Shown here: positions 1-64,000 of the stretch, one piece after another
How positions within the stretch are numbered: position 1 is the first letter of the stretch
Layout of the letters: the number at the start of each line of letters is the position of its first letter
Assembly: GCF_011022235.1 (NCBI RefSeq)
Contig: NZ_JAAIYP010000038.1
Location: 62,001 to 126,000, forward strand
Length of the DNA stretch: 64,000 bases
Direction: 5' to 3'
Source: Magnetospirillum aberrantis SpK
GTDB taxonomy: Bacteria; Pseudomonadota; Alphaproteobacteria; Rhodospirillales; Magnetospirillaceae
Position numbers and translations under genes: made by a program
Notes under the pieces: generated by a model
Database searches by the model: none
Seen by the model: the letters and a program-made list of their open reading frames with translations, nothing else
What the model was told of the DNA's origin: nothing

Positions 1-968
1 TTTCCGGTGTGCGGTATCGGTATGCTGACCGTCGCGGGAATCGTTCGTCGGACTTTGATGTCCAGGTCGCGCGGCTTGTCGGGAATGTTGCGCCACAGAC
101 TGATCATCAGGGAATCATAGGTGTCGATTTCCACCAGTTCCGCTCTGACTCCAACTGCGCGGGCCTCGGTGATCAGATTCTGCACCACCGGAAGAGCGGG
201 CGCGCCCTTCATCGTCATCCAGAACAGCCCGTTTGGAAATGGTGTGGGCTGTTGAAGTGCGTCGCGAAACAGGCGCATTACGCTTTCGTCGCGGCCGCTA
301 TAGCCGGCAATAATGAAGCCAAACCGCCCGGCGGCACTTTGCATGGCGAGGGCAAGTTGCTGGTCCTGCTGCGAGAGGTCGCGGGACAGGTTCTTGACGC
401 TGTCGTATCGAAAATCCCCATGCAGTTTGCAATAGAGGGGAAATTCTTCATTGCTCAACGCCTGAAGGGCCGCAGTCGATCCATCCAGATGGTAGGCCAT
501 CAATGTGCGCCCGCTAACCTCGGCGAACGCCCTTTCAACGACGCTGTCGAAATTCGTCGTGAAGATCGCACGGGTCATGCCGCTTGCCATCAGTGCGCCG
601 AGAATTCGGTTGCCAACAGTCAGGGTGACACGATCTTCTGACAGCTTCTTACGCAAGTAATTCCGCTGGCGCTCTTTGTCCGCGCCGAAAATCTTCTCGA
701 AATACAAACTGTACTCACTGTCGTCCCAGAGGGCCGGAAATCCGCGTGAGTCCATGAAAGCCTGTATGCGTGATCGCACGGCTTCATTCTGCATGTCCTG
801 GCGGGACACATCCTGATTCTCCGCCTTACAATAATATTGGCTTTTCAAATCCCAGATGATGTCGGTGGCCGTAGGAAGGCCCGACATACGCGATGCCCCA
901 GCACCGAGAAACCAAGCGAAAGCTGGTGGACGAGAGGCAAATTGAAGGGCGAAGTCTGCGGCATCCAT
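1..968 (-). CDS. SIR2-like NAD-binding domain protein, 3' end beyond the window
   Basis: The first 322 residues are visible on the minus strand and the frame stays open to base 1. SIR2 hallmarks are clear: FLGAGAS at residues 20-26 (NAD-binding glycine loop), FTTNFDSV at 136-143, KLHGDF at 181-186 (candidate catalytic His183) and FIIAGYSGRD at 218-227. This matches the SIR2-like (SIR2_2) family, whose members in prokaryotes often deplete NAD+ during anti-phage defence; that role is inferred here. The ATG at 968 follows GGAGG by 15 nt. A nearer ATG at 976 is in another frame that stops early. Base composition is less GC-rich than the neighbours, which fits an acquired gene. Any C-terminal sensor domain is out of view. 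Confidence 0.82.
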   Translation of the reverse strand, partial: MDAADFALQFASRPPAFAWFLGAGASRMSGLPTATDIIWDLKSQYYCKAENQDVSRQDMQNEAVRSRIQAFMDSRGFPALWDDSEYSLYFEKIFGADKERQRNYLRKKLSEDRVTLTVGNRILGALMASGMTRAIFTTNFDSVVERAFAEVSGRTLMAYHLDGSTAALQALSNEEFPLYCKLHGDFRYDSVKNLSRDLSQQDQQLALAMQSAAGRFGFIIAGYSGRDESVMRLFRDALQQPTPFPNGLFWMTMKGAPALPVVQNLITEARAVGVRAELVEIDTYDSLMISLWRNIPDKPRDLDIKVRRTIPATVSIPIPHTG

Positions 969-1074
969 GGGAACATATGATTGCCTCCAGACGTAGAAAA
1001 GCCAACACAAAATATACCCAACAGAAGTGCCCGCCAGAAGGCTTCCCCCTGCGTAACCCTACTGTTTTGTCCTC

Positions 1075-2685
1075 CTAAAATTGTCCAGCCACAAACCCCG
1101 CGATCCCCCCCACCGCCTCATCCTCTTGACCGATGAAGCCATGATGCGACCGCCCCTCGCAGGGCGGGGACTGGGGTTCGGCACCACCGGTCAGTTCCAC
1201 GTATGCCTTGCGGGTGGCGCCGATCTTGTCGGTCAGGCGCGGGCCGTCCAGGGCGGGGGAGCGGCTGCATCCGTCGGCGGTGTGGCTGAGGACCAGGGTG
1301 GGGACGGTGATGCGGTCCAGGTCCATGTTCAACAGCGAATGCGGTCCCTGTTTGCTGGTGCGCGTGACCGAGGCGGTCAGCACCAGGCCATCGATCCCGG
1401 CACCCTGGCGGAGGGCGGCATTGGCGGCGGACAAGGTGCCCCGGCTGGTGCCGACCAGCCAGACCGGCAGGGGATGGCGCTCGCGCAGCCAGGCCGCCAC
1501 CTTGGCGACGTCCTCGGCATGGGTGGCGGAGACGCGGAAGTGTTCGGGCATGCCGTCCGCCGAATCCGAGGGTGCGTCCAGGGTGGCGACGACGAAGCCG
1601 CGTTCGGCCAGCAGGGCGCGCGAGCGGGCCAGGAAGTTGCCGGCCTTCTCGGGCGCCGGTACCGGCTCACGCACCTCGATAGCGCCACCGCCGCCGGGGA
1701 ACAGGATCAGGATGGCCTTGGGCGGGGTGGCAGGCAGGGTCAGATAGAAGCTTTCCGTCACCTCGCCCCGTACCGGGATGGTGATGGCCTGTTCCGGCGG
1801 CAGGGCGGACGCGCGCGGCGGCGCGGCGGTGGTCGGGACGGCCTGCGCCAATCCTTCCCGCGCCAGGAAGGCATCTACCTGGGCCGTCCACAATGGTGCG
1901 CCCTTGGTCGAGAACAGCTTGTGGCCGTCTTCGCCGAAGGGCGGCAGCATGATCAATTCGGCCCGGCCGCCGGCCCCGATGAAGGCCGCGTGCAGCCGGC
2001 GGGCCAGGGCGGGGCCGATGTAATGGTCGTTCTCGGCATAGACCCACAGCATGGGCACCCGGGCGGTCTGGCCGAAGCGGGCATAGGTGTCGGCCAGAAT
2101 TTCGGGGCCGCACACCTCGTCGGGGCGGGGCGAACCGCGCCCGCCGGCGAAGCTGATCACCGCCTTCAGGCCCGGCGGCGGATCGGCGGCCAGCGCCACC
2201 GAGGCGAAGCCGCCCGCCGAATGCCCCACCGCGATGACGGTCCCGGCATCCACATAGGGCTTGTCGGCCATCAGGCGGACGGTCTCGCGCAGATCCTCGG
2301 CGGCGGCGCGCCCGGCCGGCTCATAGGCGGGGGTGGAACAGCGTCCGTAATCCTCGGCGTATTCGCCCTCGGACTCGCCATAGCCCCGCCGCATCACCGC
2401 CACCGTCACCCAGCCCCGGCGGGCCAACTCGCGGGCCTTGTCCAACTGGTCGCGCGGGCTTCGGGCGTGGCGGTCGTATTCGTTGCGCGGTGCCCCGTGG
2501 CTGAGGATGGCCAGCGGATGGCGTGCGCCATCGTCGGGCCGCACCACCAGGGCGGACAGCGACAGGGTGCGCGTACCGAACAGGCCGGCGAAGCGGGCGG
2601 GAAGGCGGATGTCCTCCTCGATCAGCCCGCCTGCTTCAGCCGGCAGGGAGACCAGCAGCAGGAGGACGGCGAGAATTCCCCTCAT
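1075..2685 (-). CDS. Secreted protein with two tandem alpha/beta hydrolase domains
   Basis: A 536-residue protein with an N-terminal signal peptide (MRGILAVLLLLVSLPAEA). The first hydrolase half has the nucleophile elbow GHSAGG, an acid in AENDHY and a His in EDGHKLF. The second half, after an Ala/Pro-rich linker near residue 290, has GTSRGT, HTADGC and SHHGF. Both halves therefore keep a plausible Ser-Asp-His triad, resembling dienelactone-hydrolase or peptidase-type serine hydrolases. The substrate cannot be told. The start at 2685 overlaps the stop of the upstream gene (ATGA), so it is the last gene of a four-gene operon; an upstream GTG at 2709 would remove the overlap and is less likely. 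Confidence 0.8.
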   Translation of the reverse strand: MRGILAVLLLLVSLPAEAGGLIEEDIRLPARFAGLFGTRTLSLSALVVRPDDGARHPLAILSHGAPRNEYDRHARSPRDQLDKARELARRGWVTVAVMRRGYGESEGEYAEDYGRCSTPAYEPAGRAAAEDLRETVRLMADKPYVDAGTVIAVGHSAGGFASVALAADPPPGLKAVISFAGGRGSPRPDEVCGPEILADTYARFGQTARVPMLWVYAENDHYIGPALARRLHAAFIGAGGRAELIMLPPFGEDGHKLFSTKGAPLWTAQVDAFLAREGLAQAVPTTAAPPRASALPPEQAITIPVRGEVTESFYLTLPATPPKAILILFPGGGGAIEVREPVPAPEKAGNFLARSRALLAERGFVVATLDAPSDSADGMPEHFRVSATHAEDVAKVAAWLRERHPLPVWLVGTSRGTLSAANAALRQGAGIDGLVLTASVTRTSKQGPHSLLNMDLDRITVPTLVLSHTADGCSRSPALDGPRLTDKIGATRKAYVELTGGAEPQSPPCEGRSHHGFIGQEDEAVGGIAGFVAGQF

Positions 2686-3245
2686 CGCAGGGTGACCTCG
2701 GCATACCATGTCCCCGCCGCCCTGGACTTCCAGTGCAGGTCATAGGCGGCGTTGAACAGCCCTCGGTCGGTGAGTGCGTTGGCGCGGCAGAAGCGCACCT
2801 CGGGATCGACCTCGCGGGCGTCGCTGATGGCCTGCGGGCCGGAGACCCGTTGCGGCTTCAGCCCCATCTGGCGGATGGCGCCCTCGACCGCCTTCAGCGC
2901 CTCGGCTGAGTCGCAAGCCGGCAGACCGGGACCGGCGGAGTTGGGCGGCGGCAGGGCCGCTTTCTCGGCGACGATGCAGCGGAGTCCGGCCGACCATGCC
3001 TGCACCGGCCCCTTGAGCGTGATCTCGCGCCCCACCGAGGCGCTGAAATAGGATTCCACCATCAAATCGTCATCGACACCCGCGACACAGAAGGTTTCGC
3101 GGGCGGCGCGGATGTAATACTGGCCGCGCGCGTATTCCACCGTGCCGGTGACGGTGCCCGGCGTGACGGAGATGATCTTGGGCGCGGTTTGCGCCAGGGC
3201 GGGACTGGCGGCGAACAATAGGGCGGCGATCAGGACGGAACGCAT
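2682..3245 (-). CDS. Putative secreted protein of unknown function
   Basis: A 187-residue protein with a clear signal peptide (MRSVLIAALLFAASPALAQ). The mature part has an N-terminal beta-rich stretch with one Cys (ETFCVAG), then a second region with Cys in LRCIVAE, LPACDSA and VRFCRAN that could form disulphides in the periplasm. I do not recognise the family. It overlaps the downstream hydrolase by four bases and follows the upstream gene by about 9 bases, so the products are probably made together. Confidence 0.7.
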   Translation of the reverse strand: MRSVLIAALLFAASPALAQTAPKIISVTPGTVTGTVEYARGQYYIRAARETFCVAGVDDDLMVESYFSASVGREITLKGPVQAWSAGLRCIVAEKAALPPPNSAGPGLPACDSAEALKAVEGAIRQMGLKPQRVSGPQAISDAREVDPEVRFCRANALTDRGLFNAAYDLHWKSRAAGTWYAEVTLR

Positions 3246-3254
3246 GGGGGCACC

Positions 3255-3866
3255 TCACACTTCTAGGGTGGCGATGACGGGGACGAAGGACTCGTAGGCG
3301 GCGGCAGCGGCGGGCTCGGGGCGGATGCGGTCCTCGGCCTCGGTGGCGGCGGGGATGTCGGCCTGCCAGAAGGGCGCGTAGTCCACCTTGTCGTCGTCCA
3401 CCAGCACCCAGCCCTCGGGGGCGGCGAAGGCCAGCCAGTCGGGATCGGCGCCCGCGCCCTTGGTTTCCACCGCCATGCGCAGTGACAGGAAGCGCCCCGA
3501 ATGGTCCAGGCACACCGCCGTCCACAGGTGCTTGCGGGCGTTGAGGCGGTGCGAGGCCGACAGCATCGCCTCCATCCACACCGTGTCGATCTCGCCCGCG
3601 CCGTCGTCCCACAGATGGCTGCCGTAGGGCAGCGGGTCGAAAGCGGCGACCAACGGCCCCCACACCGCGTTCCAGATGTCGTGCAGCAGGCACCAGTAAT
3701 CGGTCTTGATCTTCAGCAGGGAAAGCCGGGCCAGGTGGAACTGCCGCACCTCGGGCAAGGCCAGATCGGCGGGAATGTGCTCGGCCCGGCCGATGCGCGA
3801 CAACGCGGCGGCATGGGCGGGAACGGCGTGGTAGGTCAGGGATTCGGGCAGGATCAGCTCGGTCAT
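3255..3866 (-). CDS. Hypothetical protein
   Basis: A 203-residue soluble protein starting MTELILPESLTYHA. There is no signal peptide and no membrane segment. It is rich in Trp and acidic residues (DIWNAVWGPL, LWDDGAGEIDTVWMEAM, ADPDWLAFAAPEGWVLVDDDK), with no nucleotide or metal motif I can name. The start at 3866 lies two bases after the stop of the nuclease-like gene, indicating translational coupling; an upstream ATG at 3896 would overlap that gene more. Its position between a PD-(D/E)XK-like protein and a secreted protein gives no firm functional hint. Confidence 0.65.
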   Translation of the reverse strand: MTELILPESLTYHAVPAHAAALSRIGRAEHIPADLALPEVRQFHLARLSLLKIKTDYWCLLHDIWNAVWGPLVAAFDPLPYGSHLWDDGAGEIDTVWMEAMLSASHRLNARKHLWTAVCLDHSGRFLSLRMAVETKGAGADPDWLAFAAPEGWVLVDDDKVDYAPFWQADIPAATEAEDRIRPEPAAAAAYESFVPVIATLEV

Positions 3867-3868
3867 GG

Positions 3869-4702
3869 TCAGTCCTTTTCGGCGGCGTGCTCCCACAGAT
3901 CGGCGCGGAAGCTGTCGAAATCGCCGTGGCCCCGGTGGATGGGGTCACGGGCCAGCCCGGCTTCCCAGCGGCGCAGCAATCCGGCCCACGAGGCGGCCAG
4001 CCACCCGGCCCGCTCCTTGCGCGGCGGGGTGCGGCCCTCGGGGGTTAGATAGACGCACCAGCCCCGCGCGGTGCGGGAACGGGCGACATGGCGACGGAGA
4101 TGATCGGCATAGGCCCGCAACTGGCCGGGCCAGTCGGGGGCGTCGAGCTTGGCTTCAAGAATTAGGAAACAGGGGCCGCCCTCGGGCGCCCGCCATTCCA
4201 GCCACAGATCGGCGCGGCGACTGCCGCCCGCCCGGTCCTTGAGGCCCAGTTCGGTGACCACCACCAGACTGCCGTCGGCGATGCCGGGCGCCTTCCCCTT
4301 GCCGCAAGCCCCCAGCAGTGCGGTAACGAAGGCGGCGGCGCGAGCCTCGGCCAGCGGGGCCGGGGTGAAGTGCGGCGACAGGAAGAAGGCGAGGCGGCGG
4401 GTCAGCAGCGGCTCGGTCAGGCTCTCGCCCCAGGTCAGGCCGCGCCCTTGAGCCAGCCCGTGGCCGGGCCACAGCGGGCCGAAGACACCGGGATCGCCGT
4501 AGCCGGCGGACAGCGCGGGGGAAACCGGAAAGGGCGGCAGCAGAGCGAGGTCGGCCTTCAGCGACGCCGGCGGGGCCAGGGTTGGCGAACGCAGCAGGCT
4601 TGCCGCGTCGGCCCCAGGCAGGGGGAAGTCCCAACCGGGCCGCCAGCCGGCGACCAGGGCCAGGTCGCGCGCATTTGCCGCCTGTCCGTCCTCCCCCGCC
4701 AT
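3869..4702 (-). CDS. PD-(D/E)XK nuclease-superfamily protein
   Basis: A 277-residue protein. The C-terminal half has a PD-(D/E)XK core: SRRADLWLEW supplies the Asp, FLILEAKLDA supplies the E-x-K pair, and QLRAYADHLRRHV forms the following helix with the QxxxY pattern of the PDDEXK_4-type family. The N-terminal half (about 1-130) is Pro/Leu-rich and unrecognised. The family acts on DNA in restriction, repair or phage defence, but no methyltransferase or helicase partner is adjacent. It is the first gene of a four-gene leftward operon, divergent from an XRE regulator, with two palindromes in the shared promoter region. Nuclease activity is an inference from the motif. Confidence 0.7.
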   Translation of the reverse strand: MAGEDGQAANARDLALVAGWRPGWDFPLPGADAASLLRSPTLAPPASLKADLALLPPFPVSPALSAGYGDPGVFGPLWPGHGLAQGRGLTWGESLTEPLLTRRLAFFLSPHFTPAPLAEARAAAFVTALLGACGKGKAPGIADGSLVVVTELGLKDRAGGSRRADLWLEWRAPEGGPCFLILEAKLDAPDWPGQLRAYADHLRRHVARSRTARGWCVYLTPEGRTPPRKERAGWLAASWAGLLRRWEAGLARDPIHRGHGDFDSFRADLWEHAAEKD

Positions 4703-4755
4703 GCCCGTTCTCCGACCCTGTTTCGGCTCAAGCGGGCAATCCGGAGTCTCACTGT

Positions 4756-4809
4756 GAACCCAGTTCAGAAACGAATGCGCGCTGGCCGAGCATTATACGA
4801 ACCCAGTTC
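4756..4809. promoter_or_regulatory. Two copies of the palindrome GAACCCAGTTC, probable XRE operators
   Basis: GAACCCAGTTC occurs exactly at 4756-4766 and 4799-4809, 43 bp start to start, so both lie on the same helical face (about four turns). Each is an inverted repeat GAAC-N3-GTTC. They sit between the divergent nuclease operon and the XRE gene and bracket the -10 box of the leftward promoter. Spacing and symmetry fit binding by a dimeric XRE repressor encoded immediately to the right. Binding itself is inferred. Confidence 0.65.
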
Positions 4810-4818
4810 GATGGTCCA
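4792..4818 (-). promoter_or_regulatory. Promoter of the nuclease-like operon
   Basis: On the minus strand a perfect TATAAT lies at 4797-4792. TGGACC at 4818-4813, 15 bp upstream, is a weak -35 (4 of 6). The right-hand GAACCCAGTTC palindrome fills the spacer, so a bound repressor would block polymerase directly. Transcription would start near 4785 and run to the ATG at 4702. Confidence 0.5.
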
Positions 4819-4846
4819 GCGCGATTCTCTCAACCACACTCAGAGC

Positions 4847-5218
4847 ATGATCGATCCCGTCATCAGCGCCATCCTCAGCCGCCGCATGAAGCAGTTCCGC
4901 AAGCTGCGCAACATGAGCCAGGAAGCCTTGGCCGACGCGGTGGGCCGCAGCGTGGACACCATCTCCAACCTGGAGCGCGGCGCCACGCTGACCCGGCTGG
5001 AAACCATCATCGAGATCGCCCGGGCGCTCGCGGTGGAGCCGTTCGAGCTGATCCGCGACGATGCCAAGGGCCTGCTGGTGGAGGAACTGCCCGACGAGTT
5101 GCGCGAGGTGGTCCACATCACCCGCGAGCAGCCCAGCCCCGTCCGTCAGGCGGTGCTGGAACACGCCCGCGCGACGGTTGGCATGGCGGCGAAGGTCGGG
5201 GTGAGGAAGGGGGAGTGA
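4847..5218 (+). CDS. XRE-family HTH transcriptional regulator
   Basis: A 123-residue regulator. Residues about 10-65 form a Cro/C1-type helix-turn-helix (MKQFRKLRNMSQEALADAVG, then VDTISNLERG as recognition helix). The tail ends DELREVVHITREQPSPVRQAVLEHAR and may dimerise. The ATG at 4847 is preferred. An in-frame ATG at 4811 abuts the right-hand palindrome and would leave almost no leader. The gene is divergent from the nuclease-like operon and is the obvious candidate to bind the two palindromes, in the manner of controller proteins or autorepressors of toxin-like operons. Confidence 0.8.
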   Translation: MIDPVISAILSRRMKQFRKLRNMSQEALADAVGRSVDTISNLERGATLTRLETIIEIARALAVEPFELIRDDAKGLLVEELPDELREVVHITREQPSPVRQAVLEHARATVGMAAKVGVRKGE

Positions 5219-5254
5219 GGCGGCAGTACAGCGCCAGGTGCTGCACCTTACCGC

Positions 5255-5842
5255 CTAATGTTCCGCCGAGTTCTCCGGCTCGCCGTCGATTGGCAGGGCC
5301 ATCACGAACTTTGGGCAACGAATTCCCCACACTGTCCGCAAGTTCGTATCACGGATCAACTCGTCCGAATTGACCTTGAATAGACCGGAAAGATGGTAAA
5401 TTTCCAGGCATGTGAATCGCGTATTCTCCTGCCGGACGCTGAATTTTTCGTAAGCCTTCTCCAGGCCGCTCCTGAACTTCGGCGTAGACTGCTCCTCAAG
5501 CGTGCGCGGTATGTCCCATGCGTCGGCGACAATGCGGGTTGTCATCAGAATGGCGACGCCCAGAAACACCACAGCTACGGCGAACATGCCAATGTAGCCA
5601 GGGGTGTAGGGGGTGAAGATTCTGTCGCGGAAGCGCCGTGGCACCTGAAGCTGCCGGAAGTGTTCTTCCCATCTTTCGATGACAGGAATGTGCTTCCTAG
5701 GAAAAGCGCGATCATCGGTGCAGTTTTCAAGCTCAGATATCCGGTTCTGCGCCAAGCCGCAGAAGAATTCACCAAATTCTGTCTGGTTCATTCTCAACCG
5801 CTCTCGGATGGCACGCAGGCGCTCCGCATAGGTTTGTTCCAT
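5255..5842 (-). CDS. Membrane-anchored helix-turn-helix protein
   Basis: A 195-residue protein with an N-terminal XRE-like HTH (ERLRAIRERLRMNQTEFGEF, then NRISELEN as the likely recognition helix, residues about 8-50). One transmembrane segment follows near residues 83-103 (YIGMFAVAVVFLGVAILMTT), then a soluble C-terminal region of about 85 residues containing FTCLEIYHL and TVWGIRCPKF. The layout puts the DNA-binding domain in the cytoplasm and probably the tail outside, like one-component membrane regulators. Composition is less GC-rich than the backbone. No partner is recognisable; it faces away from the XRE gene and shares an upstream inverted repeat region. Confidence 0.65.
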   Translation of the reverse strand: MEQTYAERLRAIRERLRMNQTEFGEFFCGLAQNRISELENCTDDRAFPRKHIPVIERWEEHFRQLQVPRRFRDRIFTPYTPGYIGMFAVAVVFLGVAILMTTRIVADAWDIPRTLEEQSTPKFRSGLEKAYEKFSVRQENTRFTCLEIYHLSGLFKVNSDELIRDTNLRTVWGIRCPKFVMALPIDGEPENSAEH

Positions 5843-5923
5843 GTTGGCCTCGCAAGATCACTCCTCGCCAAGGGTCGTCATTTGCGTCGGGCGTCGTCAA
5901 GGCCAGAAAGCGCCCAACCCATT

Positions 5924-5953
5924 GATATCGGTGGATTATCGGAAAACGATATC
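5924..5953. promoter_or_regulatory. Inverted repeat upstream of the membrane HTH gene
   Basis: GATATCG at 5924-5930 is mirrored by CGATATC at 5947-5953 with a 16-bp spacer holding TTATCGG. It lies about 80-110 bp upstream of the leftward HTH gene (start 5842), inside the 240-bp stretch 5843-6082 that holds no convincing gene. It may be an autoregulatory operator; this is inference only. Confidence 0.3.
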
Positions 5954-6082
5954 CCCCTGGGGAGGCTCTCATGTGAAAATCAGCATTTTGCACTATGTCG
6001 GCCAAGTGCCGGGAATGCGGGGTGGAGGCCGGCAATCAATGCCTCGGGGGTCTTGGAGCCAAAACAGTTGGTCCCCTTTTCC

Positions 6083-7057
6083 CTACAGCGGGTTCCCATC
6101 CCTGGCGTGGATGCTCAGGATGTCGGAACAGGCCCCGATGTCGACGTACTGCACGCCGTTGATCGGGCCTGCCTCCAACTGGTCCCAGAAGAAACGGTAT
6201 TCCCGCTGGTAGGCGAACAGAAAGTCCTTGGAGATCGCGGTCCTGAGCCGGTGACCCGGCGGGCGTTCATAAGGGTCGAAATATTCGACGTTCGTGTCCA
6301 TCCAATACCAACCAGGAAACACCTTCTTTCCAGCCTCGCCGATGCGCCGGGCGAACTCGTCGATGTCATGCACCATCACGCATGTATCGCCGAAGGCTTG
6401 CAGGAACCGGACATCCCATTCACGGGTGAAGCAGGCCATGTGGTAGCCGGGGCCGGCGACCGAAGTCCTCAGGTTCCCGATGATGGGCGTCTCCCGGCCA
6501 TCCGGGAGGATGACGCGGACATGCTGACCGGCCGAGTAGGCGTGCTTGGCCGTCTCCTCGTCCTGCCGCGCCTCGTCGTTCTCGATGTCCTGATAGGACT
6601 TGGCCGGTGTGAATCTCACCCTGCCGCTCGCCAGCTCAAGCATGTGCTCGCGCTGGCCGAAGCGGTAGAGGACGTTCGGGTGCTGAACCTGCGGCGGCGA
6701 GCCCGGCGGCAGTTCGACCTCGGGGACGATGGGCGGCTCCAGCCCCCGCATGGCGATTTCCAGCCGGGTGATGTAGTCCCGCCTCAGCCAGTACCACGAG
6801 CTTTCGGGCCACCAGATCGGCATGATGTCGCGGCGGGGGCCGACGAACGTCCGCATGTTGCGCACCATGTGGCGATGGCGGGTGACGAGTTCGGCGTCGC
6901 TCACCCGTTCAAGCCAGCGTCGAGGTACGTATTCCAAGTTCCAGAAATCAGGGTCGTAGCGGACCTCATTGTGGTTCATGGAGTTAACGACCTCTGCGGG
7001 CGGCAGCGGCGGCAGCGGATAGCGCTCGATCTTTGGAGGGGCCGGGTACAACGTCAT
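6083..7057 (-). CDS. DUF2971-like protein of unknown function
   Basis: A 324-residue soluble protein. The pattern VLYRFGQREHMLELASGRVRF, then MACFTREWDVRF, then KDFLFAYQREYRFFW resembles the DUF2971 family plan (a K/RF-x-ES-like opening, a CFS/CFT centre and an E-x-E-x-R end). That family is scattered in genomic islands and sometimes linked to abortive infection. The match is by eye and weak. The N-terminal 100 residues (Trp/Arg-rich, WWPESSWYWLRRDY) are extra. The start at 7057 follows GGAGG by 10 nt; an in-frame codon at 7129 lacks this. Its stop is 240 bp from the membrane HTH gene on the same strand. Confidence 0.55.
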   Translation of the reverse strand: MTLYPAPPKIERYPLPPLPPAEVVNSMNHNEVRYDPDFWNLEYVPRRWLERVSDAELVTRHRHMVRNMRTFVGPRRDIMPIWWPESSWYWLRRDYITRLEIAMRGLEPPIVPEVELPPGSPPQVQHPNVLYRFGQREHMLELASGRVRFTPAKSYQDIENDEARQDEETAKHAYSAGQHVRVILPDGRETPIIGNLRTSVAGPGYHMACFTREWDVRFLQAFGDTCVMVHDIDEFARRIGEAGKKVFPGWYWMDTNVEYFDPYERPPGHRLRTAISKDFLFAYQREYRFFWDQLEAGPINGVQYVDIGACSDILSIHARDGNPL

Positions 7058-7170
7058 TTCAGAAAACCCTCCAGGCAATTGTCCAGGGCGCTCGAAAGGG
7101 CCTCCGGTCCCTTCTCCGCCGGCAGGCACGAGGATATACTGCCGGTCGCATTTCTTTGGGGGAATTGGGC

Positions 7171-7521
7171 GTGCTCCGCAAATCCTTGGCTGTTACCGCA
7201 TTGGCCTACACTCTGGCGCCCGCGGCTGCCTCGGCCGCTCCGGTCTATCTGGAATGCATGATGACGCTCGGTTCGGGCCAAAAGGAGACCCAGTGGAACG
7301 TCACCCTGGACGAGGCCGCTGGCTCCGTCGCCTACACCATCCCCGAACTGGGCACTGCCAAGAAGGCCCTGGGCATTTTCACTGCCGACAAGGTGCGGTT
7401 CGACACGATGGAAATCAGCCGCATCGACCTGACCTTTACCCGGACGATCAACCTCCTTGGAGAGGTCAAGCGCGACCAGGGCCAATGCAAAATGGCGCCG
7501 ACGCCGACACGGAAATTCTGA
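7171..7521 (+). CDS. Small secreted protein of unknown function
   Basis: A 116-residue protein starting at GTG 7171, seven bases after GGGGGA. A signal peptide is visible (LRKSLAVTALAYTLAPAAASA), cutting near APVYLE. The mature part has two Cys (ECMM near its start and GQCKMA near its end), which could form one disulphide. Its motif-poor beta-rich sequence is not one I recognise. The stop is one base before the ATG of the next gene, so the two are probably cotranscribed. Confidence 0.6.
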   Translation: MLRKSLAVTALAYTLAPAAASAAPVYLECMMTLGSGQKETQWNVTLDEAAGSVAYTIPELGTAKKALGIFTADKVRFDTMEISRIDLTFTRTINLLGEVKRDQGQCKMAPTPTRKF

Positions 7522-7522
7522 C

Positions 7523-8026
7523 ATGGACGGGAAGCAAGCAACCGGAGCCACTACCAAACCGACGCTGCGCCTGCGGGTCACCATGCCGGAGGTGCGCGGT
7601 CTGTCCCGCGACATCGAGATGCCGGCCAGCCATTCCCTGGCCGGATTGGCCAAGGCCATCATCGGCTCGGTGGGGTGGTTCTTCGACCATGCCTATGGGT
7701 TCTATGATGCGCTGGGCTATCACATTCACGACAGCACCGTGCGTTATGAGTTGTTCGCCGACATGGGTGATAACGGCTTTATGGATGACGGCCCGCCCGC
7801 CAAAAGCGTTAAGCGCACCAAGGTCGGGCAGGTATTCACCGCGCCCGGCGACAAGTGGCAGTTTCTGTTCGATTACGGCGACGATCACCGTTTCATCGTC
7901 GAGGTGCTGAACTTCGGGGAGGTCGAGACCGGCGCCAAATATCCCCGTGTGATCGCCCGCAAGGGCAAGGCCCCGCCGCAATATCCGCCCGAGGATGACG
8001 AGGATTACGACGACGAAGAGGACTGA
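7523..8026 (+). CDS. Plasmid pRiA4b ORF-3-like protein
   Basis: A 167-residue protein of the pRiA4b ORF-3 family. The signature parts are visible: LRVTMPEVRGLSRDIEMPAS, FDHAYGFYDALGYHIHD, and WQFLFDYGDDHRFIVEVLN, followed by YPRVIARKGKAPPQYPPED. The family is common on plasmids and islands and its biochemical role is unknown. The C terminus is strongly acidic (DDEDYDDEED). It lies one base behind the secreted gene and its last 22 bases overlap the convergent MazF-like toxin gene. Confidence 0.75.
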   Translation: MDGKQATGATTKPTLRLRVTMPEVRGLSRDIEMPASHSLAGLAKAIIGSVGWFFDHAYGFYDALGYHIHDSTVRYELFADMGDNGFMDDGPPAKSVKRTKVGQVFTAPGDKWQFLFDYGDDHRFIVEVLNFGEVETGAKYPRVIARKGKAPPQYPPEDDEDYDDEED

Positions 8027-8364
8027 GCAGCCGGACCACCCTGCTCGACATAGGCACAGAGGCGGGTCAAGGCTGCCGCGATGATCCCTTCCGAAGCCCG
8101 CCCGAAGCCCTTGACCACCAAGCTGGCGTTGAGCGTCACCACTCGGTCGGTGCGAATCCAACTGGCGAGGGGCAGGCTCCCCTGAACGAGGTCGGTGGCG
8201 GCCAGCGCGATGCCATGGTCGGTTTGCGGGCGGGAGGTCACCGCCAGGGCGATGAAATCGCCATAGGCATCCGGGCGGGTCAGCACCAGCACCGGCCGTT
8301 TCTTGGCCGCCGATAGATCGGAGAAGGGAAACGGGATCAGAAGAAGGTCGCCGCGCTCAAACAC
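8005..8364 (-). CDS. PemK/MazF-family toxin
   Basis: A 119-residue protein with the MazF/PemK fold sequence: RGDLLLIPFPFSDLSAAKKRPVLVL at the N terminus, FIALAVTSRP in the middle and SWIRTDRVVTLN further on. Family members are ribosome-independent mRNA endoribonucleases inhibited by a partner antitoxin. The ATG at 8364 overlaps the last 8 bases of the upstream small antitoxin-like gene, the usual antitoxin-first order. The last 22 bases are antisense to the pRiA4b-like gene, so the C-terminal Ser run (AQSSSSS) is the complement of that gene's acidic tail. Confidence 0.82.
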   Translation of the reverse strand: MFERGDLLLIPFPFSDLSAAKKRPVLVLTRPDAYGDFIALAVTSRPQTDHGIALAATDLVQGSLPLASWIRTDRVVTLNASLVVKGFGRASEGIIAAALTRLCAYVEQGGPAAQSSSSS

Positions 8365-8551
8365 GATCCCAAGCCTGATCCTCGGGATTATCCCAAACCG
8401 CCTTCAGAGCGGATTCTTGGGCGTTGATCAGGTCGCGGCCCTGATCGCGCTCCTGGCGTTCCGCCAGATAGCCGACGAAATCCAGGACTTCTCGCGCCAA
8501 ATGCTCGGGAAGCTTCTTGCTCTGCTCATAAATAAGGTCGGCGATGGCCAT
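8357..8551 (-). CDS. DUF2281-type antitoxin-like protein
   Basis: A 64-residue protein beginning MAIADLIYEQSKKLPEHLAR and continuing EVLDFVGYLAERQERDQ, the DUF2281 pattern found in antitoxins paired with MazF, PIN or RelE toxins. The start at 8551 has an excellent AAGGAGG four bases upstream; an in-frame codon at 8608 lies across the integrase stop region. The C-terminal tail (ALKAVWDNPEDQAWDRV) is likely to wrap the toxin. It overlaps the MazF gene by 8 bases and sits 40 bp after the integrase gene. Confidence 0.75.
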   Translation of the reverse strand: MAIADLIYEQSKKLPEHLAREVLDFVGYLAERQERDQGRDLINAQESALKAVWDNPEDQAWDRV

Positions 8552-8591
8552 GTGGCCTCCTTCGACAGTCCGGGCCTTGAATCGCACTGTA

Positions 8592-9839
8592 TCACGAGTT
8601 GGCGGCATTGCCCGAGTCTCCGTTGGGGTCCGCCACCAGCTTCGCCACCGCCGCCGCTTTGTGCTCGGGCGCCAGGTGGGCGTACCGCAACGTCATCTGA
8701 TAGTCCGAGTGTCCCAGCAGTTCGCGCACCGTGTTCAGGTCCACGCCTTTCATCACCAGCAGCGAGGCGAAGGTGTGGCGCATGTCGTGCCAGCGGAACT
8801 TGGTGATCTTGGCCGCCTTCAGCACCTCCTCCCACGAACTGCGCACGTTATCGAACGGGCCGCCGTCGCGGCTGGGAAACACCAGGAGGCTGTCGCTGGT
8901 CCGCTGCTTCTGCCAGTTCTCCAGCAGGGCAAGGGCCGCGCTGTTCAACGGGATGTGCCGGGTCTTCTGGCTCTTGGCCTTGAAGCCGTGCACGGTGAGG
9001 ATGGCCCGGTCCAAATGCAGGTCATCCCAGGTCAGGTTGGCGAGTTCGCCGTACCGCATACCGGTATGAAGCGACAGCAGCACCATGGGCTTGAGATGGT
9101 CGGCATAGGCGACCGTCCGCAGGTCCAGCATCAGCGGGTATTCCCGCTCGGCCCGCCAGGCGTTGGCGCGGTCGCGGGCGGCCCGCACCCGTTCTTCGCG
9201 GGCGTCCAGGGCCTCGTAAAGCCGCGTCCGCTCGTCCTCGGTCAGGAAGCGAACGGTGGCACGGTCGTCCACCCGCGTCCGCTTGACCTTCTCGATGGGA
9301 TGGACTTCGATGAAGCCCCATTGCTGGGCCTTGCCGAGCGAGGATTTCAGGTCGTCGAGGTCGCGATTGACCGTGGAGGGCTTGGTCCCGGCCTTCAACC
9401 GGTCGGAGCGCCACCGTTCGACCAGCAGGGGTGTGATCTCGCTCAGCTTCAGCTTGCGGAAATCGGCGAAGCTCTGGTTCAGGCGGCGGAGTGTGCCCTT
9501 GTGGGTGCGGACGTTGGCCTTGGCCCAGCCTGAGTATTCCTCGTCGATGAAACTGCCGAAGGAGTGCTCCTTCGCCTGCCTGGCGGCGCCGTTCGGATCC
9601 TTGCCCTTGAAGGCATCGCCGAGGATGCCCTTGGCCTGCTCGCGCGCATCCTGGGGGGTGATCACGTCGGCCCGCCCAAGGCTGATGCGTTTGCCGCGCG
9701 CGTACTCGACATAATAGGTCATGGCGCCGCTCGGCTGTACCCGCAACAGCAGGCCCTTGAGCCGGGTGTCCCGCACCTCGTAAGGCTTATCGGAGGGTTT
9801 CAGGCTCTTGATCAATGGCGCGCCGAGAACACCCTGCAT
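8592..9839 (-). CDS. Tyrosine-type site-specific integrase
   Basis: A 415-residue integrase. The N-terminal DUF4102-like arm-binding region has DTRLKGLLLRVQPSG and YYVEYARGKRISLGRADVIT. A core-binding SAM-like domain spans about 95-190. The catalytic domain has HTGMRYGEL (Arg), KSQKTRHIPL (Lys), WHDMRHTFAS (His-x-x-Arg), LLGHSDYQM (His) and RYAHL (Tyr nucleophile), so all active-site residues are present. It catalyses insertion and excision of the element at a tRNA site. The ATG at 9839 is followed upstream by repeated GTAAGTG boxes and, 200 bp on, by a tRNA 3' fragment. No excisionase is evident. Confidence 0.93.
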   Translation of the reverse strand: MQGVLGAPLIKSLKPSDKPYEVRDTRLKGLLLRVQPSGAMTYYVEYARGKRISLGRADVITPQDAREQAKGILGDAFKGKDPNGAARQAKEHSFGSFIDEEYSGWAKANVRTHKGTLRRLNQSFADFRKLKLSEITPLLVERWRSDRLKAGTKPSTVNRDLDDLKSSLGKAQQWGFIEVHPIEKVKRTRVDDRATVRFLTEDERTRLYEALDAREERVRAARDRANAWRAEREYPLMLDLRTVAYADHLKPMVLLSLHTGMRYGELANLTWDDLHLDRAILTVHGFKAKSQKTRHIPLNSAALALLENWQKQRTSDSLLVFPSRDGGPFDNVRSSWEEVLKAAKITKFRWHDMRHTFASLLVMKGVDLNTVRELLGHSDYQMTLRYAHLAPEHKAAAVAKLVADPNGDSGNAANS

Positions 9840-9855
9840 GGCGCTTTACCCCTAC

Positions 9856-9903
9856 GTAAGTGCAACGGCCCAGAGTGTGCCGTAAGTGAGCTGTAAGTGC
9901 AAC
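9856..9903. repeat. GTAAGTG direct repeats, probable integrase arm sites
   Basis: GTAAGTGCAAC occurs at 9856-9866 and 9893-9903, with a third GTAAGTG at 9882-9888, all in the same orientation. They lie between the integrase start and the tRNA-derived att site, exactly where arm-type binding sites of phage-like integrases lie. The assignment to integrase binding is inferred from position. Confidence 0.6.
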
Positions 9904-10042
9904 CAGGCCAAATTCAGGCCGAAATGCTGCGGCGCAACACGAACTGGCGCGATCCAATGTCGCACGTTAACATGCTGCAATTTCACGTATTTTCTGGGTC
10001 GGGGTGGTTCGCGTCAATTCGCGCCGAGACACCGGAAAATGG

Positions 10043-10089
10043 CGCTCATAACGGCTTGGTTGGGGGTTCGAGTCCCTCCGGGCCCACCA
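10043..10089 (+). other. Attachment site: 3' half of a CAU-anticodon tRNA gene
   Basis: From 10043 the sequence reads as anticodon loop CTCATAA, variable loop, T arm with GGTTCGAGTCCC, acceptor strand GGGCCCA and CCA, ending at 10089. The bases to the left do not pair: the 5' anticodon stem should be AGCCG but is TGGCG, and no matching acceptor strand (TGGGCCC) or D arm is present. This is the target-derived repeat left by integration into a tRNA-Met or tRNA-Ile2 gene. The intact tRNA should be at the other end of the element, outside this window. The stretch 9904-10250 around it holds no gene I can support. Confidence 0.72.
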
Positions 10090-10250
10090 AATCCTGCAAA
10101 ATCAATGACATAGCCTTGATGAACCCCTGGTGGGACATCAGGGTGGACCATTGGCTTTGCACGCTCCAGCCTATCTGCACGTCTCGCGGCACCGGACCAT
10201 GGGTGGGCCGGGCTCTACTTCAAATTTCCCCAAGCCCGATCCAACCGCTC

Positions 10251-10487
10251 CTACGGCCGCTCGCCAAGTTTCGCGCGGGCGGCGTTCCATTCCTTGAGCA
10301 TGCTTTTGGCACCGCGGGTGTTGTGGTTGCGCACATGTTCGCGATAGCGTTTGTCGTAATAACCGTTGACTCCGATCATGCGCGCGGCGCGGTCCCAGGC
10401 GATGCGCTGGCACTCGAGCTTGACCCGGCACGGTTCGCCACAGTAATCGGCATCCGTCGTGGGAAGACCACAGATCTTGCAATTCAT
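10251..10487 (-). CDS. Small zinc-ribbon-like protein
   Basis: A 78-residue basic protein starting MNCKICGLPTTDADYCGEPC. Cys-x2-Cys and a later Cys-x3-Cys spaced 11 residues away would bind one zinc. The rest is Arg-rich and helical (AWDRAARMIGVNGYYDKRYREH), suggesting nucleic-acid contact. The start at 10487 has GGAG eight bases upstream. I do not recognise the family. It is the first gene on the chromosome side of the att site. Confidence 0.55.
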   Translation of the reverse strand: MNCKICGLPTTDADYCGEPCRVKLECQRIAWDRAARMIGVNGYYDKRYREHVRNHNTRGAKSMLKEWNAARAKLGERP

Positions 10488-10557
10488 TGCACGTCTCCAA
10501 GAGGACGGGCGGCCCAAACGCCTTTGGCGGTCAACTGAGAACACCCTCCCGCCCATA

Positions 10558-11163
10558 TCACCAACGGGTGGGCCGGGTCCAGACGATCAGGGCGACATAG
10601 GCCCAAGCCCCATAGACCCCGCCGGCCAAGGGGGCGGTGATCTCGGGATTGGCGGCGATGGTGGCGGCGCGGAACGTCAGGTAGCCAGCGATGAACAGGC
10701 TGAGGCCGCCCCCCACCCAACGGTGGAAAGGGCCGATATGGGACCGCAACAATTCCCAGGCCAGACCAAACGCCACCATGGCGATGCTCGCCGTATTGCC
10801 GGCGATGCGCAGATGAACCGGGGGCAGGTCGAAGCAGAAGGCGTTGAAGCCCAGGCTGGCAAGCATCAGCGCCCACCAATGGACGCCAAGCCCGTCCTTT
10901 TCCTGAAACCGCCGCAATCCCATCCGCACCGCCAGGAAGCCCCCAAGGATGCACGGCGCACCGGCCGCGCCGGTCAGCGGAAACGGCAAATCCTGGCGGA
11001 AGCCGATCACAAGTACCCCCACGGCAACCAGCATGTGGCCGGCGATCCAATGACCGACGCCGGTGGCCCGGTGGCCACCGACCCAATGCAGGCCGAGCCC
11101 GCCCGACAGCAACAGGACGGACAGCGGCACCATCATGGTGATGATCTGCTGATCGACGGACAT
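10558..11163 (-). CDS. Multi-pass membrane protein of unknown function
   Basis: A 201-residue integral membrane protein with about seven hydrophobic segments, for example IITMMVPLSVLLLSGGLGLH, MLVAVGVLVIGF, WALMLASLGFNAFCF and GPFHRWVGGGLSLFIAGYLT. The layout resembles the membrane-sensor halves of some diguanylate cyclases and kinases, but no output domain follows. The ATG at 11163 is chosen because an upstream in-frame codon at 11208 adds an unlikely charged N-terminal tail. No function assigned. Confidence 0.6.
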   Translation of the reverse strand: MSVDQQIITMMVPLSVLLLSGGLGLHWVGGHRATGVGHWIAGHMLVAVGVLVIGFRQDLPFPLTGAAGAPCILGGFLAVRMGLRRFQEKDGLGVHWWALMLASLGFNAFCFDLPPVHLRIAGNTASIAMVAFGLAWELLRSHIGPFHRWVGGGLSLFIAGYLTFRAATIAANPEITAPLAGGVYGAWAYVALIVWTRPTRW

Positions 11164-11354
11164 GGGACGTTTCGTGCGAAAGGGGCGGGAAGTGGGGCAC
11201 CATGCCACAGCGCCCTTTCAAAGAAAATCGGGTTATCGGTCCATATGGCTTTGGCCGTTGAAACGAAGACGCCCCCGGCTGCATCGTACGGGGTGTTGCC
11301 ACGGCCGGGCTCTGCTATGGTGGCGCCCTTCGCCACCCGACACCAAGGACCGTC

Positions 11355-11801
11355 ATGGCCGACAGCCCTTCCCTTTCCTATAGCGACGAATCGTTGCGGC
11401 GCATCCTGGCCGAAACCCGCACCATCGCCATGGTTGGCGCCAGCACCAACCCGGACCGTCCCAGCCACACCGTCATGGCATACATGCAAGACAAGGGCTA
11501 TCGGGTCATTCCGGTCAATCCCGCCGCCGCCGGCCAAACCCTGTTGGGCGAGGTGGTTCGCGCCTCGCTGGCTGAAATCGACGTCGCCGTGGACATGGTA
11601 GACATTTTCCGCCGTTCGGATCAGGTGGGACCGGTGGTGGACGAGGCCATCGCCATCGGCGCCAAGGTGGTGTGGATGCAACTGGACGTGCGCGACGACC
11701 GGGCGGCGGCGCGGGCCGAGGCCGCCGGCCTTGCCGTGGTCATGGACCGCTGCCCCAAGATCGAATACGCCCGCCTGGGTTGCCACCGTGTTGCACCCTA
11801 G
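11355..11801 (+). CDS. CoA-binding (YccU-like) protein
   Basis: A 148-residue Rossmann-fold protein of the CoA-binding domain family. The nucleotide loop is [18 protein letters not shown] near residue 24, followed by the strand [29 protein letters not shown] and the end [15 protein letters not shown]. The family is single-domain and its physiological role is poorly known. The stop at 11801 overlaps the GTG start of the zincin-like gene at 11788, so the two form an operon. Confidence 0.82.
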
Positions 11802-12609
11802 GGGGTTGCTGGCGGTGCTGGCGGTGCTGTCCGTCGTGTCCGGGACAGCGTTCGCGGATGGGCCATCGTGCCTTGAGCGGTCATGGGACGAACCGGGCGA
11901 CGCGCGCGTGCTGGACGAGCCGCTGTCGCTGGGCGACCGCGCGGCGTTGCTGTCGTGGGGAGCCGAAGTCGGCAAGCATTCGTGGAACCATTACCAATGC
12001 GCCCGCCTGAGTGAGTTGCCCGGCTCGGCCCTGTGCCTGTTCTCCCATGGCGGCATGATGAACCAAGTGTTCGAACGGATGGTCGGCGACGTCGAGATTC
12101 CCCGCTCACGCCACCGCCAGGGCAACCGTCTTCTCGGCGTCGATCTGCGCGTGGAACAGATCGAACAGGTGGCTTACGACGAGTTGCCGCCCTGTCTGGT
12201 CGCCGAACGGCATTTCCGGGCAACCCCCCTGGTCGAGCTCAAACAGGCGGGGGTCGACAACGTCGTCGCCTCGGCCTGGGGAAACCTAGCGACGATCGAG
12301 CATGAATTGCTGCACGCCCAATATTTCTCGGACCCGCGTTACAAAACGGTGGTCCACAGCTTTTGGCGGGAACGCCTGAGCGAGGAACAGCGCGGGCAGG
12401 TGCGCCGGGAACTTGGCGCCCAATACGACCCCGCCAACGAAGACCTCATGGTCAACGAGTTCCAGGCCTATGTGCTGCAATCGACGCCGCGCGGATGGCT
12501 TTTGGCCGAGCGCGAACGCTGGCGGGCGCTGCTCCTGTCGGACCTGGAACAGGCCGGAACCGCCCCGCTGGCGCTGTCCAGCCGACTGACTGCGTCAGAA
12601 CCGCGCTGA
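11788..12609 (+). CDS. Exported zincin-like protein with an HExxH motif
   Basis: A 273-residue protein starting at GTG 11788, inside the end of the CoA-binding gene. A signal peptide ([17 protein letters not shown]) precedes DGPSC. HELLH at residues 172-176, in the helix context [17 protein letters not shown], is a zinc-metallopeptidase motif, and [12 protein letters not shown] downstream could supply the third ligand (Glu). Other parts ([31 protein letters not shown]) are not familiar. Peptidase activity is inferred from the motif alone. It would act in the periplasm. Confidence 0.65.
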
Positions 12610-12622
12610 TACCCTGTGGCGG

Positions 12623-13207
12623 TCAGTTCCCGCCGCTCTCGCGCGCGATGCGGCTGGGCAACGGCGCCAATTGTTCCTTGTATTTGGAATCGGGCCGCTG
12701 GGCATAGGATTTGGAGGTCGGCGTCATCAGCGCCTCGAAGCTGATGGCGCAGATGCGCATGCCGGGCCGCAAAGCCAACGGCAGACGGCCGCAATTGAAG
12801 AATTCAAGGGTGATGCGGCCATTCCAGCCGGGATCGATGGTGTGGGCGGTGGCATGCACCATCAAACCCAGCCGCGCCAGACTGGAACGCCCGTCAAGCC
12901 GGCCGACGATGTCCGTCGGCAATGTGATCTTCTGAACGGTGATCCCCAGGGCGAAGTCACCGGGATGCAGGTAGAAAGGACTGTCGTCGTCGATTTCGAT
13001 ATGGCTCATCAGCGCTTCAAGATCGGCGCCGCCGCCTTGGGGAGACAAGTCCACGAACGAAGCCTTGCCGGGAGTGAACACCCGGAACTGGCGCCCCAGT
13101 TCAAGATCGACGGACATGGCGCCGATGTGGCTCTCGGTGGGGACGGGATCGATGTTGATCTTTCCCTCCGCCATATAGCGGCGGATGTCGACATCAGAGA
13201 GCTTCAT
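12623..13207 (-). CDS. dcd: dCTP deaminase
   Basis: A 194-residue protein matching Dcd over its length. It starts MKLSDVDIRRYMAEGKINI, carries the active-site segment LDGRSSLARLGLMVHATAHT, and IDPGWNGRITLEFFNCG contains the catalytic Glu. It deaminates dCTP to dUTP in thymidylate synthesis, acting in the cytoplasm as a trimer. The ATG at 13207 is preferred over an in-frame codon at 13231 because KLSD is the usual N terminus. It stands alone, convergent with the zincin-like gene. Confidence 0.93.
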   Translation of the reverse strand: MKLSDVDIRRYMAEGKINIDPVPTESHIGAMSVDLELGRQFRVFTPGKASFVDLSPQGGGADLEALMSHIEIDDDSPFYLHPGDFALGITVQKITLPTDIVGRLDGRSSLARLGLMVHATAHTIDPGWNGRITLEFFNCGRLPLALRPGMRICAISFEALMTPTSKSYAQRPDSKYKEQLAPLPSRIARESGGN

Positions 13208-13308
13208 CGCGTCATTCTCCACGGGCGACACGGAACGCGCGCCCCAGTACCGGATAAACTGCGCAACCTATACTCGGAACCGACTGGACGGACAAGGAAA
13301 GCCGTCAC

Positions 13309-13334
13309 GCGGAACTGCGGCGGAGCCGTTCCGC
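13309..13334. repeat. Inverted repeat in the dcd upstream gap
   Basis: GCGGAAC at 13309-13315 pairs with GTTCCGC at 13328-13334 around a 12-base loop. No T run follows on either strand. It lies in the 301-bp gene-free stretch 13208-13508 between dcd and the LuxR regulator; nothing else is recognisable there. It could be a weak terminator or a regulatory hairpin. Confidence 0.3.
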
Positions 13335-13508
13335 CCCACCCGACCACCTCTCGACTGTTCGCACGCTAAGCAACCAAGCCCTGAAACGGATGCCCAGGAA
13401 TCGGGCAACCCGTCGCCGGATCAGCCGTGCCATGGACTAGCGCCCCTCTCCCACAGCTTTTCGACAGGCTTTTCCACAGATCTTGGGGATTACCCCGGAA
13501 CACCACGC

Positions 13509-14150
13509 TCAGTTCAGAATCTCGACCCTGCGCACATTGCCGTTGCCGGTCAGGACATAACGGGCGGCTTCCGTCCGCGTATGGACGCCCAGCTTGCGGA
13601 AAATCGCCTTGACGTGCGACTTCACCGTCACCTCCTCGACCTGCAAGGCGCGGGCGATATGCTTGTTGGACGCGCCCGTGGCGACCAGCCCCAAAATCTC
13701 GGTCTGCCGGGGTGACAGCATGGGAACGGAAACGGCAAGTCCCGGCAGCGGTCGGCTGCCGCCGTCGATGGTGATGGACGGCACGAACCGTTCCCCCCGC
13801 ATCATCAGTTGAATGGCGCAGACGATGGCCGACGCCGACATGGTTCGCGGCATGTAGCCGTCGTAACCGAGGTTGAGGCACCTCATGGCCTCGTCGGCAT
13901 TGCCGGGTGCCGAATAAAGCGCCACCCGCGGATGGTAGTGCAAGCGTTGACGCAACGCCTGCAAGCCGTGAGCCGCAGCCCCCATCTCGTAGTCAAGCAG
14001 CACCAGCGCCTCACCCCCGATGTCGCCGGCGGCTTCCACCACGTCGTCGATCTTGTCCAAGGCCAACGTGTTGACCTTGAAACTGGCTTGGATACTCGAA
14101 ACGAGATTGTCCTTCGCCAGACGGTTTTCCCCGGCCACCACGATGGTCAT
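13509..14150 (-). CDS. LuxR-family response regulator with a degenerate receiver
   Basis: A 213-residue regulator. The N-terminal receiver-like domain (1-120) keeps LLDYEMG at the phosphoacceptor position. The acidic pair normally in the first strand is missing (TIVVAGENRL), and the conserved Lys is Arg (YMPRTMS). The LuxR/GerE HTH at the C terminus is canonical: MLSPRQTEILGLVATGASNK and TVKSHVKAIFRKLGVHTRTE. It probably works without normal phosphorylation, or with altered control. A good ribosome site (AAGGGGG) precedes the ATG at 14150. It is transcribed alone, separated from the GGDEF-EAL gene by 227 bp on the same strand. Confidence 0.82.
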   Translation of the reverse strand: MTIVVAGENRLAKDNLVSSIQASFKVNTLALDKIDDVVEAAGDIGGEALVLLDYEMGAAAHGLQALRQRLHYHPRVALYSAPGNADEAMRCLNLGYDGYMPRTMSASAIVCAIQLMMRGERFVPSITIDGGSRPLPGLAVSVPMLSPRQTEILGLVATGASNKHIARALQVEEVTVKSHVKAIFRKLGVHTRTEAARYVLTGNGNVRRVEILN

Positions 14151-14333
14151 AGCGCCCCCTTCTGTCGCATGCCCAAACAGTATGACCGAAGCCTAACATT
14201 CGAAGCCCCCCCATCATATTATCCGCATGGACCACATGCTTTGGGCGGAAACTGTCTTGCGCCATGAAATATTGTGTTCCACACCAGACATTCCTACTGC
14301 GGGTGGATTTCTGTGCCTTGCCGCGTCTCGAGA

Positions 14334-14363
14334 CCCACCCTCCCCCAAAAGGGGGAGGGTGGG
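14334..14363. repeat. Perfect 13-bp inverted repeat with AAAA loop
   Basis: CCCACCCTCCCCC (14334-14346), AAAA, GGGGGAGGGTGGG (14351-14363). It lies just past the stop of the GGDEF-EAL gene (14378), on whose transcript it would fold into a very stable hairpin. No T run follows, so it is either a factor-independent terminator of unusual type or a REP-like intergenic palindrome. Confidence 0.6.
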
Positions 14364-14377
14364 GAAAGAAGCACGTT

Positions 14378-16654
14378 TTAACGATCTTTTTGGGGGAAGA
14401 AGCGTTCGGCCTGACCGGCCTCGACCGCGGGACTGAACAGGAACCCTTGAACTTCGTCACAGCCGAAGGCCTGCAAGGTATCCAGATGCGTCCCGGTCTC
14501 GACGCCTTCGGCGATGGCACGCATGCCCATGCGGTTGGCGATGGCGATCACCGCCTGGACGATGGCGGCATCGTCCGAGGAACGTTCCACGTCACGCACG
14601 AACGACTGATCGATCTTGATCTTGTCGATGGGGAAACGCTTGAGGTAGTTCAGGCTGGAATAGCCGGTGCCGAAATCGTCGATGGACAATTGCACCCCCA
14701 GTTCCTTGAGATCGTGCAAGATGGCGATGACCCGGTCGATGTCGTGCATCAGCACGCTTTCCGTCACTTCCAATTCCAGCCAGCGGGAATCAAGGCCGGT
14801 GTCGCGCAAGATCGCGCGCACCATGGACACCAGATCGCTTTGCCGGAACTGAACCGCCGACAGGTTGACCGCCATCACCACCGGCGGCAATCCCTTGTCC
14901 TGCCAGACCTTGTTCTGGCGGCACGCCTCGCGCAGGACCCATTCGCCAATGGGGACGATCAGGCCGGTTTCCTCGGCGATGGGAATGAAGCGGCCGGGGG
15001 GAATCATCGAGCCGTCCGGCTGGCGCCAACGCAACAGCGCCTCGAACCCGATCAGCCGATGGGTCGCCGTTTCGAATTGCGGCTGATAGTGCAGCGTCAG
15101 CTCGTGGCGCGGCAACGCCTTGCGCAGACCGTTCTCGGTTTCCATGCGGTCGGCGACGCGGGCGTTCATCTCGCTGGCGAAGAACTGGAAAGCGTTGCGC
15201 CCCCCCGCCTTGGCCTGATGCAGCGCGGTGTCGGCGTTGCGCAGCAAGGTCCCCAGGTCGTCGCCATCCGCCGGATAAAGGGCGATGCCGATAGAGGCCG
15301 ACGTCACCAATTCGTGACCGTCGATCAGGAACGGCCTCGACACGGTGTCCAACAGATGCCCGGCCCGTTGGGCCACCACCTCGGACCCGTGCACCCCCTT
15401 GAGCAACACCAGGAACTCGTCGCCGCCGCGGCGGGTGACGGTGTCGCTGTCGCGCAACGCGGCACGCAGCCGGTCGGCCAGCAAACGCAACAGGCGGTCG
15501 CCGACGTCATGCCCCAGCGTGTCGTTGATGTTCTTGAAATGGTCAAGATCGATGGCCAGCAACGCCATGGGATTGTGCCCCTCGGGGCGTTCCGGCACCT
15601 GTCGTTCCAGCAATTGCGGATTGGGCAGGTCGGTCAGGCTGTCGTGGGTGACCAGATAGCTGATGCGGTCTTGTGAGAACTTGCGCGCCAGCCAGGCCAG
15701 CGCCGCCAGCTCCACCGTCATGGCCAACAGGCTGACCGCGTAGAACACCGCCTTGCGCCACCATGCCGCCAGGAAATCCTCGGGCGCCAGACCGATCAGC
15801 ACCACGAAAGGCAGATTCTTGAGCTTGCGGTAGGTGTAGTCGCGCTGAACCCCGTCCACCCGCGACACCACGCTGTAGATGCCGGTCTCGTGACCGGCCG
15901 CAAGCCCCTCGATGATGTGGCTGAGCGGATAGGTCTTGCCCAATTGTTCGGGCGACACCGGATGACGGGCCACCAGCCGCATCTCGGTGTCGTAAAGCGC
16001 CACCGAGGCATGAAGGCCAAGGTTCAGGCTTTCGAACAGCGACTGGATGTGGTCGGCGCGGATCGCCGCCTGGACCACACCGACAAAGCGCCCGTCGGAA
16101 CTGGGCAGGCGCCGGCTCAGGGTCATCACCCACTTGCCGAGAAACCGCGACAAAAGCGGCTCGGAGATCACCAGCCCGGCACCAGGGTCGTTCTTCTGAC
16201 GCTGGAAATACGTCCGGTCGCCAACATGCACGTTGGGCAAGGCCGAATTGTCGGCGGCGCTCCAGCGGACCGCGCCTTCCGCGTCGATCACCCTGAGGCT
16301 CAGCGCCTGCGCCTCGGGAATGCTTTCCATGCGACGCAGCAGGTCGCGGTTGGCCGCGGCCCGGTCGGGACCGTCGGCCGACACCATGGCCGAGGCATAG
16401 TCGGCGGCGGTGTCACGCAACACGACGTCGATCTTTTCCACCGATGCCGACAGATGACGCTCCAGCAGCCGGCTGACGTTGCCGGCGTCGCGATTCATGG
16501 CTTCGTATTCGGTGTCGCGCGATACCTTGAGGTCATACCCCAGAAGCAGGGCAAAACCGCCCCACAGGCATGACAGGACAATGGCGACCAACAATCGCTG
16601 GGAAAAGGCCGGCGCGGTGGCGGCCGATGTATTTGGGGTGGTGTTGGACGTCAC
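14378..16654 (-). CDS. CACHE-GGDEF-EAL c-di-GMP signalling protein
   Basis: A 758-residue membrane protein. TM1 is near 18-42, then a periplasmic dCACHE sensor (about 45-290, with [20 protein letters not shown]) and TM2 near 295-325. The GGDEF domain (about 335-500) has the intact motif [10 protein letters not shown], and the EAL domain (about 510-750) has [34 protein letters not shown] and EGVET. Both catalytic motifs are intact, so it may make or degrade cyclic di-GMP in response to an external ligand. Translation probably begins at GTG 16654. It is divergent from the PhnD-like/kinase operon. Confidence 0.9.
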
Positions 16655-16691
16655 GGCCTACACAAGACATCACTAAAAGTGGGGACAACTT

Positions 16692-16703
16692 ATACCATGG
16701 TAT
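16692..16703. promoter_or_regulatory. 12-bp palindrome ATACCATGGTAT upstream of the PhnD-like gene
   Basis: A perfect palindrome in the 197-bp divergent region between the GGDEF-EAL gene and the PhnD-like gene. A near copy, TATCCCATGGTATA, sits at 46821-46834 upstream of the Irr-like gene, with 12 of 14 positions the same as TATACCATGGTATG here. It overlaps a possible -10 (TATGAT, 16701-16706). It may be an operator; the protein is unknown. Confidence 0.35.
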
Positions 16704-16851
16704 GATGCGCACCGATAGCGGAACAGTCATGCCGCCGCCTCGCGGCACCCCCGAGCAAACACCAACCCTGACACTGGTGGCAAGGCTTGAACCCCCTGGG
16801 CAACGGGCTACACTTCCAGTGGGAGAGCCGGATGGGGAAGGAGAACCCGCT

Positions 16852-17703
16852 ATGAGGGGAGTTTTGCGTCTGGCCCTGGCGGTTTGCGCGCTGGCAACCT
16901 TCATCCATGCCGCCGGCACGGCCTGGGCGCAGGACAAGCCCTTGCGGGTTGCCCTGATGCCGTTCACCAACACCATGCGCCTGATGGAGATGTACCAGCC
17001 GCTGCGCGAAAGCCTTCAGGCCACGCTGGGTCGCCCTGTATACCTGCTCACCGCCGCCGACTACGAAAGCTATTTCCGCCTTATGCGCGAACAGGGTTAC
17101 GACATCGCCGTCACCGGCCCGCATTTCGGCGCCTGGGCTGTTGCCCACGGCGCGCGGCCGTTGCTGCGCTACGGCCCCACCCTCAAGCCGATCCTGGTGG
17201 TGCGCGCCGATTCTCCGATCGCGTCCCCCCTTGACCTGCACGGCAAGGTGCTGACGCTGTCCAACCGGCTGTCGGTATCGTCCATCACCGGTCAGGCGTG
17301 GCTGGCCGGGCTGGGCCTGACCGAGGGACGCGACTACCGCCTGACCGTCAGCCCCACCCACACCACCGCCATCATGTCCGTGGTGATGGGCGAGGCGGAT
17401 GCCGCCATCACCACCCATACCCCGGTGCAACAGGCCCCCGAGGACACGCGCAAAGCCATCCGCGTCATCGAGAGCCCCAAGGGCTTCCCCCACCTTTTCA
17501 CCATCGCCAGCCCCACCATGCCGGCCGAGCAGGCCGAGCGTGTCAAGGCCGCCCTGCTGACCTTCGCCGACACCGCCGCCGGCAAGGACTTCCTGGAAAG
17601 CAGCGGCTATCGCAGCTACCGCGACATCTCGGCCGAGGACCTGGAGAGTTTGCGTGGCCCGGTGTCGCTGTTGTCGGCCATCGTCCCCGAGGCGGCACAG
17701 TGA
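16852..17703 (+). CDS. PhnD-like periplasmic substrate-binding protein
   Basis: A 283-residue exported protein: signal peptide MRGVLRLALAVCALATFIHA, mature part starting near QDKPLRVALMPF. It follows the phosphate/phosphonate-binding (PhnD, PBP2) plan: LRESLQATLGRPVYLLTAADYESYF, GYDIAVTGPHFGAWA, DLHGKVLTLSNRLSVSS, MGEADAAITTHTPVQQ. No ABC permease or ATPase is nearby. Its stop overlaps the GTG start of a membrane histidine kinase, so it more likely presents a ligand to that kinase than feeds a transporter. The start at 16852 follows AAGGAG. Confidence 0.82.
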   Translation: MRGVLRLALAVCALATFIHAAGTAWAQDKPLRVALMPFTNTMRLMEMYQPLRESLQATLGRPVYLLTAADYESYFRLMREQGYDIAVTGPHFGAWAVAHGARPLLRYGPTLKPILVVRADSPIASPLDLHGKVLTLSNRLSVSSITGQAWLAGLGLTEGRDYRLTVSPTHTTAIMSVVMGEADAAITTHTPVQQAPEDTRKAIRVIESPKGFPHLFTIASPTMPAEQAERVKAALLTFADTAAGKDFLESSGYRSYRDISAEDLESLRGPVSLLSAIVPEAAQ

Positions 17704-19094
17704 AACGTCTTGTCCACCGTTCATTGCGGTTCCGACTGATCGCCGCCTGCGTGCTGATCGAGATGCTGATGCTGTCCCTGATCGTCGGCAACAGCATGCG
17801 CCTGGTCCAGCACCACCTGTTGGCCCAGGCGCAGGGACGGGTCGCCAACATGGAGGAAACCTTCTCGGTCGCCCTGGCCGCCCCGCTGGCCGCCCGCGAC
17901 CACGCCGTGCTGCGCAGCCTGATCCAACGTCTGAGCGGCCTGGACGGCGTGGTCTACCTGACGCTCGAGGACGCCGAGGGCGTGACCGTGGGCCAGGAAG
18001 GCACGGTGCCGCCCCGCATCCCGGACCCTGACGCAACATTCAGCGACGCCACCACGGTTCACCACGGCCGCCTGGACATCGACCTGTACGGCCAGCCGCT
18101 GGGTCGGTTGCATTATGGGTTGTCCACCGACTTCCTGAGCGCCGCCAAACGCGAGGTCCTGCTCCAGGGCATCGCCATCGCCACGCTCGAGATTTTCTTT
18201 TCCACCTTCGCCCTGATCACTGTCGGGCTGTTGCTGACCGCCCGGCTCGAGACGTTGACCGACGCCAGCCTGCGGGTCGCCGCCGGCGATCTGCGAACCT
18301 TGGTCGAAGTTCGCGGCAACGACGAGGTCGCCGCCCTGGGCCATGCGTTCAACACCATGGCGGAAGCGATCGGCGACAAGGTGGAGCAGTTGGAAGTGAC
18401 GGGCGCCACCTTGCGCGCCTCGAACGCCGAGTTGCAGCGGCTGGCTGAAGTCGCCGCCCACCACCTGCAAGAGCCGGTGCGGGGCCTGGTCACCTATGCC
18501 CAATTGCTGGAACGCCACGCCGCCGGAACGTTGGATGACGAATCCCGCGACTATCTGGACGTCATCGTCGCCGGCGCCAAGCGCACCCGTGGCCTGTTGC
18601 TCGACCTGCAAAGCTATGTGGCCATCGACATGTCGCCGGTGCCGGCCGATTCCGTGGTCGATCTGGGCCATTGCGCCAGAGACGCCTGCGCCGCCCTGGC
18701 CGACAAGGTCGAGGCATCGCAGGCGACAGTCACCATCGAGGATCTGCCGCGTGCCCATGGCGACGCGGACCAGATCACCACCGTGTTGCGTCTTTTGCTG
18801 GAAAACGCCATGGACCATCGCGGCGATCAGCCGCCGGTCATCCGCGTCCACGCCACCCCGGATTCCGGCCGGGTGGTGGTCGGGGTCAGCGACAACGGCC
18901 CCGGCGTGCCGCGCGAATTCCGCGAACGGGTATTCGAGTTGTTCGAAACCTTGGGAACCCGTGGCGAAGGCACCGGTTTCGGTCTGGCGGCGGTCCGCAA
19001 GATCGTGCGCCGCCATCACGGCAACGTGTGGATCACCCCTGGCTCGAACAACAGCGGCCTGACCGTGAACTTCACGTTGCCGAAAGCAACTTGA
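17700..19094 (+). CDS. Membrane sensor histidine kinase
   Basis: A 464-residue kinase starting at GTG 17700, which overlaps the TGA of the PhnD-like gene. TM1 near residues 10-32, a short periplasmic domain (about 33-155), TM2 near 158-182, then HAMP (ARLETLTDASLRVAAGDL). The phosphoacceptor segment is EVAAHHLQEPVRGLVTYAQL with the His in AHHLQEP. The HATPase has LLLENAMDH (N box), GVSDNGPGVP (G1) and GEGTGFGLAAVRKI (G2). It probably senses the ligand state of the upstream binding protein and phosphorylates the convergent single-domain receiver, with which it overlaps by 23 bp. Confidence 0.88.
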   Translation: MKRLVHRSLRFRLIAACVLIEMLMLSLIVGNSMRLVQHHLLAQAQGRVANMEETFSVALAAPLAARDHAVLRSLIQRLSGLDGVVYLTLEDAEGVTVGQEGTVPPRIPDPDATFSDATTVHHGRLDIDLYGQPLGRLHYGLSTDFLSAAKREVLLQGIAIATLEIFFSTFALITVGLLLTARLETLTDASLRVAAGDLRTLVEVRGNDEVAALGHAFNTMAEAIGDKVEQLEVTGATLRASNAELQRLAEVAAHHLQEPVRGLVTYAQLLERHAAGTLDDESRDYLDVIVAGAKRTRGLLLDLQSYVAIDMSPVPADSVVDLGHCARDACAALADKVEASQATVTIEDLPRAHGDADQITTVLRLLLENAMDHRGDQPPVIRVHATPDSGRVVVGVSDNGPGVPREFRERVFELFETLGTRGEGTGFGLAAVRKIVRRHHGNVWITPGSNNSGLTVNFTLPKAT

Positions 19095-19509
19095 GCGGCC
19101 GGCGGACCGTGTTGAACCAATATTCCTCGACTCGACGCACCGCCTGGAAGAATTCGTCCATGTCCATGGGCTTGGTGATGTAGCCCGACGCCCCCAGCGC
19201 ATAGCTGGCGGTGACGTCGCGATCCACCGCCGAGGTGCTGAGAACCACCACCGGAATGGTCGCCAGATCGGGGTCCGACTTCAGTTCCTTCAGGGTTTCC
19301 TTGCCGTTCATCTGCGGCATGTTGAGGTCAAGGAAGATCAGGTCGGGACGGGACGGCGTGTCGTCGCCGCGCAGCTTGTCCAACGCCTCGCGGCCGTTCC
19401 CCGCCGTCGTCACAGCGCACGGATACGGCGCCTCGGCCACCGCCAGCTTGACCAGCTGCACGTCACCCACCGCGTCGTCCACCACCATGATGTGATACTG
19501 GGGGGTCAT
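19072..19509 (-). CDS. Single-domain response regulator
   Basis: A 145-residue receiver of the Rcp1 type without an output domain. Phosphorylation residues are complete: IMVVDDAVGD (acidic pair), LIFLDLNMPQMNG (phosphoacceptor Asp), VVLSTSAVDRD (Ser/Thr switch) and YITKPMDMDEF (Lys). The ATG at 19509 matches the domain start; the in-frame codon at 19578 adds 23 residues outside the fold. Such receivers act by protein contact or pass phosphate onward. It is convergent with the kinase and their ends overlap by 23 bp. Confidence 0.88.
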   Translation of the reverse strand: MTPQYHIMVVDDAVGDVQLVKLAVAEAPYPCAVTTAGNGREALDKLRGDDTPSRPDLIFLDLNMPQMNGKETLKELKSDPDLATIPVVVLSTSAVDRDVTASYALGASGYITKPMDMDEFFQAVRRVEEYWFNTVRRPLKLLSAT

Positions 19510-19629
19510 CCGCCCTGCCTCCGTCCCCTGAGGGAGTCTGTCACCATAGCACACATGGTAACGCACAAACGTAAACACGCTTCCCTGTCAAAATGAACAG
19601 GGAACGAACGTTTCACCGCCTTCAGGCAA

Positions 19630-20829
19630 TCAGCCGATCTGCCCTTCGGCCAGGATGCGCTCCAACTCGGCGACGCCGGAGGGCATGTCGACCGACGCCC
19701 CCGCCGCCCGCAGGCTGGAGCCCAGGGCATGCAGGGTGCGGAACACATGGTGTGCCCGGCATTGCTCGCCCATCTGACCGACGCGCAGGATGTCGAGACC
19801 AAAGGCCCCCGACACCTCGACCCGATAGACCTGGGACATGTGGTGACGCACGGCGTCGGGCGAAATCCCCTCGGGCAGCTTGATGCCGACCACGGAATTC
19901 AGACGCGCCTGTTCGGGCACGAACAGGTCCAGCCCCATGGCGGCGACACCGCCCTGAAGCGCCCGCGAGCTGATTTCATGGCGGTGGAAACGCGCGGGAA
20001 GGGTTTCGTTGCAGATCAGCCGCAACGCTTCGTGAATGGCCATGATGCCCGACACCGGGGCGGTGTAATGATAGGATTTCAGGTTCCAGAAACGGTCGGC
20101 CAGCCGGGCGTCCAGGCACCAATGGGCCATGGGGGCGTTGCGGCTTTCGATGCGCTTCCAGGCCAGTTCCGAGAACGCCAGCAACGACACGCCGGGAATG
20201 GACGACAACCCCTTCTGGCCGCCGGTGATGACCGCGTCCACCCCCCAGGTGTCCATTTCCATGTCCATGGTCGACAAGGTGCAGACCGCATCGACCACCA
20301 CCAGACAATCGTATTTGCGCGCGATGGCGGCGATTTCCGGCAGTTGGCTGTTCCACACGGTGTTGGAGGTCTCGCCCTGGACCAGGGTCAGCACCTTGGG
20401 GCATTCACGGCGAATGGCCTGTTCCACCTGATCCGGGTCGGCGCTTTCGGTGATGCCCAACTCCAGCAACGCCACGTCGGCCCCACAGCGGGTGGCCATT
20501 TCCGCCAGCCGCCGGCTGAAATAGCCGTTGCACACCGACAACACCTTGGTGCCCGGCTCGACCAGGTTGCAGACGGCCATCTCCATGGCGGCCGAGGCCG
20601 GACCGGCAACGCCGAGGACCCGCGCCGACTGGGTCTGGAAGACATAGCGGGCCATTTCCTTCACCTGTTCGATGACCCTGTTCATGGTCTCGCCCAAGTG
20701 ATTGATGACGATGGAATTGGCCTCGGCCACGCGGGCCGGGATGGGCACCGGGCCGGCGCCCATCATCAGCAGCGGCTCATCCGGCAGGATTCGGTCCAGC
20801 GGCACGACAGCGGGCGGGCGGTAGCGCAT
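19630..20829 (-). CDS. PLP-dependent aminotransferase, alanine-glyoxylate/serine-pyruvate type
   Basis: A 399-residue class V aminotransferase. It opens with LLMMGAGPVPIPARVAEANS, has the cofactor-binding stretch VVVDAVCTLS, and the PLP lysine in TGGQKGLSSIPG (Lys206). The C-terminal domain (about 290-399) holds GIKLPEGISPDAVRHHM and DILRVGQMGEQC. Members transfer amino groups between Ala or Ser and glyoxylate or pyruvate; the exact pair cannot be told. ATG 20829 follows AAGGAAG by seven bases and is preferred over 20862. It stands alone on its strand, 83 bp after the EF-G-like gene in map order. Confidence 0.85.
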   Translation of the reverse strand: MRYRPPAVVPLDRILPDEPLLMMGAGPVPIPARVAEANSIVINHLGETMNRVIEQVKEMARYVFQTQSARVLGVAGPASAAMEMAVCNLVEPGTKVLSVCNGYFSRRLAEMATRCGADVALLELGITESADPDQVEQAIRRECPKVLTLVQGETSNTVWNSQLPEIAAIARKYDCLVVVDAVCTLSTMDMEMDTWGVDAVITGGQKGLSSIPGVSLLAFSELAWKRIESRNAPMAHWCLDARLADRFWNLKSYHYTAPVSGIMAIHEALRLICNETLPARFHRHEISSRALQGGVAAMGLDLFVPEQARLNSVVGIKLPEGISPDAVRHHMSQVYRVEVSGAFGLDILRVGQMGEQCRAHHVFRTLHALGSSLRAAGASVDMPSGVAELERILAEGQIG

Positions 20830-20912
20830 ATCATCACTTCCTTGATAAGGGGGAAGCGACATTCACAAACCCGCCCCCGCCCTGTCAAGGGGTAGCCGCA
20901 TCAACCATAAGG

Positions 20913-22934
20913 TCAGCCGGCCAGGACCTTCTTTCGTTCCTCCACCACTTTCTGGGCGTCGCGGCCAGTCAGTTCCTGAAGATGGTCGAACGCCCACAGG
21001 AAAGTGCCGACCCCCATGGTCAGCGACCGCAACTCGACGATCAGGTCGCCCATCTCCGCCTGCGGCAGATAGGCCGACACCGCGTCCCACCCGGTCCAGC
21101 CGGGCTTGGCGTCATAGCCGAGAATCTGTCCGCGCCGCCCCGAAATGATGCGCTGGGCCTTCGAGGTGTAATCCGAGGGCACCGACACCTCGACCTTGAG
21201 GATCGGTTCCAGCAGGATCGGCTCGCATTGCGGCAAGCCCTCGCTCATGGCGATGCGGGCCGCGGTCTTGAAGGCCATGTCGGAACTGTCGACCGCGTGG
21301 AAGCTGCCGTCGGTCAGCGACACCGCCACGTCCACCACCGGAAAGCCCAACGATCCCTGGCGCAGGAATTCCAACACCCCTTCCTCGACGGCGGGGATGT
21401 ACTGACGGGGGATGGCGCCGCCGACGATCTTGTCCTCGAAGGCGAACCCCGCCCCACGCGGTTGCGGCCGGATGTCGATGTGCACGTCGCCGAACTGGCC
21501 GTGACCACCCGATTGCTTCTTGTGGCGACCGTGCACCGAAATCGCCTTGCGGATGGTTTCCTTGTAGGGAACGGTCGGCTTGCCGGTGACGACCCCCAGG
21601 TTGAAGCGGCTTTTCAGCCGTTCCAACGCCACCTGGAGATGGATTTCGCCTTGGCCCCACAGCACCAGTTCGCTGAACTCGGCGCTTTGTTCCAGACGGT
21701 ACGAGCCGTCTTCTTCCACCAGCTTGGTCAACGCGCCGGTCAACTTGACGTCGTCGCCCTTTTTCTCGGCGGACAGGGCCAGACCGAACAAGGGTTCAAG
21801 CACCATGACCGGATCGGCGGCCGAGACCGTCGTGCCGATGGTGACGCCGGTGGCCACCGCATCCAGCTTGCCGAACGCCACCACCTCGCCAGCCACCGCC
21901 TTGGCGATCTTGGCCGGACCGGTGGGCGCGGGCGCGTAAAGGCCCGAGATGCGCCCCACCTCCAGCGTCTGGTTGTCGGCGAACTCACCGGCGAAGACGC
22001 GGGCATAGGACAGCTTGCCGGTGTGGCTGGCGTGCACGGTCTTGAACACCCGCGCCGCCGGAGCGCCCGCGGAATCGATGCCGGCACGCGCCGCCGCCAC
22101 CTCGGGCGCCGGCACTTCGTGGCGCAACGCCTTCCACAGCCGGGTGATGCCGGCCCCGGTCTCGGCCGAACCGAAGAACACCGGCACGATCAAGTCCTCG
22201 GTCAGATCCTTGACCAGATCGCCATACACCTCGTCCTTGGGCGGCTGGACGTCCTCCAGCAGCTCTTCCATCAGGTGGTCGTCGTAATCGGCCAGATGTT
22301 CCAGCATTTCCTGGCGGGCCAGGCGTTCCTCGTCGCGCAGTTGCTCGGGAATCTGGATCAGGTCGGACGGCTGGCCGGGGCGGTATTTGTAGGCCCGCTC
22401 GCTGACCAGATCGACATAGCCGACCACCTTGTCCTCTTCGCGGATCGGCACCTCGCGCAACACCAAGGGGCGTTCGCTCACCGCCTGAAGCGCCTCCAGC
22501 GCCTCTTTCAGGCGGGCGCCGTTGCCGTCCACCTTGTTGATGAACAGCACATGCGGAATCGAACGCTCGTCCAGGAAACGCAGCAGCGGTGCCACCATGA
22601 CGGCGCGGGCCGGGTCGGGCTCCACCACCACCACCGCGGCGTCGGCCACCGTCAACACATTGAAGGTGTCTTGCAGAAACTCCACCGAGCCGGGACAGTC
22701 GATCAGGGTCCAGCGTTCGTCCAGATAGGAGACCGCCGCCATGTTGGGTTCGACGCTCATCTGACGGTTACGCGCCTCGGGGCTGGGATCGCCCACCGTG
22801 GAACCGTCCTTGATCCGTCCCTGGCGGGCGATGGCGCCGGCACGGAACAACAGAGCCTCGAGAAGCGAGGTCTTGCCGCCGCCGAACGGTCCCACCAAAG
22901 CGGCGGCACGGGCTTGCGAACATCTGCCGGTCAT
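20913..22934 (-). CDS. Elongation factor G-like GTPase
   Basis: A 673-residue translational GTPase paralogue of EF-G. G1 is GPFGGGKTSLL, G3 is DCPGS in place of the usual DTPGH, and G4 is NKVD. EF-G domains II-V follow: VVAFGKLDAVATGVTIG, then GQGEIHLQVALERLKSRF, GGHGQFGDVHIDIRP and EPILKVEVSVPSDYTSKAQR. The changed G3 (Ser for the catalytic-switch His) and single copy here mark the EF-G-like clade rather than the main fusA, which is normally in the str operon. Its exact role is unclear. GGGAGGG lies a few bases before the ATG. Confidence 0.87.
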   Translation of the reverse strand: MTGRCSQARAAALVGPFGGGKTSLLEALLFRAGAIARQGRIKDGSTVGDPSPEARNRQMSVEPNMAAVSYLDERWTLIDCPGSVEFLQDTFNVLTVADAAVVVVEPDPARAVMVAPLLRFLDERSIPHVLFINKVDGNGARLKEALEALQAVSERPLVLREVPIREEDKVVGYVDLVSERAYKYRPGQPSDLIQIPEQLRDEERLARQEMLEHLADYDDHLMEELLEDVQPPKDEVYGDLVKDLTEDLIVPVFFGSAETGAGITRLWKALRHEVPAPEVAAARAGIDSAGAPAARVFKTVHASHTGKLSYARVFAGEFADNQTLEVGRISGLYAPAPTGPAKIAKAVAGEVVAFGKLDAVATGVTIGTTVSAADPVMVLEPLFGLALSAEKKGDDVKLTGALTKLVEEDGSYRLEQSAEFSELVLWGQGEIHLQVALERLKSRFNLGVVTGKPTVPYKETIRKAISVHGRHKKQSGGHGQFGDVHIDIRPQPRGAGFAFEDKIVGGAIPRQYIPAVEEGVLEFLRQGSLGFPVVDVAVSLTDGSFHAVDSSDMAFKTAARIAMSEGLPQCEPILLEPILKVEVSVPSDYTSKAQRIISGRRGQILGYDAKPGWTGWDAVSAYLPQAEMGDLIVELRSLTMGVGTFLWAFDHLQELTGRDAQKVVEERKKVLAG

Positions 22935-23044
22935 GAATTCCCTCCCTCAAAGCAACCCATTTCCTTGAGAGTCATGCTTTCAGGTGGCGGCGACGCTGGC
23001 AAGGGGGAAAGCTTGCGGGGCAGGCCTGACTTTCGGACGATTGT

Positions 23045-23410
23045 CTAAGCGGAAAGGCGCATTCCCAGGTCCACCACCCAGGCAGCGGCGGCCGGTCCGG
23101 CCAGACGGCGCGCATAGACCTGGAAGGTTTCCCGCATGATCTCGCTGACCACGCGCTGAATCCGCCCGTCGCCCATGCCATGCTGGCCGTCCATCATCAC
23201 CCACACCTCACGCCGTTCGCACGGCACCCGATGGGCGCGGCGGCCCAGTTGGTAAAGCGTCAGGGTTTCCAGCGTCAGCAATACGGCCAAGGCGTCCAGG
23301 GCCAAGCCCCGGTCGAAATGCAGGGCCGCCACCACCAGGGCAATTCCCAACAGCCCCAGACCGGCGGCGCGACGCACCGAAACGTCGGCGAAATAACGAA
23401 TGCGGTCCAT
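23045..23410 (-). CDS. Small membrane protein of unknown function
   Basis: A 121-residue protein. Residues about 8-50 form two adjacent hydrophobic segments ([18 protein letters not shown], then [20 protein letters not shown]), followed by a charged cytoplasmic or periplasmic tail ([40 protein letters not shown]). The ATG at 23410 is preferred over 23506 because it places the first helix near the start and follows GAGGTG. The stretch 23411-23682 up to ettA holds no gene, only the ettA promoter region. Confidence 0.6.
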
Positions 23411-23682
23411 GGCGGCACCTCGCATCTGTCGCACGGGCCCGCTATGACCCGCAGGGAAGCCCTTGCAATTCACGGGCCACGCCGCCCGCCCCGCGAAACC
23501 GGCCAAAAGCCGTCACGCTTCCTTCACATGGGGAGCAAAGACGACGATTCCATGGGCGATTCGCGACACAAACCGGCCACCGGGTGGGCAATCCTTCCCC
23601 GGATTGCTTGACGGATCAGGCGCCCCCCTTTAAACCCGGACGCAATTTCATCGACGAATCTGCCTTTCCAGCGGAGAGCCCA

Positions 23683-25362
<1,680 letters not shown>

Positions 25363-25374
25363 TCCCATGAAACG

Positions 25375-25401
25375 ACGGCGCGCCCCCAAAAGGCGCGCCG
25401 T
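25375..25401 (+). terminator. Hairpin after ettA
   Basis: ACGGCGCGCC (25375-25384), loop CCCAAAA, GGCGCGCCGT (25392-25401). A 10-bp GC-rich stem beginning 13 bases after the ettA stop. The downstream T tract is poor. Confidence 0.6.
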
Positions 25402-25481
25402 TGAACATTGCGGCCTTATTGAGCATTCCTTAACCGCGTCGGCGGCACACTGCGCGGAAGCGTCGTGCCAAGGAAACGGCC

Positions 25482-26054
25482 ATGTGGAACATCAGCCTGG
25501 CGGACTACGTCTGGGGCAGCAAGAAGGACAGCCAAAGCGGCTTTTACGGCGAAGCGACCAACAGCGCCTATTCGCTGCCGACCGATTCCAGCGGCAAGAC
25601 CCGCCTGCCCACCCAGGCCGACCTCACGGCGGCGACGAAACCCGAGGACAAGCTGACGCTTTTGCGCCAGATGGCCGACGTGGTCAACGTCCAGGCCGAC
25701 GCGGCGTTGGCCACCGGCCGCGCCGACAGCCTTTCCGGCATGACCCAATCGGCCAAGGACGTGTTGAACCAGCTTTCCGGGGTGGTGGACGGTCTCAGGG
25801 ACAGCGACGGCAAGGTGGCGGAAAGTTACCAAAGCGGCATCGCCAATGCCTTGGGCTCGTTGCGCCAGGTCATGGACAGCATCGGCACCCTGAGCAGCCG
25901 GGCCTCGTCCGACGTCGCCGCCCAGGTCACCTCCGACCTGACCGCCATGGACGACCAGGCCAGCGACCTGGCGAAAAGCGCCGGCGGCACATGGCGCCGC
26001 ACCGGCAGCACCTTCCGCGCCGACCCCACCAAGCTGGTGGATATCCTGGTCTGA
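25482..26054 (+). CDS. Hypothetical helical protein
   Basis: A 190-residue acidic protein, MWNISLADYVWGSKKDSQSG at the start, after AAGGAAA. The bulk is helical with many small residues (QADAALATGRADSLSGMTQS, then SGIANALGSLRQVMDSIGTL), and it ends TFRADPTKLVDILV. There is no signal peptide, no membrane segment and no catalytic motif. The regular Ala/Asp/Ser-rich helices could form a coiled bundle. I do not recognise it. Confidence 0.6.
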   Translation: MWNISLADYVWGSKKDSQSGFYGEATNSAYSLPTDSSGKTRLPTQADLTAATKPEDKLTLLRQMADVVNVQADAALATGRADSLSGMTQSAKDVLNQLSGVVDGLRDSDGKVAESYQSGIANALGSLRQVMDSIGTLSSRASSDVAAQVTSDLTAMDDQASDLAKSAGGTWRRTGSTFRADPTKLVDILV

Positions 26055-26077
26055 AGCGGCCGATCCGTGCGCTGGAA

Positions 26078-26500
26078 CTATCCGTTCCGCCGCGTCCCGC
26101 GCAACGCCGCCGTCACCATCAGGACCAGACCGAGCACGGCGACAAGCAGCCCCGCCCCGGCGGGAACGACCGCCCAGGCCCGAACCGAAGGCTCATCGAG
26201 GCTGAGGACGGCGACGGCGGCCCAGCCCAGCCCGCCCAACAGCAACACCAGCCCGATCAGGCCGGCTGGCGTGGTCGGACACAGATCCCGCAACAGGGCA
26301 CGGGTCGTGGCGGCCTCTTGGATGGCGTGGGTGACCACCAGCACCAACGCCCCGCCCAACAGGCCGGCGACAGCGGGCAGACCGGCCGAAGCGACCCGGT
26401 CGAAGGCTTGGGCGTCAAGCGCCATCACCACCCGCACCGCCGACACCGCAATTCCAGCGAAGATGGCGCACCAGGCGGCCAGCCGTATTGCCTTCAGCAT
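26078..26500 (-). CDS. Membrane protein with four transmembrane segments
   Basis: A 140-residue hydrophobic protein. Segments: AIRLAAWCAIFAGIAVSAVR, ASAGLPAVAGLLGGALVLVV, AGLIGLVLLLGGLGWAAVAV and VPAGAGLLVAVLGLVLMVTA. Loops are short and carry few charges. No family recognised. Its stop is 23 bp from the convergent stop at 26054, and it follows slyD by 20 bp on the same strand, so it is probably cotranscribed with slyD. Confidence 0.65.
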   Translation of the reverse strand: MLKAIRLAAWCAIFAGIAVSAVRVVMALDAQAFDRVASAGLPAVAGLLGGALVLVVTHAIQEAATTRALLRDLCPTTPAGLIGLVLLLGGLGWAAVAVLSLDEPSVRAWAVVPAGAGLLVAVLGLVLMVTAALRGTRRNG

Positions 26501-26520
26501 CTCCCCCTCCCCGTTTGCGA

Positions 26521-26946
26521 TCAGGACGCCGGACGGATCGCCGTCACGGTGCAGGTGAAGACCAGCGCCAAACCCGCCAGGGGATGGTTGGCGTCAAGGG
26601 TGACCCGGTCGCCGTCGATCTCGCGCACCACGAAAACCATCGACTGGCCCTGGTCGTCAGCGCCCTCCAACTGGGTGCCCACCTCGACGTCGAAACCGAA
26701 GCGGCCGGCGTGCTCGACCCGTACCAGACTGCGGTCGTAGGGGCCAAAGGCGTCCTCGGCCGAAAGCGTGGCGGTGACCGTTTCGTTCAGCGCCTTGCCG
26801 GCCAAGACCGATTGAAGCTTGGGGAACAGCCCTTCCAGGTCACCATGCAGGTAGACCATGGGCTCCTCGCCGGGATCGATCAATTCGCCATCCTCGCTGC
26901 TGACACTGTATTTCAGCGTCACCATGCTGCCGTTCTCGATCCGCAT
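26521..26946 (-). CDS. slyD: SlyD-like FKBP-type peptidyl-prolyl isomerase
   Basis: A 141-residue FKBP-type isomerase with an insert-in-flap domain: IENGSMVTLKYSVSSEDGEL and EPMVYLHGDLEGLFPKLQSV form the FKBP part, then AEDAFGPYDRSLV is the classic SlyD transition, and LDANHPLAGLALVFTCTVT is the C-terminal FKBP strand. It speeds Xaa-Pro isomerisation and acts as a chaperone in the cytoplasm. The His-rich metal tail of Escherichia coli SlyD is absent, as in many proteobacteria. Confidence 0.9.
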   Translation of the reverse strand: MRIENGSMVTLKYSVSSEDGELIDPGEEPMVYLHGDLEGLFPKLQSVLAGKALNETVTATLSAEDAFGPYDRSLVRVEHAGRFGFDVEVGTQLEGADDQGQSMVFVVREIDGDRVTLDANHPLAGLALVFTCTVTAIRPAS

Positions 26947-27033
26947 CTTCGCCTCGCTGGTTGGCTGTTCCGGTTCCGGCGCAGGCTAGACCGAGCGGCC
27001 TTCGGGGGCAAGGCGCATGGCCACGGAAAAAGA

Positions 27034-27411
27034 TCAGACAGCCATCCGCACACAGGCCCGCCGGATCAGACGGGAAACATGACGCAACGCCCTGTCCAGG
27101 CGATACAGGTCGGCAAGGGCCTCCAGCATGGCCGGCACGGCCTGCGCCGTATCGTCGGCGGCCAAGGCGTCTTCGGCAAGGGAAAGGCGACCGTTGACGG
27201 CTTGCAGACGCCAGGCCAACAGCAACAGGCTGGTCCGCATCCGCCGCACCCCACCCTTTTCCGCCGCGACGACCGGCAAGCTGATCAGGGTGGAACACAA
27301 AACCTCACTCATGTCGGCCATCTGCCGCCGCATGTCGGCGGCGGCCACCCCAAGGCGGGCGTTCCGGGACAAATGACGGCGATGGTTGGGAAAGGCGATC
27401 ACTGCGCCCAT
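27034..27411 (-). CDS. Hypothetical protein
   Basis: A 125-residue protein starting MGAVIAFPNHRRHLSRNARL. It is helical and basic, with MRTSLLLLAWRLQAVNGRLSL and ALADLYRLDRALRHVSRLIR. Its start lies inside the end of the preceding gene (12-bp overlap), so translation is coupled. No family is recognised; the helices might bind a partner such as the coiled-coil product upstream. Confidence 0.55.
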   Translation of the reverse strand: MGAVIAFPNHRRHLSRNARLGVAAADMRRQMADMSEVLCSTLISLPVVAAEKGGVRRMRTSLLLLAWRLQAVNGRLSLAEDALAADDTAQAVPAMLEALADLYRLDRALRHVSRLIRRACVRMAV

Positions 27412-27596
27412 GACACGGTCTCCTTGCACATCGGCTCAGGCTCCGCCGCTTCCAGGCGGATGATTTCGGCGCTGTAGGCGTCCACCTCTTGCCGCAACTG
27501 GCGTTCAGCTTCGGCGACGCGGCGCCGATATTGTTCCAAGGCCCACATCAGACGGCGGTCGGCGTCACCCTGGGGAATGGATTGCATGGCGGTCAT
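27399..27596 (-). CDS. Small coiled-coil protein
   Basis: A 65-residue protein. Residues about 15-50 are a continuous amphipathic helix (MWALEQYRRRVAEAERQLRQ, then EVDAYSAEIIRLEAAE) likely to form a coiled coil. GAGGAGG lies a few bases before the ATG at 27596. It overlaps the next gene by 12 bases. Function unknown. Confidence 0.5.
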   Translation of the reverse strand: MTAMQSIPQGDADRRLMWALEQYRRRVAEAERQLRQEVDAYSAEIIRLEAAEPEPMCKETVSWAQ

Positions 27597-27712
27597 GGCA
27601 TCCTCCTCTTCCCTCCCATGCCTTTAGTATTAACACCTTGAGCGAGTCCCCATAGCCTCAGATGGGGACCACCTGAAGTCGGAGGAAAGGTGGAGACGAT
27701 AATCCGAGCGGA

Positions 27713-28678
27713 TCACAGGCCGGGAACGGCGCCCAACAGCATCCTGACCAGTTCGGCCTGGCGGTTGGCGCCGGTCTTCTGGAACAGGCGCTTGAGATAG
27801 GTGCGCGCCGTGGACAAGGTAACGCCCTGTGCCTCGGCCGCTTCGCGAATGTCGAAGCCCGAGGCCAAAGCGTGGGCCAGCCGCGCCTCGGACGGATTCA
27901 GACCGAAAAGCTTTTCCAACACTGCGGCCGCAGGCACCCGGCACTGGTCCATCTCGCGCAGGAACAACAGGACCGCGGCGCCGTCGCCCACGTCGGCCGC
28001 CGCCTCGACCAGCGCCGAATAACGGCAATCGTCGTCGTCGGTCAGGGCGACGACCCGGCTTTCGCCATCCGTGGCGGTGGCGCCGACCGTCTGGTGCAAG
28101 ATGGCTGTCTCGGCGACGGTGGTGGCCCGAACGGTTCCCCCGCCATCGGTCCGCATCACCGTTCCCGCCTTCAGCAGGTCGCTGCCGGCACGGTTGGTGA
28201 AAAGCACCTTGAACCCCCGGTCAAGGGCGAAGGCGGCGAACGGCATGCGATCCAACGCGGCCAGGGCCAGTCCGTGACCGTTGCGGCTGGCGACCACGGC
28301 CAGCGCGTCGGCGATTCCCTGACGCACCGTCTCGGCGGAACACGGCTTGGTGAAGAAACGGAAGACACCGCCGCGGTTGATGGCGTCCAAGGCCGCTTCC
28401 ATGTCCCCGGTGCCGGTCAGCACCAGACAGACCGACGGACATCCCGCTTGTTTGAGTTGGGCGATCAGTTCCAGCCCGCCCAGACCGGGCATGCGCAGAT
28501 CGCTGACGATGACCTGGAACGTGTTCTCCAGGGCGCGGGCGCGGGCGCGCAGGGGATCGGTCTCGAAGGACATGTCCCAGCTTCGCGCCTGAGCGGCGAG
28601 CACGCGACGCAAGCCGTCGAGCACCGCCGGCTCGTCGTCGACGAACAAGATGCGTGGGCGTTGAACATGTTCGGACAT
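27713..28678 (-). CDS. Receiver-LuxR response regulator with a central PAS-like region
   Basis: A 321-residue regulator. The receiver (about 8-125) is complete: ILFVDDEPAVLDG, VIVSDLRMPGLGG, LVLTGTGDME and FFTKPCSAET. The centre (about 145-235) looks like a PAS fold (PFAAFALDRGFKVLFTNRAG). The C terminus is a LuxR-type HTH (LNPSEARLAHALASGFDIRE, then LSTARTYLKRLFQKTGANRQ). A PAS-LuxR pair attached to a receiver is uncommon. The ATG at 28678 is preferred over 28717. It is divergent from a CACHE/PAS histidine kinase at 28822, its likely partner. Confidence 0.85.
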   Translation of the reverse strand: MSEHVQRPRILFVDDEPAVLDGLRRVLAAQARSWDMSFETDPLRARARALENTFQVIVSDLRMPGLGGLELIAQLKQAGCPSVCLVLTGTGDMEAALDAINRGGVFRFFTKPCSAETVRQGIADALAVVASRNGHGLALAALDRMPFAAFALDRGFKVLFTNRAGSDLLKAGTVMRTDGGGTVRATTVAETAILHQTVGATATDGESRVVALTDDDDCRYSALVEAAADVGDGAAVLLFLREMDQCRVPAAAVLEKLFGLNPSEARLAHALASGFDIREAAEAQGVTLSTARTYLKRLFQKTGANRQAELVRMLLGAVPGL

Positions 28679-28821
28679 GGCCCCCCACTGCGCCGTTTTT
28701 CCAGACCTTACTGGCATAACCGAAGAGCGTTCCCCGGCACAAGCCGGTGTACAGTCCTCATTTAGGGATTATCTTCTCTTCGATCGAGAGAGACACTCAT
28801 CAAAAAGTCAGAGTGCCAGCC

Positions 28822-31431
28822 ATGTCGTCTCCGCGCCCAACCACCTTCGTGCCTGCGGTCCTTGGCTTGGCGCTCGTCTTGTCCGCGGCGTGGGGTGGGC
28901 TTTTCGCCTTCGTCCGCCACGACCGGACCCTGGTCGAAGACAACGCCTATCATCAGGCCGAGAATTATTGCATCGCCTTCGAGGAATACGTCCACAACAT
29001 CGTGCTGACCGTGGACAAGGGCCTGCGCCACATGGAGCAGGTCTACGTCCGCGCCCGTGCCACCGGCACGCCGTTCGAAGACGTGGCCGCCGAAGCCTAT
29101 GCCCCCATCAAGGTGTTCCAGTTCGCCCTGATCGGCCCCGACGGCATCTTGCTTTACAGCAACCTCAATCCCGCCCGGAACCGGGTGGACCTGAGCGACA
29201 GGGAACATTTCCGCGTCCATCTGGACACCTCCGACGACAAATTGTTCATCAGTCGCCCGATTCTGGGACGGGTGTCGGGCAAGTGGTCGATCCAGTTCAC
29301 CCGCAAGATCACCCTGGCCGACGGTTCCTTCGGCGGGGTGGTGGTGCTGTCGGTGGAACGCAACGAATTCGAAAGTTTCTTTCAGCGCATCGACCTGGGC
29401 CGGCGCGGCCTGATCACCTTGTTCGGCCTGGACGGCTGGATGCGCGCCCGTGGTTCCCAGATCCCGGAATCCACGCATGACATCACCCGCGATCCGTTGC
29501 CGGCCGACCGCCCCTATTTCGCGAAGGACGGCCCCCATCGCGACCGTATCCGTATTCCCAGCTTCTATGACGGCGTCCAACGCCTGGGGGCTTGGCTCTG
29601 GGTGCGCGACGTGCCCTTGGTGGTGTCGGTACAACTGGCCGAGGACGAGGTCTTCGCCGCCCACAGCGAGCGCGCCAACCGCGCCATGGCCGCCGGCCTG
29701 ATCCTGACCGGCATTTGCGTCCTGGCCCTGGTTGTGTTCGCCGTGCTGCGCCGACAGCGCGACGCCGCGTTGGACGAGGCGGCGGCCAGCGAGGAACGCT
29801 GGCGGCTGGCGGTGGACGCCGTCGGCGACGGCGTCTGGGACTGGAACCCGGCCAGCGGCAGCGTGTTCTTTTCCCAACGCATGGGGGACATCGTCGACCG
29901 TCCGGTCGCCGACCTGCCCCGCACCGTGCCGCAATGGCTGGAATCCATCCATCCCGACGACCGTGATGCCGTTGCCGCCGATTTCGCCGCCTTTCTGGAA
30001 GGCGCCCCGCGTTTCGTTCACGAATACCGGCCGCTGTGCGGCACGCAGGAACAGAAATGGGTTCTCGACCGGGCGGTGGTCATGTCCCGCGACGCCCAGG
30101 GTCGGCCGTTGCGGGTCATCGGCCTGCGTAGCGACGTCACCGAACGCCGCCGCCTGCAAGACGAACTGGACCGCCGCAACGCCGAGATGCGGCGCCTTCA
30201 GGCGGCGTTGGCGGCACGCGAGATCAGCCTGGCCCGCCACCGCCTGAACGAGGCCCAGCGCGTCGCCCGCCTGGGTATCGTCGAGCGCGACATTGCCGGC
30301 GGCCAGTGGCTGGCGTGCGAACACGCCCAGGCGCTGTTGGGGTTGACGCCCAAAACCGCCTACGACACGCAAGCCCTGTTGGAACACGCGCAAGGCGACC
30401 TTACAGCCATCACCGCCCTTTTGGACGACAGCGCCCTTGGGGCGATCAACCACGAGCTGGCCATCGAGGATGATGGTGAAGTTCGTTATCTGCGGGTGGT
30501 CGGGTGCGTCCCCAGGCAACGCGACGAAAGCGCCTTCATCACCCTTCAGGACATCTCGGCACGGCGGGCCTCGGAACAAGAACAGGCCCGGCTGAAGGAA
30601 CGCATGGAAGAGGCCAACAGGCTGGAATCCCTTGGCACCCTGGCCGGTGGCATCGCCCACGAGATCAACACGCCAGCCCAATACGTGGGCGACAATTTGG
30701 CGTTCCTGGCGAATTGTGCTCCCGACCTGCTGGCGGTGGCCCAGGCTGCGGCCCGTGAATGTTCGCCCCCATCCTGCCCACAAGTGACCCAGGCCCTGGA
30801 ACGCACCAACCTGGACTTCCTGAACGAAGAGGTTCCCGCCGCCATCGCCCAAGCGCAGGACGGCGTGCGCCGCATCGCCAAGATCGTCCAGGCGGTCAAG
30901 GAATTCTGTTATCCAAGCTCGCGCGAGCCGCAGCCCTGCAACCTGAACCACATGATCGAGGCCGCGGCCACCGTCACCCGCACCGCGTGGAAATACTGCG
31001 CGGAACTGGAGCTGGATCTGGCGCCCGAATTGCCGCAGCTCGTCGCCATCGAAGGCGAGATCAATCAGGTGCTGGTCAACCTGATCGTCAACGCGGCCCA
31101 GGCCATCGGCGAAAAGAACGCAGCGTCTCCTGGCCGCATCGTCGTCGGCACCCGCCACCTGGACCAACGGGTGCAGTTCTTCGTCGCCGACGACGGCGTC
31201 GGCATCCCACCGGAACGCCACAAACGCATTTTCGAGCTGTTCTACACCACCAAACCGCCGGGCCAGGGCACCGGCCAGGGGCTGGCCATCACCGCCGCCA
31301 TCGTCCGCCGACATGGCGGCACCGTGAGCGTGGAATCCGCCCCCGGCCAGGGCGCACGGTTCACCATCACCTTGCCGGTCAACGGTCCACTCGGCAATCC
31401 CGACGCCATCCAGGCCGAAGGGCCGGCGTAA
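28822..31431 (+). CDS. CACHE-PAS hybrid-type membrane histidine kinase
   Basis: An 869-residue sensor kinase. TM1 near 10-32, a periplasmic dCACHE domain (about 35-285, with DREHFRVHLDTSDDKLFISR), TM2 near 290-312, then PAS (about 330-450, with WRLAVDAVGDGVWDWNPASG), a coiled linker and a second PAS-like region to about 590. The phosphoacceptor helix is LAGGIAHEINTPAQYVGDNL, of the His-x4 type seen with long N-box spacing. The HATPase has LVNLIVNAAQAIG, VADDGVGIPPE and GQGTGQGLAITAAI. An upstream GTG at 28747 is possible but lacks an RBS. Its stop touches the stop of the next kinase with no gap. Confidence 0.88.
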   Translation: MSSPRPTTFVPAVLGLALVLSAAWGGLFAFVRHDRTLVEDNAYHQAENYCIAFEEYVHNIVLTVDKGLRHMEQVYVRARATGTPFEDVAAEAYAPIKVFQFALIGPDGILLYSNLNPARNRVDLSDREHFRVHLDTSDDKLFISRPILGRVSGKWSIQFTRKITLADGSFGGVVVLSVERNEFESFFQRIDLGRRGLITLFGLDGWMRARGSQIPESTHDITRDPLPADRPYFAKDGPHRDRIRIPSFYDGVQRLGAWLWVRDVPLVVSVQLAEDEVFAAHSERANRAMAAGLILTGICVLALVVFAVLRRQRDAALDEAAASEERWRLAVDAVGDGVWDWNPASGSVFFSQRMGDIVDRPVADLPRTVPQWLESIHPDDRDAVAADFAAFLEGAPRFVHEYRPLCGTQEQKWVLDRAVVMSRDAQGRPLRVIGLRSDVTERRRLQDELDRRNAEMRRLQAALAAREISLARHRLNEAQRVARLGIVERDIAGGQWLACEHAQALLGLTPKTAYDTQALLEHAQGDLTAITALLDDSALGAINHELAIEDDGEVRYLRVVGCVPRQRDESAFITLQDISARRASEQEQARLKERMEEANRLESLGTLAGGIAHEINTPAQYVGDNLAFLANCAPDLLAVAQAAARECSPPSCPQVTQALERTNLDFLNEEVPAAIAQAQDGVRRIAKIVQAVKEFCYPSSREPQPCNLNHMIEAAATVTRTAWKYCAELELDLAPELPQLVAIEGEINQVLVNLIVNAAQAIGEKNAASPGRIVVGTRHLDQRVQFFVADDGVGIPPERHKRIFELFYTTKPPGQGTGQGLAITAAIVRRHGGTVSVESAPGQGARFTITLPVNGPLGNPDAIQAEGPA

Positions 31432-32919
31432 TCACCCCTCGGGCGTGGCGCCTTCCTTGGGCAGGGACACAAAGAACGTCGCCCCCTCGCCAAGGTGCGA
31501 TTCCACCCAGATGCGGCCGTGATGGTGGTCCACGATCTTGCGGCACACCGCCAGACCGATGCCGGTCCCCTCGGTATGCTCCGCCGGGTTGAGACGCTGG
31601 AACAGGCCGAACACCCGATCCAGGCAGTCCCCGGGAATGCCGACACCGTTGTCACGCACCGACAGCACCCAGTCCGAACCGCCGTCGCGGCATTCCACCA
31701 CCACCCGCGGCCGTTTGCCGGTTTCCACGTATTTGACGGCGTTGGCCAGCAGGTTCTGGAACAGACGCACCAGTTCGGAACGGCTGCCCATGATCCGTGG
31801 CAAATGCTCGGGCACCGCCACCTCGGCATGGCTTTCCGCAACCACCGTACCAAGGTTGGCCATGGCCTCGGCCAGGGACGCGCCCAGGTCAACCTCGTCA
31901 AGCGGCGCATCCTGGCGGCCGACGCGGGAATAGTTGAGCAGATCGACAATCAGGCGGTCCATGCGCCGGGCGCCATCCACGGCAAAAGCGATGAACTCCT
32001 TGAGATCGTCCTCGATCGCCTCGCCCAGCCGGCGTTCGATCAGGGTCAGGAAACTCGACACCGTGCGCAACGGCTGGCGCAGATCGTGCGACACCACATA
32101 GGCGAACTGGGCCAGCTCGGCGTTGGATTGTTCGATGATCCGGGTCTTGCGCGCCAGTTCCCGCTCGGCCTCGATGCGTTCGGTCAGATCGCGCGCCACC
32201 AGGAATACCATGGTGGCACCGTCGGCGCGGCCGGGAACCGTCGCGGCGCTCAGCGAGACATGGCGCTGTTGTCCGTCGGCCTGACGCAGGCTGAGCAGCA
32301 CGTCGTTGGCCCGGCCGTCCGCCAAGGTCCGGGCGATCAGCCGCCCGGCCTCGACCGGTTTGGTGAACCAGGCGTCGAAGCGACTGCCCAGCAACCCGGC
32401 CCGCTGCGTGCCGGCCAGACCTTCGAAGGCCGGGTTGACGTCGCGCAGAATGCCGGCACGGTCGACCGTCGCCATGGGATCGACCGCCATCTCGAACAAG
32501 GTGCGATTGTAGACCGTGACGTCGCGCAAATGACGGTCACGTTTGACCGCCGCGGTGATGTCGGCGACCTGGATCAGACAACCGGTGCTGTCGCCGTCGG
32601 CGACGGGGCGGACCACCACCGATTGTTCGACCGGCTCGACACTGGCGCCATAACGATTGAACAGCGGCAGCACACGGGGATGCAGATTGTGCGACATCAC
32701 CGTCGGCAAGCGATGGTTCAACGCCCGTTCCACCGCCTGCAACAGGTGGGACCGCCCCAGTTCGGGAAAAATATCGAGCAGATCGCGGCCTCGCGCGGCA
32801 CTGGCGGCGATGCTGGAATGGACCGCCATCCAGTCGTTCCAGACTTCGACGCGGCGATTGGCGTCCAACACCACGACACCGCTGTCCAGGCCATCGATGA
32901 TGTTGGCCGGAAGGATCAT
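31432..32919 (-). CDS. Soluble PAS-PAS histidine kinase of the CheC trio
   Basis: A 495-residue kinase without membrane segments. Two PAS domains (about 5-120, GLDSGVVVLDANRRVEVWND; and about 135-255, EMAVDPMATVDRAGILRDVN, then LVARDLTERIEAEREL). The phosphoacceptor is FAYVVSHDLRQPLRTVSSFL; the ATPase has LFQNLLANAVKYV, VRDNGVGIPG and GTGIGLAVCRKIV. Its ATG at 32919 overlaps the stop of the CheC-like gene (ATGA), making it the third gene of a receiver-phosphatase-kinase unit at the end of the Tad array. It probably controls the phosphorylation state of the upstream receiver. Confidence 0.87.
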   Translation of the reverse strand: MILPANIIDGLDSGVVVLDANRRVEVWNDWMAVHSSIAASAARGRDLLDIFPELGRSHLLQAVERALNHRLPTVMSHNLHPRVLPLFNRYGASVEPVEQSVVVRPVADGDSTGCLIQVADITAAVKRDRHLRDVTVYNRTLFEMAVDPMATVDRAGILRDVNPAFEGLAGTQRAGLLGSRFDAWFTKPVEAGRLIARTLADGRANDVLLSLRQADGQQRHVSLSAATVPGRADGATMVFLVARDLTERIEAERELARKTRIIEQSNAELAQFAYVVSHDLRQPLRTVSSFLTLIERRLGEAIEDDLKEFIAFAVDGARRMDRLIVDLLNYSRVGRQDAPLDEVDLGASLAEAMANLGTVVAESHAEVAVPEHLPRIMGSRSELVRLFQNLLANAVKYVETGKRPRVVVECRDGGSDWVLSVRDNGVGIPGDCLDRVFGLFQRLNPAEHTEGTGIGLAVCRKIVDHHHGRIWVESHLGEGATFFVSLPKEGATPEG

Positions 32920-33545
32920 TCCCCCTGCTCCGACCGCCGGATCAGGCCGCGCACCGCCTCCAGGAAGCGGGCCGAGCCCTCGACCCCCAGGATGAACAGC
33001 AGATAGCCGGAGACGTTGAGGCGGCTGACGGAAAAGTCGATATGCAGGAACAGGACGATACGGTCGATGGACGTCCGCGCCGACAAGGTGTCCAACAGGT
33101 CGGGCGGCGCGCTTTGCACCAGATGCGGCAGGGACGCCGAGGTCGGCATGCCCAGCATGTCGGAAATGGCCGCCAGACACGAATTGAGGATGATGTTGCC
33201 GATCTCGAGCAGGGTTTCGCGCTCAAGCTCGCTGACGTCGTCCAACGGGAAACGGTCGTCGATGGCGGCGCGCACGATTTCCAGACTGCGCCGTTCCGGG
33301 AAGATCAAGGCCGCGACCCCGGTCAGCGGCCCTTCGAAATCCTGGCGGATGCCGATCATCGGCTCGCCCGCCACCGTCGCCAGTTGGTTGGCGGCTTCGG
33401 TGTAGTTGACGATGTCCACACGCGGCACCGCCAATTGTACCTTTTCACGGGTCAGTTCCCCGAACGCGGCGGCCGCGTGGCCGACACCGATGTTGAACAG
33501 CTCGGTGACGACGTCGCGTTCCATCTCGTTCAGGACGATGCTCAT
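32916..33545 (-). CDS. CheC-type phosphatase
   Basis: A 209-residue protein with two CheC active-site signatures (D/S-x3-E-x2-N-x22-P). The first is exact: D11 then TELFN, and the Pro follows the Asn by 22 residues in QLAVP. The second, LLEIGN with Pro 22 residues after the Asn in ASLP, has Glu in place of the leading Asp/Ser. CheC and its relatives dephosphorylate CheY-type receivers. The ATG at 33545 overlaps the stop of the receiver gene, and its stop overlaps the kinase start. The receiver next door is the natural substrate. No cheA, cheW or MCP gene is nearby. Confidence 0.87.
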   Translation of the reverse strand: MSIVLNEMERDVVTELFNIGVGHAAAAFGELTREKVQLAVPRVDIVNYTEAANQLATVAGEPMIGIRQDFEGPLTGVAALIFPERRSLEIVRAAIDDRFPLDDVSELERETLLEIGNIILNSCLAAISDMLGMPTSASLPHLVQSAPPDLLDTLSARTSIDRIVLFLHIDFSVSRLNVSGYLLFILGVEGSARFLEAVRGLIRRSEQGE

Positions 33546-33904
33546 GCCTGCTCCCGTCCCAGGAAGTCGGCGATAGCCGCCGCCTTGATCGGTTTTCCGA
33601 TGAAGTCGATGCCGGCGGCCCGCACTTCCTCGGCCAGGGCGCCCTGGACATTGGCGGTAACCATGGCCAACCGGGCCTCGGGCTGGCGCGCACGGATGGC
33701 GCGCCCCACGGTCAAGCCATCGTCGCCCGGCATGTTGTAGTCGAGGAAAACGAAATCCAGCATCATTTCCTCGACGACCGCCATGGCTTCGGCGCCGTTG
33801 GCCGCCTCGCACACATAGGCGTCCGGCATTTTCTCGGCAATGATCGCCCGCAAGGAAAGCCGGGAAAACCGGCTGTCGTCCACAATCAGGATATTTCTTG
33901 GCAT
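33542..33904 (-). CDS. Single-domain CheY-like response regulator
   Basis: A 120-residue receiver with complete active site: ILIVDDSRFSRLS, FVFLDYNMPGDDG, MVTANVQGA and FIGKPIKAA. The Asn-Met-Pro and VTAN switch resemble CheY-family receivers used with CheC/CheX phosphatases. ATG 33904 fits the domain; the in-frame codon at 34069 would add 55 residues of unfolded Arg/Ala-rich sequence. It is translationally coupled to the CheC-type gene. Confidence 0.88.
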   Translation of the reverse strand: MPRNILIVDDSRFSRLSLRAIIAEKMPDAYVCEAANGAEAMAVVEEMMLDFVFLDYNMPGDDGLTVGRAIRARQPEARLAMVTANVQGALAEEVRAAGIDFIGKPIKAAAIADFLGREQA

Positions 33905-33990
33905 TCGGCCCGCTCTTCGCCCACCGGCGCCCCTGGCGCCGCTTTCCCCATCATAGCCAAAGTCCGGCCGGGCGAGAAGTGGCCGTGCCC

Positions 33991-34236
33991 TTAATCGCGC
34001 GGGCGCTGTCGCAACAGCCTGGCCAACGCCCCAAGGGTCAGTTCCCGACAATCGTCGGCCCGCACGCAACCGCCGCCTTGCGCACAGGACAACGCCTCAT
34101 GAACCCGTTCGACGGAACGATCATCGACCCGGTCGTCGGCGTCCATCATGATGGAGGCGCAAACCCAGTAATAGCATCGTTGGCCGCCGGCCAGAACGGG
34201 GGCGGAAACGGGCGCGAATCGCCGCGGTCGGTTCAT
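33991..34236 (-). CDS. Small Cys-containing protein of unknown function
   Basis: An 81-residue protein starting MNRPRRFAPVSAPVLAGGQR. It carries five Cys (QRCYYWVCA, LSCAQGGGCVRADDC), which might bind a metal or form disulphides. AAGGAG lies 11 bases before the ATG at 34236. It sits between the TadG-like gene (34 bp away) and the receiver gene, on the same strand, so it is probably in the same transcript. No family is recognised. Confidence 0.45.
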   Translation of the reverse strand: MNRPRRFAPVSAPVLAGGQRCYYWVCASIMMDADDRVDDRSVERVHEALSCAQGGGCVRADDCRELTLGALARLLRQRPRD

Positions 34237-34270
34237 GGAAACGATCACTCCTTGATGGGGTCGGTTGCGG

Positions 34271-35881
34271 TCATTCCTCGATCACCAATTCACTCAGCGT
34301 GTCGGTGATGGTCTTGAAAGTGGCTGTCAGGTCGGTCGCCTCGGTGACACGGAAATACTTTTCTTCGTCCGTGGCGCATCCTTTAAGGATTGCTCTAGTT
34401 CTTTCGCTGATGTCATCATCAGGGCCAAAAGGTATCGTGTATATCACAATTCCATCTTTTTTTGCCGCATCGCAATAACTCTCAAGATGGTCAACACTTG
34501 AGGGATCATTCCAAAGGAGGTTGTCGGCATTTATGTTGTTATCTCCGACCAAGTCGCCCCAAGGGTCAACATTATTTGCCATCCGATACGGATTCCTAAA
34601 TTCATTCTTAGTGTAATCACAATGATAACTCCAGTCATGGTGAGAGTGATAGCCAGACAGGCAATAATTCTGAACAGCGTTGTCACCATCCGTCAGAAGC
34701 ACCAACACCTTATTTAAATTACTCGCCTTATCTTTTGGAAGCGCGCCATTTTCCGTCCACTGCCCCCTCCAGGCAGGATCCAGCATGCGCCATCCCCACA
34801 TCACCCCCGAAGCAACCATAGTGCTTCCCAAGGCAGTCATCTTCTCGATATCAGTATCCAGCGCAGTCTTGTCGCCTGACAGAAAAGTCACCTCCTGCAA
34901 CGAACAGCCTTGTTGATCAGATGCATCTTGAGGTGACGACTCCCGCGCTTTACAGGTGTCAGCATTTGACTCTGTCGGAACACAATTTCCTTCCTTGGTT
35001 CTTGTGAGCGTTGTTTCGATTTTCTTTCTTCCAGAACACGTCCTCTTTCTAGTAGAGCCACATTCATACGTGTAGTCTTCGTAGGTTACCTCTGTATATT
35101 CTTCCTCATACTCTTCTACATAAGAAATTCCAACATCATGGTATCGTTCGAATTTTTTTACACTCGGAGGCGTATTCTCTACCTTGTATTCACCATCGGA
35201 CGAGGTGCGCTCAAACAAACACCCCTTCCATCCAGATGAGTCAACTCCACTGGCCAACCACTTCTTGGTTTCCGTCGTGGAACCGACCCTCACAAGTTCC
35301 GTGAAAGGGACCAACCCAACATAGGTGTTGCCGCCGGACGTTCCCGCCCCCAGCATGGTTTCCACCAATTTCTTTGCCGCCGACTTGGCTTCCGTCATCT
35401 TGTTCCCGCTGCCCATCGAACCGGTATTGTCCAACGCCAGTACCATCTCGATGTTGGCCCGCGTGCGCTTGCGCGCACTGGTGCTCATGGACATTTCCAT
35501 GGCCCCCGCTTCGGTGAAGCCCGAAATCATCAAAGGAACGCTCACCTTGGCGGAACCGGTGACGTGGGTGATCCCGTCGCTATCCTTGCTGGAGGTGAAC
35601 GTCGCCGCCCCCAGTGTCGATCCCATGGAATTCTCGCCCATGTTGGCGGCGAAATAGGATTGTCCCTCGGCCTTCCATTCCTTTTCGTCGGCGGCCAGAT
35701 TGTACCCCACCGCCAACACCGCATTGTCCAGCGCCGACTGTACCCGCGAGCGCAGGATCGAGACCCGCAGCAGGTCCATCGCGGCCAGCATCATCAGGAC
35801 CGTCCCCGTCACGGTCAGGGCAAAGGCGATTCCGACCACGCCGCGGCGATCGCGCATCAACGCATTCAGGGTTCGTGTCAT
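34271..35881 (-). CDS. tadG: TadG-like pilus protein with a von Willebrand factor A domain
   Basis: A 536-residue protein. The N terminus (RRGVVGIAFALTVTGTVLMM) is the TadE/G-like type IV prepilin-like helix. The VWA domain starts with IEMVLALDNTGSMGSGNK (MIDAS Asp151) and ends VLLTDGDNAV, then IVIYTIPFG. Between them is a long insert (about 210-330) rich in Tyr, Glu and Cys (YVEEYEEEYTEVTYEDYTYE). The DNA from about 34370 to 35300 is far more AT-rich than its surroundings while the 5' end is normal, which suggests exchange of the exposed part. It is likely a surface-exposed minor pilus component. Confidence 0.85.
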   Translation of the reverse strand: MTRTLNALMRDRRGVVGIAFALTVTGTVLMMLAAMDLLRVSILRSRVQSALDNAVLAVGYNLAADEKEWKAEGQSYFAANMGENSMGSTLGAATFTSSKDSDGITHVTGSAKVSVPLMISGFTEAGAMEMSMSTSARKRTRANIEMVLALDNTGSMGSGNKMTEAKSAAKKLVETMLGAGTSGGNTYVGLVPFTELVRVGSTTETKKWLASGVDSSGWKGCLFERTSSDGEYKVENTPPSVKKFERYHDVGISYVEEYEEEYTEVTYEDYTYECGSTRKRTCSGRKKIETTLTRTKEGNCVPTESNADTCKARESSPQDASDQQGCSLQEVTFLSGDKTALDTDIEKMTALGSTMVASGVMWGWRMLDPAWRGQWTENGALPKDKASNLNKVLVLLTDGDNAVQNYCLSGYHSHHDWSYHCDYTKNEFRNPYRMANNVDPWGDLVGDNNINADNLLWNDPSSVDHLESYCDAAKKDGIVIYTIPFGPDDDISERTRAILKGCATDEEKYFRVTEATDLTATFKTITDTLSELVIEE

Positions 35882-35897
35882 CTGTCCCCTCCCGTCG

Positions 35898-36548
35898 TCA
35901 CTTGGTCAGTCCCGTGCAATTCTCAATCGAACCCAAGGTCCCGATGTTTCCCCAGCGGGCACGGGAAAAGGCCCGCCGCCGCACCGTTACTTCGCCCAAG
36001 GGAAGCTTCAGCAACGCCTGCAATCCCTCGAGCGGCCGAAAGCGATAGGCCACCTCGGCGACAATCAACGTGTCGGTCCCGACCCCCGCCACCGTCTTTA
36101 CGTCCAGATCCGCCGGCAAAACCGGGAGCTCGTTCTGGACGCCGATGGTCGAAGCGATGTCGTCCAGTTTGTAGGAACTTCTCCGCTGCCACGAGATGAC
36201 GTCGCCGTCTCCGGGATCGGTGACCGCGCTCAGGATGACCATCCCCCCGGCCTTGAGGTCGAGCGGCTGGGCCATGGTTTCGGCCGCCAGAATGTGAGTG
36301 CCGAGATAGCCGGAATCGTTGGTCCAGACACAGTCGTACAAGGTCGCGCGCTTCGCGATCAAACTGGCCGAGGAAAAAGCCACCCTTTCGACGATCGCCA
36401 CGGCGCGAGCGTAAAAATAGATTTCGGAGAAACCGACCAGAACCAGCACGGCAATGGGAAAAAGCAGCGCAGCCTCGAGCGCGAGCGAACCACGTCGTTT
36501 CCGCAAGACCCCAAAAATCCGGCCGGCCGGCCCCATGCCCCTATTCAT
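35898..36548 (-). CDS. tadF: TadF/TadE-like pseudopilin
   Basis: A 216-residue protein with the TadE/F N-terminal motif: RKRRGSLALEAALLFPIAVL, where processing occurs before the hydrophobic helix and Glu5-like residue (LALEAAL). It has one transmembrane helix and a periplasmic domain with Cys in LYDCVWTND and ENCTGLTK. It is a minor pseudopilin of the Tad pilus. The ATG at 36548 lies inside the end of tadE (8-bp overlap). Confidence 0.8.
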   Translation of the reverse strand: MNRGMGPAGRIFGVLRKRRGSLALEAALLFPIAVLVLVGFSEIYFYARAVAIVERVAFSSASLIAKRATLYDCVWTNDSGYLGTHILAAETMAQPLDLKAGGMVILSAVTDPGDGDVISWQRRSSYKLDDIASTIGVQNELPVLPADLDVKTVAGVGTDTLIVAEVAYRFRPLEGLQALLKLPLGEVTVRRRAFSRARWGNIGTLGSIENCTGLTK

Positions 36549-37098
36549 TTTCCACCACCGTCTGCCGGCGGAAAACCAAGGTGTCGATACCGGCCAGCGC
36601 CAGCACCTTGGTGAAGCTAGGCCGGGTCAAGGTCACCGTGTAGATGACGATGTCGCCGGCACCGCCGCCATCGGCGGACGCCATGTCGGAATCCCACTGC
36701 TTGTTGCCGTTGATATCCTCGTAACCCTCACCGGCATCGTAGGTGCCGTTGTCGTTCCCGTCCGTGAACGGCTCGGGTTGGCCGATGTTGTCGAAGGACG
36801 GATAGGCCTTGAACTCCACCGTCAGGACACCTTCTGGGCCTTTCCAGCGCTCCATGAGGTCGGTGATCTTTTCCTTGATGAGTTTGTCGCGGGTGGCGCC
36901 ACCGGCACCGGTGATGCCGTAGCGGGTGCCGTTGCGCACCGCCAGTTCCAGATTGGCGTCGGTCAGCAGCATCAGCCCGGCCTCGATGGTGCCGAACAGC
37001 AGCAATATGATTACCGGCGCGATCAGGGCGAATTCCAGCGCGACCGACGCCCCCCGGTTCCGCCATATCCAACCGCCGATGCCGCCGCCTCGTCTCAT
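36541..37098 (-). CDS. tadE: TadE-like pseudopilin
   Basis: A 185-residue protein. The N-terminal motif NRGASVALEFALIAPVIILL is the classic TadE signature, cleaved before the Ala/Val-rich helix by the prepilin peptidase. The C-terminal part holds an acidic Gly/Asn/Asp-rich loop (FTDGNDNGTYDAGEGYEDIN) resembling calcium-binding repeats. Its start overlaps the tadD stop by four bases (ATGA), and its end overlaps tadF. Confidence 0.87.
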   Translation of the reverse strand: MRRGGGIGGWIWRNRGASVALEFALIAPVIILLLFGTIEAGLMLLTDANLELAVRNGTRYGITGAGGATRDKLIKEKITDLMERWKGPEGVLTVEFKAYPSFDNIGQPEPFTDGNDNGTYDAGEGYEDINGNKQWDSDMASADGGGAGDIVIYTVTLTRPSFTKVLALAGIDTLVFRRQTVVENE

Positions 37099-37862
37099 GG
37101 CGTCACAGCCTTCGCCGAGGGCGTACGCTCGCGCATGAACCGATAGAAATCGAGGTTGGAACGCACCGCCGTCCGTTCGAGATCGGCGGAAAGCACGCTC
37201 TCCGCCGCCTCGTCGTTGCCCAGAAGACCATAGGCCAGCGCCAGGTTCTGCCGCACCTGCGGCGGCGCGCTGGGTTGGGTGGCGACGTCCAGCAACACGT
37301 TGACCGCCTGACGCGGCTGCCCCGACAAGGCTAGGGACAGCCCCAGATTGCTGCGGGCGGCGGCATTCTCGGGATGGGCGGCCAGAGCCTGACGATAAAG
37401 CGCCTGCGCCTCGTCGTGCCGGCCTTGCAGATCGAACACGGAGCCCAACCCCAACAACGACCGCGCATCCTGGTCCGCCACCGCACGGGCGGCAGTGTAA
37501 CGTTTCTCCGCCTCCGCGAATTCACGCTTGGCCAAGGCGATGCGTCCCAACCCCAACAGCGGGTCGACCGCCTGGGGATCGATCCGCGCAGCCTCTGCAT
37601 AGGCAGCGCGGGCCCGTTCGCTTTCCCCGATCATGAAGAAGGCGTCGGCAAGGCCAAGACGCGCTTGATAATCGTTGGGATTGCTCTTCACCATTTGCTG
37701 AAACAAATTGATGGCGATCTTCGGATCGCCCCCGTCCAGGGTGGCGCGGGCCAGCCGCAGGTTGCTTTCCGCAGCCGGGGACGACACCGACGTGCCAGGA
37801 TTAGGTGAAGCGGCACAAGCGCTCAACAGCACGGCACAGGCCACGACCACGATCCGTCGCAT
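37095..37862 (-). CDS. tadD: TadD-like TPR lipoprotein
   Basis: A 255-residue lipoprotein: VACAVLLSACAASPN has the lipobox with the lipidated Cys. The mature part is a run of tetratricopeptide repeats (SNLRLARATLDGGDPKIAIN, then DYQARLGLADAFFMIGESER, AVDPLLGLGRIALAKREFAE, NAAARSNLGLSLALSGQPRQ). TadD acts as an outer-membrane pilotin-like scaffold for the secretin. The ATG at 37862 overlaps the tadC stop (TGATG); a GTG one codon earlier is also possible. Confidence 0.88.
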   Translation of the reverse strand: MRRIVVVACAVLLSACAASPNPGTSVSSPAAESNLRLARATLDGGDPKIAINLFQQMVKSNPNDYQARLGLADAFFMIGESERARAAYAEAARIDPQAVDPLLGLGRIALAKREFAEAEKRYTAARAVADQDARSLLGLGSVFDLQGRHDEAQALYRQALAAHPENAAARSNLGLSLALSGQPRQAVNVLLDVATQPSAPPQVRQNLALAYGLLGNDEAAESVLSADLERTAVRSNLDFYRFMRERTPSAKAVTP

Positions 37863-38800
37863 CACTTGAACGCCTCCATCATCCTGAGGAAGGCCGGAGC
37901 CCCCGAAATCAGCATCACCGCCGGCAGGATCAGCAGCATCATCGGCATGGTCATCTTGGCCGCCAGCTTGGCTCCCTTTTCCTCCAGGCTGAGGACGCGG
38001 GTGCTCCGCTCGGTCCGTGCCAGGGTCTTGAGAGATTGGGTGATGGGGGTGCCGTACTGATGCGCCTGCACCAAGGTCGCCACCATGGCCCGCAACGATT
38101 CCACTCCCGTCCGTTCGGCCAGACTGCGCAAACCCGCGACCGGGTCACCGTTCATCTGGATTTCGTGGGAGGTGATTTCCAACTCATTGGCCAGTGCCGG
38201 ACACAAATCCACCAGTTCGACCGACAGCCGTTTGATGGTGGCCCCCAGGCTGTAGCCGGCATTGGTACAAATCACCATCAGGTCGAGGGCGTCCGGCAAG
38301 GAACGGTAGATGGCGCGGCGACGCGCCGCGACGACACGCCGCAAGACGATTTCAGGGAGCATCATCCCGACCTGGAAGCCCCCCAGCACCATCGCCAGTT
38401 TGATGGCCATGGCCATGTCTTGCACCATCACACGGACAGCCACCACCCCCAGCACAGCCCCCACGGCCCCCAGCAATATCTTGAGGGCAATGAACACCGA
38501 CAGGGCATGCACCTGACGGAAGCCGGCGGTCTGAAGCTGCCCTTGCAATTGCGTGCGCTGCTTGGCGTTGAACAACGGCAGTTTCTGCCCCAAACGAATC
38601 AGCAAGGCACCGACCTGGGAGCGCAGGTCCTCGGCCGGTTGCTCTTCCTCGCCGCCCTTGAGCGCACCGCCGACCGAACGCACCACATCGCGGGCACGGT
38701 CCGCGGCACGGGCCTTTGGGCGGTTCAGCCTCAGCGACACCAGCGACACCACCACCAGCATGCCCGCCAGAACCATCGCCAGGATAATCTCGCCGGACAT
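37862..38800 (-). CDS. tadC: Tad pilus inner-membrane platform protein TadC
   Basis: A 312-residue membrane protein of the type II secretion F family. TM1 is at the N terminus (IILAMVLAGMLVVVSLVSLR), and more helices lie at ALKILLGAVGAVLGVVAVRV and at the C terminus (MTMPMMLLILPAVMLISGAP). The F domain has LPDALDLMVICTNAGYSLGA and AMVATLVQAHQYGTPITQSL. With TadB it forms the platform on which the ATPase acts. It follows tadB by three bases and overlaps tadD. Confidence 0.92.
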   Translation of the reverse strand: MSGEIILAMVLAGMLVVVSLVSLRLNRPKARAADRARDVVRSVGGALKGGEEEQPAEDLRSQVGALLIRLGQKLPLFNAKQRTQLQGQLQTAGFRQVHALSVFIALKILLGAVGAVLGVVAVRVMVQDMAMAIKLAMVLGGFQVGMMLPEIVLRRVVAARRRAIYRSLPDALDLMVICTNAGYSLGATIKRLSVELVDLCPALANELEITSHEIQMNGDPVAGLRSLAERTGVESLRAMVATLVQAHQYGTPITQSLKTLARTERSTRVLSLEEKGAKLAAKMTMPMMLLILPAVMLISGAPAFLRMMEAFK

Positions 38801-38803
38801 GGC

Positions 38804-39799
38804 CTAGTCCTCCAACTTCGACATGCGGTTGATGACCAGCAAACCGGTGAACACCAACCCCAAGGCCAGCCACAAGATCCGCTGCCCCCGTTGGGTGTGG
38901 AACAGGACCTCCATGTAGTCGCCGCCCAGGAAGTTCAAGGCCCCCATCACCACGAACGGTACCAATGCGATGATCTTGGCCGCCGCACGCCCCTGGGCGG
39001 TCAGGGCACGGGTCTTCAGCCGCACCTCGCGGCGCGAGCGGATGATCGCCGACAGGTTCTCCAGCGTGTCGGCCAATGGCCCGCCCGTTTCACGTTGTAG
39101 TTGCAGGCAGACCACGAAAAACCGGAAATCGGGGACGCCGATGCGTTTGCTGGCTTGCTCCATCACCTCTTGGGCGTCCATGCCCAGGCGTAGCGAATCA
39201 CCCATCATGCGGAACTCTCGCCCCACCGGATCGGGCAACTCGCGCCCGGCGGCAATGATCGCCTGGACCACCGGAACGCCGGCACGGACAGCACGGATCA
39301 TCAAATCCAATGCGTCGGGAAACCCTTGCAGAAACCGGGTGCGATACCGCGTCACCACCACACGGAAGGCGATTCCCGCCCCGATGGCGCCCCCCACCAT
39401 GCCACCCGCCGCAGCCAGCCACACCGACTGGCCCAACCACAGCAACCCGGCCACCACCAAGGTAGCCACGAGCAACGCCCCCGCCACGATCCAACGCAAG
39501 GCGGCAACACCGCCCATGTGTTCGGCCTGCTCCTTGGCCGCGCTCAGGGCGCGTGCGGCCCAGGTATCCTCACCCAACCGTTTCCGGCGTTGCATGACAG
39601 CGGCGGCATCCTCGGCCACGCCGGCGGCGATGGCCGGCGCCACCTCGGAAACGCTGTCGAGCAAACGTTGGCGCATGCGGGCGCGCGGGCTGTCGGCCAC
39701 AGCCGAGCGAATGGCCTGATAGCCCAGCGCCACCACCACCACGCCGACAAAGCCGGCGGCGGCGATGATGTCCTCGGGGGCAAGACCGCCGGCGCTCAT
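38804..39799 (-). CDS. tadB: Tad pilus inner-membrane platform protein TadB
   Basis: A 331-residue membrane protein with an F domain: FPDALDLMIRAVRAGVPVVQ, FRMMGDSLRLGMDAQEVMEQ and GGPLADTLENLSAIIRSRRE. TM segments occur near the N terminus (IIAAAGFVGVVVVALGYQAI), in the middle (WIVAGALLVATLVVAGLLWL) and at the C terminus (LWLALGLVFTGLLVI). It pairs with TadC. The ATG at 39799 overlaps the cpaF stop (ATGA). Confidence 0.92.
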   Translation of the reverse strand: MSAGGLAPEDIIAAAGFVGVVVVALGYQAIRSAVADSPRARMRQRLLDSVSEVAPAIAAGVAEDAAAVMQRRKRLGEDTWAARALSAAKEQAEHMGGVAALRWIVAGALLVATLVVAGLLWLGQSVWLAAAGGMVGGAIGAGIAFRVVVTRYRTRFLQGFPDALDLMIRAVRAGVPVVQAIIAAGRELPDPVGREFRMMGDSLRLGMDAQEVMEQASKRIGVPDFRFFVVCLQLQRETGGPLADTLENLSAIIRSRREVRLKTRALTAQGRAAAKIIALVPFVVMGALNFLGGDYMEVLFHTQRGQRILWLALGLVFTGLLVINRMSKLED

Positions 39800-41355
39800 C
39801 CCTGGATCGCCTCCATCAGCGCCTTTTCCAGGCCGTAATAGGACGCGCGGGTCGAGAACACCGGACGCAGCCCGGTGCTTTCATAGGTTCCCTTGACCTC
39901 GTCGCCATAGGTGCTGTCGTCGTAGCGGAAAGTGAAAAGATCCTGGGTGATGATCACGTCCCCTTCCATGCCGGCGATTTCGGTGACATGGGTGATACGG
40001 CGGACACCGTCGCGCATGCGCTCAAGCTGCACGATCATCTGGACCGCGCTGGCGATCTGGCGACGGATCGACAACAGCGGCAACGACCCGGCGGCGAGCA
40101 GGACCATGCTTTCCAGACGGGTCAGCGCGTCGCGCGGCGTGTTGGCATGCAGGGTGGTCATCGACCCGTCATGACCGGTGTTCATGGCCTGGAGCACGTC
40201 GAAGGCCTCGGCGCCGCGGGTCTCGCCCAGGATGATGCGGTCGGGACGCATCCGCAGCGCGTTCTTGACCAACTGACGCTGATCGACCATGCCGCCGCCC
40301 TCGATGCCTTCGGGCCGGGTTTCCAGGCTGACCACGTGCGGCTGCTGCAATTGCAGTTCCGCCGCGTCCTCGATGGTGATGATGCGCTCGCGCTCGTCGA
40401 TCACCCGGCTCATGGCGTTCATCAGCGTGGTCTTGCCCGAGCCGGTGCCGCCGGAAATGATGATGTTGGTACGACACGCACAAGCGACCTCGAGCACACG
40501 GGCCATGGCGGTCGACAAGTTGCCCTGCATCACCATGCGGTGCAGGGTGACGTTGCGCTTGGCGAACTTGCGGATGGACAAACAGGTCCCGCGGATGGCC
40601 AAAGGCGGCAACACCACGTTGACACGCGACCCATCGGCCAGACGGGCATCGACCATGGGGCTGGATTCATCGACGCGACGGCCGATCGAAGCGGCGATGC
40701 GTTGGGCGACGTTGGTGACGTGGGCGTTGTCGCGGAATTTGAGCGGTGTCAGCTCCAGCCGGCCATGCCGCTCCACGAACACCTGGTCCGGGCCGTTCAC
40801 CAGAATGTCGGTCACGGTGTCGTCGGCCAGAAGCGGCTCGATGGGGCCGATGCCGAACATGTCGTTCAGCAATTCCTCGACCGCCCGCAACTGCTCGGCC
40901 ATGGTCACCAAAAGCCGGTCGCGGGAAACGATCTCGCCCACCAGCCGGGTCAGGTCGCCCCGCACCTGATCGCGCGAACGGGTCACCGCCGCCGAAACGT
41001 TGATGCCGGCGAACACCGCCGCCCGCAACGTGCGGAAGGTGTCGGTCCGCAGGAAATCCTCGGACGCCATTTCCGGCGCGGAAGCCGGCGCACAAACAGG
41101 AGCCGGAGCCGGTGTCGGGACCGGTGTCGGGGCCGACACCGGTTGACTCGTCATCATCGCCTGAACCGCCGAACGGGGCGGTGCCGCCGGACGCGGCGGC
41201 GCGGCGGCGGCGGCGGCGAGCACGCTGGCCGGCAACCTGGCGGCGGGACCGGCAGGAGCCGGCGGGGTCGCCGGCGTATCCACCGCCGACCCCGACACCG
41301 GTTCGGCGGCCAACGGAAAATCTGGGTCCATGGGGCCGCGTTTGCGCCCGAACAT
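39796..41355 (-). CDS. cpaF: Tad pilus assembly ATPase CpaF/TadA
   Basis: A 519-residue ATPase of the type II/IV secretion superfamily. The first 100 residues are a Pro/Ala-rich linker (SVLAAAAAAPPRPAAPPRSA, then PTPVPTPAPAPVC). The core has DDTVTDILVNGPDQVFVERH, Walker A GGTGSGKTTLMNAM, the Asp box ITIEDAAELQLQQ and Walker B-like RPDRIILGETRGAEAFD. It powers pilus extension and probably retraction as a hexamer. ATG 41355 overlaps the cpaE stop (TGATG); a GTG at 41367 is upstream in frame. Confidence 0.93.
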   Translation of the reverse strand: MFGRKRGPMDPDFPLAAEPVSGSAVDTPATPPAPAGPAARLPASVLAAAAAAPPRPAAPPRSAVQAMMTSQPVSAPTPVPTPAPAPVCAPASAPEMASEDFLRTDTFRTLRAAVFAGINVSAAVTRSRDQVRGDLTRLVGEIVSRDRLLVTMAEQLRAVEELLNDMFGIGPIEPLLADDTVTDILVNGPDQVFVERHGRLELTPLKFRDNAHVTNVAQRIAASIGRRVDESSPMVDARLADGSRVNVVLPPLAIRGTCLSIRKFAKRNVTLHRMVMQGNLSTAMARVLEVACACRTNIIISGGTGSGKTTLMNAMSRVIDERERIITIEDAAELQLQQPHVVSLETRPEGIEGGGMVDQRQLVKNALRMRPDRIILGETRGAEAFDVLQAMNTGHDGSMTTLHANTPRDALTRLESMVLLAAGSLPLLSIRRQIASAVQMIVQLERMRDGVRRITHVTEIAGMEGDVIITQDLFTFRYDDSTYGDEVKGTYESTGLRPVFSTRASYYGLEKALMEAIQG

Positions 41356-42599
41356 CAGGCTCTCCACTCCAACAGATGGCGCAACAGCGGATGGTCGCGG
41401 AAACTGAAGGTCTTTTTCGGTTTGTCATCGAGCCGACGTCCGGCCAGATCGTCACCCACCCGCTTCAACGCGGTGGCAAGCGCGGATCGCTCTGCCACCA
41501 CCGGCGGCCCAAGATTTTCGGCCCGGCTGGCCGCGTCGTGGTCATAGGGCAGGACATGGCTGGCACGACGCCCCACCGCTTCCTCGAAATCGTGCAGGGC
41601 CAACTCGCCCTTGCCGGGCTGACGGGGCTGGTTGACGATCAGCATGACCGGCGCGTGGGCATCGCGGGTTTCCGCCGTGCGCATCAGCCGCGCCGTCTCC
41701 CGCGCGGCATAGACCGATGGCTCGGTCACAAGCGCCACCACTTGCGCCTCCTCGAGCATGGCGATGTTGGTGGCCCCCGCCCGCCCGGCCATGTCGACGA
41801 TCACATAATGGAAATGACGCTTAAGCTCGCCCACCAGCTCGCGCAACGCCTCGGTATCCAGGATCTCGGCACTGTCGAGCGCGTTCTGGGCCGACAGCAC
41901 GAACAACTTGCCGCCAACCCCCACCATGGTCCGTTCCAGGTATTGCGGATCAAGCCGCCGCACGTTCTTTAGAACGTCGGTCAGGCCGTTGTTGCATTGG
42001 GTGCCAAGCAGGATGGTCATCGGCCCGCCGAACGGGTCGAGGTCGATCAACGCCACCCGGCGTTCGATGCTGTGAGACAGATACCACGCCACGTTGGCCG
42101 CCACCGTCGAGGCGCCGACGCCGCCGCGCGCACCGACACAGGCCACCAGCTTGCCGGTACGCACCTGATGCACCGGCTGCATCGCCGCACCGGGACCGCC
42201 GAGCAGGCGGGTCAACAGATCGACCGTCAACGGCTTGGAAATATATTCGTCGACACCCATACGCAGCAATTCGCGAAACAGACCGACGTCGTTGCGTTCG
42301 CCAATCACCACCACGGAAATGCTGGGCGCGCACACTTCGGCCAGCGCCGCCAGTTCGGACAGCGCCATGGCCGAGGTCGAGATATCCACCACCAATTGAC
42401 GCGGCGGCCGCTCCAGCCGCGACATGAACTCGGTAGCGTCGGCGATGCTGCCCTGACGAATGTGGGTGTGGGGCATCATGCGCGACAGCGCGAAACGCTC
42501 GACCGCGTCGGTGCTGTCGGCGTCGGCCAGAAACGCGACGAAATCGGCGTGGTTGGGCACGCTGCGGGTGGGGTGGGCCAGATTGTCGATCAAAGACAT
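41355..42599 (-). CDS. cpaE: Tad pilus localisation ATPase CpaE/TadZ
   Basis: A 414-residue protein. The N-terminal domain (about 1-130) is receiver-like (SISVVVIGERNDVGLFRELL, then MGVDEYISKPLTVD) without a clear phosphorylation pocket. The C-terminal MinD/ParA-type ATPase has the deviant Walker A GARGGVGASTVAANVAW, LIDLDPFGGP and DVLKNVRRLDPQYLE. TadZ/CpaE places the pilus machine at a cell pole. The ATG at 42599 is eight bases after AGGAGGG; an in-frame ATG two codons earlier is too close to it. Confidence 0.9.
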   Translation of the reverse strand: MSLIDNLAHPTRSVPNHADFVAFLADADSTDAVERFALSRMMPHTHIRQGSIADATEFMSRLERPPRQLVVDISTSAMALSELAALAEVCAPSISVVVIGERNDVGLFRELLRMGVDEYISKPLTVDLLTRLLGGPGAAMQPVHQVRTGKLVACVGARGGVGASTVAANVAWYLSHSIERRVALIDLDPFGGPMTILLGTQCNNGLTDVLKNVRRLDPQYLERTMVGVGGKLFVLSAQNALDSAEILDTEALRELVGELKRHFHYVIVDMAGRAGATNIAMLEEAQVVALVTEPSVYAARETARLMRTAETRDAHAPVMLIVNQPRQPGKGELALHDFEEAVGRRASHVLPYDHDAASRAENLGPPVVAERSALATALKRVGDDLAGRRLDDKPKKTFSFRDHPLLRHLLEWRA

Positions 42600-42617
42600 G
42601 GACATCCCTCCTCTCCG

Positions 42618-43250
42618 CTATGGCGAGCTGGAACTGGTGCCGCCGCTCGACGAGGTTCCACGCAGCGGCGTCACCTTGTTTTCATGATAACGGTCAACGG
42701 CTGACGCCGCAGTGACGGGATCGGCGCCACGATAACGACGGCCGTGTTCCAGATCAGCCGGGTCGGCCAGCATCTGGCCGAGATTGCCAAGCGTGGCACA
42801 GCCGAACGCCATGGTCGGACGTTGCCCCTTCCAATCATATTCCGACGGCGCCACCATGCTCGCGCAATCGGGCGCGATGACGCTGACACGCAAGAAGTCC
42901 AAGGTGGCTGTGTCGGCCTCACCCACACCAACCAAGGCAACGGACGGATCGATCCCCAGATCGGTCACCAGCGCGCGCGCCTGCCCGGCAGTGGGCGGCG
43001 GGCTGTTCTTGGCCAACAGCACACGCACGCGCCGACCATGTTCACCGGTCCTGGACAAGGCGTCGGCGATGGCAGTGCGCTCTGCCTCGGTAGGGGCAGC
43101 CGGATCGGCAAGCGTCAGGGTGGCGACGGTGGTGACCTGACGGGGCAAGGCCGAAATGTCAGGCAGGTCGCGATAATCGGGACGCGGAAAACAACCCCCG
43201 ACCATGGTGACCATCAGGATCGCCGGCAGGATCGCGAAAAGGCGGCGCAT
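42618..43250 (-). CDS. cpaD: Pilus assembly lipoprotein CpaD
   Basis: A 210-residue lipoprotein: MRRLFAILPAILMVTMVGGC has the lipobox and the Cys. The CpaD body is recognisable by VIAPDCASMVAPSEYDWKGQ and FGCATLGNLGQMLADPADL, followed by the family's tail pattern GADPVTAASAVDRYH. It ends in a Ser/Gly run (TSSSGGTSSSSP). It is an outer-membrane factor associated with the secretin. It is 13 bases from cpaC. Confidence 0.88.
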   Translation of the reverse strand: MRRLFAILPAILMVTMVGGCFPRPDYRDLPDISALPRQVTTVATLTLADPAAPTEAERTAIADALSRTGEHGRRVRVLLAKNSPPPTAGQARALVTDLGIDPSVALVGVGEADTATLDFLRVSVIAPDCASMVAPSEYDWKGQRPTMAFGCATLGNLGQMLADPADLEHGRRYRGADPVTAASAVDRYHENKVTPLRGTSSSGGTSSSSP

Positions 43251-43263
43251 GTGCTGGCCCTCC

Positions 43264-44655
43264 TTAGTAGACGAAGCCGGCGGGACCGACTAGGCGCGGC
43301 GCATCTGCGGCCAGCGGGTCGATTCCCAGGCTTTGGCTGGTGACATATTCCACGTCCGAGGCCGGCTTGAGATTGGCCAGCGGTGTCTGAAGCTGACCCG
43401 CCCCCACCGGCTTGACCATGTAGGCGGTGACGATCACCACCAGTTCGCTCTTGTTGTTGCGGTAGTTCTGGGACGAGAACAACTTGCCCAACACCGGCAG
43501 GTCGCCCAGGCCGGGCAGGCGGGCCGCGATATCACGCATGCTGTCCTGAAGCAGGCCACCGATGACGAAGCTTTGGCCGCTGGCCAGTTCCACCGTTGTC
43601 TCGACTCGCCGCACCGACAATCCGGGAATGGTGAAGCCCGACAAGGTCACGGAATTGGTGGACGACAACTCGCTGACTTCGGGGCGAACCAACAGGCTGA
43701 TGCGATCAGGCGACAGCACCGTGGGCGTGAAATCCAGTGCCACGCCGAATTGCTTGAAGGTCACGCTGACAGAATCGCTGGTTCCCTGGACGATGGGAAT
43801 CGGAAACTCGCCACCCGCCAGGAAACTGGCTGTCTGACCCGACACGGCGGTCAGGTTGGGTTCCGCCATGACCGAGACCAACCCTTCCTGGTCCAACGCA
43901 TCGATCATCGCATTGATGCCGAAATCGTTGGTCTTGAAGCCACCACCAACGCCCCAGCCGCTGCTCGGGATATTCCACGAGCTATTCGCCTCATCAATGA
44001 AATCGCGGCCGTTCATGATGCTGGCGACAAAGTTCCCCGGCTTCAGGATGGCCTGCCAGTTGATGCCGAACGTCTGGGTGATCTCACGTGAGACTTCGGC
44101 CACCCGCACCCGAAGATGCACCTGGGTCGGAGTGCTCAGCGAAAGCGAGTTGATCAGCTTTTCGTCCTTGGCCAGGAAGGGGGCCAGGGTGCTGGCGACA
44201 TCACTGGCTTGGGCCGCGGTGTCGACCGCGCCGCTCACCTGCAACGACCCCGGCGCCGAAGTCAGGGTGAAACGGTAGGCGGGAAAACGCTGACGCAGCA
44301 GATCCTGCATTTCCGCCAGATTATGGCGCACCACCACGGTCCGGCGCATGATCTCGCGGTCACGGCCATCGACGGCGTAAAGCGTGGTGGTTCCCGCCTT
44401 CTTGCCCAACAGGAAAATGGCATTGGGCGACGGCACCTGAACATCCGCCACGTCGGGATTGGCGACGAACACGCTGAGCGCCGGGCGCGGCAGGTGGATC
44501 AACTCGCCCGTTCCCGAAAACAGTTCGAGCCGTTCGTCCGTCTCGGCGGCGACGGCCGCCGAGACGGACAGCGGCGCAAGCGGTGCCCCCCACGCACTTG
44601 CTGCCAAAACCAAGGCCAGGAACAAACGACCCACCATCGGAACTCGAACGTTCAT
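43264..44655 (-). CDS. cpaC: Tad pilus secretin CpaC/RcpA
   Basis: A 463-residue secretin with a signal peptide (LFLALVLAASAWGAPLAPLS). An N0-like domain (IHLPRPALSVFVANPDVADV, then IFLLGKKAGTTTLYAVDG) and a BON-like region (AGSLQ-type SAPGSLQVSGAVDTAAQASD) precede the secretin core: MAEPNLTAVSGQTASFLAGG, FKQFGVALDFTPTVLSPDRI, VETTVELASGQSFVIGGLLQ and LPGLGDLPVLGKLFSSQNY. It forms the outer-membrane pore for the pilus. Confidence 0.93.
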   Translation of the reverse strand: MNVRVPMVGRLFLALVLAASAWGAPLAPLSVSAAVAAETDERLELFSGTGELIHLPRPALSVFVANPDVADVQVPSPNAIFLLGKKAGTTTLYAVDGRDREIMRRTVVVRHNLAEMQDLLRQRFPAYRFTLTSAPGSLQVSGAVDTAAQASDVASTLAPFLAKDEKLINSLSLSTPTQVHLRVRVAEVSREITQTFGINWQAILKPGNFVASIMNGRDFIDEANSSWNIPSSGWGVGGGFKTNDFGINAMIDALDQEGLVSVMAEPNLTAVSGQTASFLAGGEFPIPIVQGTSDSVSVTFKQFGVALDFTPTVLSPDRISLLVRPEVSELSSTNSVTLSGFTIPGLSVRRVETTVELASGQSFVIGGLLQDSMRDIAARLPGLGDLPVLGKLFSSQNYRNNKSELVVIVTAYMVKPVGAGQLQTPLANLKPASDVEYVTSQSLGIDPLAADAPRLVGPAGFVY

Positions 44656-44682
44656 CGGACTCTTTCCCCCTGGGGCGGCGGC

Positions 44683-45558
44683 TTATTTGCCGTCGCCCGA
44701 GCCACGAAACACCTGGACCCGCATCGGCGCCGCCACGCCCCCGCGCGACGGACGCTCGGGCGGGGGTTCGGAGGCCATGCGGACCACCTGTGAAATGTCC
44801 TTGCCCCACACCGGCTCCGACGTTTCCTCGCCGTCGACGTCGGAATCGCGCGTCTGCGCCAAGCTGCGCAGGGCCAAGGACAAATGTCCCAGACGGCTGA
44901 CCACCGCCACCGATTCGGCGTCGCGCGGCCCAACTTCAAGCGTCACGGTGCGGGCATTGCCGGCAGATGCGGCGGTCCCTCCCGAAGCCTCGATCTCGGG
45001 CGCACGGATGGTGCGCCCGACCGCGATGACCCGCACGTCGGACAACACCGTCTCGCTGGCTACCCGGGGAGGCCCGTTACGGCTGTCGCCGCCACCATCC
45101 AGACGATGGGTGAGGATCAGGTCGACACGGTCGCCGGGCAGCGTCAGGCCAGCATTGCCGGTGACGTCGTCGATGGCCACCGACACCGCCCGCATGCCGG
45201 GCTGCAAGGCCGCCGCCAGGAAACCCGGCGAGTCAGGATAGACCACGTCGGTTTCGCTGATAGCCGCCCCTTCGTCGATGGCACGGCGGACCACCGCCCC
45301 CGACAACCGGCCGGCGGCGGGAGTGTCACGCTTGATCTGGCCTTTCTTGACGTCGCTTTCGGGAATTTCACGCCAGAGCAGATCGTCGGCCTTGATCAAG
45401 GTTCCCACCGGCATTTTCGCCACAGCGGTTCCGATAGCGGTCATGGCCGGAGCCACGGGCTTGGCGGTGGAGGCGACAAACAGCCCCCGCAGCAGCAGCG
45501 CCGCCACCAAAGCGAGACCGAGAACCGAAACGATGCGCAAGACAACGCGCACATTCAT
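44683..45558 (-). CDS. cpaB: Pilus assembly protein CpaB/RcpC
   Basis: A 291-residue protein with one N-terminal TM segment (IVSVLGLALVAALLLRGLFV), then an SAF domain (AKMPVGTLIKADDLLWREIP, then GRLSGAVVRRAIDEGAAISE) and the RcpC region GMRAVSVAIDDVTGNAGLTL, PGDRVDLILTHRL, VLSDVRVIAVGRTI and TVTLEVGPRDAESVAV. CpaB/RcpC stabilises the secretin and may bind peptidoglycan through its SAF part. It is 27 bases upstream of cpaC. Confidence 0.9.
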   Translation of the reverse strand: MNVRVVLRIVSVLGLALVAALLLRGLFVASTAKPVAPAMTAIGTAVAKMPVGTLIKADDLLWREIPESDVKKGQIKRDTPAAGRLSGAVVRRAIDEGAAISETDVVYPDSPGFLAAALQPGMRAVSVAIDDVTGNAGLTLPGDRVDLILTHRLDGGGDSRNGPPRVASETVLSDVRVIAVGRTIRAPEIEASGGTAASAGNARTVTLEVGPRDAESVAVVSRLGHLSLALRSLAQTRDSDVDGEETSEPVWGKDISQVVRMASEPPPERPSRGGVAAPMRVQVFRGSGDGK

Positions 45559-45589
45559 GGAAGGTCTGCCTCCGCTGAAAGTTCAGCCG

Positions 45590-46066
45590 CTACCCCGCCG
45601 CCAACGCAGCCAAGCCGCCGCCGCATGCCAAGGCCACGCCATAGGGCACACCGCGCGCGGCGGACAACAGAAAAAGACCACGCCTGGCAAACCCCGACGG
45701 CCATCGGCGAAGAACCGCATCCGCCGCCACCCCCAGGACCGCCAACAACAAGCCGGCGACCACGACCATCACCAGGATGGCAAGAGCATGCTCCGGGCCG
45801 GCCCAGGTGAACACCGCCGCCGCCAGCTTGACGTCGCCGCCGCCCATCCAGCCGGCAAGGCCGGCCCCCAGGGCGACAGCGAAGGCGGCAACACCGATGG
45901 CAAGGTGAAAGAAAATCGCCGCCCCCCCCCAACCGGACAGGACGGCGTGCCCGAACCATGCCACCAGAGCGGCGGCGACCAGACGATTGTCGATCAGCCG
46001 CCACCCCAAATCCCGGACGGCCGCCGCCACGAAAAGCAGAGCGGCGACCACAGCGAGCAGGGGCAT
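45590..46066 (-). CDS. cpaA: Prepilin peptidase CpaA/TadV
   Basis: A 158-residue type IV prepilin peptidase of the short, methylase-free class. The two catalytic Asp are visible: AVRDLGWRLIDNRL near residue 18 and GWMGGGDVKLAAAVFTW near 73. Four to five hydrophobic segments fit A24 peptidases. It cleaves Flp, TadE, TadF and TadG-type proteins. Its ATG overlaps the pilin stop (TAATG), so pilin and peptidase translation are coupled. Confidence 0.9.
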   Translation of the reverse strand: MPLLAVVAALLFVAAAVRDLGWRLIDNRLVAAALVAWFGHAVLSGWGGAAIFFHLAIGVAAFAVALGAGLAGWMGGGDVKLAAAVFTWAGPEHALAILVMVVVAGLLLAVLGVAADAVLRRWPSGFARRGLFLLSAARGVPYGVALACGGGLAALAAG

Positions 46067-46317
46067 TAACCGCCAGTGCCAGTGCCAGTGCCGGTTCCGG
46101 TTCCGGTGCCGGTGCCGGTGCCGGTGCCGGTGCTACCATTGGCGGCAGTGTCCAGGGCCGTGCCCAAATCCGTGAAGATTTTCGTGATGTTCGTGCTGAT
46201 GTCGGCGGTGGTGAGCGCGCCGACAATGGCGAGCACGATCATGCCGGCCAGGATGGAATATTCCAGGGCGGCGACGCCCTTCTTCTCGCGCAACACAGTA
46301 CGGATAGAACGCAGCAT
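46066..46317 (-). CDS. flp: Flp-type major pilin
   Basis: An 83-residue Flp prepilin. MLRSIRTVLREKKGVAALEY has the short leader with Gly before the cleavage point and the Flp motif (ALEYSILAGMIVLAIVGAL). The mature helix is followed by DISTNITKIFTDLGTAL. The C terminus is ten Thr-Gly units in a row ending in GG, coded by a near-perfect hexanucleotide repeat. That Thr-Gly tail is unusual for Flp pilins. It is the first gene of the 15-kb leftward Tad array. Confidence 0.92.
   Translation of the reverse strand: MLRSIRTVLREKKGVAALEYSILAGMIVLAIVGALTTADISTNITKIFTDLGTALDTAANGSTGTGTGTGTGTGTGTGTGTGG
46072..46131. repeat. Hexanucleotide tandem repeat in the Flp pilin gene
   Basis: Ten 6-bp units (ACCGGC and close variants on the minus strand) code for ten Thr-Gly pairs at the pilin C terminus. 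Because each unit is two codons, slippage would change tail length without a frameshift. The units nearest the helix are most uniform and those next to the stop have ACTGGC, which suggests expansion from one side. Confidence 0.85.
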
Positions 46318-46880
46318 GGAAAGTCCCCTCATCTCCGACACAAGCCCGGCGGCGATTCCGCCAAGCCCACCGTTGCTACGGTGATTACCCGAGAGGGGAT
46401 GGTCCACAATTCTGACAGAACTGTAATCATGTTTTTCATTAGTCTATTTTTGAAGAAACATCCGAGGCATATACCCTCTGTATTATTATTCATAAACTTA
46501 ATGTGCATTTTATAAAAATACCGCCAAATTTCCTTGCAACAGCAAATTCATACGCCTCTGAAAAAACGCGCAACCAACTGATAGTATTAGAAAATTACCC
46601 TAACGGATAGGTTGGCTATTCCCGTTGCGGCTGTGGTGGGACAATGCGGCGATCACCCTTAGCGATCCCCATACCCTAGCCATCAGGATGTATACGAGCG
46701 ACGGAAGACGCTTCTTAAAAGCCTGCCACCAAACACCTTTTCCGTCGCCGTCACCGTGTCCTTGGTCAAGTTCGCACCAAACTTCCGTCCCAGAACGACG
46801 GCCTAATGGTTGTTCCGCCCTATCCCATGGTATAAACCGGACTGGACGCACAGACATCCGGGGGGAAGACGACAGTGCCA
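46318..46880. promoter_or_regulatory. Gene-free divergent region between the Tad operon and irr
   Basis: This 563-bp stretch holds no convincing gene. About 46420-46600 is strongly AT-rich compared with its flanks and must contain the Tad operon promoter. On the right side, TTGTTC (46810-46815), 15 bp and TATAAA (46831-46836) form a possible irr promoter that overlaps the near-palindrome TATCCCATGGTATA (46821-46834). No tRNA or repeat array was seen. Confidence 0.45.
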
Positions 46881-47288
46881 ATGGGGGACATGCAAATCGA
46901 TCTGGAAACGTTGCGCGGTGCCGGCATTCGCCCGACCCGCCAGCGCGTCATCATCATGCGGACCATCCGCCGCGGCGGCCGCCGCCATCTGACACCCGAG
47001 GGGTTCCACCGCGAATTGAACCAGGCCGGGCTGAAGGTCGCGCTGGGCACCGTCTACAACACCTTGAACCAGTTCGCCGCCGCCGGCCTGTTGCGGCGGG
47101 TGGGCTTTGGCGACCGCACCTTCTATTGCACCGCCACCGACGAACACCACCATTTCTTCGACGAGGAAACCGGCCTGTTGCAGGACATCACCGGCTCCCA
47201 ACCAACCGTCGCCAACCTGCCGCCGCTGGCGCCGGGCATGGAGATGGTCGGCGTGGACATCGTGGTCCGGGTGCGCAAGGCCGGCTGA
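46881..47288 (+). CDS. irr: Irr-like Fur-family transcriptional regulator
   Basis: A 135-residue Fur-superfamily protein. The winged helix includes LRGAGIRPTRQRVIIMRTIR, RHLTPEGFHRELNQAGLKVA and LGTVYNTLNQFAAAGLLRRV. The second domain has TATDEHHHFFDEETGLLQDI, with the three-His cluster typical of Irr, and NLPPLAPGMEMVGVDIVVRV, which closely follows the rhizobial Irr ending. Irr controls iron and haem genes in alphaproteobacteria through haem-dependent stability. The N-terminal haem regulatory motif of Bradyrhizobium is absent, as in many relatives. GGGGGAAG precedes the ATG by about 13 bases. Confidence 0.82.
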   Translation: MGDMQIDLETLRGAGIRPTRQRVIIMRTIRRGGRRHLTPEGFHRELNQAGLKVALGTVYNTLNQFAAAGLLRRVGFGDRTFYCTATDEHHHFFDEETGLLQDITGSQPTVANLPPLAPGMEMVGVDIVVRVRKAG

Positions 47289-47301
47289 GCACCTTGGCTT
47301 G

Positions 47302-47348
47302 AACGACAAAAGGGCGCGCGGTCGATGGCCGCGCGCCCTTTTGTCGTT
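47302..47348. terminator. Bidirectional terminator between irr and hemerythrin
   Basis: A 20-bp perfect stem: arm 47302-47321 (AACGACAAAAGGGCGCGCGG) and arm 47329-47348, with a 7-base loop. The AAAA/TTTT within the stem gives a U run after a GC core on both strands, so it can end transcripts of both convergent genes. Confidence 0.85.
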
Positions 47349-47356
47349 GCGCCCAC

Positions 47357-47758
47357 CTATTCGGCGGCGTGGTTCTTGTTTCCGGGCTTGTATTGCATGT
47401 CCTCGACCAGGATGTGCTCCACCAGCCATTGGCATAGAAATTCGTACACCGGCTGGCGCAAGGCCAGCGCTTCGCCGTTCTTGAACCGCTGCACGAACTT
47501 GTACGCGGTCGAGATGAAGATGGTGTGCGAGGCGAAATGATGTTCGACGATCTCGGGGGCTTCATCGACGAAGAATTTTTCCTCGTCGCGGAAATGGATG
47601 GCCGCGTATTCCAGCAACCCGAAGATCACTTCCCCCAATTCCTCGGCACCCATGGCGTCGTCGTCCAGCACGTTGATCATCGAGATCAACTTGCGATGCT
47701 GGTTGTCGAGCAAATCGATGCCTACCGAAAGATCGTCAGACCATTCGATCTTGGTCAT
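47357..47758 (-). CDS. Bacteriohemerythrin
   Basis: A 133-residue single-domain hemerythrin. Diiron ligands are recognisable: MTKIEWSDDLSVGIDLLDNQ then His in NQHRKLISMINV, the H-x3-E pair in AIHFRDEEKFF, the H-x-x-x-H pattern in EHHFASHTIF, and HILVEDMQYK near the end. These proteins bind O2 reversibly and are frequent in magnetotactic and microaerophilic bacteria. Its short length and lack of other domains suggest oxygen storage or delivery rather than signalling. It shares the terminator with irr. Confidence 0.92.
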   Translation of the reverse strand: MTKIEWSDDLSVGIDLLDNQHRKLISMINVLDDDAMGAEELGEVIFGLLEYAAIHFRDEEKFFVDEAPEIVEHHFASHTIFISTAYKFVQRFKNGEALALRQPVYEFLCQWLVEHILVEDMQYKPGNKNHAAE

Positions 47759-47932
47759 TCCCCCCGAACCTCCGGCGACCTGAATTGAACTGAACCAAGA
47801 TTAGCCCACCGTTGCCAGGGAAACAACCGCCAGGAGACCAGCCGAAAGTAGAGGCACGGTTGTCGAGAGCGCGGCGCGTTCCCATGTGGATCAACAGAGT
47901 CTTTCCTTGATGAACCAGGGGGGGGGACCGGC

Positions 47933-48262
47933 ATGGAGGCATTCGTTGGCATGGCGGCGGCCTGCGCCATCCTTGGCACCGCCGCCTGCGTCCTGACCCT
48001 GTGGTGGCTGCGCGATCCCGCCCCGCCCCGTCCCCCCGACGGCCCGCTGAACGCCGAGCCCCATATCCTGACCATGCTGGGCGCGCACGGACGCCCCAAT
48101 CCCATGCTGTACGAACGCCTGCCCGATTATCCGGCTGCATGGAAAAGACAGAGGGAACTGGCCCGTCAGGGCCGGGGCTGCATCGTCACCCATGCCGACA
48201 GCGGCCAGATCCGCCACGACGTTCCCGGCTGGTTGCCCCTTCATGGCCGGATCGGGCTTTAA
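47933..48262 (+). CDS. Small membrane-anchored hypothetical protein
   Basis: A 109-residue protein. One N-terminal transmembrane segment (VGMAAACAILGTAACVLTLW) is followed by a Pro-rich neck and a polar tail (NAEPHILTMLGAHGRPNPML, then CIVTHADSGQIRHDVPGWLP). A strong G-rich ribosome site precedes the ATG. Its end lies four bases from the convergent next gene. Family not recognised. Confidence 0.55.
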   Translation: MEAFVGMAAACAILGTAACVLTLWWLRDPAPPRPPDGPLNAEPHILTMLGAHGRPNPMLYERLPDYPAAWKRQRELARQGRGCIVTHADSGQIRHDVPGWLPLHGRIGL

Positions 48263-48266
48263 GGTA

Positions 48267-48566
48267 TCAGTTATAGCGGATACGGCGCGGACGCGGCACG
48301 GCGAAGATGGCGGCGTTTCGGCCAACGGAAATACCGGCCGCCGCCAGGATACGGTCGGCCAGTCCATGGGGAGCCAACGGCAGTTCGCCGCGCAGCGCCG
48401 TCTCCATCAGGCGCATTTCCTCGACCGCCTCGCGGGCGACGGCCGAGCGGGACAAGAACACCGCGACGCTTTCCAACTGCCCCGGCGACAGCGGCCAATT
48501 GCCGATGTCGGCGCCATAACGCCCCAGCATGTCGAAGAAATCGTCGAGCGACAAATCGTGAGACAT
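48267..48566 (-). CDS. Hypothetical protein
   Basis: A 99-residue helical protein, MSHDLSLDDFFDMLGRYGAD at the start and IRYN at the end. The pattern GADIGNWPLSPGQLESVAVF, then AREAVEEMRLMETALR recalls short proteins next to ECF sigma/anti-sigma genes, but no sigma gene is adjacent. The ATG at 48566 is chosen over 48578. Upstream (48579-48693) is an AT-rich stretch that can hold its promoter. Confidence 0.5.
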   Translation of the reverse strand: MSHDLSLDDFFDMLGRYGADIGNWPLSPGQLESVAVFLSRSAVAREAVEEMRLMETALRGELPLAPHGLADRILAAAGISVGRNAAIFAVPRPRRIRYN

Positions 48567-48693
48567 GAGCGTCTCCATCCCGCGAGCCAGATCGTTTCGG
48601 CGGCGAAAACCGCCTTTGTTCAGGACGATGGAAACACATCAGCCGCGTACAATACAAATGTTATATGTACCGCAAATTGTGTTTTACTTTGGT

Positions 48694-49233
48694 TTATATC
48701 CCATTCCCTGCGTCCACCAACTCCAGCATCCGGCGCAAGGTGTGGTCGGCGATCCCCAGGGCCGTCAGTTGCGCGACGGTATTGGCCAGGTAATCCCGCG
48801 CGCTGCCGGCGGTTCCCACCCCCTGGCGCAACAGCCGCACGGCCTGGTCCCCGGTCCCCGACCAATACTGGAGGTGATGGCGATTGGCGACATAGGCATA
48901 GGCCTGGACCCGGCTGCCATCCTCCAGCCGGACCCGCAGGAAACGGGGGTGGTAGACCCCGGTGACCATTTCGCGGGCGTCAAGCCGCGCCTTGACCTCG
49001 GGCCAATCCCCGGACGCTACCCGCAAGGCACGCCCCAGGCACGAACCGCCACGGTCAAGACCGAGAACCAAGCCCGGTGCCTCGGGCGTGCCGCGATAGA
49101 TGGTGGACAGGATGCACAGCGACCGCCGCCAGCCGACCAGACGGGCGACACGGCTTTCCATCGGCCGGAAATCCGGCCTCCAGATCAACGAGCCATAGGC
49201 GAAGACCCAAATTCCGCCGTCCCCATGTTGCAT
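48694..49233 (-). CDS. chaC: ChaC-like gamma-glutamylcyclotransferase
   Basis: A 179-residue protein. VFAYGSLIWRPDFRPMESRV is the substrate-loop signature (YGSL) of ChaC and GGCT folds. It continues GWRRSLCILSTIYRGTPEAP, GLVLGLDRGGSCLGRALRV and MVTGVYHPRFLRVRL. These enzymes cleave glutathione to 5-oxoproline and Cys-Gly. Start choice is uncertain. ATG 49233 leaves 55 bp for divergent promoters. An in-frame ATG at 49290 would share its bases with the divergent gene's start codon, which is unlikely. Confidence 0.85.
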   Translation of the reverse strand: MQHGDGGIWVFAYGSLIWRPDFRPMESRVARLVGWRRSLCILSTIYRGTPEAPGLVLGLDRGGSCLGRALRVASGDWPEVKARLDAREMVTGVYHPRFLRVRLEDGSRVQAYAYVANRHHLQYWSGTGDQAVRLLRQGVGTAGSARDYLANTVAQLTALGIADHTLRRMLELVDAGNGI

Positions 49234-49288
49234 GCCATCGTCACAGGGTTTAGAGGGAATAGTCTCGCCGTCGCCCAGGAATGTCGTC

Positions 49289-50293
49289 ATGTCCGTCCGC
49301 CGCGTTGCCGCCCTTGCCGCCATCGCCCTTGTACTGGCCGGGCTTGGCTATTGCGCCTATTGGTTCCACGCTGCGGCCGGGTTGCGCAAGGGGATCGAAG
49401 CCTGGGCGGAAAACCGCCGCGCCGAGAACTGGATCGTCGGCTGGGATTCCCTGAGCGTTGACGGTTTTCCCCTTTCGCTGACCCTGACCATGGAAAGCCC
49501 TGCCGTGACCACACCCGACGGCCGGTCCTGGCAGGTCGGACATCTGGTCGCCGTCGCCTCGCCGCTGACGCCGAACCGCTTTACCCTGGACATGAGCGGC
49601 CGCCACCATCTGGGCTGGTCCACGGGTGCCGCCACGGTGGACAGCGAGCGCATGCAGGTCGCCGTGACCCTGGACCGCCACGGCCGGACGCAAGAGCTGA
49701 CCCTGGTGGCGTCGGAAGTTGATTGGGCCGACGAAGACGGCATCCGCCTTGAGGCCGGCACCCTGGCCGCCACCTGGGCGACGACGACACAAGATCCCGG
49801 CGGCGACATCAACTTTTCCGTCGCCGCCCAGGACATCCACTGGCCGACCATGCCCACCTTGCCGTTGGAACCGCGCATCCGCCTGATGGAAACCCAGGGA
49901 CGCCTTGTCCACGGCTTGCCGGAAACCCTGTCGGCAGAGGCCGTCGCCGGCTGGAGCGCCGATGGCGGGATGGTCGAGTTGGAACACCTGACCCTGGATT
50001 GGGCGCCGCTGGCCCTGGAGGCCCAGGGCACGCTGAGCCTGGGGCCCGACGGCCAGCCGCGCGCCACCTTGTCCACCCGCATGCGTGGCATCGCCCCCCT
50101 GATGGACCGGCTGGCCGACAACGGCGTGTTGCCCGCCGACACCGCCCAATCGGCCAAGATCGTGCTGATGCTGATGAGCCGGCCCGATTCCCAGGGACGC
50201 CCGGCGGTGCCGGTGCCGGTCAGCCTTCAGGACGGCGAGGTTTACCTTGGCTCGGCCCGCGTCGCCCAGTTGCCGCCAGTCAAATGGCCGTGA
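49289..50293 (+). CDS. DUF2125 domain protein
   Basis: A 334-residue protein with an N-terminal TM anchor (VAALAAIALVLAGLGYCAYW), after which the mature part is beta-rich: WDSLSVDGFPLSLTLTMESP, HLVAVASPLTPNRFTLDM and NFSVAAQDIHWPTMPTLP are typical of DUF2125. The family is largely restricted to alphaproteobacteria and has no known function. Repeated beta strands suggest a periplasmic barrel-like or lipid-binding fold. AGGA lies eight bases before the ATG. It is divergent from the ChaC-like gene. Confidence 0.8.
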   Translation: MSVRRVAALAAIALVLAGLGYCAYWFHAAAGLRKGIEAWAENRRAENWIVGWDSLSVDGFPLSLTLTMESPAVTTPDGRSWQVGHLVAVASPLTPNRFTLDMSGRHHLGWSTGAATVDSERMQVAVTLDRHGRTQELTLVASEVDWADEDGIRLEAGTLAATWATTTQDPGGDINFSVAAQDIHWPTMPTLPLEPRIRLMETQGRLVHGLPETLSAEAVAGWSADGGMVELEHLTLDWAPLALEAQGTLSLGPDGQPRATLSTRMRGIAPLMDRLADNGVLPADTAQSAKIVLMLMSRPDSQGRPAVPVPVSLQDGEVYLGSARVAQLPPVKWP

Positions 50294-50360
50294 CGCATGG
50301 TCCACCATTCCTATCCTGCCCGCGTGCTGGCGGCCATGGCGCGGCCGACGCTTGAGGGCG

Positions 50361-50386
50361 CCCATTGATCGGAACCGACCAATGGG
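50361..50386. terminator. Hairpin between convergent genes
   Basis: CCCATTGATCGG (50361-50372), AA, CCGACCAATGGG (50375-50386): a 12-bp stem with one mismatch. It lies in the 106-bp space between the DUF2125 gene and the alpha/beta hydrolase gene, whose ends face each other. Confidence 0.5.
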
Positions 50387-50399
50387 ATTGGTATACTCC

Positions 50400-51266
50400 C
50401 TATTTCAGGAAACCAAGCAGCGCCTTGTTGACGCGGTCCACCCGTTCCAATTGCGGGAAATGGTCGACGTCGTCCCACACCACCAGCTTGTTGCGGGGAT
50501 AGGTGGCGTCGAGCCATTGCTTGGCCCCCTCGTCCACCGAAGTCTTGGCGTAAAGGCCCAGCACCGGCACGTCGAAACGGACCGGTGCCCACACGTCGGC
50601 GTCGGCGAAATGTTCGAAGGTGCTGGCGACCATGTGGTGGTCCGCCCGACGCACGGCGACCAGCACCCTTTTCGCCTCGGCCGGCGGCATCTTCTGCATG
50701 AAGCCCTGGAAGAACTGTTCCAGCACCAGCTTGTAATCGTCCCCCCGAAGTCCGGCCTGCATGTCGGCCAGGAACTTGTCCTGATCGGCCTGGGCCTGGG
50801 CGTCGGCGGGCGGGGCCAGGATGGCGCCATCCACGAACACCGCCCGGTCCACCTTGAGCTGACCACGGCGGATCACCGTATGGATCACCGGCAACCCCAT
50901 GGAATGACCGACCAGGGCGGCATGCGACAGGCCGGCATCCTTGGCCACCGCCTCGACCGCGCGGGCATAAAGCGTCATGGTGTAGGCGACATCCTGGGGC
51001 GCCCCGGAATCGCCATGACCGGGGGAATCCAAAGCGATCACCCGATGGGTCTTGGCCAGCGCCGGCACCTGATGGTTCCAGAACGACTGATCCAGGGTGA
51101 ACCCGTGGATCAGGATCACCGCCGGCGCCCCCACCTTGCCCCAGCTCTTGTAATGCACCAGGAAGCCGTCCAGGCCGGCATAACGGCTTTCACCGTCCTT
51201 GGCCGCCGCCGGAAGCGCCACCATAACCAGAAGCAGGACCAGCAACGGCCGCAACAGACGGGCCAT
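50400..51266 (-). CDS. Secreted alpha/beta hydrolase
   Basis: A 288-residue protein with a signal peptide (LLRPLLVLLLVMVALPAAAK). The fold shows VILIHGFTLDQSFW (oxyanion hole), HRVIALDSPGHGDSG, the elbow VGHSMGLP with Ser, and VDHFPQLERVD with His near the end; the acid is likely in YAKTSVDEG. The enzyme would act outside the cytoplasm on an unknown ester or amide. It is the last gene of the aromatic operon, four bases after the VOC gene. Confidence 0.82.
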   Translation of the reverse strand: MARLLRPLLVLLLVMVALPAAAKDGESRYAGLDGFLVHYKSWGKVGAPAVILIHGFTLDQSFWNHQVPALAKTHRVIALDSPGHGDSGAPQDVAYTMTLYARAVEAVAKDAGLSHAALVGHSMGLPVIHTVIRRGQLKVDRAVFVDGAILAPPADAQAQADQDKFLADMQAGLRGDDYKLVLEQFFQGFMQKMPPAEAKRVLVAVRRADHHMVASTFEHFADADVWAPVRFDVPVLGLYAKTSVDEGAKQWLDATYPRNKLVVWDDVDHFPQLERVDRVNKALLGFLK

Positions 51267-51270
51267 GACC

Positions 51271-52119
51271 TCAGGCCCCCACCATCTCGATGAACACGCC
51301 ACACGCCTCGGACGGCGGAATGCGCACGGTGCCTTCGCGGTCACGGCTGAAATCGACGCCTTTGTCCTTCAACACCTGGGCGGCCCGGTCGGTGTCGGCG
51401 ACGCGGATGGCCAGGGCGACCAGGGCCGGCGACGGCGGCAGTTCGTCCAGTTCGGCCTCGGGATGCAACTGGGTCAGTTCGTCCGGGCGGGTCAGATAGA
51501 TCAGGCCGCCGCCGGTGTGCACGGTCACCGTGTCGTCGGTCAGAACCGCCGAATGGGGGCCGAACAGCACGTCCCAGGCCGGGGTCAGGGCTGGCGGCTC
51601 CTCGACGATGGCGGTGGCCGCGGCGATGCCGCAGGCGGTGTTGGGATGGTCCAGCCATTGCGGATGGCGCTCACGCTCGGCGGTGATGTGCTGGACCACG
51701 CGGGTCGGAATGCCCGGCGTCGCCACCGGCGGCAACGGCATTTCGGAAAACATCAGGGTGGTGCCCTTGCCGTCATCCAGCTTGCGCGACAAAGAGCGCG
51801 CCACCGGCACCTCAAGACCGGCGGAACGCAACGACTGGCTGGTGGCGGCACCGTCCGACGATCCCAGAGACAGACTGAACAGTCCCTCTTGCCGGGTCAG
51901 GAAGTCGCGCAACTGGTCGGCGACCTCGCCCTCGCCCTCGGGGGCGATCAGTTCCACGTAATCGCCGGCGAACATGGCGCAACGGTTGGCCGTGCCCCAT
52001 TCGGCATGATGGCCCACCGGGGTCAGCGCGAAACCAAGGCGTTCGAAAACCCCGGAAGCGGCGTCAAGGTCGCGCACCGCGACGACGGCGTGGTCCAGAC
52101 CGGTCAGATTGTTCGCCAT
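51271..52119 (-). CDS. VOC-family (glyoxalase-like) protein
   Basis: A 282-residue protein: GLDHAVVAVRDLDAASGVFE opens the first vicinal-oxygen-chelate module and ends YVELIAPEGEGEVA. A second half contains LVALAIRVADTDRAAQVLKD and FIEMVG, so two modules pair in one chain. Metal ligands His15 region and the Glu in VELIAP and FIEMVG are kept. It belongs to the glyoxalase-like family. The substrate is unknown. It follows tyrC by 86 bp in the operon. Confidence 0.82.
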   Translation of the reverse strand: MANNLTGLDHAVVAVRDLDAASGVFERLGFALTPVGHHAEWGTANRCAMFAGDYVELIAPEGEGEVADQLRDFLTRQEGLFSLSLGSSDGAATSQSLRSAGLEVPVARSLSRKLDDGKGTTLMFSEMPLPPVATPGIPTRVVQHITAERERHPQWLDHPNTACGIAAATAIVEEPPALTPAWDVLFGPHSAVLTDDTVTVHTGGGLIYLTRPDELTQLHPEAELDELPPSPALVALAIRVADTDRAAQVLKDKGVDFSRDREGTVRIPPSEACGVFIEMVGA

Positions 52120-52205
52120 GCGCGTGCCCCCTTTTCTGCGTAAAACCCGCAAGAGGGGACACCCTGAGGGGGGGCGGAGTCAACCGTCGATCGGTGAAAG
52201 CGCGC

Positions 52206-53093
52206 TTAACGGTCCTGTTTGGCGTCGATGATGGCGCGGCGAATGGCGCGGGTCTTGGTGAAGTGCTTTTCCAGCACCTCGCCCTCGCCCCAGCGAATCG
52301 AGCGCTGCAACGCGGTCAAATCCTCGGTGAAGCGCTGAAGCAGTTCCAGCACCGCTTCCTTGTTGTTGAGGAAGATGTCGCGCCACATGATCGGGTCGCT
52401 GGCCGCGATGCGGGTGAAGTCGCGGAAACCCGAGGCCGAGAACTTGATGACCTCTTGCTCCATCACCCCTTCCAGGTCGTTGGCGGTGCCGACGATGGTA
52501 TAGGCGATCAGATGCGGCAAATGCGAGGTGACGGCCAGCACCCGGTCATGGTGGGCGGGGTCCATTTCCTCGACCGTCGAGCCCACCGCCTCCCACAGGG
52601 CGCGCACGCGGGCGGTCGCCTGGACGTCGGTGTGGGCCTGGGGCGTCAGGATGCACCAGCGCCCCTGGAACAATTCGGCGAAACCGGCGGCGGGGCCGGA
52701 AAATTCGGTACCGGCGATGGGATGGCCGGGGACGAAATGCACGCCTTCGGGCAGGAACGGCTCGACGTCGCGGATCACCGCCGTCTTCACCGAACCCACG
52801 TCGGACACGATGGCCCCGGATGCCAGATAGGGCGCGATGGCCTGGGTCACCGCCTCCATGGCGCCGACCGGCGTGCCCAACACCACCAGCCCGGCCCCCG
52901 CCACTTCGGCCGCCGGATCGGCGGAGGCGGAATCGACCACGCCCAGTTCAAGCGCCACCCGACAGGCTTCGGGGTCACAATCCAGCGAGGTCAGCCGCCG
53001 GGCCAGCCCCAGCTTGCGCACGGCCCGCGCCAGCGAGGAATTGATCAGGCCGATGCCGACGAAGCAGATGGTGTCGAAAAGCGGTGCGGTCAT
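52206..53093 (-). CDS. tyrC: Prephenate/arogenate dehydrogenase
   Basis: A 295-residue TyrA/TyrC enzyme. The NAD-binding motif ICFVGIGLINSSLARAVRKL is at the start; VVLGTPVGAMEAV, GAIVSDVGSVK and FVPGHPIAGTEFSGP (with catalytic His) follow, and SHLPHLIAYTIVG is the substrate-side helix. It oxidatively decarboxylates prephenate or arogenate on the way to tyrosine. ATG 53093 is preferred over 53126. A perfect 30-bp palindrome separates it from the upstream aminotransferase gene. Confidence 0.92.
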   Translation of the reverse strand: MTAPLFDTICFVGIGLINSSLARAVRKLGLARRLTSLDCDPEACRVALELGVVDSASADPAAEVAGAGLVVLGTPVGAMEAVTQAIAPYLASGAIVSDVGSVKTAVIRDVEPFLPEGVHFVPGHPIAGTEFSGPAAGFAELFQGRWCILTPQAHTDVQATARVRALWEAVGSTVEEMDPAHHDRVLAVTSHLPHLIAYTIVGTANDLEGVMEQEVIKFSASGFRDFTRIAASDPIMWRDIFLNNKEAVLELLQRFTEDLTALQRSIRWGEGEVLEKHFTKTRAIRRAIIDAKQDR

Positions 53094-53112
53094 GTCATGT
53101 CCCGAAAGGGAG

Positions 53113-53142
53113 ACCGCCGCCGTCACCGGTGACGGCGGCGGT
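53113..53142. repeat. Perfect 30-bp palindrome between hisC-like and tyrC genes
   Basis: ACCGCCGCCGTCACC (53113-53127) is followed directly by its reverse complement (53128-53142). It lies 20 bp upstream of the tyrC ATG and five bases after the stop of the aminotransferase. In RNA it would form a long stem that could lower tyrC expression, terminate, or protect the upstream message. No T tract follows. Confidence 0.7.
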
Positions 53143-53147
53143 TGCCG

Positions 53148-54245
53148 TTACTTTCCCTGGCCGACGAATTCGGCCAAGGCCTGGACCACCAGCTGGTTTT
53201 CCTCGCCGGTGCCGATGCTGATGCGCAGCCAGTCGCCCAGGCCATAGCCGACCATGCCGCGCACGATGATGCCCCGCGACCGCAGGAAGGCGTCGGCGGC
53301 GGCCGCGTCCTTGCCCGCTTCCTTGGGAAACCGCACCAGGATGAAGTTGCCGACGCTGTCGGTGAGCCCAAGGCCCAATTTGCGCAATTCGGCGGTGATC
53401 CAGGGCAGCCAGTAATCGTTATGGCTCTTGCACAGATCGGCGAAAGCCGTGTCCTCGAGCGCCGCCTCGCCGGCCACCAGGGCGGCCGAGCTGACGTTGA
53501 ACGGACCGCGCACACGGTTCAGCACGCCGACGATGTTGGCCGGACCATAGGCCCAGCCCAGACGCATGCCGCCCAGCGCGTACATCTTGGAGAAGGTGCG
53601 ACACATGATGGTGTTGTCGCCCGCGTCCACCAACTCGACACCGGGGGTATAGTCGTTCTTGGACACGAACTCGGCATAGGCCGCGTCGATCACCAAAAGA
53701 ATGTCGTCGCGCAGGCCGGCGCGCAGGCGCTTGACCTCGTCGGCCGGCAGATAGGTGCCGGTCGGGTTGTTGGGATTGGCCAGGAACACGATGCGGGTCT
53801 TGTCGGTCACCGCCGCCAGCAGGTTGTCCACGTCGGCCACCAGATCGGTTTCCGGCGCGGTCACCGGAACACCGCCACAGGCCTTGGTGGCGATGGCGTA
53901 CATCAGGAAGCCGTGCTGGGAATACACCACCTCGTCGCCGGGGCCGACATAGGCCTTGACCAGCAGCGCCAGCAACTCGTCGGAACCGGCGCCACAGACG
54001 ATCCGCTCGGCGTCCAGCCCCCAGCGCGTGGCCAAGGCCTTGCGCAGCCGGGTGGCGCCGCCATCGGGATAACGATGCATCTCGGCGGTCATGGCCGCGA
54101 CCGCCGCCATGACCTTGGGGCTGGGCCCCAAAGCACCTTCGTTCGACGACAGCTTGAGCACCCGATCGACGCCGGCGACGGCGGACTCACCACCCACATA
54201 GGGCTTGATGTCCATGATGCCGGGACGAGGCGAGGGAGCGGCCAT
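53148..54245 (-). CDS. hisC: Histidinol-phosphate/aromatic aminotransferase
   Basis: A 365-residue class I/II PLP aminotransferase of the HisC type: IKPYVGGESAVAGVDRVLKL, SSNEGALGPSPKVMAAV, IVFLANPNNPTGTYLP, VIDAAYAEFV, the PLP lysine in CRTFSKMYALGG and RLGWAYG. HisC paralogues placed beside tyrC and chorismate mutase usually transaminate prephenate or aromatic 2-oxo acids, and that is the likely role here. AAGGAGG lies ahead of the ATG at 54245. It is 39 bp after the chorismate mutase gene. Confidence 0.9.
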   Translation of the reverse strand: MAAPSPRPGIMDIKPYVGGESAVAGVDRVLKLSSNEGALGPSPKVMAAVAAMTAEMHRYPDGGATRLRKALATRWGLDAERIVCGAGSDELLALLVKAYVGPGDEVVYSQHGFLMYAIATKACGGVPVTAPETDLVADVDNLLAAVTDKTRIVFLANPNNPTGTYLPADEVKRLRAGLRDDILLVIDAAYAEFVSKNDYTPGVELVDAGDNTIMCRTFSKMYALGGMRLGWAYGPANIVGVLNRVRGPFNVSSAALVAGEAALEDTAFADLCKSHNDYWLPWITAELRKLGLGLTDSVGNFILVRFPKEAGKDAAAADAFLRSRGIIVRGMVGYGLGDWLRISIGTGEENQLVVQALAEFVGQGK

Positions 54246-54284
54246 GATGCGATACCTCCTTGAGGATGCGTTTTACGGAAGAAT

Positions 54285-55136
54285 TCAGACGGGCAACGGC
54301 GCGGCGTAACCGCCGATGACGCGGACATGGGCGACCGGGTCGCGGGTCTGGACCAGATCCGCCAGGCGGGAATCGTCGGCGGCGACATAGCCCGGCACCT
54401 CGACCAGATGGCGCCACACGCCGTCGGAACGATGGGTGGCGACCAGATTGGCCACGTCCATGCCGGCGGCGGTGAAAGCGGCGCGCAAGCGGTCGCGGCT
54501 GATGTCGGGAGCGGTTTCCACCGCCACCAGGGTAAAGTCGTCGCCGGTGGCCTCGGGTTCGCGGCAGGCGACCACGAACGCTTCCAGCGGTTCGGCCCGG
54601 CCCGAGGCGACGCTGTCGGCCAGTGCCGGCAGGCGGGCGACCACCCGCGGCAGGTTGCCGGCATCCGAGGTCAACGCCAGCCACCACGGCTCGACGTCAT
54701 GGGAACCGGGAATGGGCACCAGACCGACGCTGGCCTGGGCATCGGCGACCATGCGCACCACGTGACCGGGGGTCAGGTGCACGATCTGCGGCCACACCAC
54801 GCCGAAATGGTTGCGCGCCAGCTCGATGTAACCGGCGCCGCGCTCGGGCTGATAGACGGCGATGACGAAAGGCTGTTGCAACCCGACCAGGGCGCCCATG
54901 ATCTCGCGCCAGATGCGCACCAACGCCTGTTTCGGGAAAGACCCCTTGTGGCGTTCCACCAGCCGGCGCAGCACCTGGGCCTCGCGACCGGGACGCAGGG
55001 CGACGCCGTCCGGTGCCTTGGCCTTGGCGATTTTTTCCACCAGGCCGGCACGTTCCATCAAAAGGTCGTGAATCTTGTCGTCGATGCGGTCGATTTCGCG
55101 GCGGACGCGGTCAAGGGAAGCGCTGTCGGTACTCAT
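54285..55136 (-). CDS. Chorismate mutase with a degenerate prephenate dehydratase-like domain
   Basis: A 283-residue protein. Residues 1-95 are an AroQ-type chorismate mutase (RREIDRIDDKIHDLLMERAG, then GREAQVLRRLVERHKGSFPK). The rest resembles only part of the prephenate dehydratase fold: ARNHFGVVWPQIVHLTPGHV and ASVGLVPIPGSHDVEPWW mirror the substrate lobe, but the second-lobe Thr-Arg-Phe motif is not found. The C-terminal part (about 200-283) may be ACT-like (FTLVAVETAPDISRDRLRAA). So it makes prephenate, while dehydratase activity is doubtful; the extra domain may be regulatory. It is first in the leftward operon. Confidence 0.82.
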   Translation of the reverse strand: MSTDSASLDRVRREIDRIDDKIHDLLMERAGLVEKIAKAKAPDGVALRPGREAQVLRRLVERHKGSFPKQALVRIWREIMGALVGLQQPFVIAVYQPERGAGYIELARNHFGVVWPQIVHLTPGHVVRMVADAQASVGLVPIPGSHDVEPWWLALTSDAGNLPRVVARLPALADSVASGRAEPLEAFVVACREPEATGDDFTLVAVETAPDISRDRLRAAFTAAGMDVANLVATHRSDGVWRHLVEVPGYVAADDSRLADLVQTRDPVAHVRVIGGYAAPLPV

Positions 55137-55207
55137 GGTGCAGGGTTCGGGCTTTCTGAGGGGCGGCATAGGTGTAGTGCGCCTGTCGTCCGAAATCAAA
55201 GAAAACG

Positions 55208-55236
55208 TTGACAGCCCCCCTTCGCACCCATAGCTA
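55208..55236 (+). promoter_or_regulatory. Sigma-70-type promoter of metX
   Basis: TTGACA at 55208-55213, a 17-bp spacer and TAGCTA at 55231-55236. Initiation near 55243 leaves a leader of about 32 bases before the metX ATG, too short for a SAM-II riboswitch. Confidence 0.75.
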
Positions 55237-55274
55237 ATCGTGTTCTTTCGTCGTTGGATAACCATATTTCCATC

Positions 55275-56465
55275 ATGACCGACGCCCCGCTTCCTGGGCC
55301 TGCTTCCCTTCGCAATCCGCTTGGCCTGACGGTCGAACTGGGCCGAGACACCCCGATTCGCCTTGATTGCGGGGTCGAGATGGATTCGGTCACCGTCGCC
55401 TACCAGACCTATGGCACGCTCAACGCCGACAGATCCAACGCCATCTTGCTGTGCCATGCCCTGACCGGCGACCAATACGTGGCCGACCCCCACCCCATCA
55501 CCGGCAAGCCCGGCTGGTGGAACGACCTTGTGGGGCCGGGCCGATTGTTCGACACCGACCGCTATTTCCTGATCTGCTCGAACGTGCTGGGCGGCTGCAT
55601 GGGCACCACCGGCCCCAAGGAGGTCAACCCCGCCACCGGCAAACCGTGGGGACAGGATTTCCCGATCATCACCATCGGCGACATGGTGCAGGTCCAGGCC
55701 CGGCTGGTGGACCACCTGGGTATCGACCAGATGTTCGCGGTCATCGGCGGGTCGATGGGCGGCATGCAGGTGCTGGAATGGTGCGCCTCGCGCCCTGAAC
55801 GGGTGTTCGCCGCCATCCCCATCGCCACGGCGGCACGCCATTCGGCGCAGAACATCGCCTTCAACGAGGTCGGCCGTCAGGCGGTGATCGCCGACCCCGA
55901 ATGGCGCGAGGGCCGCTACATGGACCACGGCACCAAGCCGCGCCGGGGTCTGGCGGTGGCGCGCATGGCCGCGCACATCACCTATCTGTCGGAGCCGGCC
56001 TTGCACCGCAAGTTCGGCCGCAACCTTCAGGGCGACCGCGACGCCTTCGAATACGGCTTCGGCGCCGAGTTCCAGGTGGAAAGCTATCTGCGCCACCAGG
56101 GCAGCACCTTCGTCGACCGTTTCGACGCCAATTCCTATCTCTACATCACCCGGGCCATGGACTATTTCGACCTGGCCGCCGAACACGGCAGTCTGGCCAA
56201 CGCCTTCAAGGGGACCAAGACCCGGTTCTGCGTGGTGTCGTTCTCGTCGGACTGGCTGTTCCCCACCGTGGAAAGCCGCGCCGTGGTGCACGCGCTGAAC
56301 GCGGTGGCGGCCAATGTCAGCTTCGTCGAGATCCAGTCGGACAAGGGCCACGACGCCTTCCTGCTGGACGAACCCGAATTCCACGCCACCCTGAGCGGCT
56401 TCCTTGAGGCCGCCGCCGTGCGGCGCGGCCTGCCGCCCGCCGGAAGCAAGGGGGAAACGCCATGA
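55275..56465 (+). CDS. metX: Homoserine O-acetyltransferase
   Basis: A 396-residue enzyme of the alpha/beta hydrolase fold. The MetX signature is complete: [28 protein letters not shown]-like [36 protein letters not shown], the nucleophile [23 protein letters not shown] with the Asp, and [15 protein letters not shown] with the His. It acylates homoserine in methionine synthesis. ATG 55275 is preferred over a TTG at 55254. It shares the ATGA overlap with metW and is divergent from the aromatic operon. Confidence 0.94.
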
Positions 56466-57085
56466 TCATGTCCATCGGCAGCCTGCGCGTCGATCTGCGC
56501 CTGATCGCCGACATGGTCGAGACCGGGTCGCGCGTGCTCGACGTCGGCTGCGGCGACGGCACGTTGCTGGCGTGGCTGGGCCGGCACAAGGATGTGGACG
56601 GGCGCGGCATCGAACTGTCCATGGCCGGCGTGTCGGCGGCGGTGGCGCAAGGCTTGTCGGTGATCCAGGGCGACGCCGACACCGACCTCAAGGACTATCC
56701 GTCGGGCGCCTTCGACACCGTCATCCTGAGCCAGACGCTGCAAGCGACCTACGAGCCCAAGACGGTGCTGAACCACATGTTGCGCATCGGCCGGCGCGCC
56801 ATCGTGTCGTTTCCCAATTTCGGCCATTGGCGGGTGCGTCTGTCGCTGGCGCTGAACGGGCGCATGCCGGTGACCGACACCCTGACCTATCAATGGTACG
56901 ACACGCCCAACATCCATTTCTGCACCATCCACGACTTCCTGGCGCTGTGCGACGAATTGGGCATCACCGTCGAGCGAGCCATCGCCCTTGACGGCAAGGG
57001 CGGCGTGCTGCCGTTCGATGGCGACGGCCCCTTGGCCAACCTGTTCGCCACCCAAGGCCTGTTCGTGCTGAGCCGGGCCGGCTGA
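56462..57085 (+). CDS. metW: Methionine biosynthesis protein MetW
   Basis: A 207-residue methyltransferase-fold protein. SAM motif I is [57 protein letters not shown] and [20 protein letters not shown] are diagnostic of MetW. It works with MetX in homoserine acylation in many proteobacteria. Its ATG overlaps the metX stop by four bases. Confidence 0.93.
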
Positions 57086-57092
57086 GGCCGTC

Positions 57093-58304
57093 ATGAGCCC
57101 CCATCGCGGCCCGACGGCCTTCGTCAAGTTCCGGGCCGACGCGCCGTTTTCCTTTCACATCTCGGCCACCGAGTCCCGCCACCGTCAGGGCGGCGACGGC
57201 AGCCGCGCCTATTACACCCGGAGCCGTCTGGTGCTGCAACAGGTGCGCCAAGCCGGCCCGGCGGCGCGCGTCGTCGCCGAAAGCGCCCATTTCCGCACCC
57301 TGCCGGCCGAACGCTGGGCCCGCGATTACGGCCGCCAGAAGGTGATGTTCGTCCTGCCGTCCGAGGCGCTGGGCGACTGTGTCGGCGTGGTGCTGTTTCT
57401 CAGGGCCTTCCGCCGGCGCTTCCCCGAGGCCGGGGTGACCATCGCCAACACCGGCGCCGCCAGCGACCTGTTCGGCCGCGAACCGGGCGTGCGGGTATTG
57501 CCGCTGGTGGTCTCGGAAAAGGAACTGGACGGCCATTTCCCCATCATCGACCTGGGGGAAGTGGATGGCTGGGACACCGTGACCACCCAGCCGGTGGACG
57601 TGGAAACCACGCTGTTGCTGCGGTTCGGGCTGGACCCGGTCGAGGTGCCGCCCCGCCCCCTGTCCGCCGGCCGTCCCGCCGTCGCCATCCTGCCCATGGC
57701 CAGCAGCCCGCTGCGCACCCTGCCCCCCCAGGTCGCCGCCGCCATCGCCACCGCCTTGCACGAAAAGGCCGACGTGACGGTGGTGCTCAACGCCTATCAG
57801 GGCTTGAAGCCGGCCTATGAACGCCGGCTCGTGCCATTGCTGCCCAAGGATGTCCGGGTGTCGCCCGGCTTTCCCACCACCGCCGGATTGCTGGATTTCC
57901 TGGCGGCCCAGGATTTCGTGGTCACCGCCGACAGCGGTCCCGCCCATCTGAGCAAACTGTTCGGCACCCGCGGGCTGGCAATCTACACCTCGGCCTCGGG
58001 CACGGTGTTGCAGGGACGGCACGGCAATCTGGATTTGTGGCAGGTGGATTATGCCGGCCGCCATTGCGCCGCGCCCTGCGGCCTAGCCAAGCTGCGCGCC
58101 ACCGCCGACGGTCGGGTCGGATGCATGGGCAGCCTGAACCTTCCGGTCGAGGATTTGCCCAATCTGGTGGGCGAGGCCCAACCGGCCCTGGCCGAACGCC
58201 TGACGTTCGACGACCACGTCCCTTGCGTGGCGCGGCTGGTCGAGGAACGCGATCGCGTGGCCCAAGCCGCCTTGGACCACTTCTCCTCCCTCAGCTCTCG
58301 CTGA
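57093..58304 (+). CDS. Family 9 glycosyltransferase-like protein
   Basis: A 403-residue protein with the heptosyltransferase (GT9) plan: VMFVLPSEALGDCVGVVLFL at the N-terminal domain, PAVAILPMASSPLRTLPPQV near the middle, and the C-terminal signature FVVTADSGPAHLSKLFGTRG. CAAPCGLAKLR holds two Cys near residue 330. GT9 enzymes add sugars to lipopolysaccharide core or similar glycans. The donor is unknown. It starts eight bases after metW, so may be read from the metX promoter, and overlaps the convergent methyltransferase gene by 14 bp. Confidence 0.82.
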   Translation: MSPHRGPTAFVKFRADAPFSFHISATESRHRQGGDGSRAYYTRSRLVLQQVRQAGPAARVVAESAHFRTLPAERWARDYGRQKVMFVLPSEALGDCVGVVLFLRAFRRRFPEAGVTIANTGAASDLFGREPGVRVLPLVVSEKELDGHFPIIDLGEVDGWDTVTTQPVDVETTLLLRFGLDPVEVPPRPLSAGRPAVAILPMASSPLRTLPPQVAAAIATALHEKADVTVVLNAYQGLKPAYERRLVPLLPKDVRVSPGFPTTAGLLDFLAAQDFVVTADSGPAHLSKLFGTRGLAIYTSASGTVLQGRHGNLDLWQVDYAGRHCAAPCGLAKLRATADGRVGCMGSLNLPVEDLPNLVGEAQPALAERLTFDDHVPCVARLVEERDRVAQAALDHFSSLSSR

Positions 58305-59052
58305 CCGAACGCGAGAACCCCTGCGCCACCGGCAGATAGCCCCGCCGCTTGCCCTGGCGTAGGCCGGTGGCGGCGTAGATCTGTTTGGTCGCCTCGACGA
58401 TGTTGACCCCGGCGAAGGTTTCGAACCAACGGCACCCCAAATTCTCGATGGCCATGGCCGAGCGCAGCATCACCCGCGAATTGGTCGGCGGCAGGAACAG
58501 CGCGCCGCAACTGGAAACCGGGGTGAACATGTTGTCGCGCAACAGCCGCGCCAACTGGCCGGTGGTGTAGGGACGGCCCTGGCCGAACGGCGTGCGCTCC
58601 AACCGCGCCCAGATGCCGCGACGGTTGGGCACGACGATGGCCAGACGACCGCCATCGGCCAGCACCCGCCACAACTCGCGCATCATGCCCCGCACCTGTT
58701 CGGTGGATTCGAGGGCATGCACCAGCAAGATCCGGTCCATGCTGCGGTCGGGCAACGGCAGGTCGGTCTCGTCGCCCAGCAAGGTCATGCCCGGTCCCTC
58801 GGGCGGCCACGGCAACACGCCCTGACTGGCCGGCATGGCCGCCACCACCCGTTCGGCCTCGGCCAGGAACGGACGCAGATAGGGCGTGGCGAAACCGACG
58901 CCCAGCACCCGCTGGCCGGACACATCCGACCACAGCATCCGCAACTGGCGGCGGATCATGCGTTGGGCCATCTGGCCCAGGCTGGTGGCGTAGAAATCCC
59001 GAAGATCGACCACGTCGGCCCACAGCGACGGAGAAGGGGGCAGGTTGGACAC
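58291..59052 (-). CDS. SAM-dependent methyltransferase-like protein
   Basis: A 253-residue class I methyltransferase. Motif I is partly changed (QRVLGVGFATPYLRPFLAEA in place of D-x-G-x-G), then TLLGDETDLPLPDRSMDRIL, HALESTEQVRGMMRELWRVL and RLAIVVPNRRGIWARLERTP follow the type-11 fold. The tail has ENLGCRWFETFAGVNIVEAT and the conserved Arg/Lys end. The substrate is unknown. It lies ahead of the ABC exporter genes on the same strand, 35 bp after the permease gene in transcription order. Confidence 0.82.
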   Translation of the reverse strand: MSNLPPSPSLWADVVDLRDFYATSLGQMAQRMIRRQLRMLWSDVSGQRVLGVGFATPYLRPFLAEAERVVAAMPASQGVLPWPPEGPGMTLLGDETDLPLPDRSMDRILLVHALESTEQVRGMMRELWRVLADGGRLAIVVPNRRGIWARLERTPFGQGRPYTTGQLARLLRDNMFTPVSSCGALFLPPTNSRVMLRSAMAIENLGCRWFETFAGVNIVEATKQIYAATGLRQGKRRGYLPVAQGFSRSVSES

Positions 59053-59087
59053 GGTACGCCTCGTTGTCAGGATGGAAACACTCTACC

Positions 59088-59891
59088 TCATTCGCCGACG
59101 TTGAGCAGCAGGCCGCGCCGCCGCGCCACGTGGTGGGTGCGCAGGAACAACGCCCCGGCCAGCACCAGATAGACAAGGTTCAGCCCCACCGCCCCGGAAA
59201 AAAGATCCCACCGGAACAAGTTGTCGATCATCAGCGCCCGCATGCCTTCGAACACATGGGCCGGCGGCAACGCCCACGCCACCGGCTGAAGCCAGCCGGG
59301 CAAGGTGGCGATGGGGTAATAGATGCCCGACAGCGGCGCCACCGCGAACACCATCACCCAGGCCAGACTTTCCGCCCCCAGACCGAAACGCAGCACCAGG
59401 GCGGAAACGCCCAGGCCGATGGCCCAACCGCTGACCATCAGGTTGACCCAGAACGCGACCAGCGGCAGCCCCAGGTCGAACAAAGAGAAATGATAAAGCG
59501 GAATCGCCAAGGCCACCGCCGGCAGCACCCCCAGCATGGTCCGCACCAGACTCATGCCCAGCATGGCGGCCACCAATTCATGCGGTCTGAGCGGGCTGAC
59601 CGAAAGGTGGCCCAGATTGCGCGACCACATTTCCTCCATGAACGACAGCGCCACCCCCAGATTGCCGCGAAACATCACGTCCCACAGCAGCACCGCGCCG
59701 ATCAGCACGCCGCCGGCGCGGGCCACCCAGTCGGAATGGCCCTGGAAGAACTGGCTGGTGAAGCCCCACACCACCATGTTGACCGCCGGCCAATAGGCCA
59801 TTTCCAGCACACGGGGCCACGACCCGCGCAGGATGTAGAGATGGCGCAGCATCATGGCGAAGACCCGGCGGGCGGCGGAAGACGTGCTCAT
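59088..59891 (-). CDS. ABC-2 type transporter permease
   Basis: A 267-residue permease with six hydrophobic helices, among them MAYWPAVNMVVWGFTSQFFQ, GGVLIGAVLLWDVMFRGNLG, LVAFWVNLMVSGWAIGLGVS and NLVYLVLAGALFLRTHHVAR. The region VMVFAVAPLSGIYYPIATLP is the ABC-2 signature. It is paired by a four-base overlap (ATGA) with the ATPase gene. Likely exports a lipid, polysaccharide or drug; the substrate cannot be told. Confidence 0.88.
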   Translation of the reverse strand: MSTSSAARRVFAMMLRHLYILRGSWPRVLEMAYWPAVNMVVWGFTSQFFQGHSDWVARAGGVLIGAVLLWDVMFRGNLGVALSFMEEMWSRNLGHLSVSPLRPHELVAAMLGMSLVRTMLGVLPAVALAIPLYHFSLFDLGLPLVAFWVNLMVSGWAIGLGVSALVLRFGLGAESLAWVMVFAVAPLSGIYYPIATLPGWLQPVAWALPPAHVFEGMRALMIDNLFRWDLFSGAVGLNLVYLVLAGALFLRTHHVARRRGLLLNVGE

Positions 59892-60634
59892 GGCATGGTC
59901 TCCGCACGGCGGTCGCGGGCGATGTCCAGGAACACCTCTTCCAGCGTGGCACGGCCGTATTCGCCAACCAATGCCGACGGCGCGCCCTGGTCCACCAACC
60001 GGCCGCCCTTGAGCACCAGGACGTCGTCGCACATGCGTTCCACCTCGGTCATGTTGTGCGAGGCAAGCAAGATGGTGGCGCCGCTGGCGCGCTGGTAATC
60101 CCGAAGATAACCGCGCATCCAGTCGGCGGTGTCGGGGTCGAGCGATGCCGTCGGTTCGTCCAGCAACAGCAATTCCGGCCGGTTGAGCAGCGCCTTTGCC
60201 AACGCCACCCGCGTCTTCTGGCCGGCCGACAGCTTGCCCACCGGGCGGTCAAGGAACTCGGAAAGCTCCAGCGCGCGTTCCAGTTCGCCGACCCGCGCCT
60301 TCAGATGCGGCACGCCGTAAAGGTGGCCGTAAACCGTCAGGTTCTCGCGGGCGCTCAGCCGATGCGGCAGGTCCACGTAGGGGCTGGAGAAATTAAGACG
60401 CGGCAGGACCCGATAGCGATGCCGCACCATGTCCTCGCCCAGGACCCGGATGGTGCCGGAACTGGGCAGCAAAAGGCCCAGCAACATGGACAAGGTGGTG
60501 GTCTTGCCGGCACCGTTGCCGCCCAACAAGGCCACGGTGGCGCCGCGGGCAATTGTGAACGACACGCCGTCCACCGCCACCACCGATCCGAAATGCTTGC
60601 TCAGGCCGTCCACCTGAAGGGCGAAGTCTTGCAT
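59888..60634 (-). CDS. ABC transporter ATP-binding protein
   Basis: A 248-residue ATPase. Walker A is LLGGNGAGKTTTLSML, the signature is KLSAGQKTRVALAKALLN, Walker B is LLLLDEPTASLDPDT and the switch His is LLASHNMTEVERM. It drives the permease encoded next to it. The signature LSAGQ departs slightly from LSGGQ, as is common in ABC-2 exporters. The stop overlaps the permease start. Confidence 0.92.
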   Translation of the reverse strand: MQDFALQVDGLSKHFGSVVAVDGVSFTIARGATVALLGGNGAGKTTTLSMLLGLLLPSSGTIRVLGEDMVRHRYRVLPRLNFSSPYVDLPHRLSARENLTVYGHLYGVPHLKARVGELERALELSEFLDRPVGKLSAGQKTRVALAKALLNRPELLLLDEPTASLDPDTADWMRGYLRDYQRASGATILLASHNMTEVERMCDDVLVLKGGRLVDQGAPSALVGEYGRATLEEVFLDIARDRRAETMP

Positions 60635-60752
60635 CCACCGGATATAGGCGAGAGCCGGCGCCGACGCAAACCGTGATCTTGACCGGGCTCAAGGCGGCAC
60701 ACCCCGCATTGTTGCTTGGCTGACGCCTCTTTCGCCCACAAGGAGCACCGTC

Positions 60753-61013
60753 ATGACCGAAACCGTCCTCGACGTCCGGGCCATCGCGCCCGCCGAGCGT
60801 CACGCCCTGGTTTTCTCCACCTTCGACGCCTTGGCCCCGGGCGGCGCCTTCATCCTGGCCGCCGACCACGACCCCCGGCCGCTCTATGCCCAATTCGGCG
60901 CCCAGCGTTCCGGCAAGTTCGAGTGGAGCTATGTGGAGCAGGGCCCGGAAGTATGGCGCGTGCGGATCGCGCGGGCCCGCGAAGGGGCTTCGTGCTGCGG
61001 CAGTTGCAGCTAG
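60753..61013 (+). CDS. DUF2249 domain protein
   Basis: An 86-residue protein: LDVRAIAPAERHALVFSTFD, then GGAFILAADHDPRPLYAQFG and WSYVEQGPEVWRVRIAR match DUF2249, often found with hemerythrin and nitric-oxide-related proteins. It ends in SCCGSCS, a Cys cluster that could bind a metal. AAGGAGC lies before the ATG. It is divergent from the ABC exporter. Confidence 0.78.
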   Translation: MTETVLDVRAIAPAERHALVFSTFDALAPGGAFILAADHDPRPLYAQFGAQRSGKFEWSYVEQGPEVWRVRIARAREGASCCGSCS

Positions 61014-61015
61014 TG

Positions 61016-61041
61016 CATTGAAGCATTCAGATTCTTCAATG
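61016..61041 (+). repeat. Hairpin just after the DUF2249 gene
   Basis: CATTGAAG (61016-61023) and CTTCAATG (61034-61041) form an 8-bp stem two bases after the stop codon. It has no T run. Confidence 0.4.
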
Positions 61042-61103
61042 TACCAAGCCCGAGCGGCGTTTGAGCCAGACTTGCGCCGGAGGCGCAGCCGCCAAAGGCA
61101 AAG

Positions 61104-61141
61104 CGAGTGCTCAGACGCATTTGAATGCGTCTGAGCACTCG
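61104..61141. terminator. Strong hairpin between the DUF2249 and degenerate-EAL genes
   Basis: CGAGTGCTCAGACGCAT (61104-61120), loop TTGA, and the exact complement (61125-61141) give a 17-bp perfect stem in the 174-bp space between two convergent genes. It is probably a shared terminator, though neither side shows a T run. Confidence 0.6.
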
Positions 61142-61187
61142 TCACCGTCCCCCGCGCTCCGATGCCGACGCCGACGGGCGCGGGGGA

Positions 61188-62441
61188 TCAATACTGACGG
61201 GGACGGGCGCGGATACCCCGCCGGCGCACATCGCCGGCCAGGGTCTGTTCCACATGGCGGCCCTGGAACAAGGTGATGCCCACCGAATGGCCGTATTCGA
61301 TGGCCGAGGGAGTGTCGCACCGAGCCAGGATGATGCGGGTGACGCCGATACGGCGTAGCGCGTCGGTCTTCTTGTCGCGTTCCTCGGTCAAGCTCGGGTC
61401 CCAGATCAGCTTGATCAGATCGGCCCCCAACCGTTCGCGATCGACGAAGGGCAGCATGGAATAGCTCAACCCGTCGATGCAGATGCGATAGCCGCGATCA
61501 TGGGCGAAGTCGCGGGCGAACAGATAGGCCCCCAGGTCGGCGAAGATATCGACCTTTTGCAGTTCCAGCACGATGGTGCCGCGCATGCCGGCCTTGACGT
61601 TGTCGTCGAACACCATGAATTCAGGGCTCAGGATGGTCGAGACGTTGAGGTTGATGCTGATGTCGCCTTCCAAGGTGCGGTCGTCGTGCTTGTTGAGCAA
61701 GCTCAGCACGCGGCGGTCCAGCGTCTCGGTCAACTGCTGGAACAGCCAGGGACTGGAATTCATGTTGACGCTGGGCATCAACGTCTGACGCAGGTCGGCG
61801 ATGGAAATGAACAATTCGTGGAACACCGGCTGCGGCGGTGCCTGGCCGACCACCGCGCACACCGCCTGGCGCCGCATCAGATTGGCCAGATCGGCCTGGC
61901 CCAAGGCCGCCTCGACGCGCGCCAGAAGGTCGGGAGTGAACGGCGCGCCCTTGGGCTTGTCCTGCTGACGGGTGTCGCGGGCGGTCCGTTCCTGTTCGGC
62001 ACGGCGACGGTCCTGCTCCTCCTGAAGCATCTTCTGCGCCAGCGCCACCAGGACGTCATACTCGCGTTCCAGGTCGTACCACGTGCAGAACGTGCCCTTG
62101 CGGCCCTGAGCGTCGTCGATGATCAGCGGATCGTCGGAGAACAGGAACCTCAACTTGACGATGGCCGATTCCACCTCGTCCTGGGCCTGGGCCTTGTACA
62201 CCACCATCAGGTCGGCGTTGGCCAGGGTGAACACCTGGGCCTGCAACATCTTGACCAGCCCTTCGAAGGTGCTGGCGGCAATGCGCATGTGATGGTCGCG
62301 CCGGTTCTGGCTGAGCAGTTCCGAAAGGTGGATGTGCACCGCCCGGCGTTCGGAACGATGGCGTTCCAGCCGATGCAGGTAGTCGATCAGCAGGTTTTCC
62401 TGGGCGTTGGCACGCGGGGCGGCGGAGGGGGAACCGAACAT
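61188..62441 (-). CDS. Degenerate GGDEF/EAL-like protein, paralogue 2
   Basis: A 417-residue soluble protein. Residues about 25-120 have a degenerate GGDEF-like stretch (QVFTLANADLMVVYKAQAQD). The C-terminal half follows the EAL fold: FHELFISIADLRQTLMPSVN replaces the EAL start, SINLNVSTILSPEF matches the N-x-S strand, TIVLELQKVDIF keeps the Glu, and ICIDGLSYSMLPFVD lacks the DDFG catalytic pair. ILARCDTPSAIEYGHSVGIT then LFQGRHVEQ ends the domain. It cannot cleave c-di-GMP and is likely a binding or structural protein. It follows its paralogue by eight bases. Confidence 0.8.
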   Translation of the reverse strand: MFGSPSAAPRANAQENLLIDYLHRLERHRSERRAVHIHLSELLSQNRRDHHMRIAASTFEGLVKMLQAQVFTLANADLMVVYKAQAQDEVESAIVKLRFLFSDDPLIIDDAQGRKGTFCTWYDLEREYDVLVALAQKMLQEEQDRRRAEQERTARDTRQQDKPKGAPFTPDLLARVEAALGQADLANLMRRQAVCAVVGQAPPQPVFHELFISIADLRQTLMPSVNMNSSPWLFQQLTETLDRRVLSLLNKHDDRTLEGDISINLNVSTILSPEFMVFDDNVKAGMRGTIVLELQKVDIFADLGAYLFARDFAHDRGYRICIDGLSYSMLPFVDRERLGADLIKLIWDPSLTEERDKKTDALRRIGVTRIILARCDTPSAIEYGHSVGITLFQGRHVEQTLAGDVRRRGIRARPRQY

Positions 62442-62449
62442 GGCCGCTC

Positions 62450-63781
62450 CTATCGCAGCACGCGCAAGGGCGGGAAGGCGTCGAGCATGTCGTTGTTGCC
62501 GCATTCCACGCGCGGCCGTCCCGAAATGACGCCGTGACGCTGGGAACATTGCGCCAAGGTGCAGGCGGAAGCCTTGTCGCATTGCGCCATGGTCACCGCC
62601 GCCACCATGGAATCGATATAGCGGCCCTGGAAATGGCGAATACCCTGGTTCAGGCCCCAGGCGATGGCGCTTTCGGTGTCGCACCGCGCCAGGATGACCC
62701 GCTCCAGGCCAACCGGCCCCAGCGCGTTGTGGATGTCGGCGGTCACCACGTCGTCGGCCATGTCGCCCGACCAGTTCACCTTGACGAAATCGGTCTGGTA
62801 AAGCTCGGCGTCGATGAACTGAAGAGTGATCGGACTCATGCCGTCCAGCACGGTCTGATGGCCGCGCGACCGCAGGAAGTCCCGCGCCTTGAAGAAGGCT
62901 TCGAGGTTGTTGAAGATGTCCATCAACTGGAACTCCACCACCAGGCCGGCACGGCCACGGATGGCCGCCTCGAAATTCTGGAAGGCCGGCGAGTTGATGG
63001 AAGACATGTTGAGGTTGACCGAGAACGCCGCCGGCAGCTTGCGGAAGCCCGCGTCCTGCAACACCGACAATACCCGCAGGTCCAGGAACTGGCACAGATG
63101 CTGGAACAGCCAGCGGTTGGACAAGATGTTCACGTCGGGCGCCAGCACCTTTTGCAGGTCGGCGATGGACATGAAGAATTCCTGGAACGCCACTTCGGCC
63201 GTCATCTTGTCGGAAAAACGGACACAGGGCTGGCGCCGCACCACGCCGGCGATGTCGGTGGCACCGATGGCCTCCAGCACGCGGTTCAGGTTGCGCGCGT
63301 CAAGCTGTTGGATCTGCGGCGCGGTGCGGGCATCCACCTGACGCTTCTTGGCCTGGTTCAACAACTGGCCGCAGACCGCGAAGAAGGTGTCGTACTCGCT
63401 TTCCAGGTCGTAATACGTCGCGAAACGGTCCTCGCCATGGGCCGCTTCGCTGTAGGTCAGCGGATCCTTGGAAAACAGGGCGCGCAGTTTGTAGACGATG
63501 GCGTCAAGGTCGGCGAGACGCGCGTCCTTGCAGATCAGCATGATGTCGGAATTGGTCAGCAGGAAAAGCTGGCCACGAAACATGTCGACCATGCTTTCGA
63601 ACATGCGGAACGCGATGCGGATCTTGGCGTCCTCGCGATTCGCCGGCAGCAATTGCGACAGATGCAGGTGCAGCGCCAGACGGCCTTCGCGGATTCGACC
63701 GACACGTTCGGCCGCGTCGAAAAGCAGGCTTTCCGACGTGACGATTTCCTGTGGCCTGTCACCGAACGCCGTCGCGTTCAT
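62450..63781 (-). CDS. Degenerate GGDEF/EAL-like protein, paralogue 1
   Basis: A 443-residue protein, similar throughout to the next gene. QLFLLTNSDIMLICKDARLA is the counterpart of the GGDEF region. In the EAL-like half, FQEFFMSIADLQKVLAPDVN replaces the EAL motif, FSVNLNMSSINSPAF, VVEFQLMDIFNNLEAFFKAR and TVLDGMSPITLQFID lack DDFG, and ILARCDTESAIAWGLNQGIR then FQGRYIDSM closes it. The extra C-terminal tail carries a Cys cluster (AQCDKASACTLAQC). The start at 63781 is preferred over 63814. The pair is probably an operon. Confidence 0.8.
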   Translation of the reverse strand: MNATAFGDRPQEIVTSESLLFDAAERVGRIREGRLALHLHLSQLLPANREDAKIRIAFRMFESMVDMFRGQLFLLTNSDIMLICKDARLADLDAIVYKLRALFSKDPLTYSEAAHGEDRFATYYDLESEYDTFFAVCGQLLNQAKKRQVDARTAPQIQQLDARNLNRVLEAIGATDIAGVVRRQPCVRFSDKMTAEVAFQEFFMSIADLQKVLAPDVNILSNRWLFQHLCQFLDLRVLSVLQDAGFRKLPAAFSVNLNMSSINSPAFQNFEAAIRGRAGLVVEFQLMDIFNNLEAFFKARDFLRSRGHQTVLDGMSPITLQFIDAELYQTDFVKVNWSGDMADDVVTADIHNALGPVGLERVILARCDTESAIAWGLNQGIRHFQGRYIDSMVAAVTMAQCDKASACTLAQCSQRHGVISGRPRVECGNNDMLDAFPPLRVLR

Positions 63782-63916
63782 CCCGTCCCCATTCTGGTGA
63801 GCCGGCGCGGACAAAATCCGGCCGCGCCTGGCGATGGTTGTTCTTCGCCGGTGGATGGCGCAAACTTCTTTCTGTCTTGTAATCTACATCGCCGCCCCAG
63901 GGTCTCCTAGAGCGAA

Positions 63917-64000
63917 ATGCAAATGCCCGGTTCGGATCGCCCCAAACTCGCCGCCCGCGTTCCCGCCGGCAACCGCGTCTACGCGGTGGGCGACATCCAT
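63917..64000 (+). CDS. Metallophosphoesterase, Ser/Thr phosphatase type, cut by the window end
   Basis: Only 28 codons are visible: MQMPGSDRPKLAARVPAGNR, then VYAVGDIH at the edge. VYAVGDIHG is the metal-binding opening motif of calcineurin-like Ser/Thr phosphatases. The frame is open to base 64000. It is divergent from the tandem degenerate-EAL genes. Confidence 0.7.
   Translation, partial: MQMPGSDRPKLAARVPAGNRVYAVGDIH

Follow-up and report, generated by a model that had tools for sequence, protein, structure and literature searches.

A probable SPARSA-type immune operon adjoining a Druantia-like operon on a tRNA-integrated element of Magnetospirillum aberrantis SpK

The stretch of DNA analysed here (hereafter, the window) comprises 64,000 nucleotides of Magnetospirillum aberrantis SpK and corresponds to G000:C38:62001-126000, so that window base p is base 62000 + p of contig C38. 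Its left edge cuts through a gene on the minus strand, the N-terminal part of which occupies window positions 1..968, with 322 open codons up to the edge. After fetching the DNA left of the window and translating it in full, we found that the complete gene (G000:C38:61205-62968, minus strand) reaches 795 bases beyond the left edge and encodes a protein of 587 aa, its frame being free of internal stops. A preliminary description of the window had recognised a SIR2-like protein at this place by the hallmarks GAGAS, TTNFD and KLHGD, all of which are present in the in-window translation; it had also allowed for a stop within a few codons of the edge, and the 587-aa open frame has none there. Taking the ATG at window position 968 as the start agrees with the homologue GsSir2 of Geobacter sulfurreducens, residue 11 of our query aligning with residue 14 of GsSir2. 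On the strand of this gene no promoter site was called, and both the promoter and the terminator scans performed at chance level.

The preliminary description had expected the missing C terminus to decide the class of the protein, and it was the leftward extension that did so. Against PDB sequences, the best match was 8in8_B (E 7.7e-143, residues 11-582), and the matches with E up to 0.001 were three sequences of near-equal length, each named 'Sir2 superfamily protein'. PDB entry 8IN8 is a SIR2-APAZ/Ago-guide RNA-DNA complex from Geobacter sulfurreducens, according to the sections of PMC10474274 used here. The aligned range in GsSir2 (residues 14-580) covers most of its APAZ domain, since the domain limits given in the consulted part of PMC10781750 are 1-310 for Sir2 and 332-583 for APAZ. 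Because of this match and these limits, we identify the C terminus beyond the window as APAZ, located within the same protein as the SIR2 domain. PADLOC agrees, its top model being Aga_SIR2-PNTD1-PNTD2 (E 1.1e-192, residues 10-584). Pfam recognised SIR2_2 alone (5.1e-13), and NCBIfam returned zero matches with E up to 0.01. A housekeeping sirtuin deacetylase, the match that the preliminary description had named as speaking against a defence role, would have the SIR2 motifs in common with our protein and nothing else: Pfam and NCBIfam (E up to 0.01) offered no classic sirtuin model, the PDB (E up to 0.001) no sirtuin, and the gene is absent from 12/12 other genomes of the genus (E up to 1e-30; several of these are drafts). 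With the patchy distribution and the Argonaute partner described below also disfavouring it, we give a housekeeping function practically no credence.

The partner is a short Argonaute (pAgo) gene situated left of the window (C38:59799-61208, minus strand, 469 aa), the start of which overlaps the stop of the SIR2-APAZ gene by 4 bases (ATGA). Its product, composed of MID and PIWI only, was assigned by PADLOC to pAgo_I (E 3.1e-190), and in the PDB it matched 8in8_C, the Ago chain of the same Geobacter complex (E 5.9e-175, residues 6-469), while the next solved short pAgos were much weaker (1.8e-24 and less). Both frames of the pair are full length and without internal stops. Thus, among the NLR, STAND, HerA and pAgo types that the preliminary description had considered, the answer is pAgo. 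The Pfam Piwi model (PF02171) had zero matches in 190 genomes with E up to 1e-10; this result is uninformative on the frequency of pAgo, because the model misses the pAgo of this very locus too. A census based on PF02171 would overlook the pAgo of this pair.

The two genes also travel together elsewhere. A pAgo match lies directly downstream of the SIR2-APAZ gene, on the same strand, in 11/11 relative loci examined, namely 4/4 loci of the genome-contig scan, three of the four non-self matches from the order and class samples, and four plasmid records covered to 80% or more. Left out of this count were four other plasmid records, four phage records and one genome, G692, which was excluded because its stretch reads N; the long open frame of G692, an apparent giant SIR2 fusion, was rejected as an artefact of that same stretch. 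At two of the 11 loci the pAgo match is partial: in G298 the contig stops within the gene, and in Sphingomonas sanguinis homology ends at residue 316. At two loci (L011, at a contig edge, and L034), in a Methylophaga MAG and again in G298, the APAZ half alone of the SIR2-APAZ protein was matched. Six of the seven SIR2-APAZ/pAgo junctions checked are ATGA overlaps, and the remaining one reads GTGATG. These loci bear on whether the protein could belong to a different SIR2 defence class (DSR, ThsA, or a STAND, NLR or HerA fusion) and merely neighbour an unrelated gene. Such a reading may draw on SIR2_2 being all that Pfam recognises and on weaker PADLOC hits of the N-terminal part to another SIR2 family (PDC-S65, E 2e-20). 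However, alignment places the C terminus on the APAZ part of GsSir2, and pAgo is the direct neighbour at every locus examined, so that we hold another class to be highly improbable.

We next consider the residues on which activity would depend. Using an ungapped offset of three taken from the PDB alignment, 21/24 GsSir2 positions compared were identical, including N142, H186, H163, F143, D144, Y89 and F93, as well as R190, Y226, S227, R229 and D230. The N-terminal SIR2 domain therefore contains the Asn-His dyad of an NADase (N139/H183 here, N142/H186 in Geobacter), which is retained in 5/5 relatives aligned. GsSir2 and our protein are unlike at three NAD-contact positions, where L259 takes the place of E262, Y284 that of F287 and T35 that of S38. 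For the Geobacter protein, the consulted part of PMC10781750 reports that N142A, H186A, Y226A, D144A, F143A and F287A mutants lack activity, and that E262A and S38A mutants are still active. One could argue from the changes at E262, F287 and S38 that the pair is a relic, its frames intact and its NADase inactive through altered contact residues. Decay does occur in the family, as follows from the pAgo of Sphingomonas sanguinis with its homology ending early. Nevertheless, neither of our frames is shortened or interrupted by a stop, the catalytic dyad is preserved, and the three contact positions vary among the five relatives as well (at the F287 position, F in four and Y in one), which makes a relic very unlikely in our opinion. 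In the Sphingomonas sanguinis sequence itself (L008 10772-11863), homology is lost past residue 316, which suggests that the SPARSA copy of this closest relative is probably broken.

In the guide pocket of pAgo, 6/7 positions are identical to those of Geobacter (D164, H166, K170, Q181, R190 and N195), and the MID pocket for a 5'-phosphorylated guide is retained with H166, K170 and Q181. The consulted part of PMC10781750 names these last three as the guide 5'-phosphate residues (it prints K70, which we took as K170) and has N184 contacting the first guide base. The seventh position, N184 of Geobacter, is R184 here; since R is common to 4/5 relatives aligned and N is found in Geobacter, the preference for the 5' base of the guide may differ from that of Geobacter, where the bias is towards 5'-AU. 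As to the PIWI domain, a profile comparison by hhalign with Thermus TtAgo, a modest match (probability 79.8%, E 1.5e-5), was used to locate the slicer tetrad, which we take to be D478, E512, D546 and D660, the letters at those numbers having been confirmed in the TtAgo sequence. D478, D546 and D660 correspond to S228, N307 and S446, and E512 falls in an alignment gap; hence, the tetrad is degenerate, with three of the four positions lost and the fourth in a gap. Judging by the residues now occupying these positions, the PIWI of this pAgo is most likely not a nuclease. In the most distant relative aligned (L060), a D still stands at the first slicer position.

Overall, all five structural features of SPARSA that we tested (5/5) are present: the SIR2 domain with its dyad, the APAZ C terminus, the adjoining short pAgo, the guide pocket and the degenerate tetrad. 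On the strength of this sequence evidence, the pair almost certainly constitutes a SPARSA-type immune operon, predicted to act against invaders through guide-triggered NAD depletion. SPARSA itself is already known, with solved structures and biochemistry, and the pair is a further example of it. The founding papers of both SPARSA and SPARTA reportedly date to 2022. The suggestion in the preliminary description that this SIR2 protein belongs to NAD-depleting defence is thus borne out by the APAZ C terminus and the short Argonaute neighbour, NAD depletion being expected here by analogy.

By the same analogy with the Geobacter homologue, we would expect this locus to sense target DNA through a guide RNA, to hydrolyse NAD+ and to provide abortive defence. 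The short Argonaute would bind a small RNA guide, which would pair with complementary invading DNA from a plasmid or phage. Pairing would then free or remodel the N-terminal SIR2 domain of the SIR2-APAZ partner, in which APAZ would substitute for the absent N and PAZ lobes of Argonaute; the SIR2 domain would hydrolyse NAD+, and the invaded cell would arrest or die, blocking the spread of the invader. The consulted parts of PMC10781750 and PMC10474274 disagree on the need for an opening of the SIR2 pocket before NAD+ can enter.

The closest characterised system is the Geobacter sulfurreducens SPARSA (GsSir2/pAgo; PDB 8in8, 8jkz and 8jl0), which has the same two genes in the same domain order, protein lengths differing by a few residues and homology that is near end-to-end. 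The Asn-His dyad and the 5'-phosphate residues are shared, whereas the positions of Gs E262, F287, S38 and pAgo N184 are unlike ours. The Geobacter system was compared by its proteins rather than its genomic setting, while the pair described here sits on a tRNA-integrated element beside a Druantia-like operon. Directly adjacent SIR2-APAZ/pAgo pairs also occur in Sphingomonas sanguinis, on the Bradyrhizobium plasmid pS11L-1, in a gammaproteobacterial MAG and in a Hydrogenedentota MAG, with 49-63% identity to our SIR2-APAZ protein and 66-70% to our pAgo. Unlike here, the neighbourhoods in Sphingomonas and the two MAGs had no match to the Druantia proteins of this element in the stretches compared, one of the MAG contigs containing little besides the pair, and the annotation of pS11L-1 names no Druantia neighbour. 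SPARTA (TIR-APAZ/pAgo) likewise combines a short pAgo with an APAZ partner bearing a NADase domain, as described in the consulted part of PMC10781750. Its effector is TIR, while ours is SIR2, and our pAgo matches the SPARSA chain (5.9e-175) much more strongly than it does the SPARTA group, which includes 8i87 (1.3e-19); we therefore rejected SPARTA as the identity of the pair.

Relatives of the SIR2-APAZ gene are few. With our own genome counted, matches were found in 3/317 genomes of the order sample and in 3/385 of the class sample; the nearest relative found, from Sphingomonas, shows 63% identity. A scan of viral contigs with the SIR2-APAZ protein gave zero matches. The patchy distribution fits horizontal spread, which the consulted part of PMC6299218 reports for pAgos generally.

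The pair lies inside a 31-kb element, both ends of which are marked by a perfect 48-bp direct repeat of a tRNA 3' end. The attL-like copy (C38:40788-40835, left of the window) covers the 3'-terminal part of a tRNA gene with a CAT anticodon (C38:40759-40834, left of the window). The attR-like copy stands on the plus strand at window positions 10043..10090 and marks the right end of the element, the repeat starts being 31,255 bp apart. A tyrosine integrase gene (window 8592..9839, minus strand, 415 aa; Pfam Phage_integrase 5.4e-32 and Arm-DNA-bind_3 1.1e-11) sits 203 bp inside the right copy and 7.6 kb from the SIR2-APAZ gene. The terminal repeats of a tRNA 3' end and an integrase beside one of them identify a tRNA-integrated element; the nearby integrase, the tRNA-derived att site and the island location proposed in the preliminary description have all held up. 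A 26-base core of the repeat, searched in the whole genome with up to two mismatches, occurs at three sites, twice exactly on C38 and once with two mismatches on C34, and even with up to three mismatches it occurred 0 times in 100 shuffles of the window. An Rfam gathering scan of window positions 1-20000 had zero matches and ARAGORN found zero tRNAs within the window, since the right att copy comprises no more than a fragment of a tRNA.

As a model of the empty site, we fused the tRNA side with the sequence that follows attR on its right and compared the product with ten congeners. The model aligns unbroken over 442 bp (87%) in congener G005 and over 191 bp (94%) in G009, in both cases 106 bp past the tRNA, and in G004 the agreement reaches 49 bp past it; in the remaining 7/10, agreement extends no more than a few bases beyond the tRNA, if at all. 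The site without the element is thus seen in G005, G009 and G004, although in G005 a different integrase gene (Phage_integrase domain, 9.2e-11) begins directly after the tRNA, and the site is therefore better described as an integration hotspot than as a cleanly unoccupied one. In G011 we noticed a second, partial copy of the tRNA, 16 kb downstream of the first (L059; G011:C44:16263-16598 and 32488-32536). Together with G005 (L058; G005:C8), G011 suggests that this tRNA gene serves as a hotspot of integration within the genus.

The pair is not the only defence-related cargo. Adjoining it, left of the window, PADLOC detected a Druantia type I-like operon (L002 3723-15774, i.e., C38:47723-59774) with the gene order DruA1, 959-aa protein, DruD1, 380-aa protein and DruE1, the DruE gene being convergent with the pAgo gene. 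The E values were 5.5e-197 for DruA1, 6.1e-117 for DruD1 and printed as 0 for DruE1; neither the 959-aa protein, which takes the DruB/DruC position, nor the 380-aa protein had a Pfam or PADLOC match. The latter carries a pair of strongly hydrophobic segments close to the C terminus and was found in 1/385 genomes, our own. In two other genomes the arrangement DruA, 959-aa protein, DruD, DruE recurs, but the 380-aa protein has no match there; DruE runs past the contig end in one of the two, and a third contig (G661) ends within the 959-aa gene.

The left part of the element also encodes an ArdC-type anti-restriction protein (L002 2512-3393; ArdcN and zincin-like peptidase) and a second, short integrase-like protein (L007 8843-9451; 202 aa, Phage_integrase 1.8e-17). 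Next to the integrase lies a PemK/MazF-like toxin gene (window 8005-8364, Pfam 4e-9), overlapped by a small upstream ORF (8357-8608) that could be its antitoxin. Window positions 1075-4702, also inside the element, contain an alpha/beta hydrolase gene alongside three genes that matched nothing in Pfam, and this region had no match longer than 98 bp in the 12 congeners.

Such a cargo invites the speculation that the 31-kb element functions as a device dedicated to competition, in which a suicidal, guide-directed SPARSA and a Druantia-like operon with the 380-aa gene would together exclude rival plasmids, phages and integrative elements from the cell and from the tRNA site, perhaps with SPARSA sensing nucleic-acid fragments provided by the Druantia step. 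We consider this idea unlikely to hold as stated. A narrow literature search retrieved no report of an Argonaute and Druantia together on a tyrosine-recombinase integrative element.

Our results settle an annotation truncated at the window edge and add an intact SPARSA pair to a family with sparse relatives in the order and class samples. The presence of R184 in the pocket for the guide 5' base predicts a possible difference in guide preference from Geobacter. What remains beyond the known biology of SPARSA is its joint carriage with Druantia: the element is a concrete case of the two systems being carried on one mobile element, and this would permit a direct test of whether SPARSA and Druantia cooperate.
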